NCBI GenBank assembly: GCA_015501585.1
Contig: JADNRY010000170.1
Location: 1-64,000, forward strand
DNA length: 64,000 bases
DNA from: Rhodocollybia butyracea
Lineage: Eukaryota; Basidiomycota; Agaricomycetes; Agaricales; Omphalotaceae
Direction of reading: 5' to 3'
The translations under genes and the position numbers were made by a program. The notes beneath the pieces are model-generated. The model saw only the letters and a list, made by a program, of their open reading frames with translations. It was not told where the DNA came from and ran no database searches. Positions 1-64,000 of this stretch are shown here, in pieces; within the stretch, counting starts at the first letter, position 1; the number at the start of each line of letters is the position of its first letter.

Positions 1-322
1 TCGGTCACAGGTCTGGATTTTTGCTGCAGGTACCCGTGTGGCGGATCCGGGTTGACCTGGATCCGGCCTCGTGTCGTAAAACAAGATGAGCTTGGTTTAA
101 ACAGAGGCCATCAAGATGGAATTTGGTTAAACCATGTTAAACCAGTGAAATGATATTTGGGAATGATTTAATCTGGTTAAACTGAGGAAAAATTGATTTT
201 ATCCTGGTTAAACTTGGTTAAACTAGGATAAACAGGATAAACTGAGTTAAACTGGATTAAGCATTGACTTCTCTTTCAATACAATACACTAGTACTTGGA
301 TAAAATACTATAGAAGTCAAGA

Positions 323-636
323 GTCCTGATGATAGGCTTTTGGAATGTAGACAGCTCATAGCTGAGGCCATCATTTTCCTTTTTGGCATATTAAGCAATG
401 TCACAGGCAGCTCCCATTAGGGTTAGCACTTTGACATTGGGGAGCTATCTGTGACATTGCCAAACATGAGGAGCACCTAGTTAGGGATTAGGGTTGGGGG
501 TTAGGTTTAGGTTTAGGGTTAGGGTTGAGAATATCTATGGGGTGCGGGGGCTTGCCCCTGCTATTCTGGATACCAAACAAGGAAATCAAAAATTCCTGTG
601 AGCTGTCTACAATCCAAAACCTTATCATGAGGATGC
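323..636. repeat. Inner MITE-like inverted repeat
   Basis: The left arm (CCTGATGATAGGCTTTTGGA, then ATGTAGACAGCTCA) is repeated inverted at about 600-636 (TGAGCTGTCTACAATCCAAA, then ACCTTATCATGAGG). A second, shorter hairpin lies inside at about 397-461, around GGGAGCTRYCTGTGACATTGC. The element interrupts the GGTTAAAC-rich outer element and has no ORF. Confidence 0.6.
478..528 (+). repeat. Short interstitial telomere-like TTAGGG tract
   Basis: About 50 bp of degenerate TTAGGG, TTTAGGG and TTAGG units in one strand. TTAGGG is the usual telomere repeat of filamentous fungi and basidiomycetes. The tract is internal, inside a nested MITE, so it is not a chromosome end here. It could be captured telomeric DNA or a chance GGGTTA-rich run. 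Confidence 0.55.
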
Positions 637-916
637 ATCATGTCTATACTACTTTAACTGAGTACTGAAATGTTTATTCAGATGAGGTAAATGAGGTTTA
701 ACCAGGTTTGGCTTGATTTTTGACTCAGTTAAACCTGGTTTAACAGAGTTTAACCAGTTTACAGGATACCCACCCTCACCCAACTGGTTTAAGATGGTTT
801 AACCAGATTTCATCTTGATGCCCTCTGGTTAAACTACTCTAATTGGGTTACTGTTGTGTCCATCTCTAGTCTGGATATCAGTAAATCACTTACAGCTGCA
901 GTTACTGCCAGAGTTG

Positions 917-1228
917 GAAGGTCTAATTCCATTCAGTTTATTTACCAAAAGTTCAATGAATCATGAATTGAACTGGTTCATAAAAAAGTGAAATCTGCAT
1001 GAATCATGGACTGGGACTGATTGCACTGGTTCACTGGTTCAATTCATCGTGATTCATGTGGTTTTAATCAGTGCAAATCTAAACTGATGCAGACTGATTT
1101 AAACTGATTTAAACTGGACTTAAACAACCAGGTCTAAATCAGGGACCAGTCCATTTACCATCAGTTCATTTTGCAGTCCAGTTCAATGCAATTCATCAGT
1201 TTTTTGCAGTTCATTGAATTGGACCTTT
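917..1228. repeat. Degenerate fold-back repeat
   Basis: AAGGTCTAATTCCATTCAG at the left is mirrored by the inverted TTCATTGAATTGGACCTT at the right. The interior is full of diverged GAACTGGTTCA, AAACTGATT and GATTCATG words that also pair across the centre. This is probably an old MITE, with no coding content. Confidence 0.5.
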
Positions 1229-1780
1229 AAACCCTAGTTACTCATATGTACGGGCTCAGTGGTGGTGGGCTCATATAGTAAACACAGTCCGAGATGTGCA
1301 AAAGGAGAGGTATAACATGCTTTTAGCACATCCAGTTTTCAAGTACTCTGCTGAAGTATGGCATTAAATACCTGTCAAGTATAAAGTAAGTTGATTATAT
1401 TTATTGATAAAAGTACAAAACCCAGTACCTTTGCTAACACTCCTGATTTCGAGAGGTCAAGTGAATGATAACAGTAAGAGAAGATGAGATATAATGGTAT
1501 GTTAATTGAGCGAGTTTGTGATAATGGTTTTAACTTTGTTAACTTCGTATTATGTTGATGAAGTCTTGAACTGCGACACGGAAATAAACTTATAGTTGAA
1601 AGAGGGAAGCCGTTTGCTTACGGCGGTCACAAGCAGCGCGCTGCCGAGGGCTGCTCGTGTGTAGTTGGATAGAAACCAGATGATGATGGATTTGAAAATT
1701 GAGAATATTACACTGGTTCACATCAGTAAATTTGAGAGCACTGTGCAAAACATAGTCTAGGAGAGATAAGGAATGAGAAT
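1229..1780. other. Non-coding AT-rich stretch
   Basis: I see no gene, repeat or RNA here beyond AT-rich sequence. Confidence 0.4.
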
Positions 1781-2032
1781 TCAACGAAGTGGAAGGTAAA
1801 GCATACTGGCAAATCGGTGCATTATCATCTGGCAAACGACCACACCATTGGGTTTGGAGGAAATTATTACATTGATGAGTTGACGACGGGTTTCTGCATC
1901 AGAGAGCTCCAAATCTGTTTCACAAACATTGGATGCATACTTGTCTTGAGCCATCTGAAGAAGCCGGCCCCGCAATGTGTTAAGCAATAGTGTGCGATCA
2001 TACAGCCCTCCTTTCTTTATCAAGTACTGCAT
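1781..2032 (-). pseudogene. Pumilio (PUF) repeat protein remnant
   Basis: The reading frame encodes about 80 residues that look like one and a half PUF RNA-binding repeats: LLNTLRGRLLQMAQDKYASN followed by VCE and then an ISSKPNGVVVCQMIMHRFA segment. PUF proteins bind 3'-UTR sequences through eight such helical repeats and repress mRNAs in the cytoplasm. The exon is preceded by a plausible acceptor (TTCTACATGCAG, about 2027-2038 on the minus strand), so it was probably one exon of a spliced gene. Neither the other six or so repeats nor a convincing upstream exon could be found nearby. The next minus-strand ORF (2165-2404) is not recognisably PUF. I read it as a captured or truncated gene fragment. 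Confidence 0.6.
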
Positions 2033-3828
2033 GTAGAAGCCAGGTGAGAAAAAAGGTTTAAAAATTTAGCGCACGACGCACACCGAACTCGTTTCGCATC
2101 AAACTGACGGCCATGTTATGTAATTCAGCGGCAAGAGGAGCAATCATCACTTTCGGGAGTCTTCTTATTGTTCTTTGAAGTAGACCGCATTGTTTCCAGC
2201 CAGTCTCGAAAGAGCACTGATCCGAATGTATGTCGGTTTCGCATATTGAGCTCGAGTCGTTCCGCGAGCGTCTTTGCCTTTCTGTTTGTACACTACGTGA
2301 AATGTGCGCTTTAGGCTTTCGGTAATGTCGGGAGCTTTTGTAACAGCTCTGGTGCGCGTTCGAGTCGACAAGTCATTCTGTTCGTACAAACCGAAACCCA
2401 ACATTGTACATGGTGCTATGTATTTTTCAGTTCAGTTACCAGTCAACCGTAATAGACTAAGATAATATCACAATTTGAAACCCAAGTCCGTGTACCACGA
2501 TAGCTGGTCCTCAGCGCAATGTTAGTGCTAAATGATTCAGACCAAATTCAGACGCTTCTTTTCTCAACAAGGGCAAACGAAAGAAGGCAGAACTGCCTCC
2601 CCAGGATGAAGGACGGGACCATGTTTGATTACAACGCGTTGATCTGTGCATGTGTAAGTTGACATAGATTTAGACAAAAACATACATACCAAGCAAGTCA
2701 ACACCATCTATGCTTCTGGCAGTCAGCCAGTGTAGGCGAGAAAGTAACGTTAATAAACCAGAATGTTTCATCGAAAAACCTACAAAATCGCAGTCATGTT
2801 GTTCCCTAAATAAAAACCTGTCCAACCAAGCTTTCGGTGTTGCATTTTTGGTGTGGAGTTAAGCCCGATTAACAGTAGTGGGGAGAAGCCCCTAGCACTT
2901 TGAGGTAGGTAGTCGGGAGCACTTCGACTATGCAACCAGCTTCATACATATGTACCAGTCAATGAAAGGTAATGTATGGTCAACCCCCTTACGGTAACTT
3001 AGAGCGAATACAAAGAGTCAAACAACGATGCACAGGAAAGGGATATCCAATTCGATACACAACTGGGTTACTTGATGGTTCAGTTAAGGACCAAGCTATG
3101 GTCATTAGGACGAAGGTTGAGCGAGAAGTGCATCGTTGTAAAGAGTGACCGTGAGCATTATTGAAGGTACAGCAGTGTGCAATTTCAAAAGCACAAGATT
3201 ACATATTAAGGGGTGTTTAGCGTTCATGATACGCACTAAGTAGTACGGCCATCCAATCCCGATACAATTATGCTTATCACTGTTAAGGGTGTTATAGCTT
3301 GAGAATAGTGTGCATTAGTTCCATGTCCCACAGTCACGAAGGAAAGGAGCCGGATAGGATCAGATGGGATTTCTATGTACTTAAAATCCACGGAAGATCG
3401 CGCATTTGTTTCTCTGCTGCTGCTTCAGGGAGTCCATCCTCGAGTTATGCGGTTAAATATGCAGCGGCGAGCATTGGCGAGATCATCGGAAAGATATTCG
3501 GTGGTCTGTGTTACAAAAACAGTGTAAGTCGTCAGTTGCTGGTAAATTTCGGTCGGAGGAAGAGGAAACTAGAAAAAGAGGCGCGCGGAAAACGGACCGT
3601 TTTACTTACCTTACATGATTCATCAGTTTGGACAAACGAGTAGGTGTAGACACAAACTTCCTCAACTTAGCGGTGTGTGAAAAATCGAATAATTTAAGTC
3701 AGAAGATATAGTTAAATTCACAAAACAGTTGAGCCATTCCTCCTGGTATGACAATTAAATCAACTTCGACTAAAGAGTTTACCCTAGCTGCCAACAAAAT
3801 ATGCTAAGTACAGTCGCGGCGCACGGAT
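2033..3828. other. No supported gene
   Basis: Only short ORFs are present (for example 3299-3643 plus and 2165-2404 minus), with no recognisable domain and no codon or splice support. I see no repeat structure. Confidence 0.4.
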
Positions 3829-5346
3829 CTACACCTGCACTCCATTTGTTCCAGCAACGACCACTCTCAAACCCTCCGTATCCAAATTGCGGAGTGGTTG
3901 GTAAACCTCCGCGTCAACCTCTCGCCAAGAAAACTTGAGAACGACAGACCGTATACAGGCTTTTCCCATAGCCAAGGATAGATCTGAGCCAGGCTTAAGC
4001 CAGCGTGATTCAACCATGCTAATAAAAGCAAGGTCATTGAATTGTCCCTTACATTTGGAAATGAGACGGAGACTGTGGAGTTTGGGAGCAAGTGGGACGT
4101 GTTGTAGGCCCACAATGAGGTCCGAGCTGATTGGACTCTGCTGGGATGCATCATGTCCAAACATATCATCAATATCAAGATGAAGTACGAAGGGCATGAG
4201 TTTCAATGCTGCAGTAAGGTCCCAATCTGAGACTGATAGGCCGTGGAGGGTGAAGTTAGTAATCATCGAAGGGGAAGTGGATATAAAGGAAAGAAAAGCG
4301 TCTGCTGGCCAGATTCTATGCGATTGACCTTCTACCACAACCTCAGTCAGGGAAGGAAAGCGGAAGGAAGAGAACACCATTTTCGAGCATAAGCATGGCT
4401 CGAATGAACCCTGCACAACGGGTTCCGTAATAACAACAGAAGTGATGTTATGCCATGTGGCCTGTGTAAGTGGTGGATCCTCAACTACTTCGTTGTCAAG
4501 TTGGATTGCAAGAGATTTCAGCGAAGGGCAGCTGCAAAGAAAAGCTTCCAAAGCTGTTGACGATGCTGACGCTAGTCGAACGCAGAGAGAATCTAGTTGA
4601 TTGAAAGGTGCTCCGGATGGAGGGACCGTGTCGCTGTTAAGCAAACAAAGCATAGAGGCTTGCTTAAAGCTATTCAAGTCTGGAGCGCCGTCAATATCCA
4701 GTTCCAGGAGTAAAGGAAAGTCCTCGTCACTCAGGCTCAAGGACCAGTTTCCCCGATACTTGAAGGTTTTCCAACGAGGGGCGCACTTAATGAGGTGGCT
4801 TAGTAAAGTTAACACCTGTTCTCGAGACTCTGAAATGATGTCTACAGAGAGCCTCAATGGTGACTGGCCTGATCTCTGCAGATATCGAGTAAGCCTATCG
4901 ATGCAACCAAGTTCGAATTTCGTATCCGTGCTGTAGATGTCCAAATTTGCCCACAAACTAGGCGATGACAGCGCAAGCCTACGCCAACGAGAGCATACGG
5001 AGCTGATTGCCATCGCAGGGGGAAATGTGGCATCAGATGATGTAAATGTGATCTCTTCGGGAAACCAGTGGCTCGAGCGGTAGCCGATAAAATTTTTTTC
5101 GCATACCTGCTGGAGGATACGAAGTAAAATCTCGTTTGGTATTGTTCGGACAGGAGACAACCAAGCGCGTAGCTTGGCTCTTTGGTCGTGAAGGCGTACG
5201 ATTTGAGCTGCATGATCCTCGATGCCAGCATCTACCAAAGCCAGCATCTTTTTAACCTCTTCTGCTTGTTCTGGGGAGATCACGAATGGTCCAAATTTGG
5301 AACTAAGATCGTTGTCTATTTCGGGTAATGTGAGGTTCGCAGGCAT
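3829..5346 (-). CDS. F-box domain protein with leucine-rich C-terminal half
   Basis: This is an uninterrupted 505-codon ORF starting at the ATG of MPANLTLPEIDNDL. Residues about 25-62 form a charged helical segment (EQAEEVKKMLALVDAGIEDH...), the coiled-coil lead-in usual in Agaricomycete F-box proteins. The F-box follows at about 65-130, with LSPVRTIPNEILLRILQQVC and then VCSRWRRLALSSPSLWANL. The rest is leucine-rich with irregular LRR-like spacing (CPSLKSLAIQL, FPSLTEVVVEG, APKLHSLRLIS). F-box proteins of this kind link substrates to SCF ubiquitin ligases through Skp1; the substrate is unknown. Length, start and composition are normal for the family, and no intron is needed. It is the only intact host-type gene in the window. 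It sits alone, flanked by repeats, and belongs to a very large and variable gene family, so a specific function cannot be inferred. Confidence 0.9.
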   Translation of the reverse strand: MPANLTLPEIDNDLSSKFGPFVISPEQAEEVKKMLALVDAGIEDHAAQIVRLHDQRAKLRAWLSPVRTIPNEILLRILQQVCEKNFIGYRSSHWFPEEITFTSSDATFPPAMAISSVCSRWRRLALSSPSLWANLDIYSTDTKFELGCIDRLTRYLQRSGQSPLRLSVDIISESREQVLTLLSHLIKCAPRWKTFKYRGNWSLSLSDEDFPLLLELDIDGAPDLNSFKQASMLCLLNSDTVPPSGAPFNQLDSLCVRLASASSTALEAFLCSCPSLKSLAIQLDNEVVEDPPLTQATWHNITSVVITEPVVQGSFEPCLCSKMVFSSFRFPSLTEVVVEGQSHRIWPADAFLSFISTSPSMITNFTLHGLSVSDWDLTAALKLMPFVLHLDIDDMFGHDASQQSPISSDLIVGLQHVPLAPKLHSLRLISKCKGQFNDLAFISMVESRWLKPGSDLSLAMGKACIRSVVLKFSWREVDAEVYQPLRNLDTEGLRVVVAGTNGVQV

Positions 5347-5415
5347 CTGTGCAGCTCTGGCGTGTTGTGTGCAAAGTGAGGTTGTCTGATGCTGGAGAGA
5401 GAGATAGGTTCAACG

Positions 5416-5423
5416 CTTAAATA
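5416..5423 (-). promoter_or_regulatory. TATA-like box of the F-box gene
   Basis: TATTTAAG on the minus strand, about 70 bp upstream of the F-box ATG, is the only TATA-like motif in a suitable position. Assignment is by position only. Confidence 0.35.
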
Positions 5424-5695
5424 GGGCACTGAGCTTTTACAACGGGCGAAGTTATTGCCGAAATTATGACAGTTTTTGCATGATTCCGTGAAACATGGCT
5501 TTTTTTTTGACCAGTTCGATGATGTATCGACAATGCCCAATGCCATCAGACAGTCTCTCATTTACACTGGCAGACACAAGACAGGCTTGCCATCCTAGGC
5601 GAGCTTCTCTATTGGACTCTGATGCAAGTAATTACGTATTGTTGTGCAGCAATCCCCGACAACAACACAAAAGAAATGGCTGCTTACCGTGCAGG

Positions 5696-5817
5696 TACTA
5701 ATCAGCAAAACGCGGGTGAGCTGGAGCCGCTGTCAGGCAGCTGTTTCCCCCAGCAGCCCCAGCGCTGTACAGTGCTGGACAGCGGCATCCTGTGCATACA
5801 TGTTTTGCTGATTAGTA
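5696..5817. repeat. 122-bp mini inverted-repeat element
   Basis: Perfect 16-bp terminal inverted repeats (TACTAATCAGCAAAAC ... GTTTTGCTGATTAGTA) enclose a GC-rich core with further self-complementarity around CAGCGCTGTACAGTGCTGG. The outer TA on each side fits a TA target duplication of the Tc1/mariner type. There is no coding capacity. Confidence 0.65.
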
Positions 5818-6584
5818 AACTGTAAAGGCAGCCTGGACGTAAGGATACAGAGAAGTTTAGGGGTGTTCATACCAAACACTACAATAGATAAAGTTCATAG
5901 AGAGGTAGGACCAGAGCGGGACATACTTATTTATTACTTAATGGGGGAGGAGATTTGTGCGTGTCATAATATATCAATAAAAATAGTACCATTTTGAGGA
6001 ATTGGGATAGTTATCATTACACACTGCACCACCTTTGATATATGTTATAAAGCAGAAATACTTATAAGCAAAAAGGTAGAAGATTAGAAAATACAAATCA
6101 CAGACACACATGTCACGCTCACGCACTATATACGCTGACACGCACGCACGCACTTTGGCAGCACGCACTTACAAACACGGACATGCACCTGCTTATGCTT
6201 GTCATCTATGACACGCACTCACGCACAATTCTACGTGCCCTTACTTAATGTAAACCAGATATTGCCCAAAATGGTTTGCCTTGCGGACCAGGTGACCGAA
6301 ATGATGGAATTAGGGGTGTAATAAGAGAGGTCAAAGACGTACTGGTAACACCAATTGGATACATCAAAGACTTCATGTCTGTACGTCCTTGGTACTCTCG
6401 CAAGCACCATACTCCTCCTTTTCGTTCCGACCACCATCAAATAAGCGCCAAACCCTAAACGTCGTCGAACGACGTTAACCTCGAGGAAAACGGTACGATC
6501 ATAGCTCTTAGAGCAACAAAAATAGGCCTAGCGCTTTGCGCAAAGCCAGAATATAAAAGTCCTGTAAAACAGGCATATTCTGCT
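5818..6584. other. Non-coding stretch with CACGCA-rich run and palindrome
   Basis: The run 6100-6235 is rich in CACGCA/CACGCT words. At 6458-6476 AACGTCGT-CGA-ACGACGTT forms a perfect 8-bp-stem hairpin. No gene is supported. Confidence 0.45.
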
Positions 6585-7135
6585 CGTTAGTTCAACACAG
6601 TTGCACACATTCCATACCTCAGAATATTAAAACCCAAGCTTTGTGTTGCAATTTACAGTCCAAGTTTGGCTCAATGAAGTGTGATTTGGCATACATATGC
6701 AATGCCACCAATCAGAGCAAACTCCGTGTATGCCATAACACAGTACGGCATTGAATAAGCATTTTCGGTTGCAACCAATCTAATATATTTGATTGTGCCA
6801 CCAATAAGAGATAACTCCGCTCCGTGTGGCGGCATTGAATTTTATATTCGGCTCCATGGAGAAGTGTGCCACCAATGATGGTAGACGCCGTTCAGGAATT
6901 GTGGTGGTTACGTGTGGCATAATATAGTACCACTAGTCTATAACAAGTCTATATTAACCCCGGAACTACTGTAACATTGGATTCATCCATATCTATTGCA
7001 TTATGAAGCCCAGAAACATGCCGAAGAAGTGTTTAACTACACTGTACATTTATAAAAGAGATGAGAAGAACTTGGAGAAGGCAAACACCCACCTCCCTGT
7101 TGGAAACCAGCTAAGAAGTCCAGTCAGAGCACAAA
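6585..7135 (+). repeat. LTR-like repeat, copy 1
   Basis: About 540 bp is repeated in inverted orientation at 51655-52210, with similarity along the whole length including the TATA region (TATAAAAGAGATGAGAAG at about 7051, versus TATAAAAGACATGAGAAG in the other copy). Three GCCACCAAT words (6704, 6797, 6868) precede the TATA element, and the first two are followed by ACTCCG, so the layout resembles a U3 promoter of a long terminal repeat. No internal retrotransposon domain is attached, so it may be a solo LTR. The boundaries were set by where the two copies stop matching. Confidence 0.65.
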
Positions 7136-7241
7136 GGGGCTGTTAGGCCTAGTGTCCAACACAAGATATTAGTGCGGTTGTACTAAGGTATTAGATACCT
7201 TTGCAAACGCATGAGTACTACACTACTACACGTCAATTGAG

Positions 7242-9395
7242 TTGGTGTTCACCTATTCTCAGAAACGCAAGCTCCGCGACCTTGATGACAGTAATGAGGG
7301 TGCAGAAAACTTGGCCGAAGCTTCACGACCTCGACGAGAGTTGAAGGACAAGATCCGGGATAACAACAGAGATGAACATACCCGAGGGCGCAAGCGGATG
7401 AAGATTACAAGTAGCGTCGAGAGGATGAACTACTTCCAACCTTTGATATGGAGTCAGATCCAACAGGCCACAAAAAAGGCAGGAAAACCTTGGATTCCCA
7501 CCGATATTGTCCGAATTGCCAAACAATCCAACCCAGAAGTGTTAAAACATCTCCGACCACAGACGCTACGCCGATGGAATGATCATAATGCAAAGAAAAA
7601 GGGGATCCATCAGTGGACAGAAAAGACACTAGAGAATGTTTGAAGAGGTAATAGACCTGGTGGACATACAACACGTCAAGGAATTCTCGTGAGTAGCTTT
7701 TCTCAAAATGAAGAATATCACTCATGGATTATACAGCACAGGTACCCAGAACTTACAAAAAAAATCTCCGCCCGTCTCAAGGCTCTCCGCGAAGCTGGAA
7801 CACTCCTCAGCTCAATAACCATACGAGCCATTATGGTTGGGTTTGATTGAGGGTCACGCGCCTCAACTTTTTGACCAGTTGCTTGCAGACAAAACAAAGT
7901 TTTGTTGTTCAGAAGCATTCATTCAGAAGTTTATTGCCAAAAAAATGGACTGAAGTTTCCGAACAACAATGGCACGTGCAGCTCAAAAACTCCCACAGAA
8001 TGTCAATGAAATCCTTCTTGAGGCATATTTGCGGAGGCATATCTTGTACGCAATTACAATGTCCATCCAGCACTTCGTGTAGACACAGATCAGACACAGA
8101 CTGTCTATCAGCAGGGAACTGGAAGTACCTGGCATCAAAAAGGCAATAAGCAGGTCCCCGCAGTTGGTATTGACGAGGAACGAGCTTTTACCCTGGTTCC
8201 ATCGATCTCTGCCAGCGGCGAGCTCCTTCCCTTCCAGGCAATCTATTGTGGTGGAACTAGCGAATCGCTTCCTAGCTCAAAGTCACTGTTCTACAAAGAA
8301 GCTATGAAACTCAGATTTCGGTTAGAACCTTCTAAAACAGACACATACTGGTCAACAATGGACACGATGAAGTCGCTAGTTAACGATATCATTGCACCGT
8401 ACTTTGAGTCAAAGAAGGCGGAGCTTGGTGTGACAGACACAGAGGCACAGTACTCCATTTGGAAAATTGACTGTTGGTCTGTACATAAGTCAAGGGAGTT
8501 TCTGGATTGGATGAAGATTACGCACCCAAATATCCTTGTCATTTTTGTTCCGGGTAATTGCACCTGCATCTTTCAACCACTCGATGTCGGCATCCAATGT
8601 GTCATGAAGCAGTCGGTGAAGCAGTCTGCACATCAAGATATTGTTACAGAGGTAACAGTCCAGCTTGGAAATACTCCAGCGAAGGAGATTCAGATTGATA
8701 CCCGGTTGAAGACCTTGCAAGACCGTTCACTTGGATGGATGGTCACTGCCTGGCATGATATCAACAAGCCTGACCTCATAAAGAAGGTAAGTTACACACC
8801 CATTATCAGGATATTCCCTCACGATATACAAGGCCTTTCAGCTCTGTCGTGCAGGCAGCTACGATTGCTCTCAAGAAAGCCTCACAAGTCCCACAACCCT
8901 TCGAGCTCTCCAGTCATTAAAAACAACACATCCGCAGCTGCATGAAAAGCTTTGTTGTGATGATACCATTCCCGACCCAGTGACCAAGAAGAGAGGTAAG
9001 AAAGAGCTGAAAAGGCATCAGGATCTATCTGTTTGCCAGACCTCAGCACTGACCCTGACGAGGTGGAGGCAGAACCAGTCTTCACTGACACCGGGTACTT
9101 TGACGACTCATGTGATGTGCCCATCGATGCTTTGATTGATCATATTATATCTGAAGGAAAAGATGAATTCGATGAGATGGCAGAAAATGAGAATGTAGGT
9201 CTGGAACGTACTGCAGAAGCTGAAGACCCAGAAGCTGATTGCACAGTTAAGGCCAGTGAAGAGCTCAAGAAACCGGAAGAGCTGGGAAGAGGGAAAAGAG
9301 AGCGGATAGCATCGAGATGGTACAGCAAAGATTGGGTGTACATAAAAGATGCAGATGTCGTGGATGACTGTAGTATTAAAGGAAGGGGAAGTTGA
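7242..9395 (+). pseudogene. Pogo-type DDE endonuclease (transposase), broken
   Basis: Three blocks in order give a DDE superfamily endonuclease of the pogo/DDE_1 type common in Agaricomycetes. An N-terminal basic region (7242-7643) leads, after an apparent GTGAGT...TACAG intron (about 7688-7736), into HRYPELTKKISARLKALREA. The catalytic core follows: VDTDQTQTVYQQGTG (first Asp), IDCWSVHKSREFLDWM (second Asp), then FQPLDVGIQ (third Asp). An acidic C-terminal tail with a GRGKRERIASRWYS motif ends near 9395. Such enzymes cut and paste DNA at TA targets. The copy cannot work as it stands: there is an in-frame TGA after LENV (about 7641), a frameshift near 7845, a TGA where a Trp codon is expected (about 7950), and another frameshift near 8030. 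A TATAAAAG box lies about 190 bp upstream. No clear terminal inverted repeats were found. Confidence 0.75.
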
Positions 9396-9657
9396 AACGC
9401 CGTTAACATTATTACTATTACTATTACACGCACGTTGTATGTCATGTGCCCGAAAAATCCATTTTGGGAGCCAAAAAGGTGCCTGAAACGGCCGTGTTAC
9501 GAACTTTCTCATACCATGATCAGACCTCTCTGTTACGCGTTACAATTGTAGAATTGGCTAAGATCTTCGGGCCTTGTTACACGTTATGCAATCATCTGGT
9601 CATAAATATACAGTAATTGTAAGTATCCGTGCAATCATAGAATTGGTGATTTCTCAC

Positions 9658-10290
9658 CTTCTTCTTGATCTTGTAACGGTCTTGGGTTAGATGATCATTG
9701 ACCATTCGTCGTACAACATCAAGCTTAGAGATCTCATGAGCACAAGGGATCTCCTCATACCCAATCTCACGCAATGCACTCTGACAGACTCACTCATAAG
9801 AGAAGGTTCAAAGGTACACAAAACAGATGTACAATGATTGCATCAGCAACAGGGCCACGGTAGGATGAAATATGAGCGCAAAGCAGAAAGACCATGGAGT
9901 AGGTTTGTAGAGTTTTCTGTTTGGCAGATGAAGCAAAAACAAAACTGGATATGAGTTGCTCACCTTGAGACCATCTGAAATCAAGTATTGCTCAGATTTC
10001 TGGGAGCATTCAAGGAGCACTGCAAGGTGAAGGCTGATTGCTGTACCGAGCATTTTTCGATACGCACCAGACTAAGAGACAATTGATGATAAGGGCAGGG
10101 AGCTCACGTTGTTGAAGCGGTCAAACCAGCCACAGTATTTTGGGGTAAGTCCGAATTCAACCTTAAGCAACTCTGCACACGCAAGAGAAGCCTGGCAATT
10201 ACCACGAATTACAAGACCATCCAGCGGCTGGAAAATCTCGTCATTGTTTTCGGTATTAGACAACAGTTCATCAGGTGGCTGGTTGATTTG
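9658..10290 (-). pseudogene. Three-exon fragment of a multi-copy fungal protein, function unknown
   Basis: Three minus-strand exons join in frame through good splice sites. Exon 1 (10108 to about 10290) encodes GLVIRGNCQASLACAELLKV and FGLTPKYCGWFDRFNN. Exon 2 (9964-10071) encodes SGAYRKMLGTAISLHLAVLL. Exon 3 (9658-9780) encodes IGYEEIPCAHEISKLDVVRR and VNDHLTQDRYKIKKK. The introns start GTGAGC and end TTAG or TCAG (36 nt and 183 nt). I recognise the ISKLDVV..MVNDHLTQDRYKIKKK segment as typical of a large Agaricomycete family without known function. No initiating ATG and no 3' end were found, so this is a fragment or decayed copy. It runs towards the DDE pseudogene. A transposon-borne origin is possible but unproven. 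Confidence 0.5.
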
Positions 10291-10395
10291 TTGAAATCAG
10301 CGCTAAATCAGCCCGACTTCCGAGACTGCCGCAATGGGAGCAACCAGGAAGCCTTTGTCCGATGGTGAGCATATGCATACCATCAATTTCCTCAG

Positions 10396-12721
10396 ATGAT
10401 ACTTATACATTTATTAGGCTTTGAAGAAGATCCAGCTGCTTTAAATAAAATGCGCTGCATATTATGCTATTGGCTGACACCTCATTCAAAGGCTGGCCAT
10501 TATATTGCATGCTCACCCTCAAGTGCTAGCAGACACTGGAGCTCTAATGTACACACTGATAACCTGCAGCGAGAGAAAGCTGAACGGCTCCAGAGTCATG
10601 CTGTACCTGGGACTCAGGTCAATCTGTATATTGGTTCTTCACATTTGGATGTAAGTTTTGCAGTCCCAGCTCAGGAACCTCCACCATCACTTTTAGGTGA
10701 TCGCACATTGCCTCACGACAATACCTTCTTTCCGAGTAGCATTCCTGAATTATCACTCAAAGGAATGGAATCTGCTACTCCATATGATCCAGACTTGGAG
10801 AAGCAAGATATGCAATTTCAGTTCAAGCAGATACTAGCTCAAGAGTTGCTCAACGGTGACAAAGATGGCAAGGACGCAAGTGAAACCAATATAACTGAAA
10901 TTCTTCGAAGTGTAATGGCTACGGAATTGGCGCCGCTTTGGTTATTATCAATAGCGCTTATTATGTAATCTTCAGTTCCTTTCCTTCCTGCCACTTCGTG
11001 TGTACTCTCAATAGAATTGGGTTGTGTGCACTTGGTAGGATTTAAGGACTCTTTTAGCTGCTATCAGCTAAGCTTTCAGCCTTACCCGCTCTTATCTTGC
11101 TATATCAGCTAGCCCGCTCTCAGCCCCTTTGCCTCACAGCCCAGGGGCCTTTACACAAAGTCTCGGATGTATGTTACTTATTTCTTGTCCACTATCAATT
11201 TTTTGAGCCTTCTTACTCTATTTGCAGTTGATGAGGATGAATCAGTGGAACATGGAGCTGACGGCTCTCTGTTCAATTCTGGTATGAGTTCAGAGAAAAA
11301 GGACATGTATTATCCCTATTCAAGCAAGCTGGTATGGAATGCATACATATTTTACCAGTGAAAGTAACCACATTTTAGATGATGCTTTTGGATGTTCTGG
11401 ATAATTTGCCTCGATTGCGACTTTCAACAGCCCATTTCAGGCTGATTCTGTAAAGCTTGTTCCAGAGGGGTATGACCTGTATGACGTTTTTTATCCTTCG
11501 TGGGTTGACGACGTATCTGGCAACAAATCAAAGCAGTATAACAAACACATCAACATGTATACTGTGAACTCAAATCTTCCAGGATGTCTACTACAGCAAG
11601 AATACTTTGTTCAGTTTGTCTCCACGTCTCCAAATGCAACATCGCCAGAACAATTTTCTGCTGTAAAAGAAATGATTAAGTGAGTGCATATACTTAAGCA
11701 AAATAATTCTAACTAATTGTGAAAGCAGAAAAACACATCAAGAGCCAATCATCTGCTATAACGCTGTTACAAAATGTATGTGTGGTGCACGCTTGCGGGT
11801 ACCAGGGCTTCCTGCCAACAACCCACAACAAGCAGAAGAGGCAAGTCATGCAGGCGGTAATGCCAACTGTCTTTGCCGAAAGTGCAATGTGGGGGGGCCA
11901 TATGAAGTGACAGAGTCAAATCAAGGTTATCACAGCTTGTACGCAGTAAGTTGTAATATCTATCATTGCTGATTGGTCCAATACTCATATCAAATGCTCA
12001 AAGATTGGTGTTACACGTTCTGCAGATGAGACTAGGCACCAATTGTTTATGCAGTTAGAGGCCGCAACACGCAGTGTTAAATCAGTGGTGACTGAGATGC
12101 AGCGCAGTACTGGAACAAAGGATGAAGTTGCTCAGTATTGGATTGACATCCTTTTAGAAAAATTCAAGAAACTCAAAAAGGAAGATTCTACACGTTCGAC
12201 TGCTGAAATCTCTGCTGAGCTGATGATCTGGCTAAAAGAACAACCTGGGGATAAAATCAATCCGTTGCTAGACATTGCCAGTATTTAATCATTTACTTAT
12301 ATATGACTGCACACTGATTCAATTACTAGGTCTCGATCCAACTCAAGACATGCCAGTCAAGATCCTACATACAATACTGCTAGGAATCATAAAATATGTG
12401 TGGTATTTGCTCCACACTTCTTTTTCTGATGACCAAAAAGCTTTATTTGTTGTTCGCCTCCAATCCACAGATCTTGATGGTCTTACAGTACCACCTCTTC
12501 GTGCAGCATACATGATGCAATACTCCAACAATCTGATCGGAAAGCATTTCAAAACTCTTATGCAGACCATGGCTTTTCATGTACAGGATATGGTGACACC
12601 TGCTGTATTTGAGTTGATCAAGTCAGTTGGAGAACTTGGAGCAATGCTTTGGGTTCATGAAATTGTGTTAAACTTTGGACCCGGGATATCCACAAAAGGA
12701 GAGCAAACGATAAATGTATGA
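10396..12721 (+). pseudogene. Decayed multi-exon gene of a repetitive, probably transposon-borne fungal family
   Basis: Pieces of one protein follow each other on the plus strand: an N-terminal region (10450-10965), LVPEGYDLYDVFYPSWVDDV (about 11455-11515), LPGCLLQQEYFVQFVSTSPN (about 11575), a Cys-rich block with LRVPGLPANNPQQAEEASHA and GGNANCLCRKC (about 11780-11900), a helical charged block (12043-12285), and MPVKILHTILLGIIKYVWYL with LIGKHFKTLMQTMAFHVQD (12345-12600). Intron-like gaps and frame changes separate them. I recognise this set as a family repeated in many Agaricomycete genomes and usually found with DNA transposons (KDZ or Plavaka-like settings), but I cannot name the family with certainty. 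Stops and frameshifts make this copy non-functional. Confidence 0.55.
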
Positions 12722-13049
12722 GATGGGGTTCTCAGCCTTTCGAGGGGCAAGACTCTCGGATTGTTGGGCGTAATGGAGTTGTGGAGGTATGTCTCCAGGT
12801 GGCGTGGAACCTTCGATGGTTTATGATACAAGTTGGAGCACGGAGGATAGATGCCTCTGGAGGAGCCGTTGGCAGAATTTCATGGGTAGATACCCAGGTA
12901 CATTCAACTCAGATATTGTGGGCCTGCATCAGCTTCACAATCTTGCGCAGTATGAGGTTCTGCTCGTGCTGATGAGGAAGTGTGAGCCGGAGAATCCTGA
13001 GCTTATGAGGCTGCGGACAGCGAGTTCAACAGCAACCATCTCACCCAGC

Positions 13050-13298
13050 CTATGTGTCGTTCACTGTTAGAGCCTTGCCATCCTGTAACTCCCAGGCAAG
13101 CCATTTTCCGTCAAGGATGAGCCCTATCCCCCAACCTGTGGAGGCATCAACAAATAGCAAAAGTGAGGACAGTTCGGGAATTTCCTTGATCTGTAGACCT
13201 AGGAATTCTTGACTAAGCTGGTCTGACCACCACAAAATTGACTGTATATTTGCAAAACTCGCGCTTCTCTTGGTGTTTGAACAAGCTGCAAAAGGCAT
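13050..13298 (-). pseudogene. Retroelement RNase H fragment
   Basis: The frame encodes WWSDQLSQEFLGLQIKEIPE and then LLLFVDASTGWGIGLILDGK and WLAWELQDGKAL. The VDAST.WG motif with its catalytic-type Asp is that of RT-linked RNase H domains of fungal retroelements of the DIRS/Gypsy type. Neither RT nor the rest of the RNase H is present, so this is a scrap about 80 residues long. Which order it came from is not resolved. Confidence 0.55.
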
Positions 13299-13401
13299 AT
13301 AACTTAACTAAGCATTGCAATATAATTGAAGGTACTAACCAGAGTCTCAGCTTTGGCCAAGAACATCTTGGCCTGAGGAATGAGCCATGGCTGCAAGTGG
13401 G

Positions 13402-13570
13402 TGCAAGAAAGTAAGCGCCCGACCGGGGGCTGGTTAGTTAGTCTGGCGTGAGGCCAGAAAAAAAAAGTTTGACCTCTACCTAAAGGTGCCAAATTTTGAC
13501 CTTTAGAGGCCAGGTAGACAAGTGCCACACTGGTGCTTCATTTTAGAACCATAGTAAATCTTGTTGGGGC
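13402..13570 (+). repeat. Direct repeat copy 1 (about 170 bp)
   Basis: Starts GTGCAAGAAAGTAAGCGCCC and ends TCTTGTTGGGGCTAA. It is repeated at 13953-14127 with a handful of substitutions and small indels. The copies are 551 bp apart and flank a half MITE. They could be LTRs of a very small (TRIM-like) element or a plain segmental duplication. Confidence 0.75.
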
Positions 13571-13577
13571 TAATCTA

Positions 13578-13790
13578 CATCAGGAAAAGCCTTTTTTGCC
13601 TAGGTGACCCCAGAGTGGCCTAAAGCAAACAAGGTGACCTATGAATCCTATGGCATCCTAGGAATTTGGGCTCGTCCCTTGCCAGTCAAGGCTCTTGAGG
13701 ATTCCCTAGGCAAGCCTAGGTTTGCCCAGGTTTGCCCAGGTGTTCCTGGGTTTGAGAACAAAGAAAGAGTCCCAGGATTTTGCCTGTGTG
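13578..13790 (+). repeat. Half copy of the CATCAGGAAAAG MITE
   Basis: CATCAGGAAAAGCC through GCCTAGGTGACCCCAGAGTG and on to CTTGAGGATTCC matches the left half of the complete MITE at 53853-54184. The mirror-image right arm is missing. It sits between the two direct repeats. Confidence 0.7.
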
Positions 13791-13952
13791 ACAGTACATT
13801 TGCACTGGAATAACTAGAAAACGCAACATGTGCAATTTCTGATACTAAGTTGCAAGTAGTTAGGTACTCTCTCTTAAATCCTAGGTAAAGAGCCTAGCAT
13901 TTTACATTTGTGGATGCTGTAAAATCTCACCTTGGTCTAGCAGTCTCACGGG

Positions 13953-14127
13953 AGTGCAAGAAAGTAAGCGCCCGACCGGGGGCTAGTTAGTTAGTTTGGT
14001 AGTGAGGCCAGAACAAAAAAGTTTGCCCTTTACCTAAAGGGGCCAAATTTTGACCTTTAGAGGCCAGGTAGACAAGTGCCACACTGGTGCTTCATTTTAG
14101 AACCATAGTAAATCTTGTTGGGGCTAA
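13953..14127 (+). repeat. Direct repeat copy 2
   Basis: Second copy of the repeat at 13402-13570, in the same orientation, beginning GTGCAAGAAAGTAAGCGCCC and ending at GTTGGGGCTAA. Confidence 0.75.
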
Positions 14128-14739
14128 GTTATATGAGTGGTAAGCCTACCTGTACTCAAGCAAGGGTTCAACTGACCTGGCGCCGGGACAAGAACAAATC
14201 ACATTGCACAGATGATGAGATTAATATGGGGCCTGTTTCAAAATGCCTCTGTGACAAATATAGTACCACTTGCAATATGTCAGTGAAGGGTTTACTTTAA
14301 GAAATTGGGCTCGAAATGATGCTAGGGGTTATAACATAATCTTGATTTACCATATATGGTCCGTGGGAATGCTTACATAGTTAGTTTGTCTGACCTTTGA
14401 ACTAGTTCTGAAAAGTTTGAGCTGCGGTCATCTTTTGAAAAGTTTGCACCCCCTTGTGTTATGACCCATACCCAAACTATAAGCATATACATATCTTTTT
14501 CTATTATTATTAACCAACTACTACTACTATCATTAAGATTTCTACTTATCATATACATTTTACATTCATTACTCATTTTCTCTACATTATTTGGCATAAT
14601 GCTGCACACGTGAACATACTGTTAATCAACTTCGGTTTCACTAGAATAATTGAACACCAGTCACTGCATGACATCATTCTACTGCTCCACAGTTATGATG
14701 TCATTCTGCAGCATTTCCTAAATAATACATACTTGACAG

Positions 14740-14747
14740 TATATAAG
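14740..14747 (+). promoter_or_regulatory. TATA box upstream of hairpin array
   Basis: TATATAAG lies about 110 bp before the first hairpin. With AATAAA at 15444-15449 downstream it brackets a possible transcript of about 650-700 nt, as the R region of an LTR or a small non-coding RNA gene would be. Confidence 0.4.
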
Positions 14748-14848
14748 GAGGCTAGATTTACCAATGTACAGTAGATGTATTATTTTTCTTAAATCCAAAC
14801 CCCCACTTGTTTGCTGTTATCACTTGTGTGAATCACCAGACCAACTCA

Positions 14849-15161
14849 TTGTATCTTGTTGAGCTATCTCCAAGCTACAATACACATTTATACATCTTGT
14901 TGAGCTAACTCCAAGTTGTATCCACTAACATTCACCTGTTGAGCTATCTCCTAGTGAATACTTCTTTAATTGCCACTTGTTGAGCTATCTCCGAGTTGCA
15001 ACTTCCTATTACTTGTTGAGCTATCTCCAAGTATTAGACACCACACTCACTACTACTTATTGAGCCATCTCCGAGTATTAGTTCTGATTCATATTACTGC
15101 TTGTTGAGCCATCTCCAAGGGTAATCTTATTATTATTTGTCGAGCTATCTCCAAATAATAA
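14849..15161 (+). repeat. Array of eight hairpins sharing a 12-nt loop with varying paired stems
   Basis: Eight units each carry the core TTGAGCYATCTC (one TCGAGC, one TTGAGCTAACTC) flanked by arms of 5-10 bp that pair with each other but differ from unit to unit. Examples: TTGTATCTTG/CAAGCTACAA (unit 1), ATACATCTTG/CAAGTTGTAT (2), TTCAC/GTGAA (3), CTATTACTTG/CAAGTATTAG (5), ATTAC..CTTG/CAAGGGTAAT (7) and the perfect TTATTATTTG/CAAATAATAA (8). Spacing is about 30-45 nt. The loop is conserved while stem letters change in a compensating way, as expected if an RNA or single-stranded DNA structure is selected. A TACTAAC branch-point-like word and a CCTAG acceptor-like end follow at 15191-15212. 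Confidence 0.8.
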
Positions 15162-15443
15162 CTTCTGTGAGTTTTGTATTACAAACTAGTTACTAACTTT
15201 ACTTGAGCCTAGTTGTTTGAGGATATATTTTTTGTGTAGTGGTTTCAACAAACGGAAAGGCTTGCTCTATAATCTCATTAATTTCTCTTATCATTTTTAC
15301 TGCCGAGTTACTGTTGAGAACGGACCGCCGGTCCGATGACGGTTTGTTTCGGGCTCAAGTAGCACCACCGGCATGATACCCGCCACCCCGTGTCTTACTG
15401 TATTTGTTATTACTTTACTATTTATATTGACTACCGTACTTCC

Positions 15444-15449
15444 AATAAA
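15444..15449 (+). terminator. Candidate polyadenylation signal
   Basis: AATAAA about 280 bp after the hairpin array. It is the only canonical signal in this stretch, and its role is inferred from position. Confidence 0.3.
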
Positions 15450-16069
15450 GGGATTGTTTGCGCCCCCCGTTTCCGTGCCCCCCTAAATTCTGTCTGATAA
15501 GCTTTTGCTTATTATCGCTTCTGGACCTATCGCTCACAGTTACATACTGTGAAGGTTTGGACGAGACTAATGATCCAGTCATAACACCTTGAAGGTAGGC
15601 ATAACTTGGTGTTCGACTCAGAGATAACACTGCTGTCCAGGGTGAGTTGCAGCTAGCAGCTATTAGACTTCACCAACAACACCTTTGACACTCCCCTTGC
15701 GTCTCATTCACATCTTTTTCACCACCATCCAGCCCTCAACAACAATCCATAGCTTTTATAGCTCTTCATGATCCACTTAATTTATGGGCCTGGGGCCTGA
15801 GTTTTGGCTAACTTAGGCCCTGTTCAGGAACCCAGGTGGGGTTGGTAGGGTCAGATTTTGGCGTAAGATGGGGTAGCTGCTGGGTTGCCAGAATTTTTAC
15901 CCTAAACCCAACCCTACCCTGGCGTTCATTAACTTTTTGGGTTGAAAGTCACGCGTGACTTTCAATTTCTCTTTCCTTTCTTTCAATTTCCCGTTAATCT
16001 CAGTGTGTTTTCTTCCTGTACTCTCTTTAATACCTCCCTATAATGTCTGAAATAATCTAAACAGCACAA

Positions 16070-16692
16070 ACCGCTTCTTCAAAACCCGAAAAATCCAGCA
16101 CAAAGAAGGCAATCTGGAGTACTGTAGAAGACAAAGTCCTGGTAACTGTTCTCAAGGAACAGAAGAGTGGTGGCTTCCAAACGGACAATGGTGGATTCCA
16201 CAATGATGCATACAAGGCCACTTCCATCAAACTCGCTTTCTCTATGGCTACTTCCAAAGGCCCGCAAAAAACCAGTGAGATGTGTAAGACCCGCTGGGGC
16301 ACTGTAAGTTTGTATTTACGGTCTTTGACCTGACTTGCCTGACGATCCATCTGGCGTAGCTCAAGAAGAATCTGAAAGACGTGAAATCTATTCGCGAGAA
16401 GTCAGGTTTTGGGTGGGATGCCAAACGGGCCATTGCCACTGCTACTGATCAAGTTTGGGAAGATCTCATAAAGGTGCGTTGCTTTCATTATTGAACGTGT
16501 TTATTCCATTCTAATCTGTACACATAGAGCAAGCCAAAACTGAAGTGCTGGCGTAAGAAGTCCTTTCCGTTGTATGACCAGATCTTGGACCTTATCGAGG
16601 GTCAAGTTGCAACTGGAGGAAGTGCTTTCTTTCATGGCATTTTGGGTGCTGTGGGACCTCTTGAGAGAGAAGCTGGGTCTGAAGAAGAGGAG
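16070..16692 (+). CDS. Myb/SANT-like DNA-binding protein of PIF/Harbinger, partial
   Basis: Three exons (about 16070-16303, 16360-16473, 16528-16692) join in phase through GTAAGT...GTAG and GTGCGT...CATAG introns. They encode WSTVEDKVLVTVLKEQKSGG and ENLKDVK-type helices (LKKNLKDVKSIREKSGFGWD), then ATATDQVWEDLIKSKPK and FPLYDQILDLIEGQVATGG, ending in an acidic EEEE run. This is the Myb/SANT-like domain that PIF/Harbinger elements use to bring the nuclease to the transposon ends. Trp, Phe and Leu core positions look preserved. The start is uncertain: the first ATG, at 16042, needs a short upstream intron. The expected C-terminal exons are missing because the reading runs into sequence that belongs, on the other strand, to the nuclease, next to an inserted element. 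Confidence 0.7.
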
Positions 16693-17571
16693 GTACGCTT
16701 TTTGATTGAGATGATATCGTTTACCACAATAGTATGGAAAGCAAGAAGGGCCTGCTACCTCGGATCATGATTTTTGACGTAGCCGAACTGATGGAGCCAA
16801 ATCGGGACTTGGACCTCGGGCACTCATACAATTATGTAAATCTATGACTATTTATTCATTGCCGCTGTTCTCGTCGCTCTATTTGACAGACAAGAAGTCC
16901 AAAGTTATTGAGCTACTGGTGGTTTATCACGATTATTCCGAGATAAGCTGTAAGCGGCTTATCGGAGGATAAGTCGGCAGGCAATAAGTCCAGCCACGCC
17001 ATATTTGGCGCCTATCTAGCTTCGCTTCAGTTCCTCATTGCCGAAACAATGTTTGCATAGTTTTTGTCGAGCCCCACCCACCCTCTCTCATTCAACTTCT
17101 AGCGCTCTGCTCCACTTTAGACTGCATGCACAAATACCCACCCGCGCAGGCTAAAGCTTCCCAAACACACTTCTCTACCATTGGTCATCGTAACTACTTT
17201 AAGTATTCGACTCATCAGCACAGTTTGACTTTTGACTTATCCATATTATATTCTGTCGCGTGTCACAATGTGTCGATCCCAATAGGCTCAAAGCTCTCCC
17301 CCTCACTCCGCTTCAAGCTTCCAAGAGGAAATCATGGCTGGAACCCTCTATCACCGCTCAAGCATTCAGTTTACACAAGCATACAATTGTAGATATACAG
17401 TGCTACTACAGATCCTCGGACTCATAGGATCCCTCCAACTATCTATGTTGGTCAGGATCCTACCTTGGCCTGTGCTGGGGGTACATTTAAATTTTATAGA
17501 CCAGCATATATCTGATATTCTCATGCACACTGAGAGGCCAACACAGCAAGAGAGTGTCTTTAAATGTTAGG

Positions 17572-17890
17572 TCAAATTCTGTACAAAGGGAATATACATA
17601 TACTTCTACTACAGAGCATCCTTCTACTGTGTCTGATAACTTTTATACAGCCAATACAGCAGCTTCCAGTCTCTTGAAATTTGGTCCAGATTTTCTTGGC
17701 AGTACCATATGGGATTTCTGGGATTTCTGCGGGTGCTGGGATGGATTTTCCAGACTGAATGACACCTATGAGACATTTTTTTTCTAGGCGAGTCATGTTG
17801 TACGCGACCCATAGTGATACAAATGTATATATGGTACATAAACGAACGAAACTTTTGACGCGTCCAGGTGGCATGTGACGACCAGACCGT
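17572..17890 (-). pseudogene. Possible Tc1/mariner-type helix-turn-helix remnant
   Basis: Inside element A the minus strand encodes GVIQSGKSIPAPAEIPEIPY followed by GTAKKIWTKFQETGS. The pattern resembles the first helix-turn-helix of Tc1/mariner transposases (G.S..EIA...G.....I..F..TGS). No second helix-turn-helix and no catalytic DDE motif follows. This is a weak similarity over about 45 residues. Confidence 0.3.
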
Positions 17891-18960
17891 CACTTTCTGT
17901 GCGCCTTAGTAGATGGAAAGCAAGGGGGAAAGTGTATCATGTCTGCTGTTCCCATTCACAGGGTGACTCCTGAGCAGGTACCTGCTTCTGCTAGGCATTT
18001 TGTGTAATCACAGCTCATATATATACAACATGTAAGAAATGATCTACCATGAAGAGGAGTCAATGGCGGGCCCCGAGCTGACCATTACTGACCCCCAATC
18101 ATACATCATGTGAATTGCATGCAAACCCTGTTATGTTGATATGACACTCAAGCCTGAGAGATATCTGGCTTGACTTAATGCAAGAAGCGTTGGAAGCTAT
18201 GCCACCGTGACTTACTAAACAAGGGGGTTTCTAACTTTCTGCAGTATTGGCACAGTATGCAGTGGTCTCGGCGGCCCCGACATTGCCCCGACATTGATGT
18301 GAACTCATATAAGTATCTAACTTCAGCTGCACACCAGTGTACAACAAGTCCTATATTAGTAATAACAAGTACCCATGGGTTTGTATGAGTATCTAGATTC
18401 TAACTGTGTAATTCAAAATCAGTAGGGACCATATACAGTTACTACGGCCATAAAATTTCCAGGGTTTGCCCCTTACAGGACAGTATACGGTACAATATAC
18501 GGGATAGGATATCTTAAGCTGGAAGGCTCCACAGTGAGTATTAATTACACAGAAATCACTATTTTGGTCATCCTTAAAAATCAGTAAAGTATCACAGCAC
18601 GGTATGTAAGTAAGTGGACTGACCCTCCACTGTACACGAGTGTATTACAGCTGAGGGAAAAAGGTCGGGTGTTGAAGTATGAATACTGCCCTCTTGGGGT
18701 GGTCTCAAGGGCGGTCTACAGATAAGGCGGAAGAGGTAAAAGTATATAGCAAAGAAAATAGCCCCTTCAGAATATCCTCTCCGAGACTGTCTCCTAAGGT
18801 GACAGAAGCAGAAAGAGGAGCGGGACTATGACTCGCTATGGTCTCGACAATTGACAAAGAAGACTTAGCTCAAGCCATTATTAACTTCTCATCTGATAAA
18901 GCTTGAAACAGGGCTAGGGGGAGCTTTAAGCCTATTGGGATAGATGTAACGCTTGCCAAG
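17891..18960. other. Interior of element A without a gene
   Basis: No supported coding sequence. A segment at 18858-18903 (AAGAAGACTTAGCTCAAGCC...) is similar to 21965-22013 in element B, which supports A and B being one family. Confidence 0.45.
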
Positions 18961-19183
18961 CATGTGTTATACAATATTAATAATCGTGATAAACTAGTAG
19001 TAGTGCAACAACTTTGGACTTCTTGTCTGTCAAATAGAGCGACGAGAACAGCGGCAATGAATAAATAGTCATAGATTTACATAATTGTATGAGTGCCCGA
19101 GGTCCAAGTCCCGATTTGGCTCCATCAGTTCGGCTACGTCAAAAATCATGATCCGAGGTAGCAGGCCCTTCTTGCTTTCCATA

Positions 19184-19410
19184 CAATAGGGCACAAGACA
19201 TGCTTCACAGAGCGGAAAGCCAGCATCTCCAAGCCAGTACTGTTCAGGAGGTATGGCAAGATTTTTCTGACATGCTTCTTCCCATAAGCGACCATCTGCT
19301 GTACTACCCTCCCACCCAGTCATCATGTAGCAGATCTCCATATCAAATGTAGAACCAGCTAGGATGTTCTGTGACACACGACCTTTGCGACTCCGGTAGC
19401 GGCCCATATC
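19184..19410 (-). pseudogene. PIF/Harbinger nuclease, central fragment
   Basis: The minus strand encodes MGRYRSRKGRVSQNILAGST, then MTGWEGSTADGRLWEEACQ and YWLGDAGFPLCEACLVPYC. These are hallmark parts of the Harbinger DDE nuclease (DDE_Tnp_4): RKG..SQN.LA, GWEGS..D (where a catalytic Asp lies close by) and DAGFPL....VPY. The fragment is wedged between two insertions of the long-TIR family. On one side sequence at 16690-16732 continues it (GKRYHLNQK), and on the other side 22358-22500. The AIDGTH-type motif expected upstream was not seen, so the host copy was probably already rearranged. Confidence 0.75.
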
Positions 19411-22351
19411 TATGGAAAGCAAGAAGGGCCTGCCACGTCGGATCACGAATTTTGACATCGCCAAACTGATGGATCCAAATCGGGACATGGACCTCGGGCA
19501 CCTGCTATTATAATCAGGCAATTTATTATTATCTATTCATTATTGTCTTGCTCGTTTCGAAGTTATTAGTAGGGCATACCCATGCACAGTCACGGCTATC
19601 CAAAAGGCTTTCACAATTGTACCAGTACAAAGACAAAACCTTGGCGGTACAGTGACCATATGTACTATTCCATTTACCAATTCTTTGAGAGCCTTGCCTG
19701 ACAGATGCTAAGCCAACACTGAGCTCTTTGGACTCCAATATGGCAGTCATACCCTCTGTGTAGGCTACCCTTGCTCCCTCCCTGTGTTATTTCTATGTAC
19801 TACTATCCGAGTCATACATTCGTTGTACCGTGGCCAGTTGTCGCTCATGAGTCATGAGTCATGCATGTAATCTTTACAGGTCACTGAGCTGCTGTTTTGG
19901 GGCTGAGCGCAGAACCGGCGTATGCTCCTACCTTCCTGCCAGACTGTTTAAGAAGACTTACGGCTCAGGCTGGAGAGGTCCTGCCATCACAGTGTGACCC
20001 GGGATAAGTATATGTGTTATGGATTAGTCCTATGTTTTCCAAGATGTTTTCTTTATTCCTAAATAGGCTTCACAGACAATCCTTTATTTTCTTTGCTGTT
20101 TTTCTATCTACCACGCTGGCATACAGTATAGCACCCCAGTCAAACCCTTTAATGTGTGAGTCCTGGAGTGCTGAGTGCATATTTCTCTTACTTACTTGCT
20201 AACCAATTTACTAGCAATTACTTGAGCAATTAACTCTATTAGAGATTGTATTTACTAGTTTACATTGCATGCTAATACTACAATAATACTATGTGGAAGA
20301 GTGGAACACCTGAATTATTTTTGTGCTTCTACTACTGAGTCTGCAGGCTCCAGTAGTGAGATGGAGCTCAGACCCTGCCTCAGGGCTTTAGAATAACCCA
20401 TGTAGAACGAAGCCTCAGTTGTAGTGTATGAACAACTGAGGGTGATGCACTGATGATTCTGGGGGCTCAAGTATAAGTTTTAGGCTGGAAGAATAGATGA
20501 GCCTGTAGCCGGGTGGAAGCAACTAACGGATAAACATAAAGGTGAAACGAAGAATATAGATGGAATGCCAAAGCAGTATATGTGATACGGAAAACAAATA
20601 CCTTTCCTAACAACCCAGACCTGGAGCCCTCCTGAACCATATGGTGGTTGAGGTCAGCAGACTCAGATGCAGCCAGCTTACAGGGAGAAATGGATTTGAG
20701 CGGTAGCCAGTAAATCACAGATTCTTATTGCCGAGATTATTGGTGTATCATAGTTATCATTATCTGAGCATCAGTAAGCCAACAATAGGTAGCTCTCCAG
20801 TTCCTTGAAAGCTGGTACTACTAGGTAGACAAAAAAGCAACTCCGGCACTAATCTAACTGGCCATTTGCATAAATATAGAATGGAATCTGAAATTTAGGC
20901 TGGCCTACCATTAGTAAATAGCATAACTGTAAGACTAGTCACTAACATGATGTCCGAGGAACACATCAAGTGATTATTAGAGGTTGATCGATAAGGCAGA
21001 CAGTGTACTCAACACTGTTAGTTGGCTCTGGTCACACAGACACAGAGGAGACTAAGGTCCAGACACAGACACAGACAGAGAAAACACAACTTGATATTCC
21101 ACAAGTACGTACAAGCTTAAATACGAGTCCAGCAAGTTAATAATAAGTACAACACGTGAAGCGTTCACAGATGGAGTGAGAGTAATAAGACGAGAGTAGA
21201 ACATAGCACAAGGTAAGTGAGCAAGAATAGACAATAGCACAATAATAAAGCAATGGCGAGTGGGCAGGATAAAGATAGTAGAACTAGTTCACATACCAGT
21301 AGTTACAGCGAGAGAGAACGTTCCATAGATAGTAACGAAGTCAGAAGACTGTTCCATAGTAAGTATAATGAATATGATAGATAACAAAGTCCAACAGTGA
21401 TCAACTGGGGTGCTAAGTTGTAGGTACCCAAAGCTTTATGCGCTGATGCGGTAAATAGAAAGAACAAAGAAAATAATGGAATAAGGTTGAGGAATAAAGA
21501 AAGCAAAGAGAAGAAAGGATATCCTCATGCTTATCCCGAGGTGTGCGAGGTAGCGGGACTTCTATGCGGCGCGCGCAGCCCGGATTGGCTTCACTGCGAC
21601 AATAACATCTCAAGTAAACAGTGGTAAAGCCACCGAGGTAATCAACCATACCGTCTGGCCCAAGTCTTGGCCCAAGTACTACTACATCACATTGACACCT
21701 TGAAGATCATGCAAATAATCATTTGTGGAATCAATGATATGCTGTTCAATTGGGTTGGCATAGGGCTTGCATAGGGCCATGATTCCAGCCTCGTTCCAGC
21801 GTTTCTGGCTGAATCCCTGGCTGAATAAACTTGATAGATATATATGTTGAGATTAATAAGTTCAATAGAACTGAGCCTCAAGCTAGCCTCAAGCCCAAAG
21901 GAACAAATCACAAACAAATCATTCAAGTCCACCTGAATCCTGAAGCCTGGTGATGCAATGTTGAAGGAAGACAAACTAGCTCAAGGAACTATTAACCTTC
22001 CATCTGATGAAGGCAATGCATTTCCACCTGTGACGAGTCCAAAGAGCTTAGCGCAGGCTGTCAGGCGCTCACAAGGCGCTCAAAGAACCAGTAAATTTGA
22101 ATACGGTCACCCGTAGTATGTACTATCAAGGCTTGCACACTTACAGTCATCTTTTGCACAGCCGTGACCATGTATGGCCCATGGGTATGCCCTACTAAAT
22201 TCTAAAAACTTCTCATTCGATGGAGGGATAGATAGTAATAGATTTACATAATTAAAACGGGTCCCCGAGGTCCATATCCCGATTTGGCTCCATCAGTTCG
22301 GCTACGTCAAAATTCATGATCCGACGTGGCAGGCCCTTCTTGCTTTCCATA
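19411..22351. mobile_element. Long-TIR element B, same family as A
   Basis: Begins TATGGAAAGCAAGAAGGGCC and ends with its inverse. The TIRs are similar for about 95 bp, then diverge. CATATC is duplicated at 19405-19410 and 22352-22357. The terminal repeats match those of element A closely. The interior (19.5-22.25 kb) contains no long ORF and appears to hold further unidentified repeats. Confidence 0.7.
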
Positions 22352-22357
22352 CATATC

Positions 22358-22500
22358 CTCTTCCATAACAAAAGCATCCTCTAATGTGTAAGATTGTTTA
22401 AAATAGAAGACGAGAGTTGGTTAACTGCTGTAGCTAACTGAGAGATTTCCTCGGGAATACGAGGAAGAGATGAAGATGAAGATGAAGGTTGACTAGTCAA
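22358..22500 (-). pseudogene. Coding remnant abutting element B
   Basis: On the minus strand LPRIPEEISQLATAVNQLSS and then, after a frame change, a TLEDAFVMEEDM segment lead straight into GRYRSRKG of the nuclease once element B is removed. It therefore belonged to the Harbinger coding strand before insertion, but its position in a standard nuclease is unclear. Low-complexity Ser precedes it. Confidence 0.4.
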
Positions 22501-23990
22501 GTTGTCTTGCACACGGGCTGGAGCACCCCTTGTACGTGAACATCAACTGCCAACTTTGGACTTGACCCTGGTTATGGAGATGAGACTGATCATGGGAATT
22601 CAGACATTGAAGACAATGTTGAGAGGTCTAAACTGGGGTGAACTTAGAAATAGCCTACACAACCACACCAAACACACACACAACTTATTACTCAGTTCGG
22701 GTTTTTTAGTTCAGCCAAATAATATTTATTTAAAACTTCAATCTATTCAAGTGCTTCCTTGCTACACTGAGTGTTATTTCACTAAGTGCCTTCCCTTTCA
22801 AAGTACAGACTTATTTAAGCTGATCCCCAAGCTCTGAGCTGTCAAACAAATACTATTCTTAAGTCCCTTGGTAAAATCACAAATTAACACAAGTCACAAC
22901 TGACCAGAGGGTGTCCCTATAACTCAGACAGAGCTCTGACTGCAGCCTAACTGTGGTTTGAAAATAATATTCAAAGTCCTTTCTAAGTCTTTGTCTTAAC
23001 TTCTCTGCACTCATTCACACTGAATCTCTTTCTGTCTCTTTACTCAAGTTCAATTGCTTGTCAATTTCTCTCTGTAAATCCCAGTCTTTATATCAATTCA
23101 ATCTTTTAGTAGTAGCCTGATAAGGAGCTGCTACACCTGGTGGGGGTAAGAAAGAATGCTTTTCTCTTCATTTCCTTGCCTTTTTATACTCCTAGGTCCT
23201 TGAAATTTTCTTAATTAAGGTACCATGGGTTGGTAAGACTCTCTTGGCTTGCCAAGAGCCAAGAAGATAAATCTCATGTTGCCCTTGTTAGCCATACCTG
23301 AGCTTATAAGTGTTCTCCTGGTTCCTACACTGTCCCCAGGGCTCTATATCATTGTCTCATGGGTCCTCTACCCATATTACACCTTTTCTACATCTTTTAT
23401 TTAATAAGTAACGGAGGGGAGGGAAGAACGATGCATTCCCGATGAGTGGTTCGACTTTGATGCCTTTTCTCTTCTCCTCCCTAGGTCGGTCCGAATAAAT
23501 TTTATTATAGGCATGTCGCTAGGACGCGCCGCGCCTTTCTTTTACTGCCGGGGCCGGGCCACTTTGATCCCCGGCCCCTAATTCATCACTAATCGTCTAG
23601 TTTCTCTCTGTAGTTCGTTCCAGGGAACCAGTACTTCAATTCTCTTACTTTAAAACGGATATGGGTTCACATTATGCTTGCCCTCATTTGTCTCTCTTCA
23701 TCTGTATATCCCTGTATAGGACTTTTTGTAGTAGGTAGTATTAATTGAATAGACTTTAGATCTGGCAAGCCTAAATCAATCTAGGTAAATCAATTTGATT
23801 GATTTTGAGTTTGTGGGTCAACGATGCATCCTTGCACAGTAATGTAGCCTCTTAAAACATAGTGTATCTCCCTTCAAATGGGTTTCTACATACTAGATAC
23901 CTGAAGTGGACCTTCAAAGTGTCTAATACATAACGTACCCTAGGTAGTGACGTGACGTGTTTCATGGGGTCTTTTAAATGATGACATTTC
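22501..23990. other. Repeat-like, non-coding; possible LTR remnant
   Basis: T-rich, without a supported gene. Around 22660-22700 an ACACCAAACACACACACAAC run followed by GTTCGGG resembles runs at about 29350 and 51275. At 23400-23590 a G/C-rich end (GCCGGGGCCGGGCC) resembles fungal LTR 3' regions. This is suggestive only. Confidence 0.3.
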
Positions 23991-24125
23991 GCTTGAATTT
24001 CGGCGTACAGCGTAATTCGGCATGTCAACAAAGTCCTGCTTTATGCATTTCCTTGACAAGTGATCGAAATACATGACAAGCCATTCCCATTCATTCACAT
24101 ATACGCCGTGGATGGCCTTTTGCTA

Positions 24126-24458
24126 TCAGTGATAGAAAATAATAGACAGTGAATTCATACCATGGACCAGTTCATCGACCCACATTTGGCCGGTCAATAT
24201 TGAATTGTGAACCCGTTCAATGGATTTGGAAAGACAAGGAAGTGTCATCAAAGTATAGGCACAAAGTGCCCCAACAATTGCTGGGAGAAATTTTCGGAGT
24301 CTCTGCTGACAGTTTGGAGGCCTAGACAACTTTTGGGATGTCTGTACGCGTGTAGACACCATTTGAGACAATGAAAAACGCGTAGAGATTGGCCAAATAT
24401 CACTTTTGATTGTAAAATAACATACTGTGGCACTAGTGACTACTCGTGTCCAATCCAT
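24126..24458 (-). pseudogene. PIF/Harbinger nuclease, N-terminal fragment
   Basis: The minus-strand frame encodes a membrane-like LPAIVGALCAYTLMTLPCL stretch and then HNSILTGQMWVDELVHGM. The H.S.LTG..W..EL..G motif is the usual start of fungal Harbinger nucleases, just before the region that follows with GHP.R. After a stop at 24126 the frame changes and GHPRRIYVNEWEWLVMYFDH continues to about 24050. It lies 130 bp inside the right TIR of the element, as expected for a nuclease gene read inward. The middle of the gene is displaced to 19.2-19.4 kb by insertions. Confidence 0.6.
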
Positions 24459-24862
24459 GACTCCACGTAGCTACCCAAGCTCAACCTAGTCCGAGTAGAT
24501 TGGACTTTTGGCAAAATCAACGTCACCCTACCCTACCCAACCCTACTCAACCCTACCCAGCCCCACCCAGCTTCCCAAACAGGGCCTTAATCATTACTGA
24601 GTCAAAAAAAGGCATAGGTCAACATGAAGGCGGATTCCAAGGGTAGGGAGACTTTCTGAAGGCCTCTGCAAACAACAGATCTATCTTGACAAGTAGAGAG
24701 CACAGTTCACCACCTTGGTGCACATGAACTCTCTCTGCTTTGTCCTTACTCCAGCATGCTTCAGTGTCTCCCTTCTGGCTTACAGACCATTTGAACAAGC
24801 TGAACCCCAGCTTCAAAACACATTTTATCTCTTGTTAATATCATCCTTTGCTGTTGGGCTAT

Positions 24863-25303
24863 TCACAGTTCAAGTTGCAGCCTACAGTGTGACACATCAT
24901 TGTCACATGAATTTTGGTATATCATTCTGACAGGAATTTTGAGGAGAATCCAATGGAATTTTTGCCAAGGCCATTGGATGAGCCATGATGCATCCCATTT
25001 CTCATTTATATTGAGAATACAATTGAGTACTTGCGTACTCTTGTCGAGTGATGCCGCTACATCTTGTAGCGCAGAAGAAATATCACTTAAACCCTCTCGG
25101 GCTGGCCGTTTCTTATGAATAGTCATAGACTGTTCATTAGGTGGACTCTTGTCCTGCCTGTAGTGCCGTCCTTCAGACGCATGCACCGAATGAGTCACTG
25201 ATGCGACTGAATAGATTGAGTGTGGTGACACGTCACCACAAATGGAAGGTGCGCGATTGCGCATACTCTGATATGACTTCTCTGATTGATTTTGAGAGGT
25301 CAT
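24863..25303 (-). pseudogene. ORF1 (Gag N-terminal extension) of a diverged Gypsy copy
   Basis: The first 115 or so residues (MTSQNQSEKSYQSMRNRAPS and LSDISSALQDVAASLDKSTQ) align with the start of the 578-residue ORF1 of the complete Gypsy element (MDQNRNSEKSQRDASNRHSQ; HDLKEAMQELSQFYGQGAQA), and the order and spacing are preserved. The match puts this fragment, together with the LTR at 25472-25731, in the same family. It is cut at about 24863, roughly 270 bp from the Harbinger end. Function is unknown; the shared helical segment suggests a conserved structural part of Gag. Confidence 0.65.
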
Positions 25304-25471
25304 AGGGACAGTGAATGATATAGCGGGAAGGAAAAATGGAGCGGGTTTGTATAGATTGTGTAGCGAGCTGGAATAATGGTTGTTATACTTGGTAGTATAA
25401 CTGTTTTTAGCTTGTTAAACTGATAGCTTTGTGTTATTCACAAAATAGTAATTTTTTGATGTTCAAAAAAG

Positions 25472-25731
25472 TATAACGCGCCCTATGGGCAAAGTCCTTA
25501 AGAACACCGGTGAACACGACAAATAGGATACTATTGTGTGTATGAATGTGTAAAAGACTAACTAGACTCTTAAGTAATCGTACGATACTTATAGTAACGG
25601 ATTTATTATATATTATATAATTAATAATAAATAGAATGATAAGATAGACCGTTTGGTCTATCGGCGGTGTCTAGGATGACCGTATCGCCGGATACGGTCA
25701 GTGGTGATTATGGAGAGGCGGAGGCGTTACA
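25472..25731 (-). repeat. 5' LTR of a diverged Gypsy copy
   Basis: Begins TATAACGCG and ends GGAGGCGTTACA, as the LTRs of the 41.6-51.0 kb element do (TATAACGCCC...GGAGGCGTTACA), with the same length (260 bp) and similar ends but a diverged middle. The internal side carries the same self-complementary TTTTTTGATGTTCAAAAAA next to the LTR, showing that this is a 5' LTR with leader rather than a solo LTR. Confidence 0.7.
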
Positions 25732-28137
25732 AAAGATAACCTTTCACGCGTCCAACCCGTGTATCTAACATATGTTAGCATAAAGTTTGACTTACAAGAA
25801 ATGGCTTACCTGCAAGACCAACACTCTCTGCCTCCTCTCTGGTCAAGACAATAACAGTATCAAACCTCCCCCCTTTGAGAGGTGAGGCCTTGACCACATT
25901 CTTTACATCTTGTCCCTAGATCTGGCTTTGCATTGAACTCGGAGCAATTTGGTGAGCACATTATTCTTATCGATAGTGTGGTGTCGTTACCAACCACGGC
26001 GCGTTACAGACAATCTCGGCTCAGGTTCTACGGCGAGGCCAAGTTTTCAGGACTTTATGCTCCTTCTTACTGGTAGGTACTCCCATATCGACTTAATCAG
26101 TCGTTTTACTTACTTACTGACGCAGTCTTTAACATTGTGCTTCTGCGCCCGCTTTCAATCCAATCGCTTATCCTATGATGGTTAGTTCTTTGTCTTCTAA
26201 TCTATTTATCTATTAGTCTTACCTCCCCAACCAGCCTCTGGAAAATGCCATCCTTAAGGCTTACAACGGACTGGTAGGTAGGCGATACCCGGAAGTCCAA
26301 GGAGGACTTTTTGTCACATCCCCCAACATGACGACCGTTCCGCCACTCGTGCTTAATTCCCCCAACAGTCCCCAACAAGTTTGTTTACGGCGCCAGCTCC
26401 ATTATGGCGAACATGACATTCTCTTGAATGCACAGCCCATTAACCACACTCTTCCTCACCATGCTCTCATTCAGTTTCCGGGGCCCGGCCATGCTACTGA
26501 TATATTTTGGGCTTTGCCCAGCGAGGATGATTTCGAGCCCATTGATGGTCAGGAGCTGTCTGGAACCCCTCTGGGACATCTTTCCTCGACATTGATCGAG
26601 CAACTTTACACAGAATTTACAAACCTCTTCTCTTCGCCTCGCTCCCCTTCATTCACAAACGATCCCGAGATCAAAACTTTGCGCCCTCGAGTTCGACACT
26701 TGTTTTCTCAGCTCTCTGTCCCATCCCTCCTTCAGCAGGCTGTCATGAGATGGCGTATTGCGCAGCGTATGATCCTTCTCATCGATGCGTGCATAACTTG
26801 GCTTGTTGAAGTAATGCCAACGTTTGCAGAACCGGACGCTTGGAAAGTTCACACACTGCGCAATGTTGTTGGTGCAGTTACGGAGGATCCTTTGGCAGTA
26901 GAACGACTGTATTTGGAAAGCAATTTTCACGTTCCTTTTGCTAACTAGACTGAGAATCAATATAGGCTGGAATCCCTGTCTGGTTCTATCGGGGGCTCGA
27001 TGTCAGCTCAACGGTCAAAGTTCAGAAGTGGATAAAAGAAGAAGACAACCCCGCCTTGCGTTTGCCCCATAGCTGGATTGATTATGCAGATGATTCCCCT
27101 ATGCGCCCGATTGTTTACAACAGATCCATTGAAGCTTCCCAGGATTGTTATCGCAAAATGGCTGAGGAATGCTGGACAATTGCATTTCCGGCGGCCATCT
27201 TTGGTGCCAATCTCATTCATAACAATGTAGATTACTCAGTCAAGTCGACGGCTTCTTCTAGTACCTCCACAAAACTCTCAACTCCGTCCGGTTCAACCAG
27301 AAACTCTGACTCCAATGCCCTTGCCGCTGGACCTTTGCGCACTAGGTCTCCATCCAGTGCCTCCTCTTCTCAGCCTCACAGTAAGTACACTTTTTTTGGT
27401 ATCTGAGAGAATTTACGGAATTTACTGATTATTGTCGATCAGAAAAACAAAAAACCACCAAAAATCTACCTGGTGTTCAACACAATAAATTTCTTGAACC
27501 CGATTCTCCTATCATGCCACATGCCTTCCCCAAGTGGGTCGAGGCTGCTCTCTCTCTGTCGCATCACTTCAAGGTCGATGAACAGCCTCGGCCGGGTGTG
27601 AATCGTGGATACGTGCTACCGGAACCTGCGGTATTTGCGAATCACCAGAATGAGGTCTCTCGTGCGCAGTATTTCTTAACATATCTCAAAGTGCGTCGGG
27701 TTTTCAATGCTGCAATTAACCTCCTTAGTCCGATAGTCTGTCAGAGATCGGCAAAGGACTGGCGCAGACTTCTCTCGCTAGAATTACATGGTTTGTTGCA
27801 AACAAACACACACGAGGGTACCGCGAGGTTGCGGCTGTGCAATGAGATGAACGAAGTTGCTGCCCGTATGGGAAGCTCGTTTGTAAGTGCATTTCTCACT
27901 TCCGCTTATTTCCTTTGGGCTAACCATTCTTCAGTCTATCGATCTCACAGATCTTTCTCTCGCTTCCGCAAGCTGGAAGGGACATATCTACACAGGACGC
28001 CTTCCAGATGACGTGCAGACCGAGGTTTTGCAGGAGATCTTCAAAATTTCATTCAAGCAAGAGTTTATGCTGCTAGATCGGTTTCTTTACAGACTCGTGC
28101 CGCGCAGCCAAGGCACTTCAGGCAGCCCCTCTACCAC

Positions 28138-28310
28138 CCATATTAGGGTAAATACCCTGTGTCAAGAATTGCCCTAATATGGCTTAAATCTTGGAATTAT
28201 ACCACACCTTGGATGCATCCACCCTATTGAAAATAGTGGTGGTACCATCCACTGGGTATTATCCACAGATGGATGCATCCATGGTGGTATCATCCACTAT
28301 GGATGGCACC
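28138..28310. repeat. Hairpin and GGATGCATCCA-rich repeat
   Basis: CCATATTAGGG ... CCCTAATATGG (28138-28182) is a perfect 11-bp inverted repeat. It is followed by several copies of the palindromic word TGGATGCATCCA and its variants (GGTGGTACCATCCACT and similar). Confidence 0.55.
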
Positions 28311-28495
28311 CCCAAAAGTGAATGACTTTAGTCAGTGAGCATCACGTTTATACTGATACAAATCATCACAAACAATAGATATAATAAAGACTTACAAACA
28401 TTAATACTGTTAGACCATAACCATTTACAAGCTATAGTACTCAATTACTAGTGGCAGAAATTATTTTGATTGTAGACAGTTCACGGCGACGTTTG

Positions 28496-28870
28496 GGCGC
28501 TTAAATCAGCGCCCCACCCGCCGCTGTATATAACTCTCCTTATACCATTTTTTTTTACAAGTTCTACTATTCAAATCAAGCAGTGGATGCAACCAAATGG
28601 TCTCTTTCAAGTGGTTGCATCCAAAAGTGGATCCATCCATTGTGGAGGCATTCCAAAACTTGTAAGCTTAGTCCTCCACAATCAATCTATCCACCTTTGG
28701 ATGCAACCACTTGACAGTGGCCACATGGGTGCATCCACCCATGGATGCCTCCACAATAGGTTCATCCATCTCCAGATAGAACCACTGGATCAAGACCATA
28801 TGGTTGCACCCACTGCTTGATCTCAATAGTGAACTCGTAAAAAAAAAAGACCATTAATTTAAGCGCCCGG
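28496..28870. repeat. MITE with GCGCTTAAAT ends and TGGATGCA-rich core
   Basis: Left arm GCGCTTAAAT, then TTTTTTTTTACAAGTTC and AATCAAGCAGTGGATGCAAC, is mirrored at the right by GTTGCACCCACTGCTTGAT, GAACTCGTAAAAAAAAAA and ATTTAAGCGC. The arms are about 130 and 85 bp. The core is a string of WGGATGCAACCA variants in both directions. It sits inside the multi-copy gene described at 26230-29066. Confidence 0.7.
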
Positions 28871-29125
28871 GCATCCGTGAGCTGTTTGGTCACCTGTTTG
28901 CGTCAGGCGACGTTGCACGCCTTCTTCCAGATCATGCGTGGATGGACTCGCTCAAACACGGTTCGGATGAACTCAACGACCGTCCGTGCTGGGGAGAGGG
29001 TGGGATCAACGAGTGTTCGCGGTACTGGGGAACTGAAGCAAACTGAGTTCTATCTTGCAGCTTATTATATCCATGCGTTTGCGGACTTTTTTCAACGAGC
29101 TCCAACTATGCCACATTTCCTTTGA

Positions 29126-30686
29126 TAAGACATTTATTTTTTTCGTATTTTTTGCGTTTTGCTTTTTGATTCTCTTTGTTTTAATCTACTGTTAAATTTG
29201 ATATTGCGGTTGAACCGCTTTCACTGTTTAGGCCCGAATAAGATACTAAGCAGGGTGCCGAAAGGCGGCGTATAAAAGGTGTGTCGGCGACCCTCATCGG
29301 CAAAAGAGGGCCAACGTCGCTGATAGGGCTAACTATGGGTATGTGGGCAGAAGGCAAAACAACACCAACACAAACACACAATCAGACTTTTGAGTTCTGG
29401 GGTAATTCAAGATTGATCAATGGACTCTATTGCACAAAATGCTCTATAGTCTCTGGGGTTCTCTTTGTACTTTAACTATTCCTTTCAAAACAAGACTCTG
29501 GACTTCAAAACTTTCAAACAAGACAAGACTGGGACTTTAACTTTCAATCAATCAACAACAACAACAACAAGTGCAAGGTCTCTTTCTTTGTCTGTTCAAA
29601 TGCAATCCAAGTTCATTCAAGTTCTGTCAGAAGCAAAAGCACTCTGAATAATTCTGTTCTTTCTTCTGCCAGAAGCACCCTATTACTACAAGCTTGACAG
29701 CAAGCCAGTTAACCTGGGGGGGGAGGGATGCCTGCTCTTTCTGGAGGTCTCCCCTTGATTATATACCCAAGGAAGCCAAGAGTATTGGTAAGGGGAGCAT
29801 GTGCTCTGCATACGAGGCTGTATGGCATCATATGGTCAATTCTATTGTGAAATTTTACATCAGACCCGGAAACGGTGAACAGAGACCGCCCCATGAGGTC
29901 GTTTCACTCTATTCAGTTCCATTTCGGATCATAGATGTTCAATCTTGAGTTCTTGGTATGTTCTTTTTCATTCATTCTTGATTGTCAGTACTTACAGTGA
30001 CTTATGACTGTAAGTAAGTGTGAACCAGTAGTCCACAGGTTCTATAAGTGAGGGAGGACTTGAAGAAGGATGTATCTCAGCTATTCTCGCTTCGATAATC
30101 GTCATCTAAGCCCTGCAACATCAAGTTTCATTCTAATCTTTGAAATACTGCTCCAAGGGGACAGATCTCAGTTCTATGCTGGAGCATCGGAAAACCACCC
30201 GGTATCGGGACGTCTTACCGTATTTCCAACTCGTATAAACTCGTTTCAAGGGTTCATAAAATTTCTAAGGTCTCTGACTGATGGGTATTGAAGTATGAGC
30301 ATATCTATAGAAATATAGGTATGTCTCCTCCTAGTACCTACTCAAATCTCGTCTCTATGGTCGGGGGACACATGGGGTATAAGGCGGGAGGGCAGGGGAC
30401 GTCGACGGGACCTGTTCGGACTCGGTTTGACCCCCACTCCTGTCCTGTATCATTGTGCTATGCACTTATTTGAAAATGAGGCATTTATCCCAACAACTGA
30501 TGTAACCATGTCCTGGGACCGGAGAAGTACCCTGGATACCGGTACTTCGATGCCGTCGGATGCCTATGCACTGCTTTCGTTCGTTCTAGTGCTTCAGGGT
30601 CTCTGGTACATTTCATTTCTTGCCCCAGATTGCCCTTTTGCATGTTCTAAGTTTTATACCCTTAGTAAGGTATTATCATTCTGAGT
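29126..30686. other. No supported gene
   Basis: A TATAAAAGG box at 29272 is followed by purine/pyrimidine-skewed leader-like sequence with repeated AACTTTCAA and CAACAACAACAA words, as seen in LTR leaders. I found no retrotransposon domain. Small ORFs at 29.7-30.7 kb have no recognisable motif. Confidence 0.35.
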
Positions 30687-31201
30687 TGTTGAAACTAGAT
30701 TACCGCTTATGAGTCGTATCTAATCAGTAATGTGAGTCGACTAGACGCACTTGCTATACGATCGATGAACTGTCGATATATGCTATGTTGAAACTCACCC
30801 TCAAACACTAGACGCAGCCTCTACGCAGGTCCGTATAGATGTAGTCAATTATGCCATTCGCTATTAGTCTTATGATACATAGCTTGTACGCTGCCTTGCA
30901 GTACCTATGAACATTACCTATAGAATTACCATACGGACTCCATCTTCTAGGGTACATTATGCACATGTATATGCACTATGTTTAGCAGTACGACTCAAGT
31001 AGACTCATACATTGTTATAGGGTTTATTATATTCTGTAGTATAAATACTGTAGATATTTTCCTGTAACAATAACCAAGAATCCTACTATTCGTCTGGACA
31101 CTTGTTCTGCTCTCAACAAGCACTCTTAACTCCTGTAAACACCCTTACACTCTAAGGTGAGTATGCTGTCGACCTTGTGTTGACTGACCGCTGTTTCTAC
31201 A
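30687..31201 (+). repeat. 5' LTR of the Copia element
   Basis: Begins TGTTGAAACTAG and ends TTTCTACA. A TATA element (TATAAATA, 31040-31047) marks the core promoter, so R should start near 31070. The stretch 31118-31165 differs from the 3' LTR at about ten positions, while everything before it is almost identical. Confidence 0.93.
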
Positions 31202-31202
31202 G
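31157..31202 (+). other. Intron-like segment spanning the U5/PBS junction
   Basis: GTGAGT donor, CTGAC branch-like word (in TTGACTGACC) and CTACAG acceptor within 46 nt, which is intron-sized for basidiomycetes. The final G lies just outside the LTR. The same donor could also pair with TTTTTCTAG at about 31922-31930, just before the Gag-Pol ATG, giving a roughly 770-nt leader intron. Splicing is inferred, not shown. Confidence 0.4.
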
Positions 31203-31214
31203 GTTATGGGCCCC
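31202..31214 (+). promoter_or_regulatory. Primer-binding site (half initiator-tRNA-Met type)
   Basis: GGTTATGGGCCCC directly follows the LTR. It is complementary to the anticodon arm GGGCCCATAACC of initiator tRNA-Met (CAT anticodon). Copia of Drosophila is known to prime with a cleaved half of that tRNA, so the same mechanism is likely here. Confidence 0.65.
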
Positions 31215-31944
31215 GGATCGCTTCAACACATGTTGTGCCCTCCATTGTGCTTACTGCACTTGGTTAGACAGTGTTCAATGAACGTCCAACGCTCATTCCT
31301 GGAGTGTACGAAGTTCGCGTGTTGTGCATAGCTGGTCATGGTACATGGTAACATTCATGGATCGCATTTCTCTCCATTCCTGCATTGTTCAAAAATATAC
31401 ATGACTTTGCACACTGACACACACATGTATTTACATAGGCACCCGATGATCGAACGAACTGTTTAAGGGCTTTGCTGTGATGGCATTCCCTTTAGGGTTT
31501 TATTCCCTGCCAGGTAGACTTGGGGTCACCGCTATAATAGCCATAAAAGCGTTCATGTGCATCCGCTGGCAAACTGCGAACGATCATTGGGTTCTTGGCC
31601 TTCGTAGAATAATTGTACATACACATTACCTACCTGCTGCTTGCCTTAAGTTCTTTACATGCTGAAGGGATACTGTTCGATTGTGCTGCAAAGCACATCT
31701 GAACGTTGACTGAACGCATATTCTTGGCATTCAGTTACCCTATTTGTGTTCCGATCAACTTAAGTGACTGAGTCCGAATTGGAATGATCGGATCAGTGGA
31801 TGGAAAATGGATGGATAATTATATGCGATCAACACTGAAAACACTTGTCACGGGTTTCTGACTCTGTTGTTGTGATCTGAGTTCATAACTTGTGGAAGCA
31901 CGTCACTGACTGTTGCTCTACTTTTTCTAGAACCTTATCAAAAC

Positions 31945-34900
31945 ATGTCTCTCTCAAACCTCTCTAGTGTTCCTCTCCTCAATGGGGCTAACTACCCCTC
32001 CTGGTCCAGTTCAATGACAGCGCTCCTTAGAGCTTCTCGTTGTTGGTCTGTTGTATGTGGACGGATCCTTCGCCCCAAACAAACATTCCGCAAAGCAAGC
32101 GCCTCTGAAGTCGCTGCTGGCACTTACAAGGCCAATGAAGATATTGAAACCACCACTGCCGAACGGCAGAAAGAGATTGATGACTGGGACAGCATTGACG
32201 ACCAAGCCATGGGCTTAATTGCCCTCCGACTTCCTGATGACATCAGGGCTACTGTCCTAAAGACTGACTCTGGTGAGACTTGGGACGAAATCAAAAAGAT
32301 CTATGGCAAACCCGGCTCTGCCGGCACTTTTGGCATCTTCAAAGAGGCCATTAACTTCCAAATCGACGGAAGAAACGACCCTACTCTTGCCCTAGCATCC
32401 TTAAACTCCACCTTCTCCCGCCTTGATGGCTCTGGTCTCATCCTTCCTGAACCGGTAAAAGCTATGATTCTATTGGCCGCTCTTCCTACTCAATGGGATA
32501 GTCTTGCGATGACAATCCTTTCTCGAGATGCAAATCTCCTTACTCCGTCCAATATCATGCCGATCATTCAGGACGAGTATCGCCGCCGCCAATCCAACGC
32601 TACCTCTCTCGCGGCCCGCATCTCCGGCGTCAAACGTCAATCTGATTCCAAGTCTTCTTGGAATGATCAGAAAAAGAAGAAGGACACCAAGAAGGGAGCG
32701 CCTTACCCGGCAAGCAAACCTTCCAACGACTCGTCCTCTTCTTCCGACAAAGACAAAAAGACACGCCGCGGAAAGAAAGGAGGAAAAGGCAAAGAAAAGG
32801 CTCATGAATCAGCTGAAGTGGAGACTTCCAATGTCTCTAATTTCGCCACCTGCCTTGCCTCGCGCATTAACGACAGCTTCCTCCGTGAAGCCTCCCACGA
32901 CTCCGTCCTTGACAGGATGAAGATCGAGGAAGTAGAGGTCGATCTCTCTGATCACCTCTGGCCTCAGACCAAACTCGAAATGGACATTGACGAGGAAATG
33001 TATGGCTCTGGAGACGAGCGCCTTATTTTCTGGCAAGCTTCCCTTAATAGTTTTAAGGAAAAATTCACTGACCAATTGCACTCATTACAACAGATGTTCA
33101 ATAACATGGCTGGAATCTCGAACGGTCCAAATGGACCTTATGTATCACATTCTCCACGCTTCATGAACTCTGTACCTCCTAGTGAGGGTAAATTAAATAA
33201 AATGGTTTCTAATGATGTGCATGGTGCGAATAAGAACCTTAGTCAGATATTTAACACATGGCTGCTTGATTCCGGTGCATCTGGATATTTTACCCCTTAT
33301 CGGCAAGACTTTGTGTCTTATAAAAAATTCACACATCCGATACCTGTCCAGACTGCTGACGAACGAACGTCAACCTTTATTGAAGGTGCCGGAACAGTCT
33401 ACATAAGGCATGACAACGGCGAAGGAAAAATCCTCACGACTAAGTTACACCCAGTGTTTTACCAACCGCATTGCACACACCGACTTCTATCTGTTGGTTT
33501 ATTAAATCGACAGGGTTGCTACACAACTATTAACGTTGAGAAATCAGTTATTCGTAAGACGGATGATGACTCTATGATCATGACCTTATATCCCAATAAC
33601 GACAGGGATAATATTCACTGGCTAAAGGCCGATGTAGTGAAATCTGAGATAGGCATGATATCATCTCCTAATGATTTTAACACCTGGCATAACCGTTTTG
33701 CACATCCCGGTGATGTCGTATTACGCAATGCTCCTGGAAATGTCAACGGACTACCTAAGTTGTCGATACCAGATAAAGAATCTCCATGCAAAGGTTGCGC
33801 GCTTGGAAAGGCTGCCTCCAAAGCATATCCTAAGTCCGAGAAACGAGCATCCAACCCTATGGATTTAATTCACGCAGATTTGGTTGAAATTCCAACCGTC
33901 TCTTATCATAAATTTAAATTTGTGATCACTCTGCTGGATGACTGCTCTTCTCATGCTACTTCGATCATGCTGCGACAAAAATCAGAAGCGTTTCAAGCCT
34001 TCAAGGATTTCAAATCTTGGGCTGAAAAACAAACTGGACGCAAACTTGTGCGTTTCCGCATTGATCGAGGGGGAGAACTTATCTCAAAGGAATTTACTTC
34101 CTTTCTCAAGTCTGAGGGTATTGATATTCAAATGTCCGAACCTTATGTTCATCAACAGAATGGTAGAGCGGAACGTATCAACCGTACACTCATGGAAAAA
34201 TCCGAAGCCATGCGACACCATGCATGCTGCCCGGAGTCCTGGTGGCAATTTTCATATTCCACAGGAGTACATGTGTATAACCGCACACCGATCCGTCGAT
34301 TGAACTGGAAGACACCAATTGAAGTTTTTCTCAAAAAGAAACCTGATGTCTCGTACTTCAGAACCTTTGGCTGTGGCGCTTATGTCTTTATTCCTATTGA
34401 CAAGCGAAAAAATAAACAATCCCCACACTCTGAAGCAATGACTTTCATTGGATATGACCAAGGAAGCAAAGGATATCTATTCATGCGTAGCGATAATTCC
34501 GTAGTGCATGCTGCACAAGCAACTTTCTATGAGAAATGGTTTCCACGGTGCAAATCCGAATCTGATTCTGGAGTAAAACCCGCTATACCTGTTGCCCCCA
34601 CGCCTGTGAAACCTTCGCAACCTTCAAATGGTAATGGTGCAGACATTCCATTTGATCCGGAATTCCCGGAAGATCAACCACAACCGTTTACTGAACCGGA
34701 AAATGGACCGCACAGTCCACCAGCTGGCCCAGATCCAGATCTGCCTGGTGATGATGATGCTCCAAATCCCAATCCTCCGGTACCATCTCGATCACCCACC
34801 CCTCCACCTCAAGCAAGAGACCCTTCACCACCTGCTCCCGATCCTAATCCATTCAGCTACCGTCCTGAAGACGTTGAAGCATGGAAACGTGTGAACCCCA

Positions 34901-36840
34901 CTAGAGAACGCCGTGCACCCTTACGCCCTGGCATGATACCCACGCCTGGCACTTGGAGCCGACAAGCTGATCGTGAAGAACGTGCTGAGCGCTTTGGACA
35001 CGCTAGACGTGGACTTGTGCCTGCTCGCAATATAGTTCCTGATCAAGTTCCGCCACCGGTTCCACCACCACGTCCATTGAATCCTGATGACCGTATGGTC
35101 ACACCGCCACCTCCAGGCGCTACTCCGGATTCTGACATAGAAGAGGAAGCACTTCTGACTAAACTAGCTCAGGAAGGGGGAGTTGAATTACAAAAATACC
35201 TTCTTTCGCAAGCAATCTCCGATTCTCTAGAAGAATCATCTTTTATCACAGATCTTGACAGTGAAATGATACCGACTAAACACGAAGCCGCTAGGAATAA
35301 TCCTGATAATTGGATTTCTCCAACATCATATCGTCATTTACCATCTGCTGAAAGAAAGAAATGGGATCAAGCATGCAAAGATGAGATCGATGGTTTGAAG
35401 AAACGAAATGTCTTTGAAGTAGTTGATCTACCAAAAGGTCGCAAACCTATCCGTTGTCGATGGGTTTTTACTAAAAAATCTGACGGTCGCTATAAAGCCC
35501 GACTCGTAGCAAAAGGTTTTTCACAAGTAGAAGGTGTGGATTATAATGAGTTGTTCTCACCGGTTGCCCGGTTTGAAACTGTACGAACTCTCCTAGCTTT
35601 AGCCGCATTAGAGGACTGGGAAATCCAGGCTCTTGACGTCAAACAGGCTTTTCTTTATGGCAAGCTAGATGAAGAGATCTACATGGAACAACCTAAAGAC
35701 TTCATTAAAGAAGGCACACCGAAAGTATGGCGGTTACATCGTGCATTATACGGACTGAAACAAGCTAGCTTATCCTGGTGGAAGGAATGTAACGCCTCCA
35801 TGGGAAAATTGGGATTTAAGCGCTGCTCTTCAGATGCTGGTGTATACGTCTTTAAATCAAATGGCAAAACCGTAACTGCCATCATCTATGTTGATGACGC
35901 ACTCTTTCTTGGCAAGGACAAAGATCTTGTTCTTAAAAAGAAAAACGAGTTTATGAAATTATGGGAATGTCGTGATCTAGGAGAACCAACTGAGTTCCTT
36001 GGAATGCGGATTACACGGGATCGTTCCAAACGTGTCTTAACACTTGACCAACAACCTTATCTTCGAAAGGTCATAGAACGTTTTGGACTGACTAATGCTA
36101 AAGCCACCCCAACCCCATTACCTTCATCCTGGGTTCCTCGTGCAAACACTGGTCGTGTAGATGCCAAACTTAGACAACGCTTCCAAAGCGTAATTGGATC
36201 TTTATTGTATCTGATGCTAGGCACCCAACCCGACATTGCTTATGCCGTTATAAAACTCTCACAGTATTCGGCGAATCCAAACCCAGACCACCTGGCCAAA
36301 GCACTTTACATTGTGCGCTACTTAATTGGGACTTCTACTTACGTACTTGTCTTTGATGGTAGATCTGACCATGGCTTCTTAGCCTATTGTGATTCTGACT
36401 GGGCGTCAGATCCAGATGATCGAAAATCCCATACTGGGATGATTATCAAACTTGCCACAGGTCCAATCTGCTGGACTTCTCACAAACAGAAAACAGTTGC
36501 TCTTTCATCGACTGAAGCTGAATACATGGCTTTATCTGATTCATGTAGACAACTTATGTGGCTCAAGTCTCTCTTTTCTGAGATTGGAATTACTATCGCT
36601 GTATTGCCCTTATGTGGTGATAATCAAGGATCAATCTTTCTAGGATCTAATCCTGTACAAGAAAGAAGAACCAAGCATATTGATATACGATATCATTATA
36701 TCAGAGAACGCATTGAATCAAAAGAAATAGAACTCTTCTATGTTCCTACTGATGATAATGTCGCAGATCTTCTCACGAAGAATCTTGCACTTGTCAAATT
36801 TCAGAAATTCCGCAACAGCCTTGGAATTCTCTTTAATTGA
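31945..36840 (+). CDS. Copia Gag-Pol polyprotein
   Basis: An intact 1631-codon ORF. Residues 1-230 form a Copia-type Gag (LLNGANYPSWSSSMTALLRA), followed by a Lys-rich linker without a clear CCHC knuckle. The protease motif is WLLDSGAS (Asp at about 442). The pre-integrase zinc region has WHNRFAH and CKGCALGK. The integrase core has Asp 645 (HADL), Asp 707 (FRIDRGGEL) and Glu 743 (NGRAERINR), a D,D(35)E spacing. A Pro-rich linker follows (about 870-1080). RT contains CRWVFTKKSDGRYKARLVAK and the active-site YVDD at about 1315-1318. RNase H has YCDSDWASD, STEAEYMAL, GDNQGS and DNVADLLTK. Every catalytic residue I could check is present. The proteins copy the element RNA and insert the cDNA. 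The ATG at 31945 is the first of the frame. Confidence 0.95.
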   Translation: MSLSNLSSVPLLNGANYPSWSSSMTALLRASRCWSVVCGRILRPKQTFRKASASEVAAGTYKANEDIETTTAERQKEIDDWDSIDDQAMGLIALRLPDDIRATVLKTDSGETWDEIKKIYGKPGSAGTFGIFKEAINFQIDGRNDPTLALASLNSTFSRLDGSGLILPEPVKAMILLAALPTQWDSLAMTILSRDANLLTPSNIMPIIQDEYRRRQSNATSLAARISGVKRQSDSKSSWNDQKKKKDTKKGAPYPASKPSNDSSSSSDKDKKTRRGKKGGKGKEKAHESAEVETSNVSNFATCLASRINDSFLREASHDSVLDRMKIEEVEVDLSDHLWPQTKLEMDIDEEMYGSGDERLIFWQASLNSFKEKFTDQLHSLQQMFNNMAGISNGPNGPYVSHSPRFMNSVPPSEGKLNKMVSNDVHGANKNLSQIFNTWLLDSGASGYFTPYRQDFVSYKKFTHPIPVQTADERTSTFIEGAGTVYIRHDNGEGKILTTKLHPVFYQPHCTHRLLSVGLLNRQGCYTTINVEKSVIRKTDDDSMIMTLYPNNDRDNIHWLKADVVKSEIGMISSPNDFNTWHNRFAHPGDVVLRNAPGNVNGLPKLSIPDKESPCKGCALGKAASKAYPKSEKRASNPMDLIHADLVEIPTVSYHKFKFVITLLDDCSSHATSIMLRQKSEAFQAFKDFKSWAEKQTGRKLVRFRIDRGGELISKEFTSFLKSEGIDIQMSEPYVHQQNGRAERINRTLMEKSEAMRHHACCPESWWQFSYSTGVHVYNRTPIRRLNWKTPIEVFLKKKPDVSYFRTFGCGAYVFIPIDKRKNKQSPHSEAMTFIGYDQGSKGYLFMRSDNSVVHAAQATFYEKWFPRCKSESDSGVKPAIPVAPTPVKPSQPSNGNGADIPFDPEFPEDQPQPFTEPENGPHSPPAGPDPDLPGDDDAPNPNPPVPSRSPTPPPQARDPSPPAPDPNPFSYRPEDVEAWKRVNPTRERRAPLRPGMIPTPGTWSRQADREERAERFGHARRGLVPARNIVPDQVPPPVPPPRPLNPDDRMVTPPPPGATPDSDIEEEALLTKLAQEGGVELQKYLLSQAISDSLEESSFITDLDSEMIPTKHEAARNNPDNWISPTSYRHLPSAERKKWDQACKDEIDGLKKRNVFEVVDLPKGRKPIRCRWVFTKKSDGRYKARLVAKGFSQVEGVDYNELFSPVARFETVRTLLALAALEDWEIQALDVKQAFLYGKLDEEIYMEQPKDFIKEGTPKVWRLHRALYGLKQASLSWWKECNASMGKLGFKRCSSDAGVYVFKSNGKTVTAIIYVDDALFLGKDKDLVLKKKNEFMKLWECRDLGEPTEFLGMRITRDRSKRVLTLDQQPYLRKVIERFGLTNAKATPTPLPSSWVPRANTGRVDAKLRQRFQSVIGSLLYLMLGTQPDIAYAVIKLSQYSANPNPDHLAKALYIVRYLIGTSTYVLVFDGRSDHGFLAYCDSDWASDPDDRKSHTGMIIKLATGPICWTSHKQKTVALSSTEAEYMALSDSCRQLMWLKSLFSEIGITIAVLPLCGDNQGSIFLGSNPVQERRTKHIDIRYHYIRERIESKEIELFYVPTDDNVADLLTKNLALVKFQKFRNSLGILFN

Positions 36841-36926
36841 TTCGCTATAGACTGTGCAATATGTCTATAAACTATAATGCCGTTTAAAGTCGATAAAAAT
36901 TATACTTCTTAGCTACAATTCTTAGC

Positions 36927-36935
36927 GAGGGGGAG
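36927..36935 (+). promoter_or_regulatory. Polypurine tract of the Copia element
   Basis: GAGGGGGAG immediately precedes the 3' LTR (TGTTGAAAC), the expected plus-strand primer position. Confidence 0.8.
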
Positions 36936-37452
36936 TGTTGAAACTAGATTACCGCTTATGAGTCGTATCTAATCAGTAATGTGAGTCGACTAGACGCACT
37001 TGCTATACGATCGATGAACTGTCGATATATGCTATGTTGAAACTCACCCTCAAACACTAGACGCAGCCTCTACGCAGGTTCGTATAGATGTAGTCAATTA
37101 TGCCATTCGCTATTAGTCTTATGATACATAGCTTGTACGCTGCCTTGCAGTACCTATGAACATTACCTATAGAATTACCATACGGACTCCATCTTCTAGG
37201 GTACATTATGCACATGTATATGCACTATGTTTAGCAGTACGACTCAAGTAGACTCATACATTGTTATAGGGTTTATTATATTCTGTAGTATAAATACTGT
37301 AGATATTTTCCTGTAACAATAACCAAGAATCCTACTATTCGTCTGGACACTTGTTCTGCTCTCAACAAGCCTTCTTCCAACTCCTATAACATCCCTAACA
37401 CTCTCAGGTGAGTAGGCTGTCGACCTTGTGTTGACTGACCGCTGTTTCTACA
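36936..37452 (+). repeat. 3' LTR of the Copia element
   Basis: Matches the 5' LTR with one substitution (GGTCCG to GGTTCG) up to about 37369. A diverged stretch follows to about 37405, then identity resumes through the intron-like GTGAGT...CTACA end. Confidence 0.93.
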
Positions 37453-37455
37453 GTT

Positions 37456-39260
37456 GGATGAGAGCAGTGAGTGCAATGGGGACCATTGGAGCTGTGAGAG
37501 CAGTGTGTGCAATAGGGGCTGTTGGAGCAGTAAAAGCAGTGAGTGCATTTGGGCTGTTGGAGCATTGAAATTTGACAGCCCCATTGCACTCACTGCTCTC
37601 ACTGCTCTCATGGCTCCGACAACCCCAATTGCACTCACTGCACTCACTGCTCTCACCACTCTGACAGCCCTGATTGGACTCACTGCTCTCACAGCCCCAG
37701 TTTCACTAACTGCTCTCACAGCTCCAATGGCCCCCCCATTGCACTCACTGCTCTCACAGCTCCAACAGCCCCAATTGCACTCGTTGTATTCATGGCTCCA
37801 ACAGCCTCAATTGCTCCCCCAATTGCTCCGATGGCCCCAATTGTACTCAATGCTCGCACTGCTCTGATGGCCCCAATTGCACTTAATACTCTCACAGTCT
37901 CACTGCTCCAACAGCCCCAATTGCACTCAGTGTTCTCACTGTCTCAACAGCCCCAATTGCTCCAATGGCCCCCATTGCACCCAATGCTCGCACTGCTCTG
38001 ACAGCACCAATTGCACTCAATGCTCTCACTGCTCCAACAGACCCAATTGCACTCATTGCTCTCACTGTTCCAACAGCCCCAAACACACATTTAATGCTCC
38101 CACTGATCTGACAGCCCCCATTGGCCTTGCACTGGGTGCTCTCACTGCTCCAACCGCCCCCATTGCACTCAGTGCTCTTATTGCTCCAATGGCCCCCACT
38201 GCTCCTCCAGCCTCAATTGCACTCAGTCCTCTCACTGCTTCGACAGCCCCAATTGCACCCAATGCACACACTGCTCTGACAGCCCCAATTGCTCCAACGG
38301 CCCTCATTGTGCTACATCCCGAGGTCTTCTGACTGTACTGTTCTGCTGCCCTCTACTTGCCTTAATTTTCCTACATTTTGCCTTGCACTTATCCAAGTCA
38401 TCCCATTTAATTTCCCTAAGTTTTCACCCTTCCCATTGCACTCATTGCACCCACTGCGCTCACTGCCACCATTGCACTCACTGCTTCCACTGCTCTGACA
38501 GCCCCATTGCACTCACTGCTCTCACGGCTCCAATGGCCCCCATTGCACTCACAGCTCTGACAGCCCAATTGCACTCACTGCTATGACTGCTCTGATGGCT
38601 CCAATGGCCCCCATTGCACTCATTGCTCTCACTGGTTCAACAGCCCCAATTGCACTCACTGCTCTCACTGCTCCCATTGCCCCGACAGCCCCAATTGCTC
38701 CAATGGCTCTCATTGCACTCACTGCTCTCATGGCTCCAATGGCCCCATTGGACTCACTGCTTTCACTGCTCCAACAGCCCCCATTGGACTCACTGCTCTC
38801 ACAGCTCCAACAGCCCCAATTGCACTCACTGCTCTCACTGCTCCAACAGCCCCAATTGCTCCAACGGCCCTCATTGCACTCACTGCTCTCACTGCTCCAA
38901 CAGCCCCAATTGCTCCAATGGCCCCCATTGCCCTTGCTGCTCTCCCAGCTCCGACAGCCCCCATTGCACTCACTGCTCTCACTGCTCTGACAGTTCCAAT
39001 TGCACTCACTGCTCTCACTGCTCCAATGGCCCCAAGTGCTCAAATGGCCCTCATTGCACTCACTGCTCTCATGGGCTGGGAGTCACAGCTCCGACAGCCC
39101 CAATTGCACCCACTGCTCTCACTGCCCCAACAGCCTCAATTTCACTCACTGCTCCCACAGCTCCAACAGCTTCAATTGCTCCAATGACCACCATTTTGCT
39201 CAATGCTCTCACTGCTCCAACAGCCCAAATTGCTTCAATGTCCCCCATTGCACTACATCC
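37456..39260. repeat. Minisatellite of an 18/36-bp unit with an inverted start
   Basis: About 1.8 kb of variants of two 18-mers, TGCACTCACTGCTCTCAC and TGCTCCAACAGCCCCAAT. From 37456 to about 37560 the unit runs in the opposite direction, and around 37565 it flips, making a large palindrome. Indels are nearly all multiples of 3 (mainly 18), so long ORFs exist in several frames on both strands (Ala-Leu-Thr-Ala, Cys-Thr-His-Cys, Ala-Val-Ser-Ala-Ile type repeats). I do not call a gene: there is no start context and no non-repetitive domain. Confidence 0.85.
38310..38425 (+). repeat. Duplicated unique spacer, copy 1
   Basis: CTTCTGACTGTACTGTTCTG through TTTAATTTCCCTAAGTTTTC is repeated at 39246-39365 with few changes. 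Array plus spacer therefore form a larger unit of roughly 0.9 kb, duplicated in tandem. Confidence 0.75.
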
Positions 39261-39365
39261 CCAAATCTTCTGACTGTACTGTTCTGCTGGCCTCTACTTG
39301 CTTTAATTTTCATATGTTTTCCCTTGCATTTATCCAAGTCATCCCATTTAATTTTCCTAAGTTTT
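39246..39365 (+). repeat. Duplicated unique spacer, copy 2
   Basis: Second copy of the 38310-38425 spacer, same orientation, at the end of the second minisatellite block. Confidence 0.75.
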
Positions 39366-40057
39366 CCTTTCCAATATCCCAAATGTTACTTTCTAATTCA
39401 CTAAGTTTTCACCTTTGATATCCATTGCACTTTTACCTCTTTAAACCTTTTGTAAACCTCACTTTCCTTTGCTCTGCCTCATGATTCCTTAAGTTTTTCC
39501 TCTTCATTGATGTTGTTTATCATGTTATTGAAACCTTTCATATTTCTCATTTTCATTTGTTTTTCCTATCTTTACCAAAGGTTGTTCACTCAAATTCAAT
39601 TATTATCATGCCACTATGTGACTCCTTTGTCACATTTAATTTTCCTAAGTCTTTAACTTGTTCATGTGGATTATCTTGTACTTAGAGAATACTTTCTTTA
39701 AATTGTTTTCCACTAGTTTGACCCTTGTTTTTCCACTATTCTGTCTAATTTCTCCTTAAACATTTCCTAAGATATCCACCTTATGCTTACAATTTTAAAA
39801 TCTTATTGAATACTCCAATTCCCCCTGCTTTTCATAAGTTATTCCTTTGAATTATCATTGCTTGCCCTTTCTTATTTAAAACAAATGAGAAAAATCAGTT
39901 CCCTAAGTGTTTCCTAAAGATTTCATTTGTAACACAACTAACAATAATCATATGCAATGAACCATTTCCCTAAGTTTACCACAATGTTTCTCTAAACTAC
40001 TTCACTTATTGATCCATCATTTTTTGACAGTTTTTGATATAAATTACCTAAGTTAGG
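39366..40057. other. T-rich stretch with repeated CCTAAGTTT words
   Basis: No gene. The word TTTYCCTAAGT or a close variant appears about nine times at irregular spacing, continuing the spacer composition. The segment ends in the near-palindrome CCTAAGTTAGGCTAACTTAG. Confidence 0.45.
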
Positions 40058-41001
40058 CTAACTTAGGAACTTTGCATGCAGTGTTGGCAGAATAAGGGAG
40101 CCTTGTTGCTTGTAGAGTTCACCTTGAACAATAGCTTCAGTGGGAATAGAAAGAGAGGTGATAACAGTACGCCAGAACATTGCACATGACAACCAACACA
40201 TGTGGTGGTAAATGCTATAGTTTTCTGCAGAGAGGGTGATTGCTGATGCTAGGCTAGCGAAATCAAGTACCGTGAGGTTGTGTTCGTTTATAAGGACGTG
40301 TTGAACGAGTGCATATTTATCGGTTGCAAGTCAAGCACTGAGGGAAAGATTGTCGAGAATTGTCACCATGTCTCCTTCGCCGCCTAGTCCTAAAACAGTC
40401 TGCAAGAGATTTTTGGTAGCCATGCTATAAATGGGTGTACAGTCAAAAAACAATTAGACAGTGGTTTATTATTCACTCACATAGCATCTTTTTTGCTCCT
40501 TAGCACCGTGTCTGTGGATGATGATCCTGGCGAGGGAATCGGGAATCAGTCAAAGCCGAGGCACCGAGTATCAGCCTCGACGCTCTCCTCCGGTTTACAA
40601 GACAACTTCACGACAACGAATTTGTGTAAGACTTTCCTAGATGGATCTTTCTGGCGGTAATGCTCAACCGCGACCGCACGGCAGGCCTCAAGTTCGGCAA
40701 GTCGTTTTGCATGAATGTTCTTCTCCTGGAGATCTTTTGCCCATGTTGCGGTTGGTCGTTGTAGTTGTCCCGTTTCGACGACATCGGAAATGTGGCGATT
40801 GCAGCGAAAGATGGACATGGGGAACTTCGAGTCTAATACTCCTTGGGAGGATAAAAGCGATCCAAGAGCAGAGAAGTAACTAAACATTTTATAGGCCCGT
40901 GGATGCATACACTGATAAGGGCAAAAGACTTCTGTAGTACAGTAAAAACGTTGAGTTTTTGAGCGCTTCTTTGGAAACTTTGGGTGCGTCAGACTCAACA
41001 T
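40058..41001 (-). pseudogene. Two-exon hypothetical gene with two in-frame stops
   Basis: Exon 1 starts at ATG 41001 (MLSLTHPKFPKKRSK) and holds MSIFRCNRHISDVVETGQLQ and HAKRLAELEACRAVAVEHYR. A GTGAGT...TATAG intron (about 40425-40478) joins it in frame to exon 2, KDAIMATKNLLQTVLGLGGE, then KYALVQHVLINEHNLTVLDF and MCWLSCAMFWRTVITSLSIP, ending at TAG 40058-40060. Two TGA codons interrupt the frame, one after CLGFD (40546-40548) and one after NLSLSA (about 40349). Both could be CGA to TGA changes at CpG. The Leu-rich SLASAITLSAENY..YHHMCWL region has the look of a repetitive Agaricomycete family of unknown function. It may be a young pseudogene. Confidence 0.5.
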
Positions 41002-41556
41002 GATCTCTCAGTTGGATCCCTATCTTACTGATTCAACTGCGCGCCGACTTTCGGTTTACGACTTTGCGAATATGCTCATTCCTTTGTTCACTGCTCCATC
41101 TTCTGACCTTTTACGCAAACAGCGCTCCACACACCTTGCGATGATTCTATCCAATTCCACCACATTATCCGGGTTGAGTCTTCTTTCGGTTGAAATCACT
41201 GAGTTCTCCAACAGTCGCTCACTGGGGATGTGTATGCCGATGAGCTCTAGAAGTTTGAAACGAGTTACTCATCTAGCTCAGAACATGGGTTCTGAAAAGG
41301 ATGCGCCTATTGTCAATTCAACTGCAGACGCAACTTGATGGGAGAAGATCTATCTACCACCGGAGACCGGTATAGAATATTCCTACAACTCTGCAGTTCA
41401 AGCTAGTTTGAAGCAAAATGCCCTGTGAAGAAGTAAACACCCTGATGGAATTATTATCCGCTAGGAATGATTAATGATTGTTAACTGATAACGACTTCAG
41501 AAAGTCGCAGTGATGTTGGTAAAATCTGGATCTGCTAGATCTGAACGCTGACGTTG
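41002..41556. other. No supported gene
   Basis: A 112-codon plus-strand ORF (41000-41338) starts with its ATG overlapping that of the minus-strand pseudogene. It has Ser/Thr-rich sequence without a recognisable domain, and I treat it as chance. Nothing else is seen up to the Gypsy LTR. Confidence 0.35.
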
Positions 41557-41811
41557 TATAACGCCCTTAGGCGAGAGTCTTACGTTCACACAAAAGAGCA
41601 CTACAAAGGCTATGCGATTGTGTACTCGTAGTGTAGAAGAACTACAGTAATTTATGTAATTCGACTAGTTATAGTAATTGAAATGAATAGAATAGAAATG
41701 ATATCTAATCATAAGATAAGATAAGATAAGAGTCGCGATGCGACAAAAGTTAAGGCCACGCCATAAGGCGCAGCCGGAAGGGAATCAGGCAAGATGGGAG
41801 GAGGCGTTACA
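41557..41811 (-). repeat. 3' LTR of the Gypsy element
   Basis: Written on the plus strand it runs from TATAACGCCC to GGCGTTACA. It differs from the other LTR at about ten positions in 255 bp, six of which are CpG versus TpG or CpA. It contains a short GATAA tandem run. Confidence 0.9.
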
Positions 41812-41822
41812 CCCTCCCCCAC
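41812..41822 (-). promoter_or_regulatory. Polypurine tract of the Gypsy element
   Basis: GTGGGGGAGGG in element orientation directly abuts the 3' LTR, as expected for the plus-strand primer. Confidence 0.75.
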
Positions 41823-41894
41823 TAGATTAGTACCTAGGGTACTAATCGAACGATATGATGGGATAAATCCCCAATAAGACGTATTACTGGGGGA

Positions 41895-42719
41895 CTATCC
41901 ATCAGATTCATCCATCTGGGGAGACGTATCTCCAGATGATGAAGACGGTCCTGCGGGAGCAGGTCCAGATGAAGGATGAGCTGGAGCAGTGGCTCCAGCA
42001 GCGGTGTTGTTTGTCATCGACAAAGTCGATGCAATAGATGAAGCCTGTGGCACAGGCACAGGCGGCGGGTTGAATACTTGCGGTGCCGTAGGCACCACCG
42101 TTGGAGTAAGCTGGACATCAGTGATGGCCGGCGGACGATTGTCTATTGTACCCGTAAGGGTACGATAGTGATCGTTGATCCCAGCAGGGAGACAAAGATG
42201 AGGGGGCATACGTCCCCTGAGTATTGAAGCAGCTAATGCTGCTTCTGCATTATGCAGATTGAATGTTTGCAGCCAGGTGGCTGCATACAAAGCGGAATCT
42301 TCGAGATCCGCAACAGAGATTCCTTGCTCAGCAAAGAATCGGGCAACATCCTCAATGGTGCCATTGAGGTAATTAGCGAACGATGTTCGTGGCGGAGGAG
42401 GCGAGGCGATTGTAATTCACCCCGTAGCCACTAAAAGGCGATAATAATGGTGACGGAGGATAACCTCCGACGCCAACAGCAAATATCTGGACGATACGTC
42501 CAGAGGGGTTCCAGAAGGCGGATCAGGCCGCCTGGGATTGATCAGCTGGCGTCCACAAATGGAGCGCTCGCTTACTGCACCGTCTTCATGGTACACGATG
42601 CCCGAAGGGCGCACAGTCAACCCTTGTGGGGTGACAAGATATGCCGCCCAGGCATCAGCCGTACCATGTCGGGACGGCGGTGAGAGTTCAGCTCGCGGTG
42701 CAGTGCCCGCAGGAGCCAT
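41895..42719 (-). CDS. Gypsy accessory ORF X4, unknown, one in-frame stop
   Basis: ATG at 42719 opens MAPAGTAPRAELSPPSRHG, continues with AAYLVTPQGLTVRPSGIVYH and SRYLLLASEVILRHHYYRLL to a TGA at 42417. The same frame then goes on, ITIASPPPPRTSFANYLNGT, FAEQGISVADLEDSALYAAT and a Pro/Ser/Ala-rich tail ending at 41895, so one protein of about 274 residues plus a stop is implied. The first part looks folded, the second is helical, and the tail is low-complexity. No family is recognised. It is the last ORF before the polypurine tract, where some plant and insect Gypsy elements carry env-like or antisense genes; no signal peptide or membrane segment is seen here. Confidence 0.5.
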
Positions 42720-42765
42720 TCGAATGGATGAGGGTCCGGCAGCAGTACTGCTGGACCAGCCTACA

Positions 42766-43239
42766 GGGCGGGCTTCATATGGCCTTTCCCTTTTTTCTTC
42801 TTTTGGACGGAGTTTTCTCCATCCAGAGTGCCAGCAGTGATGCCAGCAGCCTTGTCCTGCTTAGCAGTTTGGGCAATCGATACAAAAACTGGTTCAAACC
42901 AGTTGACGAGCAGAGTTCGTTGTAACTCACTTATGTGAGTTAGATCTCCTCTTCGGAGGGATCGGACTTCCTGGTCTAAGACCCGGTATAGGGTCCAACG
43001 CCGTGAGGTGTTGTAGCCATGTCTACTCGCGAACGTGGGTTCGCGAAGTATCCTAAGATACCAGATGACTTCTCAGATGTTAGCCAGGAATATAAGATTT
43101 TCTGCTCTAGCGAGGGTAGCCTCGCGAGCGGTGTGAATCCCATAAGAAATGGGAAGTCGTCAATTGTCATTGACTTCGACGAGATTGGCATCTTCACCGT
43201 AGCGAATCCAGCCATCGGTGGCAAAGTAGCCACCATCAC
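42766..43239 (-). CDS. Gypsy accessory ORF X3, unknown, probably frameshifted
   Basis: The ATG at 43239 overlaps the stop of X2 as TGATG. The frame gives MMVATLPPMAGFATVKMPIS and SLEQKILYSWLTSEKSSGIL to a TAG at 42976. In the next frame the coding look continues as DQEVRSLRRGDLTHISELQR, TLLVNWFEPVFVSIAQTAKQ and a basic VQKKKKGKGH end at about 42766. A one-base slip near 42980 would link the two parts. The product is unknown, with a Lys-rich C terminus that could bind nucleic acid. Confidence 0.4.
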
Positions 43240-43730
43240 TCCTTCGATGAGGGAGTTCTGCAGTACTGCCGGAGCGTCCTCCTGAGTTCAGGAGGAATGG
43301 TAGAAGACAAAGGAGGATTGGTACTAAGTACCGCTCCTGCGTAGGAACAAGACGGAGCAGGTGCTCCTGTCGTTGATGGATCCAGGTCCATTGGACCTGC
43401 GCTACTATCAATGTCAAATGACACTGAGTCGTCGTTAGACGAGAATACGGTTGAAGCCGGAGCTTCTACCCTTCGTCGTTTCCCAGACTGGCTTTCCTCC
43501 TCATAACGAGGAGAGCCATGACCATGTCTGGTGGATGAATACCGGCGGTATCCTTCCAACTCGTCTGAGTATCTGTCGCACCTCTCTTGGAGGCTGCAAA
43601 TTTCGCGCGCTGCATCATCGTAGTCGCGCTGTAAATCAGTATACCGTCTCGTAAGAGATGATAAGTCACGGCTAGCAGTGCCAAGCTGGATAGCCAGCTG
43701 CACCGCTGATTCGTTTTCATTGTTCGACAC
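43236..43730 (-). CDS. Gypsy accessory ORF X2, coiled-coil protein with basic motif
   Basis: An uninterrupted 164-codon ORF from ATG 43730. Residues about 12-60 form a heptad-rich coiled coil (LGTASRDLSSLTRRYTDLQR and AAREICSLQERCDRYSDELE), followed by a nuclear-localisation-like SGKRRRVEAP, then an acidic/Ser-rich stretch (DDSVSFDIDSSAGPMDLDPS) and a Pro-rich end. It begins about 6 nt after the X1 stop and its own TGA overlaps the X3 ATG, so translation by reinitiation on one RNA is conceivable. The coiled coil suggests oligomerisation. No homologous family is recognised. Confidence 0.55.
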   Translation of the reverse strand: MSNNENESAVQLAIQLGTASRDLSSLTRRYTDLQRDYDDAAREICSLQERCDRYSDELEGYRRYSSTRHGHGSPRYEEESQSGKRRRVEAPASTVFSSNDDSVSFDIDSSAGPMDLDPSTTGAPAPSCSYAGAVLSTNPPLSSTIPPELRRTLRQYCRTPSSKE

Positions 43731-43736
43731 GTTGTG

Positions 43737-44219
43737 TCAATGGTGTTGCCGGTAGTACTCCTCTTGAGCGTTACCAGCGGCGGTCCAACTAGGGTCCGCC
43801 ATAACGAATGCCTCTGTCAAATGCTGGAGGAAGTTTTGGCAATGAGCACAAATCCCCATGTTCAAAATCTCGTGAAGACGACACCCTATATTAGGGTGGA
43901 ATGTCCACGATAACTGGTGTCCAACGTTGTTGGATACCTGGTTGAAGGCCATCAATGATGACCCCGTACCTGCCATGTTACTGGCTTGTTGTAATCCCGC
44001 TGGTTCAGCAGGATATGCATTCGCTGTGCCAAACACAAGTTGTGCTGGCAGGTTCGTCGACGCGCCAACCGTTCGTTGATTAGGTATCAACTGATTGCTC
44101 AGTTGAGCCGGTATAGAGGATGGAGATAGCGCTGGTTGCCCAGCGCCATTGTTTTGTCGTTGTTGCTGCCGAGGCAGCGACGGTGTTTTGTTGTCTTTCG
44201 ACGGCGTGTCTTTCTCCAT
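43737..44219 (-). CDS. Gypsy accessory ORF X1, unknown
   Basis: ATG 44219 starts MEKDTPSKDNKTPSLPRQQQ. The first 100 residues are Gln/Pro/Asn/Ala-rich and probably disordered. The C-terminal third is ordered-looking with Cys/His pairs (HPNIGCRLHEILNMGICAHC, then QNFLQHLTEAFVMADPSW), possibly a small zinc site. The ORF is open for 160 codons and ends at 43737, just ahead of X2. About 150 bp separate it from the end of pol. A longer reading to 44429 is open without an ATG advantage. No family is recognised. Confidence 0.5.
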   Translation of the reverse strand: MEKDTPSKDNKTPSLPRQQQRQNNGAGQPALSPSSIPAQLSNQLIPNQRTVGASTNLPAQLVFGTANAYPAEPAGLQQASNMAGTGSSLMAFNQVSNNVGHQLSWTFHPNIGCRLHEILNMGICAHCQNFLQHLTEAFVMADPSWTAAGNAQEEYYRQHH

Positions 44220-44367
44220 GATGGTGAAAGAGTAAGTTGGGAAAGATAAATTTTTCTTTCCCTTTTTTGCCCGATCGTGGTTGTACATAAGGTACAGCCA
44301 CCAAATGTGATTGTCAGGGCAATCTTTTACTAAAAGAAGCAGATGCCGTTGCTTCTGTGTGATTCTA

Positions 44368-44830
44368 TTATATAGAATATTGTGATTGGAATGGAGACCT
44401 AACTGGTCGTCCGTGGAAGTCGTCGACACCTCGAAGCTCTAGATATCTATCTAGAGCGACTAGTTCCTTACACGTTGTGTACGGTTCTGTGGTGGTATCA
44501 CCAAGATTCCATTTAATATGGAATAGTATTTTTCCACCATCCCAATGATGTCCGATTAATTCATCGACTAACCATTCCACTGTGGATGGTTCGCCGAAAT
44601 CGTATGGCTCTGCTACAGAGCGCATAGGGAATAATGCATCATCGTTAGGATGATGCTTGCGTATTAGCAATGCGTGGAAGTTATTGTGTATTCCACGCTT
44701 TGCCAACTCTGTTGGGAATCCGATTCGGTAGTTAGACGAATCTGGGTGTACCTCGACGACGGGGTATGGTCCTAAGGATTTTGGTAAGAGCTTGGTAGCC
44801 CTCCCCTCGGCAAATTTAAGTTTTTTGTCG
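44368..44830 (-). pseudogene. Gypsy integrase C terminus with chromodomain-like module
   Basis: The frame reads FAEGRATKLLPKSLGPYPVV and IGFPTELAKRGIHNNFHALL, the GPY/F-type integrase tail (K..GPY.V), then the chromodomain-like segment VEWLVDELIGHHWDGGKILF, HIKWNLGD and a final helix ALDRYLEL. Chromodomains of chromoviruses steer integration to marked chromatin. Aromatic positions of the canonical cage are only partly visible (W in HIKW), so it is a diverged type. The module is in a frame separate from the integrase core (a frameshift near 44770-44830). Confidence 0.65.
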
Positions 44831-45656
44831 ATAGGTAAACTAAATCATTTAGTTTAATTTCGGGTTCATCCGTTCTGTGCTTATTAGCATGGAAGGTTTG
44901 TTTTACCCTTGCCTCAATAAGTCTATCGTGGGCATCAGAGAGGTGCTGAAGGGCACAATCTGCGAATTCGCGTACACCTGGCAAGACTTTTGCATCGCTC
45001 GGGTATTCGCAAACCATGGATGGCATGTACCCTCCATCTACCTCGAAGGGAGCATACCCTGTGCTCTTGTTTACACTGGAATTCAATGTGAATTCCATCA
45101 TTGGGCATTTTTCTACCCAGTCTTTTTGGTCTGCTTCGACCATTGACTGTAAGATTTGACCAATTGAACGATTTACTCATTCAGTTATTCCATCCGTTTG
45201 GGGGTGGAATGATGTAGACATTAGGAGCTTTGCTCCTAGTAAGTGGTGTACTTCATGCCACCATTGTGACGTGAATTTCGAGTCTCTGTCTGAGACGATG
45301 GACTTAGGTAGTCCATGTAATTTCACGATCTCCTTTACGAAGATCCATGATAATTGCGATGCAGTTATCGTTGTTTTCACGGGTATAAGGTGTACTCGTG
45401 AAGTCATCCTGCAAATGACTACCCACAGGTAATCATATCCTTGCGATTCTGGGAATGGACCTATGAAGTCCATTCCAATTGATTCCCATGGTTTCGTGGG
45501 GATCGGAAGCGAATGTAGCAAACCTATTGGTTTGCGATTGCTTGTTTTAATTTGCTGGCAAGTCTCACAAGACTTGCAGAATTCTTCAATGTTGCCATTG
45601 ACCCGTGGCCACCAATACCATCGTCGCATCAGATTCATAGTAGCGCGATAATGCAT
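44772..45656 (-). pseudogene. Gypsy integrase core, stop and truncated N-terminal zinc domain
   Basis: The frame opens at RRWYWWPRVNGNIEEFCKSC and ETCQQIK, so the two Cys of the HHCC finger are there but the His pair is missing. The core has MDFIGPFPES (first Asp), IVSDRDSKFTSQWW (second Asp) and HPQTDGITE (Glu). Right after TDGITE a TGA (45177) replaces the expected Arg codon, and a shift leads to VEADQKDWVEKCPMMEFTLN and TGYAPFEVDGGYMPSMVCEY to 44772. Integrase joins the cDNA to the target, but this copy is broken in at least three places. Confidence 0.75.
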
Positions 45657-46565
45657 TGGCTACTTTGTTGTTTATTCCTTTGATATAACGTATATCAAAA
45701 TCAAATCTGGATAGGTATTCCATCCATTGAGCTTGTCTACTGGACAATTTTCGTTGTGTTAGAAAGAATCCTAACACTTTGTGGTCAGTGACCACATGAA
45801 TTCGATATCCAAGAAGTTTATCTTCCCATTTGAGAAGAGCTTCGAGGATAGCTAGAGTTTCTATTTCGAAAACTCTATAGTTATGCTGCGCTGCAGTAAA
45901 CTTTCTGGACATGAAGCCGGCAGGCCTACACTGTTGCCATGTAGGTCCTTGACCGTACATGCATCCGACGCCGGATACCGACGCATCACAGATGACCCAT
46001 ATAGGTTCGTCTTTATTAGTATTTATAGGCTTCAGTATTGGAGCCTTGGTTGCCAGTCTTTTGATGTGCTGAAAGCACATTTCATGGACTGGCATCCATA
46101 CGAAAGGAACATTTTTCCTTGTCATTATAGACAGTGGTCCAGTATACTGGGCTACATCTGGCATGTACGGGGCTATGTATTGTACTAACCCCAAGAATTG
46201 TTGTACGTTGTTGAACGTACGCGGAGTTCACCATTCGCGAATCCTGTCCATCTTGTCGGTATCCGTGTGGATACCTTTATCGTCTATGGAATGTCCAAGA
46301 CAGTCCACTGTAGCAGAGAAGAGCTCGCATTTAGCGGCTCGAAGGAAGAAATGATCTTGGGAAACATTTCACGAGATATTTCTTGTAAGACTTCGACATA
46401 ATTGTTGAGGTCTTCTGCCGATAACATAGTTGTTTTTGGTGTTTGTGATGAATCATTTTCATCATATTTCTCCAGTATTACTGGGAAATGGTGCGGAAAG
46501 CTCCTTGCGGAGTGTTGTAATTCTGAACGAAGATGTTCTTTGTCCACTATCGTCTCAATTTCCAC
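45586..46565 (-). pseudogene. Gypsy RT remnant and RNase H (RT active site deleted)
   Basis: After a linker (VEIETIVDKEHLRSELQHSA) the sequence jumps to YVEVLQEISREMFPKDHFFL and RAAKCELFSATVDCLGHSID, the RT thumb-side motif that normally lies about 25 residues after the YxDD box. Everything before it, including YxDD, is absent. GLVQYIAPYMPDVAQY and the RNase H follow: WVICDASVSGVGCMYGQG (catalytic Asp), FEIETLAILEAL (Glu), VVTDHKVLGFF (Asp) and NKVANALSRYYES. A second jump then leads straight into the integrase finger. Frameshifts lie near 46340 and 46220. Confidence 0.75.
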
Positions 46566-46616
46566 TATTGGAATTTTGTTATTTTTCGACTTCTTTGAAG
46601 TTGAAACTGCAGCTAG

Positions 46617-48071
46617 TCACTCTTTACTAGCTTGCGTTTCCATTCTTCGGAATTTCCCGTTAAGGGTTTCCTTTTTCATTGCGGTTCGGCACGCAAATTC
46701 CATTGCGTCCTCCCCCACGGAAAGATATGGTGCTACCTTTCCTTTGATAAGGATTACATCCTTATCGAAGTCGAGTTGTATTCCATGCTTACGCATGAAT
46801 TGCGTTCCTAGGATCGCATCGTATCTATCAACATTTATAATGTCAAAGTATACTTTTTCATCAATACCTCCATAGGAGGTATTTACACTCGTGCCAAAAT
46901 TGAATTTGGCTTTACTTCCTACAGTTCCTAGCTGTAGTGAATGCTGGTCAGCTAGCTGATGAGCTTTTATGTTCACTATGCGAACAAACGAGGGGCTTAA
47001 TGCCTCTATTGTGCATCCGGAGTCAAATAGCATAAATGCTTCGACTCCCCCGATATTTACTATCGCTGTCATTGGATGACGATCTTTCGCTGGACCTCTA
47101 TTTGGTCGCGGCATTTGTTTACTTGAAGTTCGAAAACCTTTACCTTTTTCAGGTTTTGGTTCTTCGTCTTCATGGTGACTGATAGCAGTCAACTGATCTT
47201 CATTCATTATAAATGAATGATAGTGAGGATCTATGGATAAGAATAAATCATCATCCATATCCTCTTCTATGCAGACCGGTGGTCCGCAATCATCTAATGG
47301 ATTTTCAAAATCCTCAGGATCGGTCTGAACCGGTTCCATTATGCAACCATAGTAGTCGCTAAAGTCATCGTCGTTGTCATATAGTTGACCGACATATTCA
47401 TCCTCGTATGGTTCGAGGGTGTATTCTCCTTTGGACGATTCTTCGTCATTAGGATCAGTTATGTTCGGAGATTCATCATTTTGAATCTCTTCTTCGACTA
47501 TGGGAGGAGATTCTATCTCCTCTTGTTCATCCTCTTCTTGGATGACATACATGCGGGGTTGCCCGTATCGTTCACAAGTAGGGTCATTTGCAAAATGTCC
47601 CAGTTTGCCACATCCGTAGCAGAGTTTTCTGGTGCTTGCGTCACTAGACGGTTTAGGTCTTGAACTCTTAGAGTTCGTTACATGTCCCGTGCTTCTGAGC
47701 GTATTCTCAGTGCGTACAGGCTTCGATTTATTATTGGAGAAACGATGCTTCACCAGTTGAAATGGTTGTCCTTTGACGAGCACTGGACCATATTTATATG
47801 GTCCTGTACTACCACTTGGTTGTACTTTTGCTTCACGGCATATTTGCTTAGTGATATATTTCGAGTCTTCAGGGCTCGGTTTCTTATGTGAAGTCACATA
47901 GTAATCTTCGAGATGACGATTGTCCTCGAGTCTAGTAACCGCTTTGACCATCGTTCTGAGTTTAGCATACTCTGGAACAATGCCTTGGTTCGCTAGATGT
48001 TTCAGTATCGTAATGGGTAACCCATTAATGAATCGATTGCGCATCGCAGCCGAATTAGGCGGCTGCTGCAT
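46617..48071 (-). pseudogene. Gypsy Gag C terminus, zinc knuckle and protease
   Basis: 484 codons. Residues 1-60 continue the capsid (MRNRFINGLPITILKHLANQ). A CCHC-type knuckle is at about 149-165 (CYGCGKLGHFANDPTC). An acidic linker follows (DEYVGQLYDNDDDFSDYYG). The aspartic protease is at about 335-460, with FMLFDSGCTIEALS as the active site and YDAILGTQFMRKHGI as the second hallmark. The frame is offset by one base from the upstream Gag at about 48085 (CCCTTTAAG), so a small indel, or less likely a programmed -1 shift, separates them. Confidence 0.8.
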
Positions 48072-48085
48072 CCTTGCCGCCCATC

Positions 48086-50596
48086 TTAAAGGGTGGCATG
48101 ATAATCTTGTACACCTTTAGCGGGCGAGTATATTACTTGTTCAAACTGCTGAGCAGCTTGATGTATTGTAGATGCTTGTACGCATCTATCAAAGATTCCT
48201 ATTATGGCGTCTTCAAATTTCCAGGATATTGTGATCCTATGAGGTCCATCGACTTTGTCGTTGTACCAATCAAGGGCTTTGTCCTTGAGGAATAACCCCA
48301 ATACCTGGAGGCGTGTTTTATCGTGGTCTTTACCACAATAACAATTTACAGCCATCCATCTGAGAAGGATGGCTAACCATCTCTCGAGAATTTCTATGTC
48401 TGGCGTACCATCGTATGCCTCAGGCGTTGGGAGCTTGATATTCTTAGCTCCGTCTGTAGTTGTGACGGGTTTCCCCACTGCATGACGTACCATACGTCGA
48501 TACACTCTGTGTACCTGGTGTTTCCATCGGGCACAATGTTCGTCATCCCCTGTTTTCTCTCGCAGTTTAGCTGCAAGTTTTCGTCGCAGCTTACGCTGTT
48601 GCGATTTACTAAGATTTGCTTGTGGCTGAATTATATAATTCACCCAGGAATCGCTAGATGAGGAGTCAGAATCGGACTCCTTGTTGTTATCGTCTGATGA
48701 TTCATCAGACCAAGGCGTACCTTTACGCTTCTTGTCTCTATCGCTAGAGTCAGAGCTGTCGGAGTTATCATCAGGATCTCCAGGTGTGCCGGAGGCATAC
48801 CTAACTCTGCCACCCTTGTAGGGTTGCGACGATTGAGCTTGTTTTGAGGAGGTATTATTTTACTCCCGATCCCAAACTTCTCGTGGAGTAGTTAGTTTGT
48901 CGACGGGGATGCCGTCGTCATTGAATCCTACCATCTGGTCAGGGAATGCATCCGGTATCATACCGGATGTTCTGAGACTATAGTTATGTTGTCTCTGAAT
49001 CGCTACGTGACTTTCCCAATCGCTCGCTATCCCGTTCGGGAGCGGCATACTAGGCGATCTTATCGCCGTCAGTGCAGTATTATTCTGTACTTCATTTATC
49101 AGTGGTACCGGTGTTGGTACTACTATTGGCGATGCCTGTACTATTGTAGCTGGCAGTGTTGGTAGTACTACTGTTTGTGGTACTGCTTGTTGTATTGTTA
49201 CTGGTGGGATCACCGTAGTAATTGGCTCTTTCTTTACAGAAGCCTTCATTTTAGCAGGTACTGTTTGTACTTGCTGTGTAAGAGTTACCGGAGGTAACTG
49301 TTGTTGTGCGGGTGGTACTACTGTATGTAGTACCATTGTGCTTGGACCAGGTCCTTGCGTGTTTTGTTGACGAACGACTTGTGTCGTTGTCTGTGTTTGC
49401 GCCATACGTACCGTTATCGGTGCTGACAGCGCTATCGTTTTCGTTTGTATTCCTTGTGTAGGAATACTAACATCAACCAATGGTTGGTTTTTATGATAAT
49501 GTTCATTCAATTCTTGAATGAATGCTTCGTGAGCTTTGATAAGGGACTCATTTCTCAATGGTCCCACTATTGTTGACTCTGTCCGTTGGATGGGGTCATT
49601 CTTCCGTATACTAATTGTAGGCGGAGTAGGTAACGATCTCGGTCCTCTTGGGGCCAGAGACATTCTTCCTGTGAAGATGTTTTGCCTTATTACTGGAGAG
49701 TAATGAAGCGTCTGGGGTTCATTTGATTTACCCATTGTCGAGTTTGATAAGTCGATGACTGGGCTTTCATTTGCATGAACTCCTTTATTTGGCATTTTGT
49801 TCGTTTGGGAAGTTTGATTCTTCCTAATCGTTACAAAGTCACCAAAATTATCATAGGGATCGCTTTGGCGATCACCTTTGTCTACAACCTCGGTTTCAAG
49901 GTTGTCAAATAGACCTTCACCTTCAGGTGGGTCTATCGGATCGAATGAATCTGTATGCCATACGTTATGTGTTGGCTTGAAAGATTCTTTAGGTCTCCGA
50001 TCTCGGGCACCTGGTGGTTCGTATATTCCCATCGTTTGACGGAATGGATGTGTGGTAGGCTTTATGCCTTCCCAACGACTTGTTTGTTCGTTGTCAGGCG
50101 GTAAGGCCGCCTGTAATACCGCTGGCGTTACTGCTGGCAGTCGGGCTACGGGCATTGCTATGCTCGTAAGGTTACCAGTATCTGGTAACGGTCTGGACTT
50201 ACTCATTCCAGGTGGTCCGGACCAACGTTCTACCGTGGTAGCTATACGGTTTAGTGCTTGCGCACCTTGTCCATAGAACTGCGATAGTTCTTGCATGGCC
50301 TCCTTGAGGTCATGCATGTCTGCGAAGCCTTTATTGCTAAAGGCTCCCTGAGACTCATTAGACTCAGATAGTTTATCGTGCGTCGTATGCGACGCACGCT
50401 CACGGATGTCTTCGCCATCACTTACATTCTGCCTGTCGTTAGACGGCTCAATTTCAGGACTTTGTCCTGCATACAGTGGTAGTCGTGAACTATGACTACC
50501 GTCATGTGAATTTATTGGTGACGTGGCATCACCATGTTGTGAGTGGCGATTGCTCGCATCTCGTTGGGACTTCTCTGAGTTCCTGTTTTGGTCCAT
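48086..50596 (-). CDS. Gypsy ORF1 extension fused to Gag, one in-frame TAA
   Basis: ATG 50596 begins a 578-codon ORF: charged N terminus (MDQNRNSEKSQRDASNRHSQ), a helical segment (HDLKEAMQELSQFYGQGAQA), and a long Pro/Gln/Thr/Val-rich low-complexity region ending PREVWDRE. A TAA (48860-48862) is followed in the same frame by 257 more codons: a Ser/Asp-rich stretch, NLSKSQQRKLRRKLAAKLRE, and a retrotransposon Gag capsid segment (IEILERWLAILLRWMAVNCY, FLKDKALDWYNDKVDGPHRI). Gag of this class is normally one protein, so the TAA is either a mutation or a read-through site. The N-terminal extension is kept in the diverged copy at 24863-25303, so it is a genuine part of the family. Confidence 0.7.
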
Positions 50597-50734
50597 GTGA
50601 TCAAACTTTTGTTGATTTTGCTTGGCGCTTTTGATGCGGAGTAAGAGTGGTGATAATTGTTTAGATTACTTTATAATTCTAGTCGAGTAGTTATTACTTC
50701 TCATAGTTTTGTGCACACAATCTTTTAATAAAGA

Positions 50735-50753
50735 TTTTTGATGCTCAAAAAAG
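50735..50753 (-). promoter_or_regulatory. Self-complementary sequence at the expected primer-binding site
   Basis: Next to the 5' LTR, where a tRNA-complementary site starting TGG would be expected, stands TTTTTGA-TGC-TCAAAAA, a 7-bp-stem hairpin. The diverged copy at about 25453-25471 has TTTTTTGA-TGT-TCAAAAAA at the same place. Conservation in the two copies suggests function, such as self-priming. Confidence 0.5.
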
Positions 50754-51009
50754 TATAACGCCCTTAGGCGAGAGTCTTACGTTCACACGAAAGAGCACGA
50801 CAAAGGCTATGTGATTGTGTACTCGTAGTGTAGAAGAACTACAGTAATTTATGTAATTTGACTAGTTATAGTAATCGAAATGAATAGAATAGAAATGATA
50901 TCTAATCATAAGATAAGATAAGATAAGAGTCGCGATGCGACAAAAGTTAAGGCCGCGCCATAAGGCGCGGCCGGAAGGAAATTAGGCAAGATGGGGAGGA
51001 GGCGTTACA
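50754..51009 (-). repeat. 5' LTR of the Gypsy element
   Basis: TATAACGCCC...GGAGGCGTTACA on the plus strand, 256 bp. It retains more CpG sites than the 3' LTR in some positions and fewer in others. Confidence 0.9.
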
Positions 51010-51654
51010 GGGCTGCTGCATGCCTATACTATACATATTTTGTACCGCTAGAAGTAATTAATGGTAGTTACATATCTGTAACTATACTCGCAAATATACT
51101 CGCCGAGTATGGATCCTTCTGGGACCCATATTCACATTCGAGTGCACATTCACATGAGTGATATACTCGTGGTGTAAGTTTTTTATTTTTATTTTTTATT
51201 TTTAATCACATTTATTCACATTTGCTGATATGCTGACTTTGGAGTGCACACAAAAGTGAATGTAAGAACAAGTCTAACACACACCAACACACACACACTT
51301 AAATCAAACACAAGTTCGGAGGGTGCAAGAAAAGATATAAAATTCAAAGTACAACTGCTTTTAGGGGATTGGAATGCAAGGTATAGGTTTTATCTGCTGA
51401 GTCCCACAGAATGTGGATGCAATAACTTTACTTCAATAACTTTACTTTCTGCTGAACTGAATAACTTTACTTGATCTGTGCCAATAACTTTACTGTTCTT
51501 TCTTCAGTGATAGTACAAGTTAATAATACAGGTCTTTCAATGTTATGCTTCTTCTACTATTCAATTCTTTTTATCAAATACAAGTTATTTCAACAGGTCT
51601 TATCCAGTTGTCAATTACTTGTTACTCTGCTAGGTGCCGAAGCGATCCCTGTCA
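51010..51654. other. Non-coding, leader-like repeat sequence
   Basis: No gene. It includes a run of ACACACCAACACACACACAC and four AATAACTTTACTT words within 80 bp (51420-51495). It resembles LTR or leader sequence of another element. Confidence 0.4.
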
Positions 51655-52210
51655 CACAAACTCTGGCAATGAGCTGTATACCTGCTGGGGGCGGGTGCTT
51701 GCCTTCTTTGTAGACTTCTCATGTCTTTTATACCTGTGCAATGTAATTAAACACTTGTTTGGCATGTTTTTGTGCTTCATAATGCAATACATATGGATAA
51801 ATCCAATGTTACAGTAGTTCCGGGTCTAGCTTAGACGTGGATTTGAATTGTTTTTACTAGTGGCACTATATTGTGCCACACGGAACCACCACAACACTTC
51901 AACGGCGTCTATCATCATTGGTGGCACACTCCTCCATGGAGCCGAATATAGTATTCAATGCCGCCACACGGAGCGGAGTTATCTCTCATTGGTGGCACAA
52001 TCAAAACAATTAGATTGCTTGCAACCGAAAATGCTTATTCAATGCCTTACTGTGTTATGGCATACACGGAGTTTGCTCTGATTGGTGGCATTGCGTATGT
52101 ATGCCAAATTGTACTTCATTGAACCAAACTTGGACTGTATAATGCAACACGAAGCTTGGGTTTTAATATTCTGAGGTATGGAACATGTGCAACTGTGTTG
52201 TACTAACAAG
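51655..52210 (-). repeat. LTR-like repeat, copy 2 (inverted)
   Basis: Inverted, diverged copy of 6585-7135, including the three GCCACCAAT words (ATTGGTGGC on the plus strand) and the TATAAAAG region near 51730. Confidence 0.65.
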
Positions 52211-52416
52211 AATCCATTAGGAATCATTGTCAGTTGGTGTCTGTGCTCAGTTCTCTATTGATAATATCAGAATACAACATACTGCACATAATCTGACTGT
52301 ATCAGTGATACTGAAACATGGCCAATTAGGCATTTTAAGTCCAAATTATTATGGGGCGTATCATTGCGCAAAAGCATATGGTAGTGAGCATACAGCCGTA
52401 GAGAGCTACACATATA

Positions 52417-53099
52417 TAGTGCACGAAAAGTTCAGTCCTGAACCTGCGTCCGGACTGAACTTTTTAGGACGCGACTCCAAGTCCGGTTCATGGTCCTGCA
52501 ATTTTCTGGACCGGACCTGAAGTCCGGTTCGGGGTTCAGGTAATCTTGAAAAATTGAAACGCGTTCAAGACGCGTTCGGACACGTCCGGACCTAAGCTGT
52601 TCTATATCTCAATTGGTAAAAAAGATGGCCTGGATCTTGTTGTTCTGAGCATGTTTCTTCCGGCGGTGCACTTAAGTATAAGTACTAAATTCTGCAACTG
52701 TGTGAATGCATCAATTCCAAATGTTTCAAGCACTCCAAAAATCTAAAGAGTGCCTATCCAAATGGTCATGGCTCAGAAACCCAGCAGGCAGCAACATGTT
52801 TGGTTGTAGATCTTATGGCCACATTAGATTTTATGGCCACATCAGATTTTTACAAGTTTGAAGATGGTACTTGATATTTGGAGCTACATATAATGATAAT
52901 TTCTGGTGTAAATAGTCTTTTGATTATGTATTTCACGTCTTATAGTCCGGATGCGTTCTGAACCTGAACTGGACGGAAGTCCAGCGGACCAACGGTCCAG
53001 TCTTGGCGTCCCAAATTTTTCTGAACCGGACCAAAAGTTCGGTCCTCCGTCCTGACAAAGTTGCTGTGAACCGGACCGAACCGGACTTTTTGTGCACTA
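52417..53099. mobile_element. hAT-like MITE with 8-bp target duplication
   Basis: TAGTGCACGAAAAGTTC... and ...CCGGACTTTTTGTGCACTA form imperfect terminal inverted repeats. CACATATA is duplicated on both sides (52409-52416 and 53100-53107). An 8-bp duplication and a TAGNG start fit the hAT superfamily. The 683-bp interior is rich in CCGGACC/GGTCCGG words in both orientations and has no ORF. Confidence 0.8.
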
Positions 53100-53299
53100 C
53101 ACATATAAAGAGACTTTCAATGAGGAGAATTCTGCCTTCAACAATATGTTCCCAAAGGAACTAGGCGGGAGAGGGTTCCCTGCCAGATTACGCACTGGTG
53201 GGCGGTGGAAAAAGTGTCCATGCGGTAAAGAAAAAATATATGGTATGTGTGAGGTAAGGTAGGAAGAGGATCAAAAGCGAAACCACCACAGACATATGT

Positions 53300-54310
53300 T
53301 CAATATGCGAAACAAATGAAAAATAAAACAATACTTGCATTATTGGTAGGGCCATCATCGACGTCCATCTCTTCATCGGCATGGCCCATCCCAGCTGCCA
53401 TGTTGTCATCTTATTGCTGTCAGTGCCGTTACCATTACTATCCTCACCACGGGGTTCATTGTCAGACCCGAGTCTGCTGTCTAAGTAAGAAAGGTTAACC
53501 AAATATATGAGAAACAAAATAAAGAACCAACCGCCGAGAGATTTGTTGAAAACAATTGCGTCTGGATCCTAGTCATAAAGATCAGCATCTTCCCCTTCGT
53601 CAAGAGGGGCAGTGGATCCGCTAGTACAACGGCTGTCAAAGTTGTTGTCACCCTGGCCATAAAGGTCAGGGTTGGCATTGTGGTTCTCTTCCTCTTCCTC
53701 ACCTTTAGCCTTGGCAGCCATGGCCTTAACGAGCTCACAAATCACTACAAATATTGAGGGTTGTTAGCCAGGACCAGCAAAAGAAAGAAAGAAAAAATAG
53801 CTTCTTGCTCTTTTTTAGCAGCTTTGGCCTTTTTCTTCTGCTGAGCTTGAACCATCAGGAAAAGCTGTTTTCGCCTAGGTGACCCCAGAGTGGCCTAAAG
53901 CAAACTAGGTGACCTATGAATCCTATGGCATCCTAGGAATTTGGGCTTGTCCCTTGCCAGTCAAGGCTCTTGAGGATTCCCCAGGGTATCCTAGGGTATC
54001 CTAGGAAACCCCAGGGAAGCTCCAGGACAACTTTGGGAACACCTGGGTTTGCCTAGGATACCCTAGGGCATCCTCAGGAGCCTTAACTGGCAAGGGACGA
54101 GCCCGATGCCATGGGATTCATAGGTCACCTAGTTTGCTTTAGGCCACTCTGTGGTCACCTAGGCAAAAACGGCTTTTCCTGATGACAGCACAAAGCTTGG
54201 CCTGTGTAGAAGCGGTGACCGGCGTCGCCTTAGTCTTGCCGCCATTCCCCTAGCTGCTGCTGCACGGGTTGGGGCAGCAGCTTTGGAACGAGTCAACCTA
54301 GGGCCTACAA
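53300..54310 (-). pseudogene. Multi-exon gene remnant split by a MITE
   Basis: Minus-strand exons: PRLTRSKAAAPTRAAAARGN and GKTKATPVTASTQAKLCA (about 54186-54310), then, beyond the inserted MITE, VQAQQKKKAKAAKKEQEA (53790-53850), an intron ending TTTGTAG, MAAKAKGEEEEENHNANPDL, DEGEDADLYD and, after a TAG at about 53569-53571, DPDAIVFNKSLGG (to about 53530). A further exon reads DNEPRGEDSNGNGTDSNKM (about 53400-53460). The protein is Lys/Ala-rich then acidic and low-complexity, and I do not recognise it. Removing the MITE with one copy of its 2-bp duplication rejoins the exon in frame (KLCAVQAQQ), so the host sequence was coding when the MITE landed. Confidence 0.45.
53853..54184. mobile_element. 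Complete 332-bp fold-back MITE (CATCAGGAAAAG family)
   Basis: CATCAGGAAAAGC and GCCTAGGTGACCCCAGAGTG at the left are mirrored by the right end (...CACTCTGTGGTCACCTAGGC ... CTTTTCCTGATG). Pairing extends about 130 bp inwards from each end around a core of CCTAGGG/CCCAGG words. AC is duplicated at 53851-53852 and 54185-54186. A half copy lies at 13578-13790. Confidence 0.8.
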
Positions 54311-55599
54311 CTTGTAAATGAGAAAAAAACAGAGGTCATTGCAAAGTGATACATACTAGGTTTTTTGGTGGTTGCAGTAGCTTGTATTGAAGGGAAGTAA
54401 GTCATAGTGATCACTAATAAAAGATAAAGAAAACGTACAAGCGGGCAAAAAGTTAATGGAGTGGTGGTGGTTGAAACAAAAGAAAGAGACAGAGCAAATG
54501 GGGTCAAGTCCTGACTGGTACTTAGCTTGCCTCACATTATGATGCATATTAATGCCAAGTAGAATTAATAAGTAAACAAAACAAAAAGTAAAAGAAACAA
54601 AAAAGCATTTGAACAAGATAAAATATTCAGAACAGCAGCACAGGTCAGTTGCTAACCAGATCCCAAAGTTGGGCCCTCAAGCAAGTGGCTTGTGTAACTG
54701 GACGGCTAATTCAATGGTTCGGATAAAAATACAGCAAAAGTTCACCAGCTAGATATAATGAGGGAGAAGCGGTGCGCAATGGAAGCACCCAGGGAACGAA
54801 AAGATATAAAAGTATGCCAAATAATACTCAGTAGCATCCAACTCACTTCATGAACAAATGTTCCCAGGAGAAAGACGTTTCCCATCTTCAAGTGTGTCCG
54901 GGACCATAGGCGTTGGTGCTGTCCAGCCCCTCATGATTCGGAAGAAGGAGTACAAAGTGGCTTGGCATATGGAGAACGAGGAGGATGGGCCACCACTAAA
55001 CAAAGCTGCCTCGATAGCAATAGTCCACTGCTCTCAAGTTGACGTGTTGTATTCATCTCCAATTTCCCCCTCTTCAAAACTTGGGATAAGCTTGTAGAGA
55101 TAGCGATCAAGCAAGAGGACTTCCTGTCTGAATGAGACGTTGAAAAAAAATCTCATTCAAAACCTCACGCTGAACATTGTCGGGCAGGGCACAGGTGCTT
55201 GCCAGTGTTACATCTTAAAATGAGATTAGATTTCATTAGATTTTCTCACAACGAAGTTTTAAACGGCATTCAAACGGCATTTCTTTTTGAATGGTTTCCC
55301 ACGCCCCCGCTCATGCGCCCTGCCCCCCGCTCGCCACCTAGAATATTTTCGGCATTTTTCACGATTTTTTTCTCGATTTTAGGCGCCTATCTAGCCCATA
55401 TCATTTTTTTTCTTTTCCCTATATGGTAGTAATCTAATCTATCAGCCCTGCCGGGGTGCCGCCTGAGCCATTGGGACCCGGCAGCATTCAAATTGACAGG
55501 TCCAAGCATCATTGCTGACCTTTGTAAAGGTTGCTTGGACAATTATCGGTGTCCTTTAGAAAGGCTTTACAGAATCAGCTGTTACAGTTACTAAAGGCC
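54311..55599. other. No supported gene
   Basis: A possible upstream exon of the 53.3-54.3 kb remnant (ATATTKKP, about 54360-54380, with GTATGT donor) is the only coding hint. A plus-strand ORF at 54858-55097 has no recognisable domain. Confidence 0.35.
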
Positions 55600-56160
55600 T
55601 TGATACGTAGCACAGCGCGGTGCTGAAGAAAGCTGCGCATGGCCCTTGGTTGGCAACACCAGAGACCCAGTAATTCTGCTGGTGGGGGCACCTGTTACCA
55701 TAACCAAAGCCCACAGTGCGGTGAGCAAAATCGCCTTGGCGACTGCCTCTCTAGTTGGCAGAGAAGGTACTCCCCTTGTAGCAAGCCTTGATAGCTTGGG
55801 TGACAGCCGCTGTGTTAGCATCCCAGTCGGCATCGGCAGCTTTAGGCGGAACCCCGCCTAGCACAACCATAACTCGGTCAGCTTGGTTGACCAGCATGGT
55901 GCAAGTGCTAGAGAGAAGAGACAACTTAATAAAGGGGAGGAGGTAGAAAACGAGGACGTACAACCCATCCCACGGCAACAACATCATCGATTCCAGGCTG
56001 GTAAGTGTATCCAAGTCCTTCCAGATGTGTTGAAGGCCAGGAGGCAGCTTATGACGAGGGTTACCGGTGTATCCGCTGGATGAACCAGGAAGCTCGCGGA
56101 TGTTGAACTTCTCAAGGCGGATGGAGCTGCTGCCCTTGGCTTGCTTGACCACATAGGGCT
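55600..56160 (-). pseudogene. Fragment of a repetitive Agaricomycete hypothetical protein
   Basis: On the minus strand YTGNPRHKLPPGLQHIWKDL, LSLLSSTCTMLVNQADRVMV and VLGGVPPKAADADWDANTAA run into QAIKACYKGSTFSA, and in the next frame GDFAHRTVGFGYGNRCPHQQ. The order ADRV.VVL.G.P....DWD....A...I......FS...HRRG.F....GFGYG is that of a large Agaricomycete family of unknown function, often found near transposons. No start or C-terminal half is present. Confidence 0.5.
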
Positions 56161-56272
56161 TTAAATTGTGCTCATGGTCTCAGGTAGCAGCCTTTAGAGC
56201 ACGCTCCGCACGGGCTTTTTGGGTAAGAGCTGCGAGATGCGGAGCGCATTGACTGGAAGCATCAGGAAAATA

Positions 56273-56290
56273 CCCCCCCCCCCCCCCCCC
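56273..56290 (+). repeat. 18-bp cytosine homopolymer
   Basis: An uninterrupted run of 18 C directly after GGAAAATA. The minus strand is G18, able to form stacked G-quadruplexes. Sequencing slippage in length is likely. Confidence 0.9.
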
Positions 56291-57521
56291 TACTTGAGCA
56301 AACTTAGGGAGGCTGGGGCTCCTCTGGCCACCTGAAGGCCTCTAAGTTAGTCAAGACACTTGAGCTGCCAGAGACTGAATTCACAAGGTTACTTTCACTC
56401 AGGCTGACCTCAGATTCACTCAAGCCAACCAAGTTACACCCAGGGAATACTCAAGTTCACCAGGTGCACCTAAGTAAGACCTCAGAAGAACTTGTGTTAT
56501 GCTCAAGCCACGCCCAGGTGGACCCCAGTGAGACCTCAGGAGCACTTATTCCCTCATCTGGCCTCAATAGCAGACATAATATTACTAACAATAGCTTGCA
56601 ATTCCCTCCTCAAGCACATAACACAACAGTGTAAACAGCTCTATTAATAGAATATAAGTACAGTGAGTAACATGATCACAAGCAATAAATATAGTGTAGG
56701 AGATAATACATAATCATAGACATGGCAGGTAACTATATAGCAAAAGCGAGAACGTTACTGTTGTATTGATAATTGGAGTTCAAAGAATACCGTGACCTGT
56801 GGTGGGAGCAACAAGTGAAATGAGTGGAAGGTAGGCGTGTTGTTGTAAAGGGGGAAAATTCAGATACAAGCTACGCTCATCCTCCAAATGTGGGGACAAA
56901 AGCACACCAGAGGGTAGAGATGGGTAAAGCCCTGGGTCAACAACCCGATGGAGTCTCATTCCATAAAACTAGGTACTTATATACTATACAATTGTATACT
57001 ACACTACATAAGGGAATTGACTTGCTTTAAGTCCAGGCAAGTCATGTAAAGTCATTATGAGTCATTTAGAATCATTGCACAGTCAATGACTCAATGCACA
57101 GTAACTATGTACTACAAATGAGTCAATGCAATATTGACACACTATGACTCCAGTCCATATGAGTCAGTCCAGGTTTGTACACGGAGGCACTTGCAAATAT
57201 TCCAATCCAAATTCCTACAAGGCGATGGTTGAATCATGAGTTGGACTGCAGTGTTGGGTGCCTAAGATAAAACTTCATTTGTGGACAACAGGAAGAACAT
57301 TGCCATGTACCATTACTGCACTACCCAGTTTCGTCAAACATATTCAAAGTGTCTGGTCAAAATAAATGTCAGCTCATATTTGTCAATAACCAACAACACA
57401 TACTATGAACGAAGCCATGGGCCCATGTAGACTGACCAAGGATGAGAAAAGAACGAAGATGTCGTTTGGGAAGAAGGGAACAATGGCATTTTTGATGCGT
57501 TTCGAGATTTTAAGTGAAAAC
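56291..57521. other. No supported gene
   Basis: The stretch 56291-56570 is rich in CTCAAG, CCTCAG and TTCACTCA words. 57030-57180 repeats AGTCAATG, AGTCATT and ATGAGTCA words. No coding support. Confidence 0.35.
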
Positions 57522-57587
57522 AAGCGCTGTTGTGCACAGACCAGCGGGAACGTTAAGCGCTGTCGTGCACAGACCAGTTGGAATATT
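57522..57587 (+). repeat. Tandem duplication, 33-bp unit x2
   Basis: AAGCGCTGTTGTGCACAGAC... and AAGCGCTGTCGTGCACAGAC... follow each other at a 33-bp period, differing mainly near the 3' end of the unit. Confidence 0.8.
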
Positions 57588-60500
57588 TGCCGTGTTATCA
57601 TGTTAGTCCGCGTGTGGGCCATAGTTCAAGTTAAAAATGTTCTTGTTAGAACTTAATGGGATATACATGAATGGTAGGGCATATGTTTGTGGCTGTCTAG
57701 TCCGGGTTCAATCTTATCTTGTTTGAGGTGTGTTAAGCGCCAGCGATTTTCTGTACAACCCACGAAAACGACTTGCACAAAACATTGCACAAACTACACA
57801 TAAATTCAGATTCAATGTCATGTACATATGAACATTATATTGTGAAAAAAATCAGCAGCTCAAATGAAGTTGAGCAGGAGAACAACCTGTCTTACGATTT
57901 GCGGTTGTTCGAAATACGCCCAAGATCTGCAAGTGTTTCTAACTGCCAACTTGGCTCCTCAAGATGATTATAAGATTTTCTTAATGAGATTTTTTTGGGT
58001 AATCATTACTAAATGTACAAGACTTGAGCTCAAAGCTTTCGAAGGCCATCTGAGTTACTGTTCATCTCAGAGCTCACTGTCGAGCATGGAGACCACAGCA
58101 CAATTACATTTACATGGATATCCTGCAGCCATATCTTGTTGATAAAATCTCAACTTGACCATAATAATGCTAAGTACTAATACGTACAATTTCCGGAAGG
58201 TCCGATAGTATCCCTAGTTAATCTTGAGGCTTGAGCTCAACGTTTGAAACAACGACGTTGAGAGAAGCGCCGTTCGGAGCGGACTTCCGAAATCACCCGC
58301 AGGTGCTCTTTTTGCTTCTGTTCATCATTGTTTCCAGCTGCTCTGCACTTTTGGGCCTTCCAAACATTCAAAAAATCTAGATGGCTCTTCCAACTTCAAG
58401 TTGCGCCCCTTATCACCTTCCCGAACTTTAATAAATGACTTCAGTGGCCAGTACTGTCCTGATGCTGTTCGATATGCTTGATGCTCATATCCAGGCGGTA
58501 ATGAGAGGGTACAGGGCTGGATTGCTCCACTGAATAGGACAATCTGTACACTTCGGTGACTCTCTATGCACTACTTGTTCACGCTGTGGTTTGTGGACTT
58601 GTATTCACTTGTTCGTTGTTCTACATTTCCCTTGGGTCAGTTTGAGTTTTATTGACATGTTGATATCTTGGTCATTTCTAACCGGGTTTTGATGTTCTAT
58701 AGCACGATACAGACGTTCACAGCCACTCTCCCCACACCGCTCATCAAATCCGCAGTTTCCACAGTTCTACTCACCTCCTCATCGTCCCTCTATGTCCCCC
58801 AGGTAGTTAATTAACAAACGTATAGATGACATAACAAGATAAGTTCATCGACTTTTAACAAATTTTCACTTCCCTACAAACTCAGCTTTCTTCCAGGTTG
58901 ACCCGTGACCGCTCTCCAGGTGTGCGAAAGTTTAAATTTAAAAACACAAACTCAGTACCAAGCACAGAACTTTTCAAAAATGGGTATGACATGCACAAAC
59001 TGATTAAACAGTGCATGCTGTGACGCAAAGGAATGGACATTGGATAATATTTAAATATGTAGAAAAAGAGAGCGTTAAATTGCCGGAATCCCATCCCCTG
59101 TGTTGGTCAAAAACTTAGACATTATCAACAACAACAACCTTGTCAACATGTATGCGTTTCTGTTGTTACATGATTAGCATTACACTAACAAAAACGGAAG
59201 CGGGAATGTGGAAAACCCACATTATCCTCATTAAACACATCTTGACCACCGGCACTTGCATTGAAACTTTGATTGTAGGTACCACCGGTATCACCGGAAA
59301 TCGCCATTGTCATGGTGTAAGTGTTCTGAGCCTTTGCCCGGATATTGTCCCGTCCATTAAGCCTGGGAAAACTTCATTTGAACAACAATTTCAAGGGAGT
59401 TTTGACAACGTACATAGCAACTGTCAATGTTAGTAGTTAGTGGATTTTAACCTAAAGAAGATTAGCAAATACTCACAGAAAGTATTTGCATACAGCCTTG
59501 TCACATTCACATGTAGAGCAAGCCTTGTGAATCAAAAAAGAGGATCAATAAGCAGTCAGCATTGACTGCAAATGTAGCTCATGAAAAGTTGATTACCAGT
59601 AGGTGTGGGACTCTGTGAGAAAAAACAAAAGCAAGAAAAGTGTTTGGATTGCTGTCACTACTATGCCGCGCTGAATGATGTATGAAATCAATCTCTTGAT
59701 AATAGAATCAGTTCTTGAATGAATATGGCCTTCAGCTTCAGGTATGTCAATATTCTTCACAGAATGGGCCTACCTCTTGACTCCTGTTTTTGAGGCATCA
59801 AGGGACCAGCAGAAGGTGGCTGTTGCAAGGATGTCTGTGACAGAGGATGCACCTTTGGCGATACCAGCCGATACCTGCGGATTGGGCAATGTTAGATGAA
59901 TCCGTCGAGGCAACTACTCCTTGCCTTACCGCAAACTGGTAGCTTCTGTTCATTAAAATGTTGCCCTTGTCAGTAACCATAATAATGGAGCAGGCTATGT
60001 AGGCTTGAAAATGAGCTGACATTGATGGACAAGTGAGCTTACCCATGCCACCAACTACATGTATAGATCAGTCAAGAGGTAAGTGGGGTGCTTACGGTGT
60101 TGGACTCACTAAAGGATGTGACTGCAAACACCATCTAGTACTAGTATTCAGTATAAATTTTGCTTGACTCTTGGGGACAAAATCCTACAATTACACCACA
60201 AATGACACGTTGATAGGGGCGTTGGCCAGATACTATATCAAGTGAAATTCTAGCATATTCACACAACAATGAATCACTCACCAGTGAGAATCTGCCAGAC
60301 AAAGTATGACTGACATCTGTAGTAGCTATATAAATGACTACTTCACACTATGTGACATAAATAAACATACATGAAGATGATTACAACAGAAATTGTGCAT
60401 TCCGCGCCAAGAGTCCTGAGAGACATTGTCAGTAGAGCTGCCACTAGTCATGGATTTCACTTATGTCTCACGGGACCAAACTTTGCAAAGGGAGAAGAGA

Positions 60501-62073
60501 ACCAAAGCGCGGAATCTTTATTACACATTAGAAAACTAATCTTATCAGGCAAAGTAAACAAATTGAGAAACTCACCAAGTAGTACCATGTACCTTGAGAG
60601 ATGAGACCGGTAGATATCAAGTCTAGCATACTGTAGTTTATGAATATTCAATATCTGTCCTGCTGGTGCTAGTTTGAAGCCATACATCATGCACGCCGCC
60701 TAGAAGAGTTCATCAACAACAATAATAATACAACACATTCAACTAAGACGAACAATGATCTGAATAAATGTGCGATCCTTGCTGGGGAAGTAAGTCCACG
60801 CCTGCAGGATAGTGATCCCGGATAGGCTAGAAGATTATAAGTGAAATGGGCTACCAGACCAAGATTTCACCCACATCAAGGATATCACAGTCCCAACAAA
60901 AAATGGTGTAAGAATGGGACCCAGGTTAAACCCTTCATAAGTGGAGAAATCAGGAACGGAACCAGTGGAAGACATGACACGTTGTCAGAACAGCAAAGGG
61001 TGCAGAGACAAGAGCGCATTGGCACGCTTTATATAAAATTTTGTTTGTTTTTTAATTCCCTATTATTTCCAATACATGCTGGAAATGATGAAGTCTGGTA
61101 GCAAAAATGATTACAGTAGTGAGGGACGGCCCCCAGATGGGCTTAGTTGATGTGATAGTGATGTACCCCTTTAGTGATCTAGTAATTGATCGAGTAACCA
61201 ACGTAACTCAGTGGTGTGCACGGCCACAAGGTGTAAGAGATAATGCCGCGCGGATGTACAAATGGTACCACAGTATCCGCTTGCAATATTCTATGCTTCT
61301 GATAATTCATTTTGTTGGTTGTGTTACAGCTTCATACCCACGCTCTTCCAGCTAAATTGTTGAGTCTGACATGGTCTCTTCTCTACATAACCACTCCCCT
61401 GAAAGCAGCTGCTCGACGGAGGTCTTACCTGACCAATTTCAGATCTTGATTAGATGGTTAAAATCACCGCCAGGGCATTAAGTTGTCTATCTTACCAGAC
61501 TCCTATGATTGGAGATTTAGTGCCTAGAAGGTGCTGTTATTACATCTCACTGTGCGATATACATTTCCAGCACCTTGACGTGGGAATAAGAACTGGATCA
61601 TGAGACATGCTCGTCGGGGCAGTTCGACGGGTTCCAATCTGGCATCCAGGCAGTGCCTAGGCAGTCCACAGTCTGGTGTATATGCAGATTTTCTAACTAG
61701 ACTCCGACTCATACAGAATAAATAGAAGCGGTTTCCTTCATCTCAACATCTATTATTCAGGGGTCATAGCTCAGGGCTCCGGGCTTCTATGAAATTTGAA
61801 GTGTCCCGTAGGTACATCAAGGTTTTCAATTGGGTGCACGTTGTATCGCAAATGAGGGTATGGAATGTCGTAAGGCCTCACTCATTTTTGACAGTTCAGT
61901 TGTTGGTAACTGTCAAAGACCCAGGACGCTTGCAGGACGCCCTTGATCATGCAACTTTTATTACATAAGGAGATCAGGACTTGACTCATGAGAATAAGTA
62001 CTTTACAGTAGATGATAAAACCATAACCTTAACCATAAAAATTGCAAAACACCTCTTACAGGTTTTCAAATGG
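57588..62073. other. Long stretch without an identifiable gene
   Basis: Short ORFs on both strands (for example 59798-60046 minus with SIIMVTDKGNILMNRSYQFA, and 59140-59433 plus with TGITGNRHCHGVSVLS) could be exons of spliced genes, but no chain of exons or domain could be built. A hairpin TTGACAGTT...AACTGTCAA lies near 61888-61916. A tRNA-like GGGGTCATAGCTCAG at 61760 does not continue into a tRNA. Confidence 0.4.
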
Positions 62074-63212
62074 GGCTTATTCTATTTGGAAACCCTGTTT
62101 CCAGCAGAAACCCGGGTTTCCCTCATATCGTTATTAAGGAACCCCACCGTAGCCCCGCCGAAAGTCCGGCGTAACCCGGGCGTAATAAGTAGAGATAATC
62201 TAAGCGCCTGTCAAAACTACAGAACATTTAATACAAAACATTCGGATCAACTGACTCTTCAGTTGACACGTCGGCTGCAGTCACCGACGACAGACGTTCC
62301 GCTGTCGTCCGACTACTCACCAATGGCTGCCTAGTGAACAACACTTGCTGGTCATTGTTATTAAGTATACATAATTGATAATTGCTTAAACAATATAAAG
62401 AAATGTTATTGTGTTACTCTGTGGATGCTGCAGAAGCTAGTAACACTACGGCGCATTCTATAAATGGTATGCGACAAAGTCAACGACATATACAACGACA
62501 AATATCAAGCAAAAATTAATAAACTTCGTACAAAAAGTATCGATTTATCCTGCAATAAAGTAGACGACCTTTACAACTACTATTTTAAATAATTGCATGT
62601 GACATTCACCTCCTATATCGGGTACAAAAGGCCTTGAAAACCAATTTCTTTGTCACGCGCGCCATTCATATTGTTTTTTCGCGCGAAAAACACAAGCGGG
62701 AGGCGGTGGCATTTTATTTTTCGCGCGAAAAAAGAATATGAGTGGCACACAACAAAGAGATTGATTTTCAATGCCTTTTGCGCCCGATATAGGAAGTGAA
62801 TGTCATACGCAATTGTTTAAAATAGTAGTTGTAAATGTCATCTACTTTATTGCAGGATAAATCAATGCTTTTTCATAGAAATTTTATTAACTTTTGCTTG
62901 ATATTTGTTGTGGTATATGTCGCTGACTTTGTCATGTGCCATTTATAGAACGCGCCGTAGTGTAAGTTATACATATGTATGTTGCATGCGCCAGTCTTGA
63001 TGGTAGTGTGCATTAGAAAAACGGAGCAGAACAACTTGCCGACAAGCTGTCAGTCTAACTCTTTGAGTTGCCGTTCATTCTTTACTTTGGCGCGCGCTTA
63101 GAATGGCCGGTTATCTCTCCAAGGCACCGGCCTGAGAAACCCTCTGTAAGTGCTTATTTTGACTGGGTTTCTTGAGAAACCCTGGAAACAGGGTTTCCAA
63201 ATAGAATAAGCC
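62074..63212. mobile_element. Mutator-like non-autonomous element with 9-bp target duplication
   Basis: GGCTTATTCTATTTGGAAAC at the left is exactly mirrored at the right; the perfect pairing runs about 31 bp (into CCTGTTTCCAG). TTCAAATGG is duplicated at 62065-62073 and 63213-63221. A 9-bp duplication is the mark of Mutator-like (MULE) transposition. The interior has no transposase and holds a nested 519-bp fold-back element. Confidence 0.85.
62444..62962. mobile_element. 519-bp fold-back element (TAA duplication) nested in the Mutator-like element
   Basis: CACTACGGCGCATTCTATAA ... and ...TTATAGAACGCGCCGTAGTG begin arms of about 240 bp each, roughly 80 percent alike by eye, around a core with two TTTTTCGCGCGAAAAA palindromes. 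TAA flanks both ends (62441-62443 and 62963-62965), as in PIF/Harbinger-type MITEs. No ORF. Confidence 0.85.
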
Positions 63213-63221
63213 TTCAAATGG

Positions 63222-64000
63222 CTCATCTGGCCTTATAGATTAGTACAGTCCGTAAATAGTGCTTGTAGCCTTTGCTTTGAAATGTCCTTGAGTACTTTCT
63301 GCTTTAATTCAAGTCAAGGCTTGCCACATGCGTGGAAAGGATACAAATTGTGCTTAACCTCAAATAGAAAAGGTAATGTGCTCTACAGCATCTAAAGATG
63401 GACACAAGGACTTTCACTGGCTTGGGAGACTATAAAGAAAAGTCTGCAGCCTGTGGGACATATAATTTGTACATATAATCTGTTCCATGATGAAAGGAGA
63501 AGGAGAAATGAGTAAGCTGCTCCTATAAGAAGTAACACTCAACATAGACCCTTTGTACAGCTAACTCTTAAACCATAGCCCTGGGCTACTGAAAGTGAGT
63601 AAGTTACCAAGATTAATGAAAGGAAATAGTAGTAATAACAGGACCCCTGATAAATGGTAGGCACTACAAATTCAGATCTGGGTTTTTGAGTCAATTTTGA
63701 CTTCATCTTAAGTTGAAGTTTGAGCAAAAATGGCTTCCTTTCATGCAGACTCAGAGCGATTTTTCTGGAAAAATTCTGGCAGATTTAAGCGAGATTTAAG
63801 CTAGATTTAACTATTTGGGGTAGCTGGTAGGGGCTCCAAGTAGCTAGGCAACCCGCCTGAGCCTCCACCTGCAGGTGAATTTTTTTTCAGGCAAAAATCC
63901 ACTTCCTCGGGCAACCACATATTTGGTCTTATTAGCCTACATTGTTACATTGACCTGACTAAAAAGAGCCACAATCCTGAGGTTATCATTTGGCTCCAGG
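63222..64000. other. No supported gene
   Basis: Only short ORFs. GCGAGATTTAAGCTAGATTTAA repeats a GATTTAAGC word near 63785. Nothing else was seen. Confidence 0.4.

Follow-up and report, generated by a model that had tools for sequence, protein, structure and literature searches.

Tandem hairpins with a near-fixed core in the LTR of a putatively self-priming Ty3/Gypsy family of Rhodocollybia butyracea

Small hairpins which a protein reads through a bulge or a fixed loop are familiar from HIV TAR, from the tandem packaging hairpins of gammaretroviruses and from the MS2 phage operator, where they stand in R, in the leader, or in repeated form. Gag-only TR-GAG elements are known from plants, and gypsy, with its tandem Su(Hw) sites, provides a precedent for an array acting at the DNA level. 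Closest to the locus described here are the self-priming retrotransposons: in Tf1 the primer-binding site, next to the 5' LTR, has its complement in the first 11 bases of the RNA (PMC7175516), and Tj1 is likewise self-priming, the 5' end of its RNA being complementary to the primer-binding site (PMC4600332). Ty1, Ty3 and retroviruses likewise have structured leaders for packaging and dimerisation, situated 5'-terminally in the genomic RNA and next to the priming site (PMC11381356, PMC4974528). In Sirevirus LTRs clusters of short dyad motifs lie 5' of the TATA box, where they are interpreted as sites in the DNA (PMC2829016). How LTR retrotransposons single out their own RNA for packaging is poorly understood, even in yeast Ty3, whose packaging sequences are, in the available excerpts of PMC11381356, described as not precisely defined.

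Here, we analysed a 64,000-nucleotide stretch of R. butyracea DNA (contig JADNRY010000170.1, positions 1 to 64,000, forward strand; hereafter the window), in which eight tandem hairpins lie inside the LTR of a Ty3/Gypsy element. As in Tf1/Tf2, sushi-type elements and Tj1, the predicted RNA 5' end complements a primer-binding site adjoining the 5' LTR; a further likeness is the presence of SH3_Tf2-1 and a chromodomain in a gag-pol relative (on contig C591). However, the match spans 12-13 nt against the 11 bases of Tf1, the gag end, protease and pol of the one gag-pol copy (C591) occupy three frames, unlike in Tf1-type elements, and 7-10 hairpins stand between primer and site, an arrangement without mention in the available excerpts on Tf1 and Tj1 (PMC7175516, PMC4600332). 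The array family shares its place in the RNA with the leaders of Ty1, Ty3 and retroviruses, but those are, as far as the excerpts go, single structures, while here 7-10 like hairpins follow one another (PMC11381356, PMC4974528). In contrast to the Sirevirus motifs, the clustered hairpins lie 3' of the TATA box, in the predicted RNA. From HIV TAR, the gammaretroviral hairpins and the MS2 operator they differ in sequence, in their 7-10 natural copies, and in having no more than a putative protein reader. The gag-only copies that we read resemble TR-GAG elements in having two LTRs, an open gag frame and no pol; unlike TR-GAG, one array-bearing class (L010) has no recognisable capsid domain. Chromoviruses that prime themselves, LTR elements with gag alone and structured leaders are all known already. 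For an array of 7-10 like hairpins in a self-priming leader, the open-licence literature, searched for tandem or repeated hairpins in LTRs and for the core sequence, yielded no description. The original prediction, which knew of no described LTR with such a sequence, holds within that literature, but the array turned out to be part of an LTR itself.

Anatomy of the array and selection on its pairing

The array consists of eight hairpins with a near-invariant 12-nt core, as predicted. The cores start at 14859, 14900, 14939, 14980, 15016, 15060, 15104 and 15140; TTGAGCYATCTC is exact in six of the eight units, and the other two carry one mismatch each. With ten-base arms on either side of the cores the array extends exactly from 14849 to 15161 (Table 1). 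Each hairpin has outermost about ten pairs, mostly with one pyrimidine mismatch. Inside this stem come a bulge, UU or UC, then a short helix of GAG with CUC and, at the tip, a loop of four nt, CYAU in most. Among the 80 outer positions of the window array, 63 are Watson-Crick pairs, 5 are G-U pairs on the + strand and 2 pair only on the − strand. We regard the anatomy of the array and its LTR as close to certain.

Table 1. Coordinates of the array, its host LTR and the nested insert in the window
Feature	Position	Strand	Evidence
Target-site duplication, left, CCTTG	14452..14456	.	LTR ends
Solo LTR of a Ty3/Gypsy element, TGTTATGAC...GTCATAACA, split by a nested LTR	14457..15586	+	ends, duplication, relatives
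TATA box TATATAA	14740..14746	+	sequence; retained in relatives
Predicted transcript start and self-primer, altered in the window copy (GTAGATGTATTATT)	14771..14784	+	comparison with intact relatives
Hairpin array, eight units, within the leader	14849..15161	+	core positions, arm-pairing test
Hairpin 1	14849..14880	+	arm-pairing test
Hairpin 2, core variant TTGAGCTAACTC	14890..14921	+	arm-pairing test
Hairpin 3	14929..14960	+	arm-pairing test
Hairpin 4	14970..15001	+	arm-pairing test
Hairpin 5	15006..15037	+	arm-pairing test
Hairpin 6	15050..15081	+	arm-pairing test
Hairpin 7, shifted register in the outer stem	15094..15125	+	arm-pairing test
Hairpin 8, ten uninterrupted outer pairs	15130..15161	+	arm-pairing test, pair count
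Remaining transcribed LTR before the nested insert	15162..15311	+	relatives conserve LTR positions up to 855
Nested solo LTR of another family, GTTAC flanks, AATAAA at 15444	15312..15538	+	alignment of relatives, flanks, genome search
End of the array-bearing LTR, beyond the insert	15544..15586	+	alignment with relatives
Target-site duplication, right, CCTTG	15587..15591	.	LTR ends

The arms pair best with their own partners. We combined every unit's 5' arm with every unit's 3' arm around one fixed core, and none of the other arrangements among the 40,320 permutations folded at as low a total energy as the true pairing (−68.1 kcal/mol, against a permutation mean of −40.5 with a standard deviation of 5.7). 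With the in-register outer pairs alone as the score, 12 of the 40,320 permutations equalled or beat it. All eight hairpins are present in the unconstrained minimum-energy fold of the + strand, while the overall stability of the 542-nt stretch is unremarkable (z −1.17 on the + strand, −0.81 on the − strand); the signal is therefore one of local pairing.

Covariation was assessed on an alignment of 26 distinct units, 25 of them drawn from a list of 33 and the other taken from L024, whose array has nine. Paired cells amounted to 88.2%, against 77.9% in shuffled alignments, and the covariation score was 0.320 against 0.161, both values being reached in none of 500 shuffles. Three of the five measures exceeded the shuffles in this alignment, which bears out the prediction that the arms covary and pair within each unit; pairs changed on both sides (167 of 500 shuffles) and further pair types (495 of 500) did not. 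A covariance model built from the 26 units recovered six of the eight window units at E up to 1. Units 5 and 7, which it did not list, have 38-nt windows that share two bases with those of units 4 and 8.

Variation among copies points in the same direction as selection on a folded RNA, which had been proposed and which the arm pairing and covariation also support. Leaving out the outer pairs of unit 7, we counted 18 variant types at paired sites, of which 7 break a pair, against 33.4 expected (about a five-fold deficit), and 11 keep it, against 15.3 expected. The deficit has a Poisson P of 4e-8, or 0.0009 when the small set of spacers serves as the control, and mismatched stem sites vary more than paired ones (0.5 against 0.1 types per site, P 0.0008, again without the outer pairs of unit 7); variant types were counted on related copies, and these P values are guides only. 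Across 46 copies the GAG/CTC helix is the least variable class of sites, with 0.042 variant types per site, followed by the 5' stem (0.087), loop (0.125), bulge (0.188), 3' stem (0.225), flanks (0.234) and spacers (0.281). This set leaves out L002-L008 and L050 as duplicates, L029-L032, L053 and L054 as products of other searches and L060 as rearranged, and it counts the two LTRs of one element separately; the ranking of its copies by similarity to the array introduces a bias, to which the spacers are subject too. Judged from these comparisons of sequence, the array is under selection for pairing, with a near-fixed core. Seven types of pairing-keeping variants do so on the + strand only and five on the − strand only, and the variants alone do not settle the folding strand.

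The number of units is not constant. The window array has eight, as do 24 of the 25 arrays compared, the 25th (L024) implying nine; 44 extra bases imply nine in L052, and L055 and L056 have ten each. The C591 element has nine hairpins in its 5' LTR and seven in its 3' LTR; one of these seven is a hybrid, its 5' arm being that of unit 4 and its 3' arm that of unit 5. Slippage or unequal exchange alters the unit count, and selection maintains the paired stems. An origin as slippage products had been named as what would speak against the prediction; the count does vary, from 7 to 10, but the units are not simple slippage products, because their arms have diverged and still pair.

The host LTR, its family and its gag leader

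The array-bearing LTR has TG...CA ends and a 5-bp target-site duplication, CCTTG. In relatives the LTR passes from position 855 straight to 1082 (L021 has no match to the tail), so that 15312-15538 is extra DNA in the window copy. A genome search with this insert listed at least 41 matches, the window included, among the best 40 of 84 candidates scored, and the matches listed include seven same-strand pairs about 1.5 kb apart. By its sequence the insert is a solo LTR of a separate small family, which probably consists of miniature LTR elements some 1.7 kb long. The AATAAA at 15444, which had been taken as the end of the array's transcript, was rejected as the array's own signal since it belongs to this foreign LTR. 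Rfam 15, applied to the window at the gathering score, gave no match.

The family is abundant in the genome, which was searched over 95.6 Mb in 1381 contigs. Among 360 candidates found with the array, the best 40 were scored and had 94-100% identity; a search with the nine-unit relative (best 40 of 370 candidates scored) had no place in common with the first 40. With up to three mismatches allowed, a 30-nt pattern taken from hairpin 2 was found at 335 places and its backward control at none. The Ty3/Gypsy array family thus has at least 335 array copies, and the units are not confined to the window; such confinement, as simple slippage products, was one of the outcomes that would have refuted the original prediction. 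For more distant arrays, 259 matches of the covariance model over 42 loci were inspected, and none was seen outside known arrays. From LTR position 244, just 5' of the TATA box, to 855 most copies are 95-97% identical; across the first 150 bp of U3 identity is often only 71-77%.

The internal region starts with TAATAATACGTCTC, or nearly so, in the copies read. In L011 the 13-nt complement of this site, GAGACGTATTATT, stands 32 nt past the start of the TATA box, and transcription is predicted to start about there. The predicted RNA 5' end is complementary to the site just inside the 5' LTR over 12-13 nt in six of seven elements and over 8 nt in L009. When the letters of the 30-nt site were shuffled 5000 times, 13 nt was never reached; of 4905 internal windows 2 reached it, both at the junction. 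This complementarity is a signature of self-priming of the Tf1 type. Priming by tRNA was rejected, as by eye no TGG was found at the LTR junction in the copies read.

The order of features is the RNA 5' end, 7 to 10 hairpins, the primer site and then the gag start codon, with 612-704 nt from the predicted start to the gag ATG. Upstream ATGs number 2, 1, 0, 1, 0 and 0 in six elements, against 9.0-10.8 in dinucleotide shuffles, and the complements of these leaders contain 12-13; in the three elements that have upstream ATGs, one sits four bases 5' of the gag ATG. An ATG just 5' of the predicted start (CAATGTAC) falls outside the predicted transcript, and the single leader ATG of the window copy lies in its altered primer. 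This depletion supports the predicted start site and the + sense, and with it the earlier expectation of transcription from a TATA box about 110 bp upstream of the array, a box that is indeed present. The array thus appears to sit in the gag mRNA leader, in the transcribed part of the LTR between self-primer and primer site, in keeping with one of the earlier guesses, a retroelement signal; for another, a sponge RNA, no evidence was found.

The complete copies read are gag-only, with two LTRs and an open gag frame but no pol. Paired LTRs flank an internal region in L010, L011 and L052. The pairs of L010 and L011 are identical across 1125 bp, which indicates recent insertion, and they have the duplications AGGGT and CAATC, respectively; those of L052 differ at 2 of 1169 positions and, as in L009, the flanks do not match. 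L011 has a frame of 1132 aa with Retrotrans_gag and a zinc knuckle. In L010 (3313-5559, minus strand) and L052 the frame has 749 aa; that of L010 had no Pfam match at E 0.01, and by eye a zinc-knuckle-like motif is kept near its end. The 749-aa class seems to have lost the capsid part of the 1132-aa class, though its copies are recent. dN/dS between the two classes is 0.51, and between closer gag copies 0.48 (L011-L056), 0.72, 1.09 and 1.26. On the reverse strand of L010, at about 4737-4820, the 3' noncoding part holds a sequence (GTCATAAAATAATAATACATCTC) that nearly repeats the LTR end together with the primer-binding site, and another AATAATACATCTC lies nearby; such near-copies occur at 23 places in the genome, in the 3.5-kb gag-only class. 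By analogy with the split site of Ty3, this region is a possible 3' partner for the RNA 5' end.

A pattern spanning the LTR-internal junction was found at 79 places, namely 50 exact matches, 5 with one mismatch, one two-mismatch variant and 23 related sequences inside elements. The search for pol covered eight of the nine junctions of unknown class, with second pieces for six, the ninth being too close to its contig end, and reverse transcriptase was seen behind one, on C591. There, a like junction is followed by a related gag (piece L063, 85-89% identical) and a reverse transcriptase frame; the 1262-aa frame contains RVT_1, RNase H, an integrase zinc finger, the integrase core (rve; 30.6 bits, just below the cut-off of 32.6), SH3_Tf2-1 and a chromodomain. 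This one relative therefore has the Ty3/Gypsy chromovirus order of reverse transcriptase, RNase H and integrase with chromodomain, and both its LTRs contain the array. Its flanks do not match and its LTRs are unlike (nine and seven hairpins), and it may be a recombinant. L057 (C523) was rejected as a gag-pol partner, as by eye it shows no reverse transcriptase-like frame; at about 2145-6743 it carries an insert inside a gag-only element, by eye probably a DNA transposon, and at another junction, L059 (C307), the start of the same frame as in this insert is found.

Possible roles of the array

The reading towards which we lean, tentatively and with somewhat less than even confidence, is that the array is a platform on which Gag docks for packaging of the element's RNA. 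The array would then work in cis, as an RNA element that the LTR of a self-priming Ty3/Gypsy chromovirus family encodes in its transcribed part. One protein would read the fixed bulge, helix and loop, and the tandem hairpins would supply avidity; the likeliest reader would be the element's own Gag, which through its zinc knuckle would select genomic RNA near the self-priming site. The gag-only derivatives would retain the array because they depend for packaging and copying on proteins supplied in trans. In favour of Gag docking we count the arm pairing, the covariation, the scarcity of pair-breaking variants and the fixed GAG/CTC core, as well as the self-priming complement, the ATG-poor leader, the Retrotrans_gag and zinc-knuckle domains and the presence of arrays in both gag-only and gag-pol elements. 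Against it we count the greater variability of bulge and loop than of GAG/CTC, the dN/dS of 0.72 to 1.26 among close gag copies, a folding strand which the variants leave unsettled and the possibly recombinant nature of C591; in the L010 class the link to Gag is weaker because of the lack of a Pfam match for the 749-aa frame.

A bolder form of Gag docking is conceivable but doubtful: 7-10 protein-binding hairpins between the self-priming 5' end and the primer site would make up a multivalent identity tag by which Gag recognises its own RNA, carried by the gag-pol chromovirus and by gag-only derivatives, one class of them without recognisable capsid. If so, parasites of the parasite would be defined by keeping the tag, and the number of hairpins, itself drifting through slippage, would determine what share of packaging an element obtains. 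In any case a repeated RNA motif placed within a self-priming leader is common to gag-only elements and a gag-pol relative, and its discrete, countable hairpins, with natural variants of 7 to 10 units, make the packaging question directly testable.

The free fold of the L011 leader bears on an unlikely alternative, in which the hairpins are a scaffold for self-priming: they would compact the roughly 570 nt from the RNA 5' end to the primer-binding site and keep competing structure out so that the 5' end anneals, the core being secondary. In this fold primer and site do pair over 13 nt, each pair at a probability of 0.73-1.0, and hairpins also form. Under a strict rule (four inner pairs in register) six of the eight count, since two inner positions are mismatched in unit 3 and, in unit 4, the innermost pair forms at a probability of 0.35; the outer stem of unit 7 lies outside its assigned register. 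Compaction, however, needs no fixed core, yet GAG/CTC is what varies least.

The array could equally dock a host protein, and a leader nearly without upstream ATGs, like a scanned 5' leader, would suit an RNA-binding protein of the host acting on the gag mRNA at the level of translation, export or decay. We consider this rather improbable, as our analysis names no such protein and no Rfam family matched. Dimerisation by a kissing contact of GAG with CUC, one core from each of two genomic RNAs, is very improbable: the core GAG and CTC are able to pair between molecules, but the computed core-core duplexes are weak (−3.1 to −4.7 kcal/mol) and one dimer site would suffice.

We give little credence to an array of tandem transcription-factor or insulator-protein sites acting at the DNA level in the transcribed LTR. 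AGATAG, which we take to be a GATA-factor site, occurs in the reverse complement of most cores, but it is broken in units 2, 6 and 7 while positions outside the motif stay fixed, so that a GATA-factor array with WGATAR in every unit was rejected; nor does recognition of duplex DNA explain complementary arms. A functionless minisatellite grown through slippage would account for the variable unit number and for the unit 4/unit 5 hybrid in the seven-unit array of C591, but it is extremely improbable, given arms that differ between units yet pair and the scarcity of pair-breaking variants. Pairing of the core with the element body was also considered and rejected, with one two-mismatch match in L011 and none in L010.

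Other features of the window

The window contains further mobile and repeated DNA. A long open Copia gag-pol frame of 1654 aa lies at 31876-36840 (+), and within these coordinates 34140-34966 is 98.9% identical to the DNA directly past the 3' LTR of the C591 element. A second Ty3/Gypsy element, fragmented and with RNase H, protease and zinc-knuckle matches, occupies 45586-50665 (−), and a frame at 8022-8945 (+) resembles the DDE_1 transposase. A long tandem array at 37459-39273 is built of repeats of 9, 36, 45 and 54 bp, with open frames of up to 225 aa across part of it, and a short telomere-like repeat, GTTAGGGTTTAGG, is found at 480-526.
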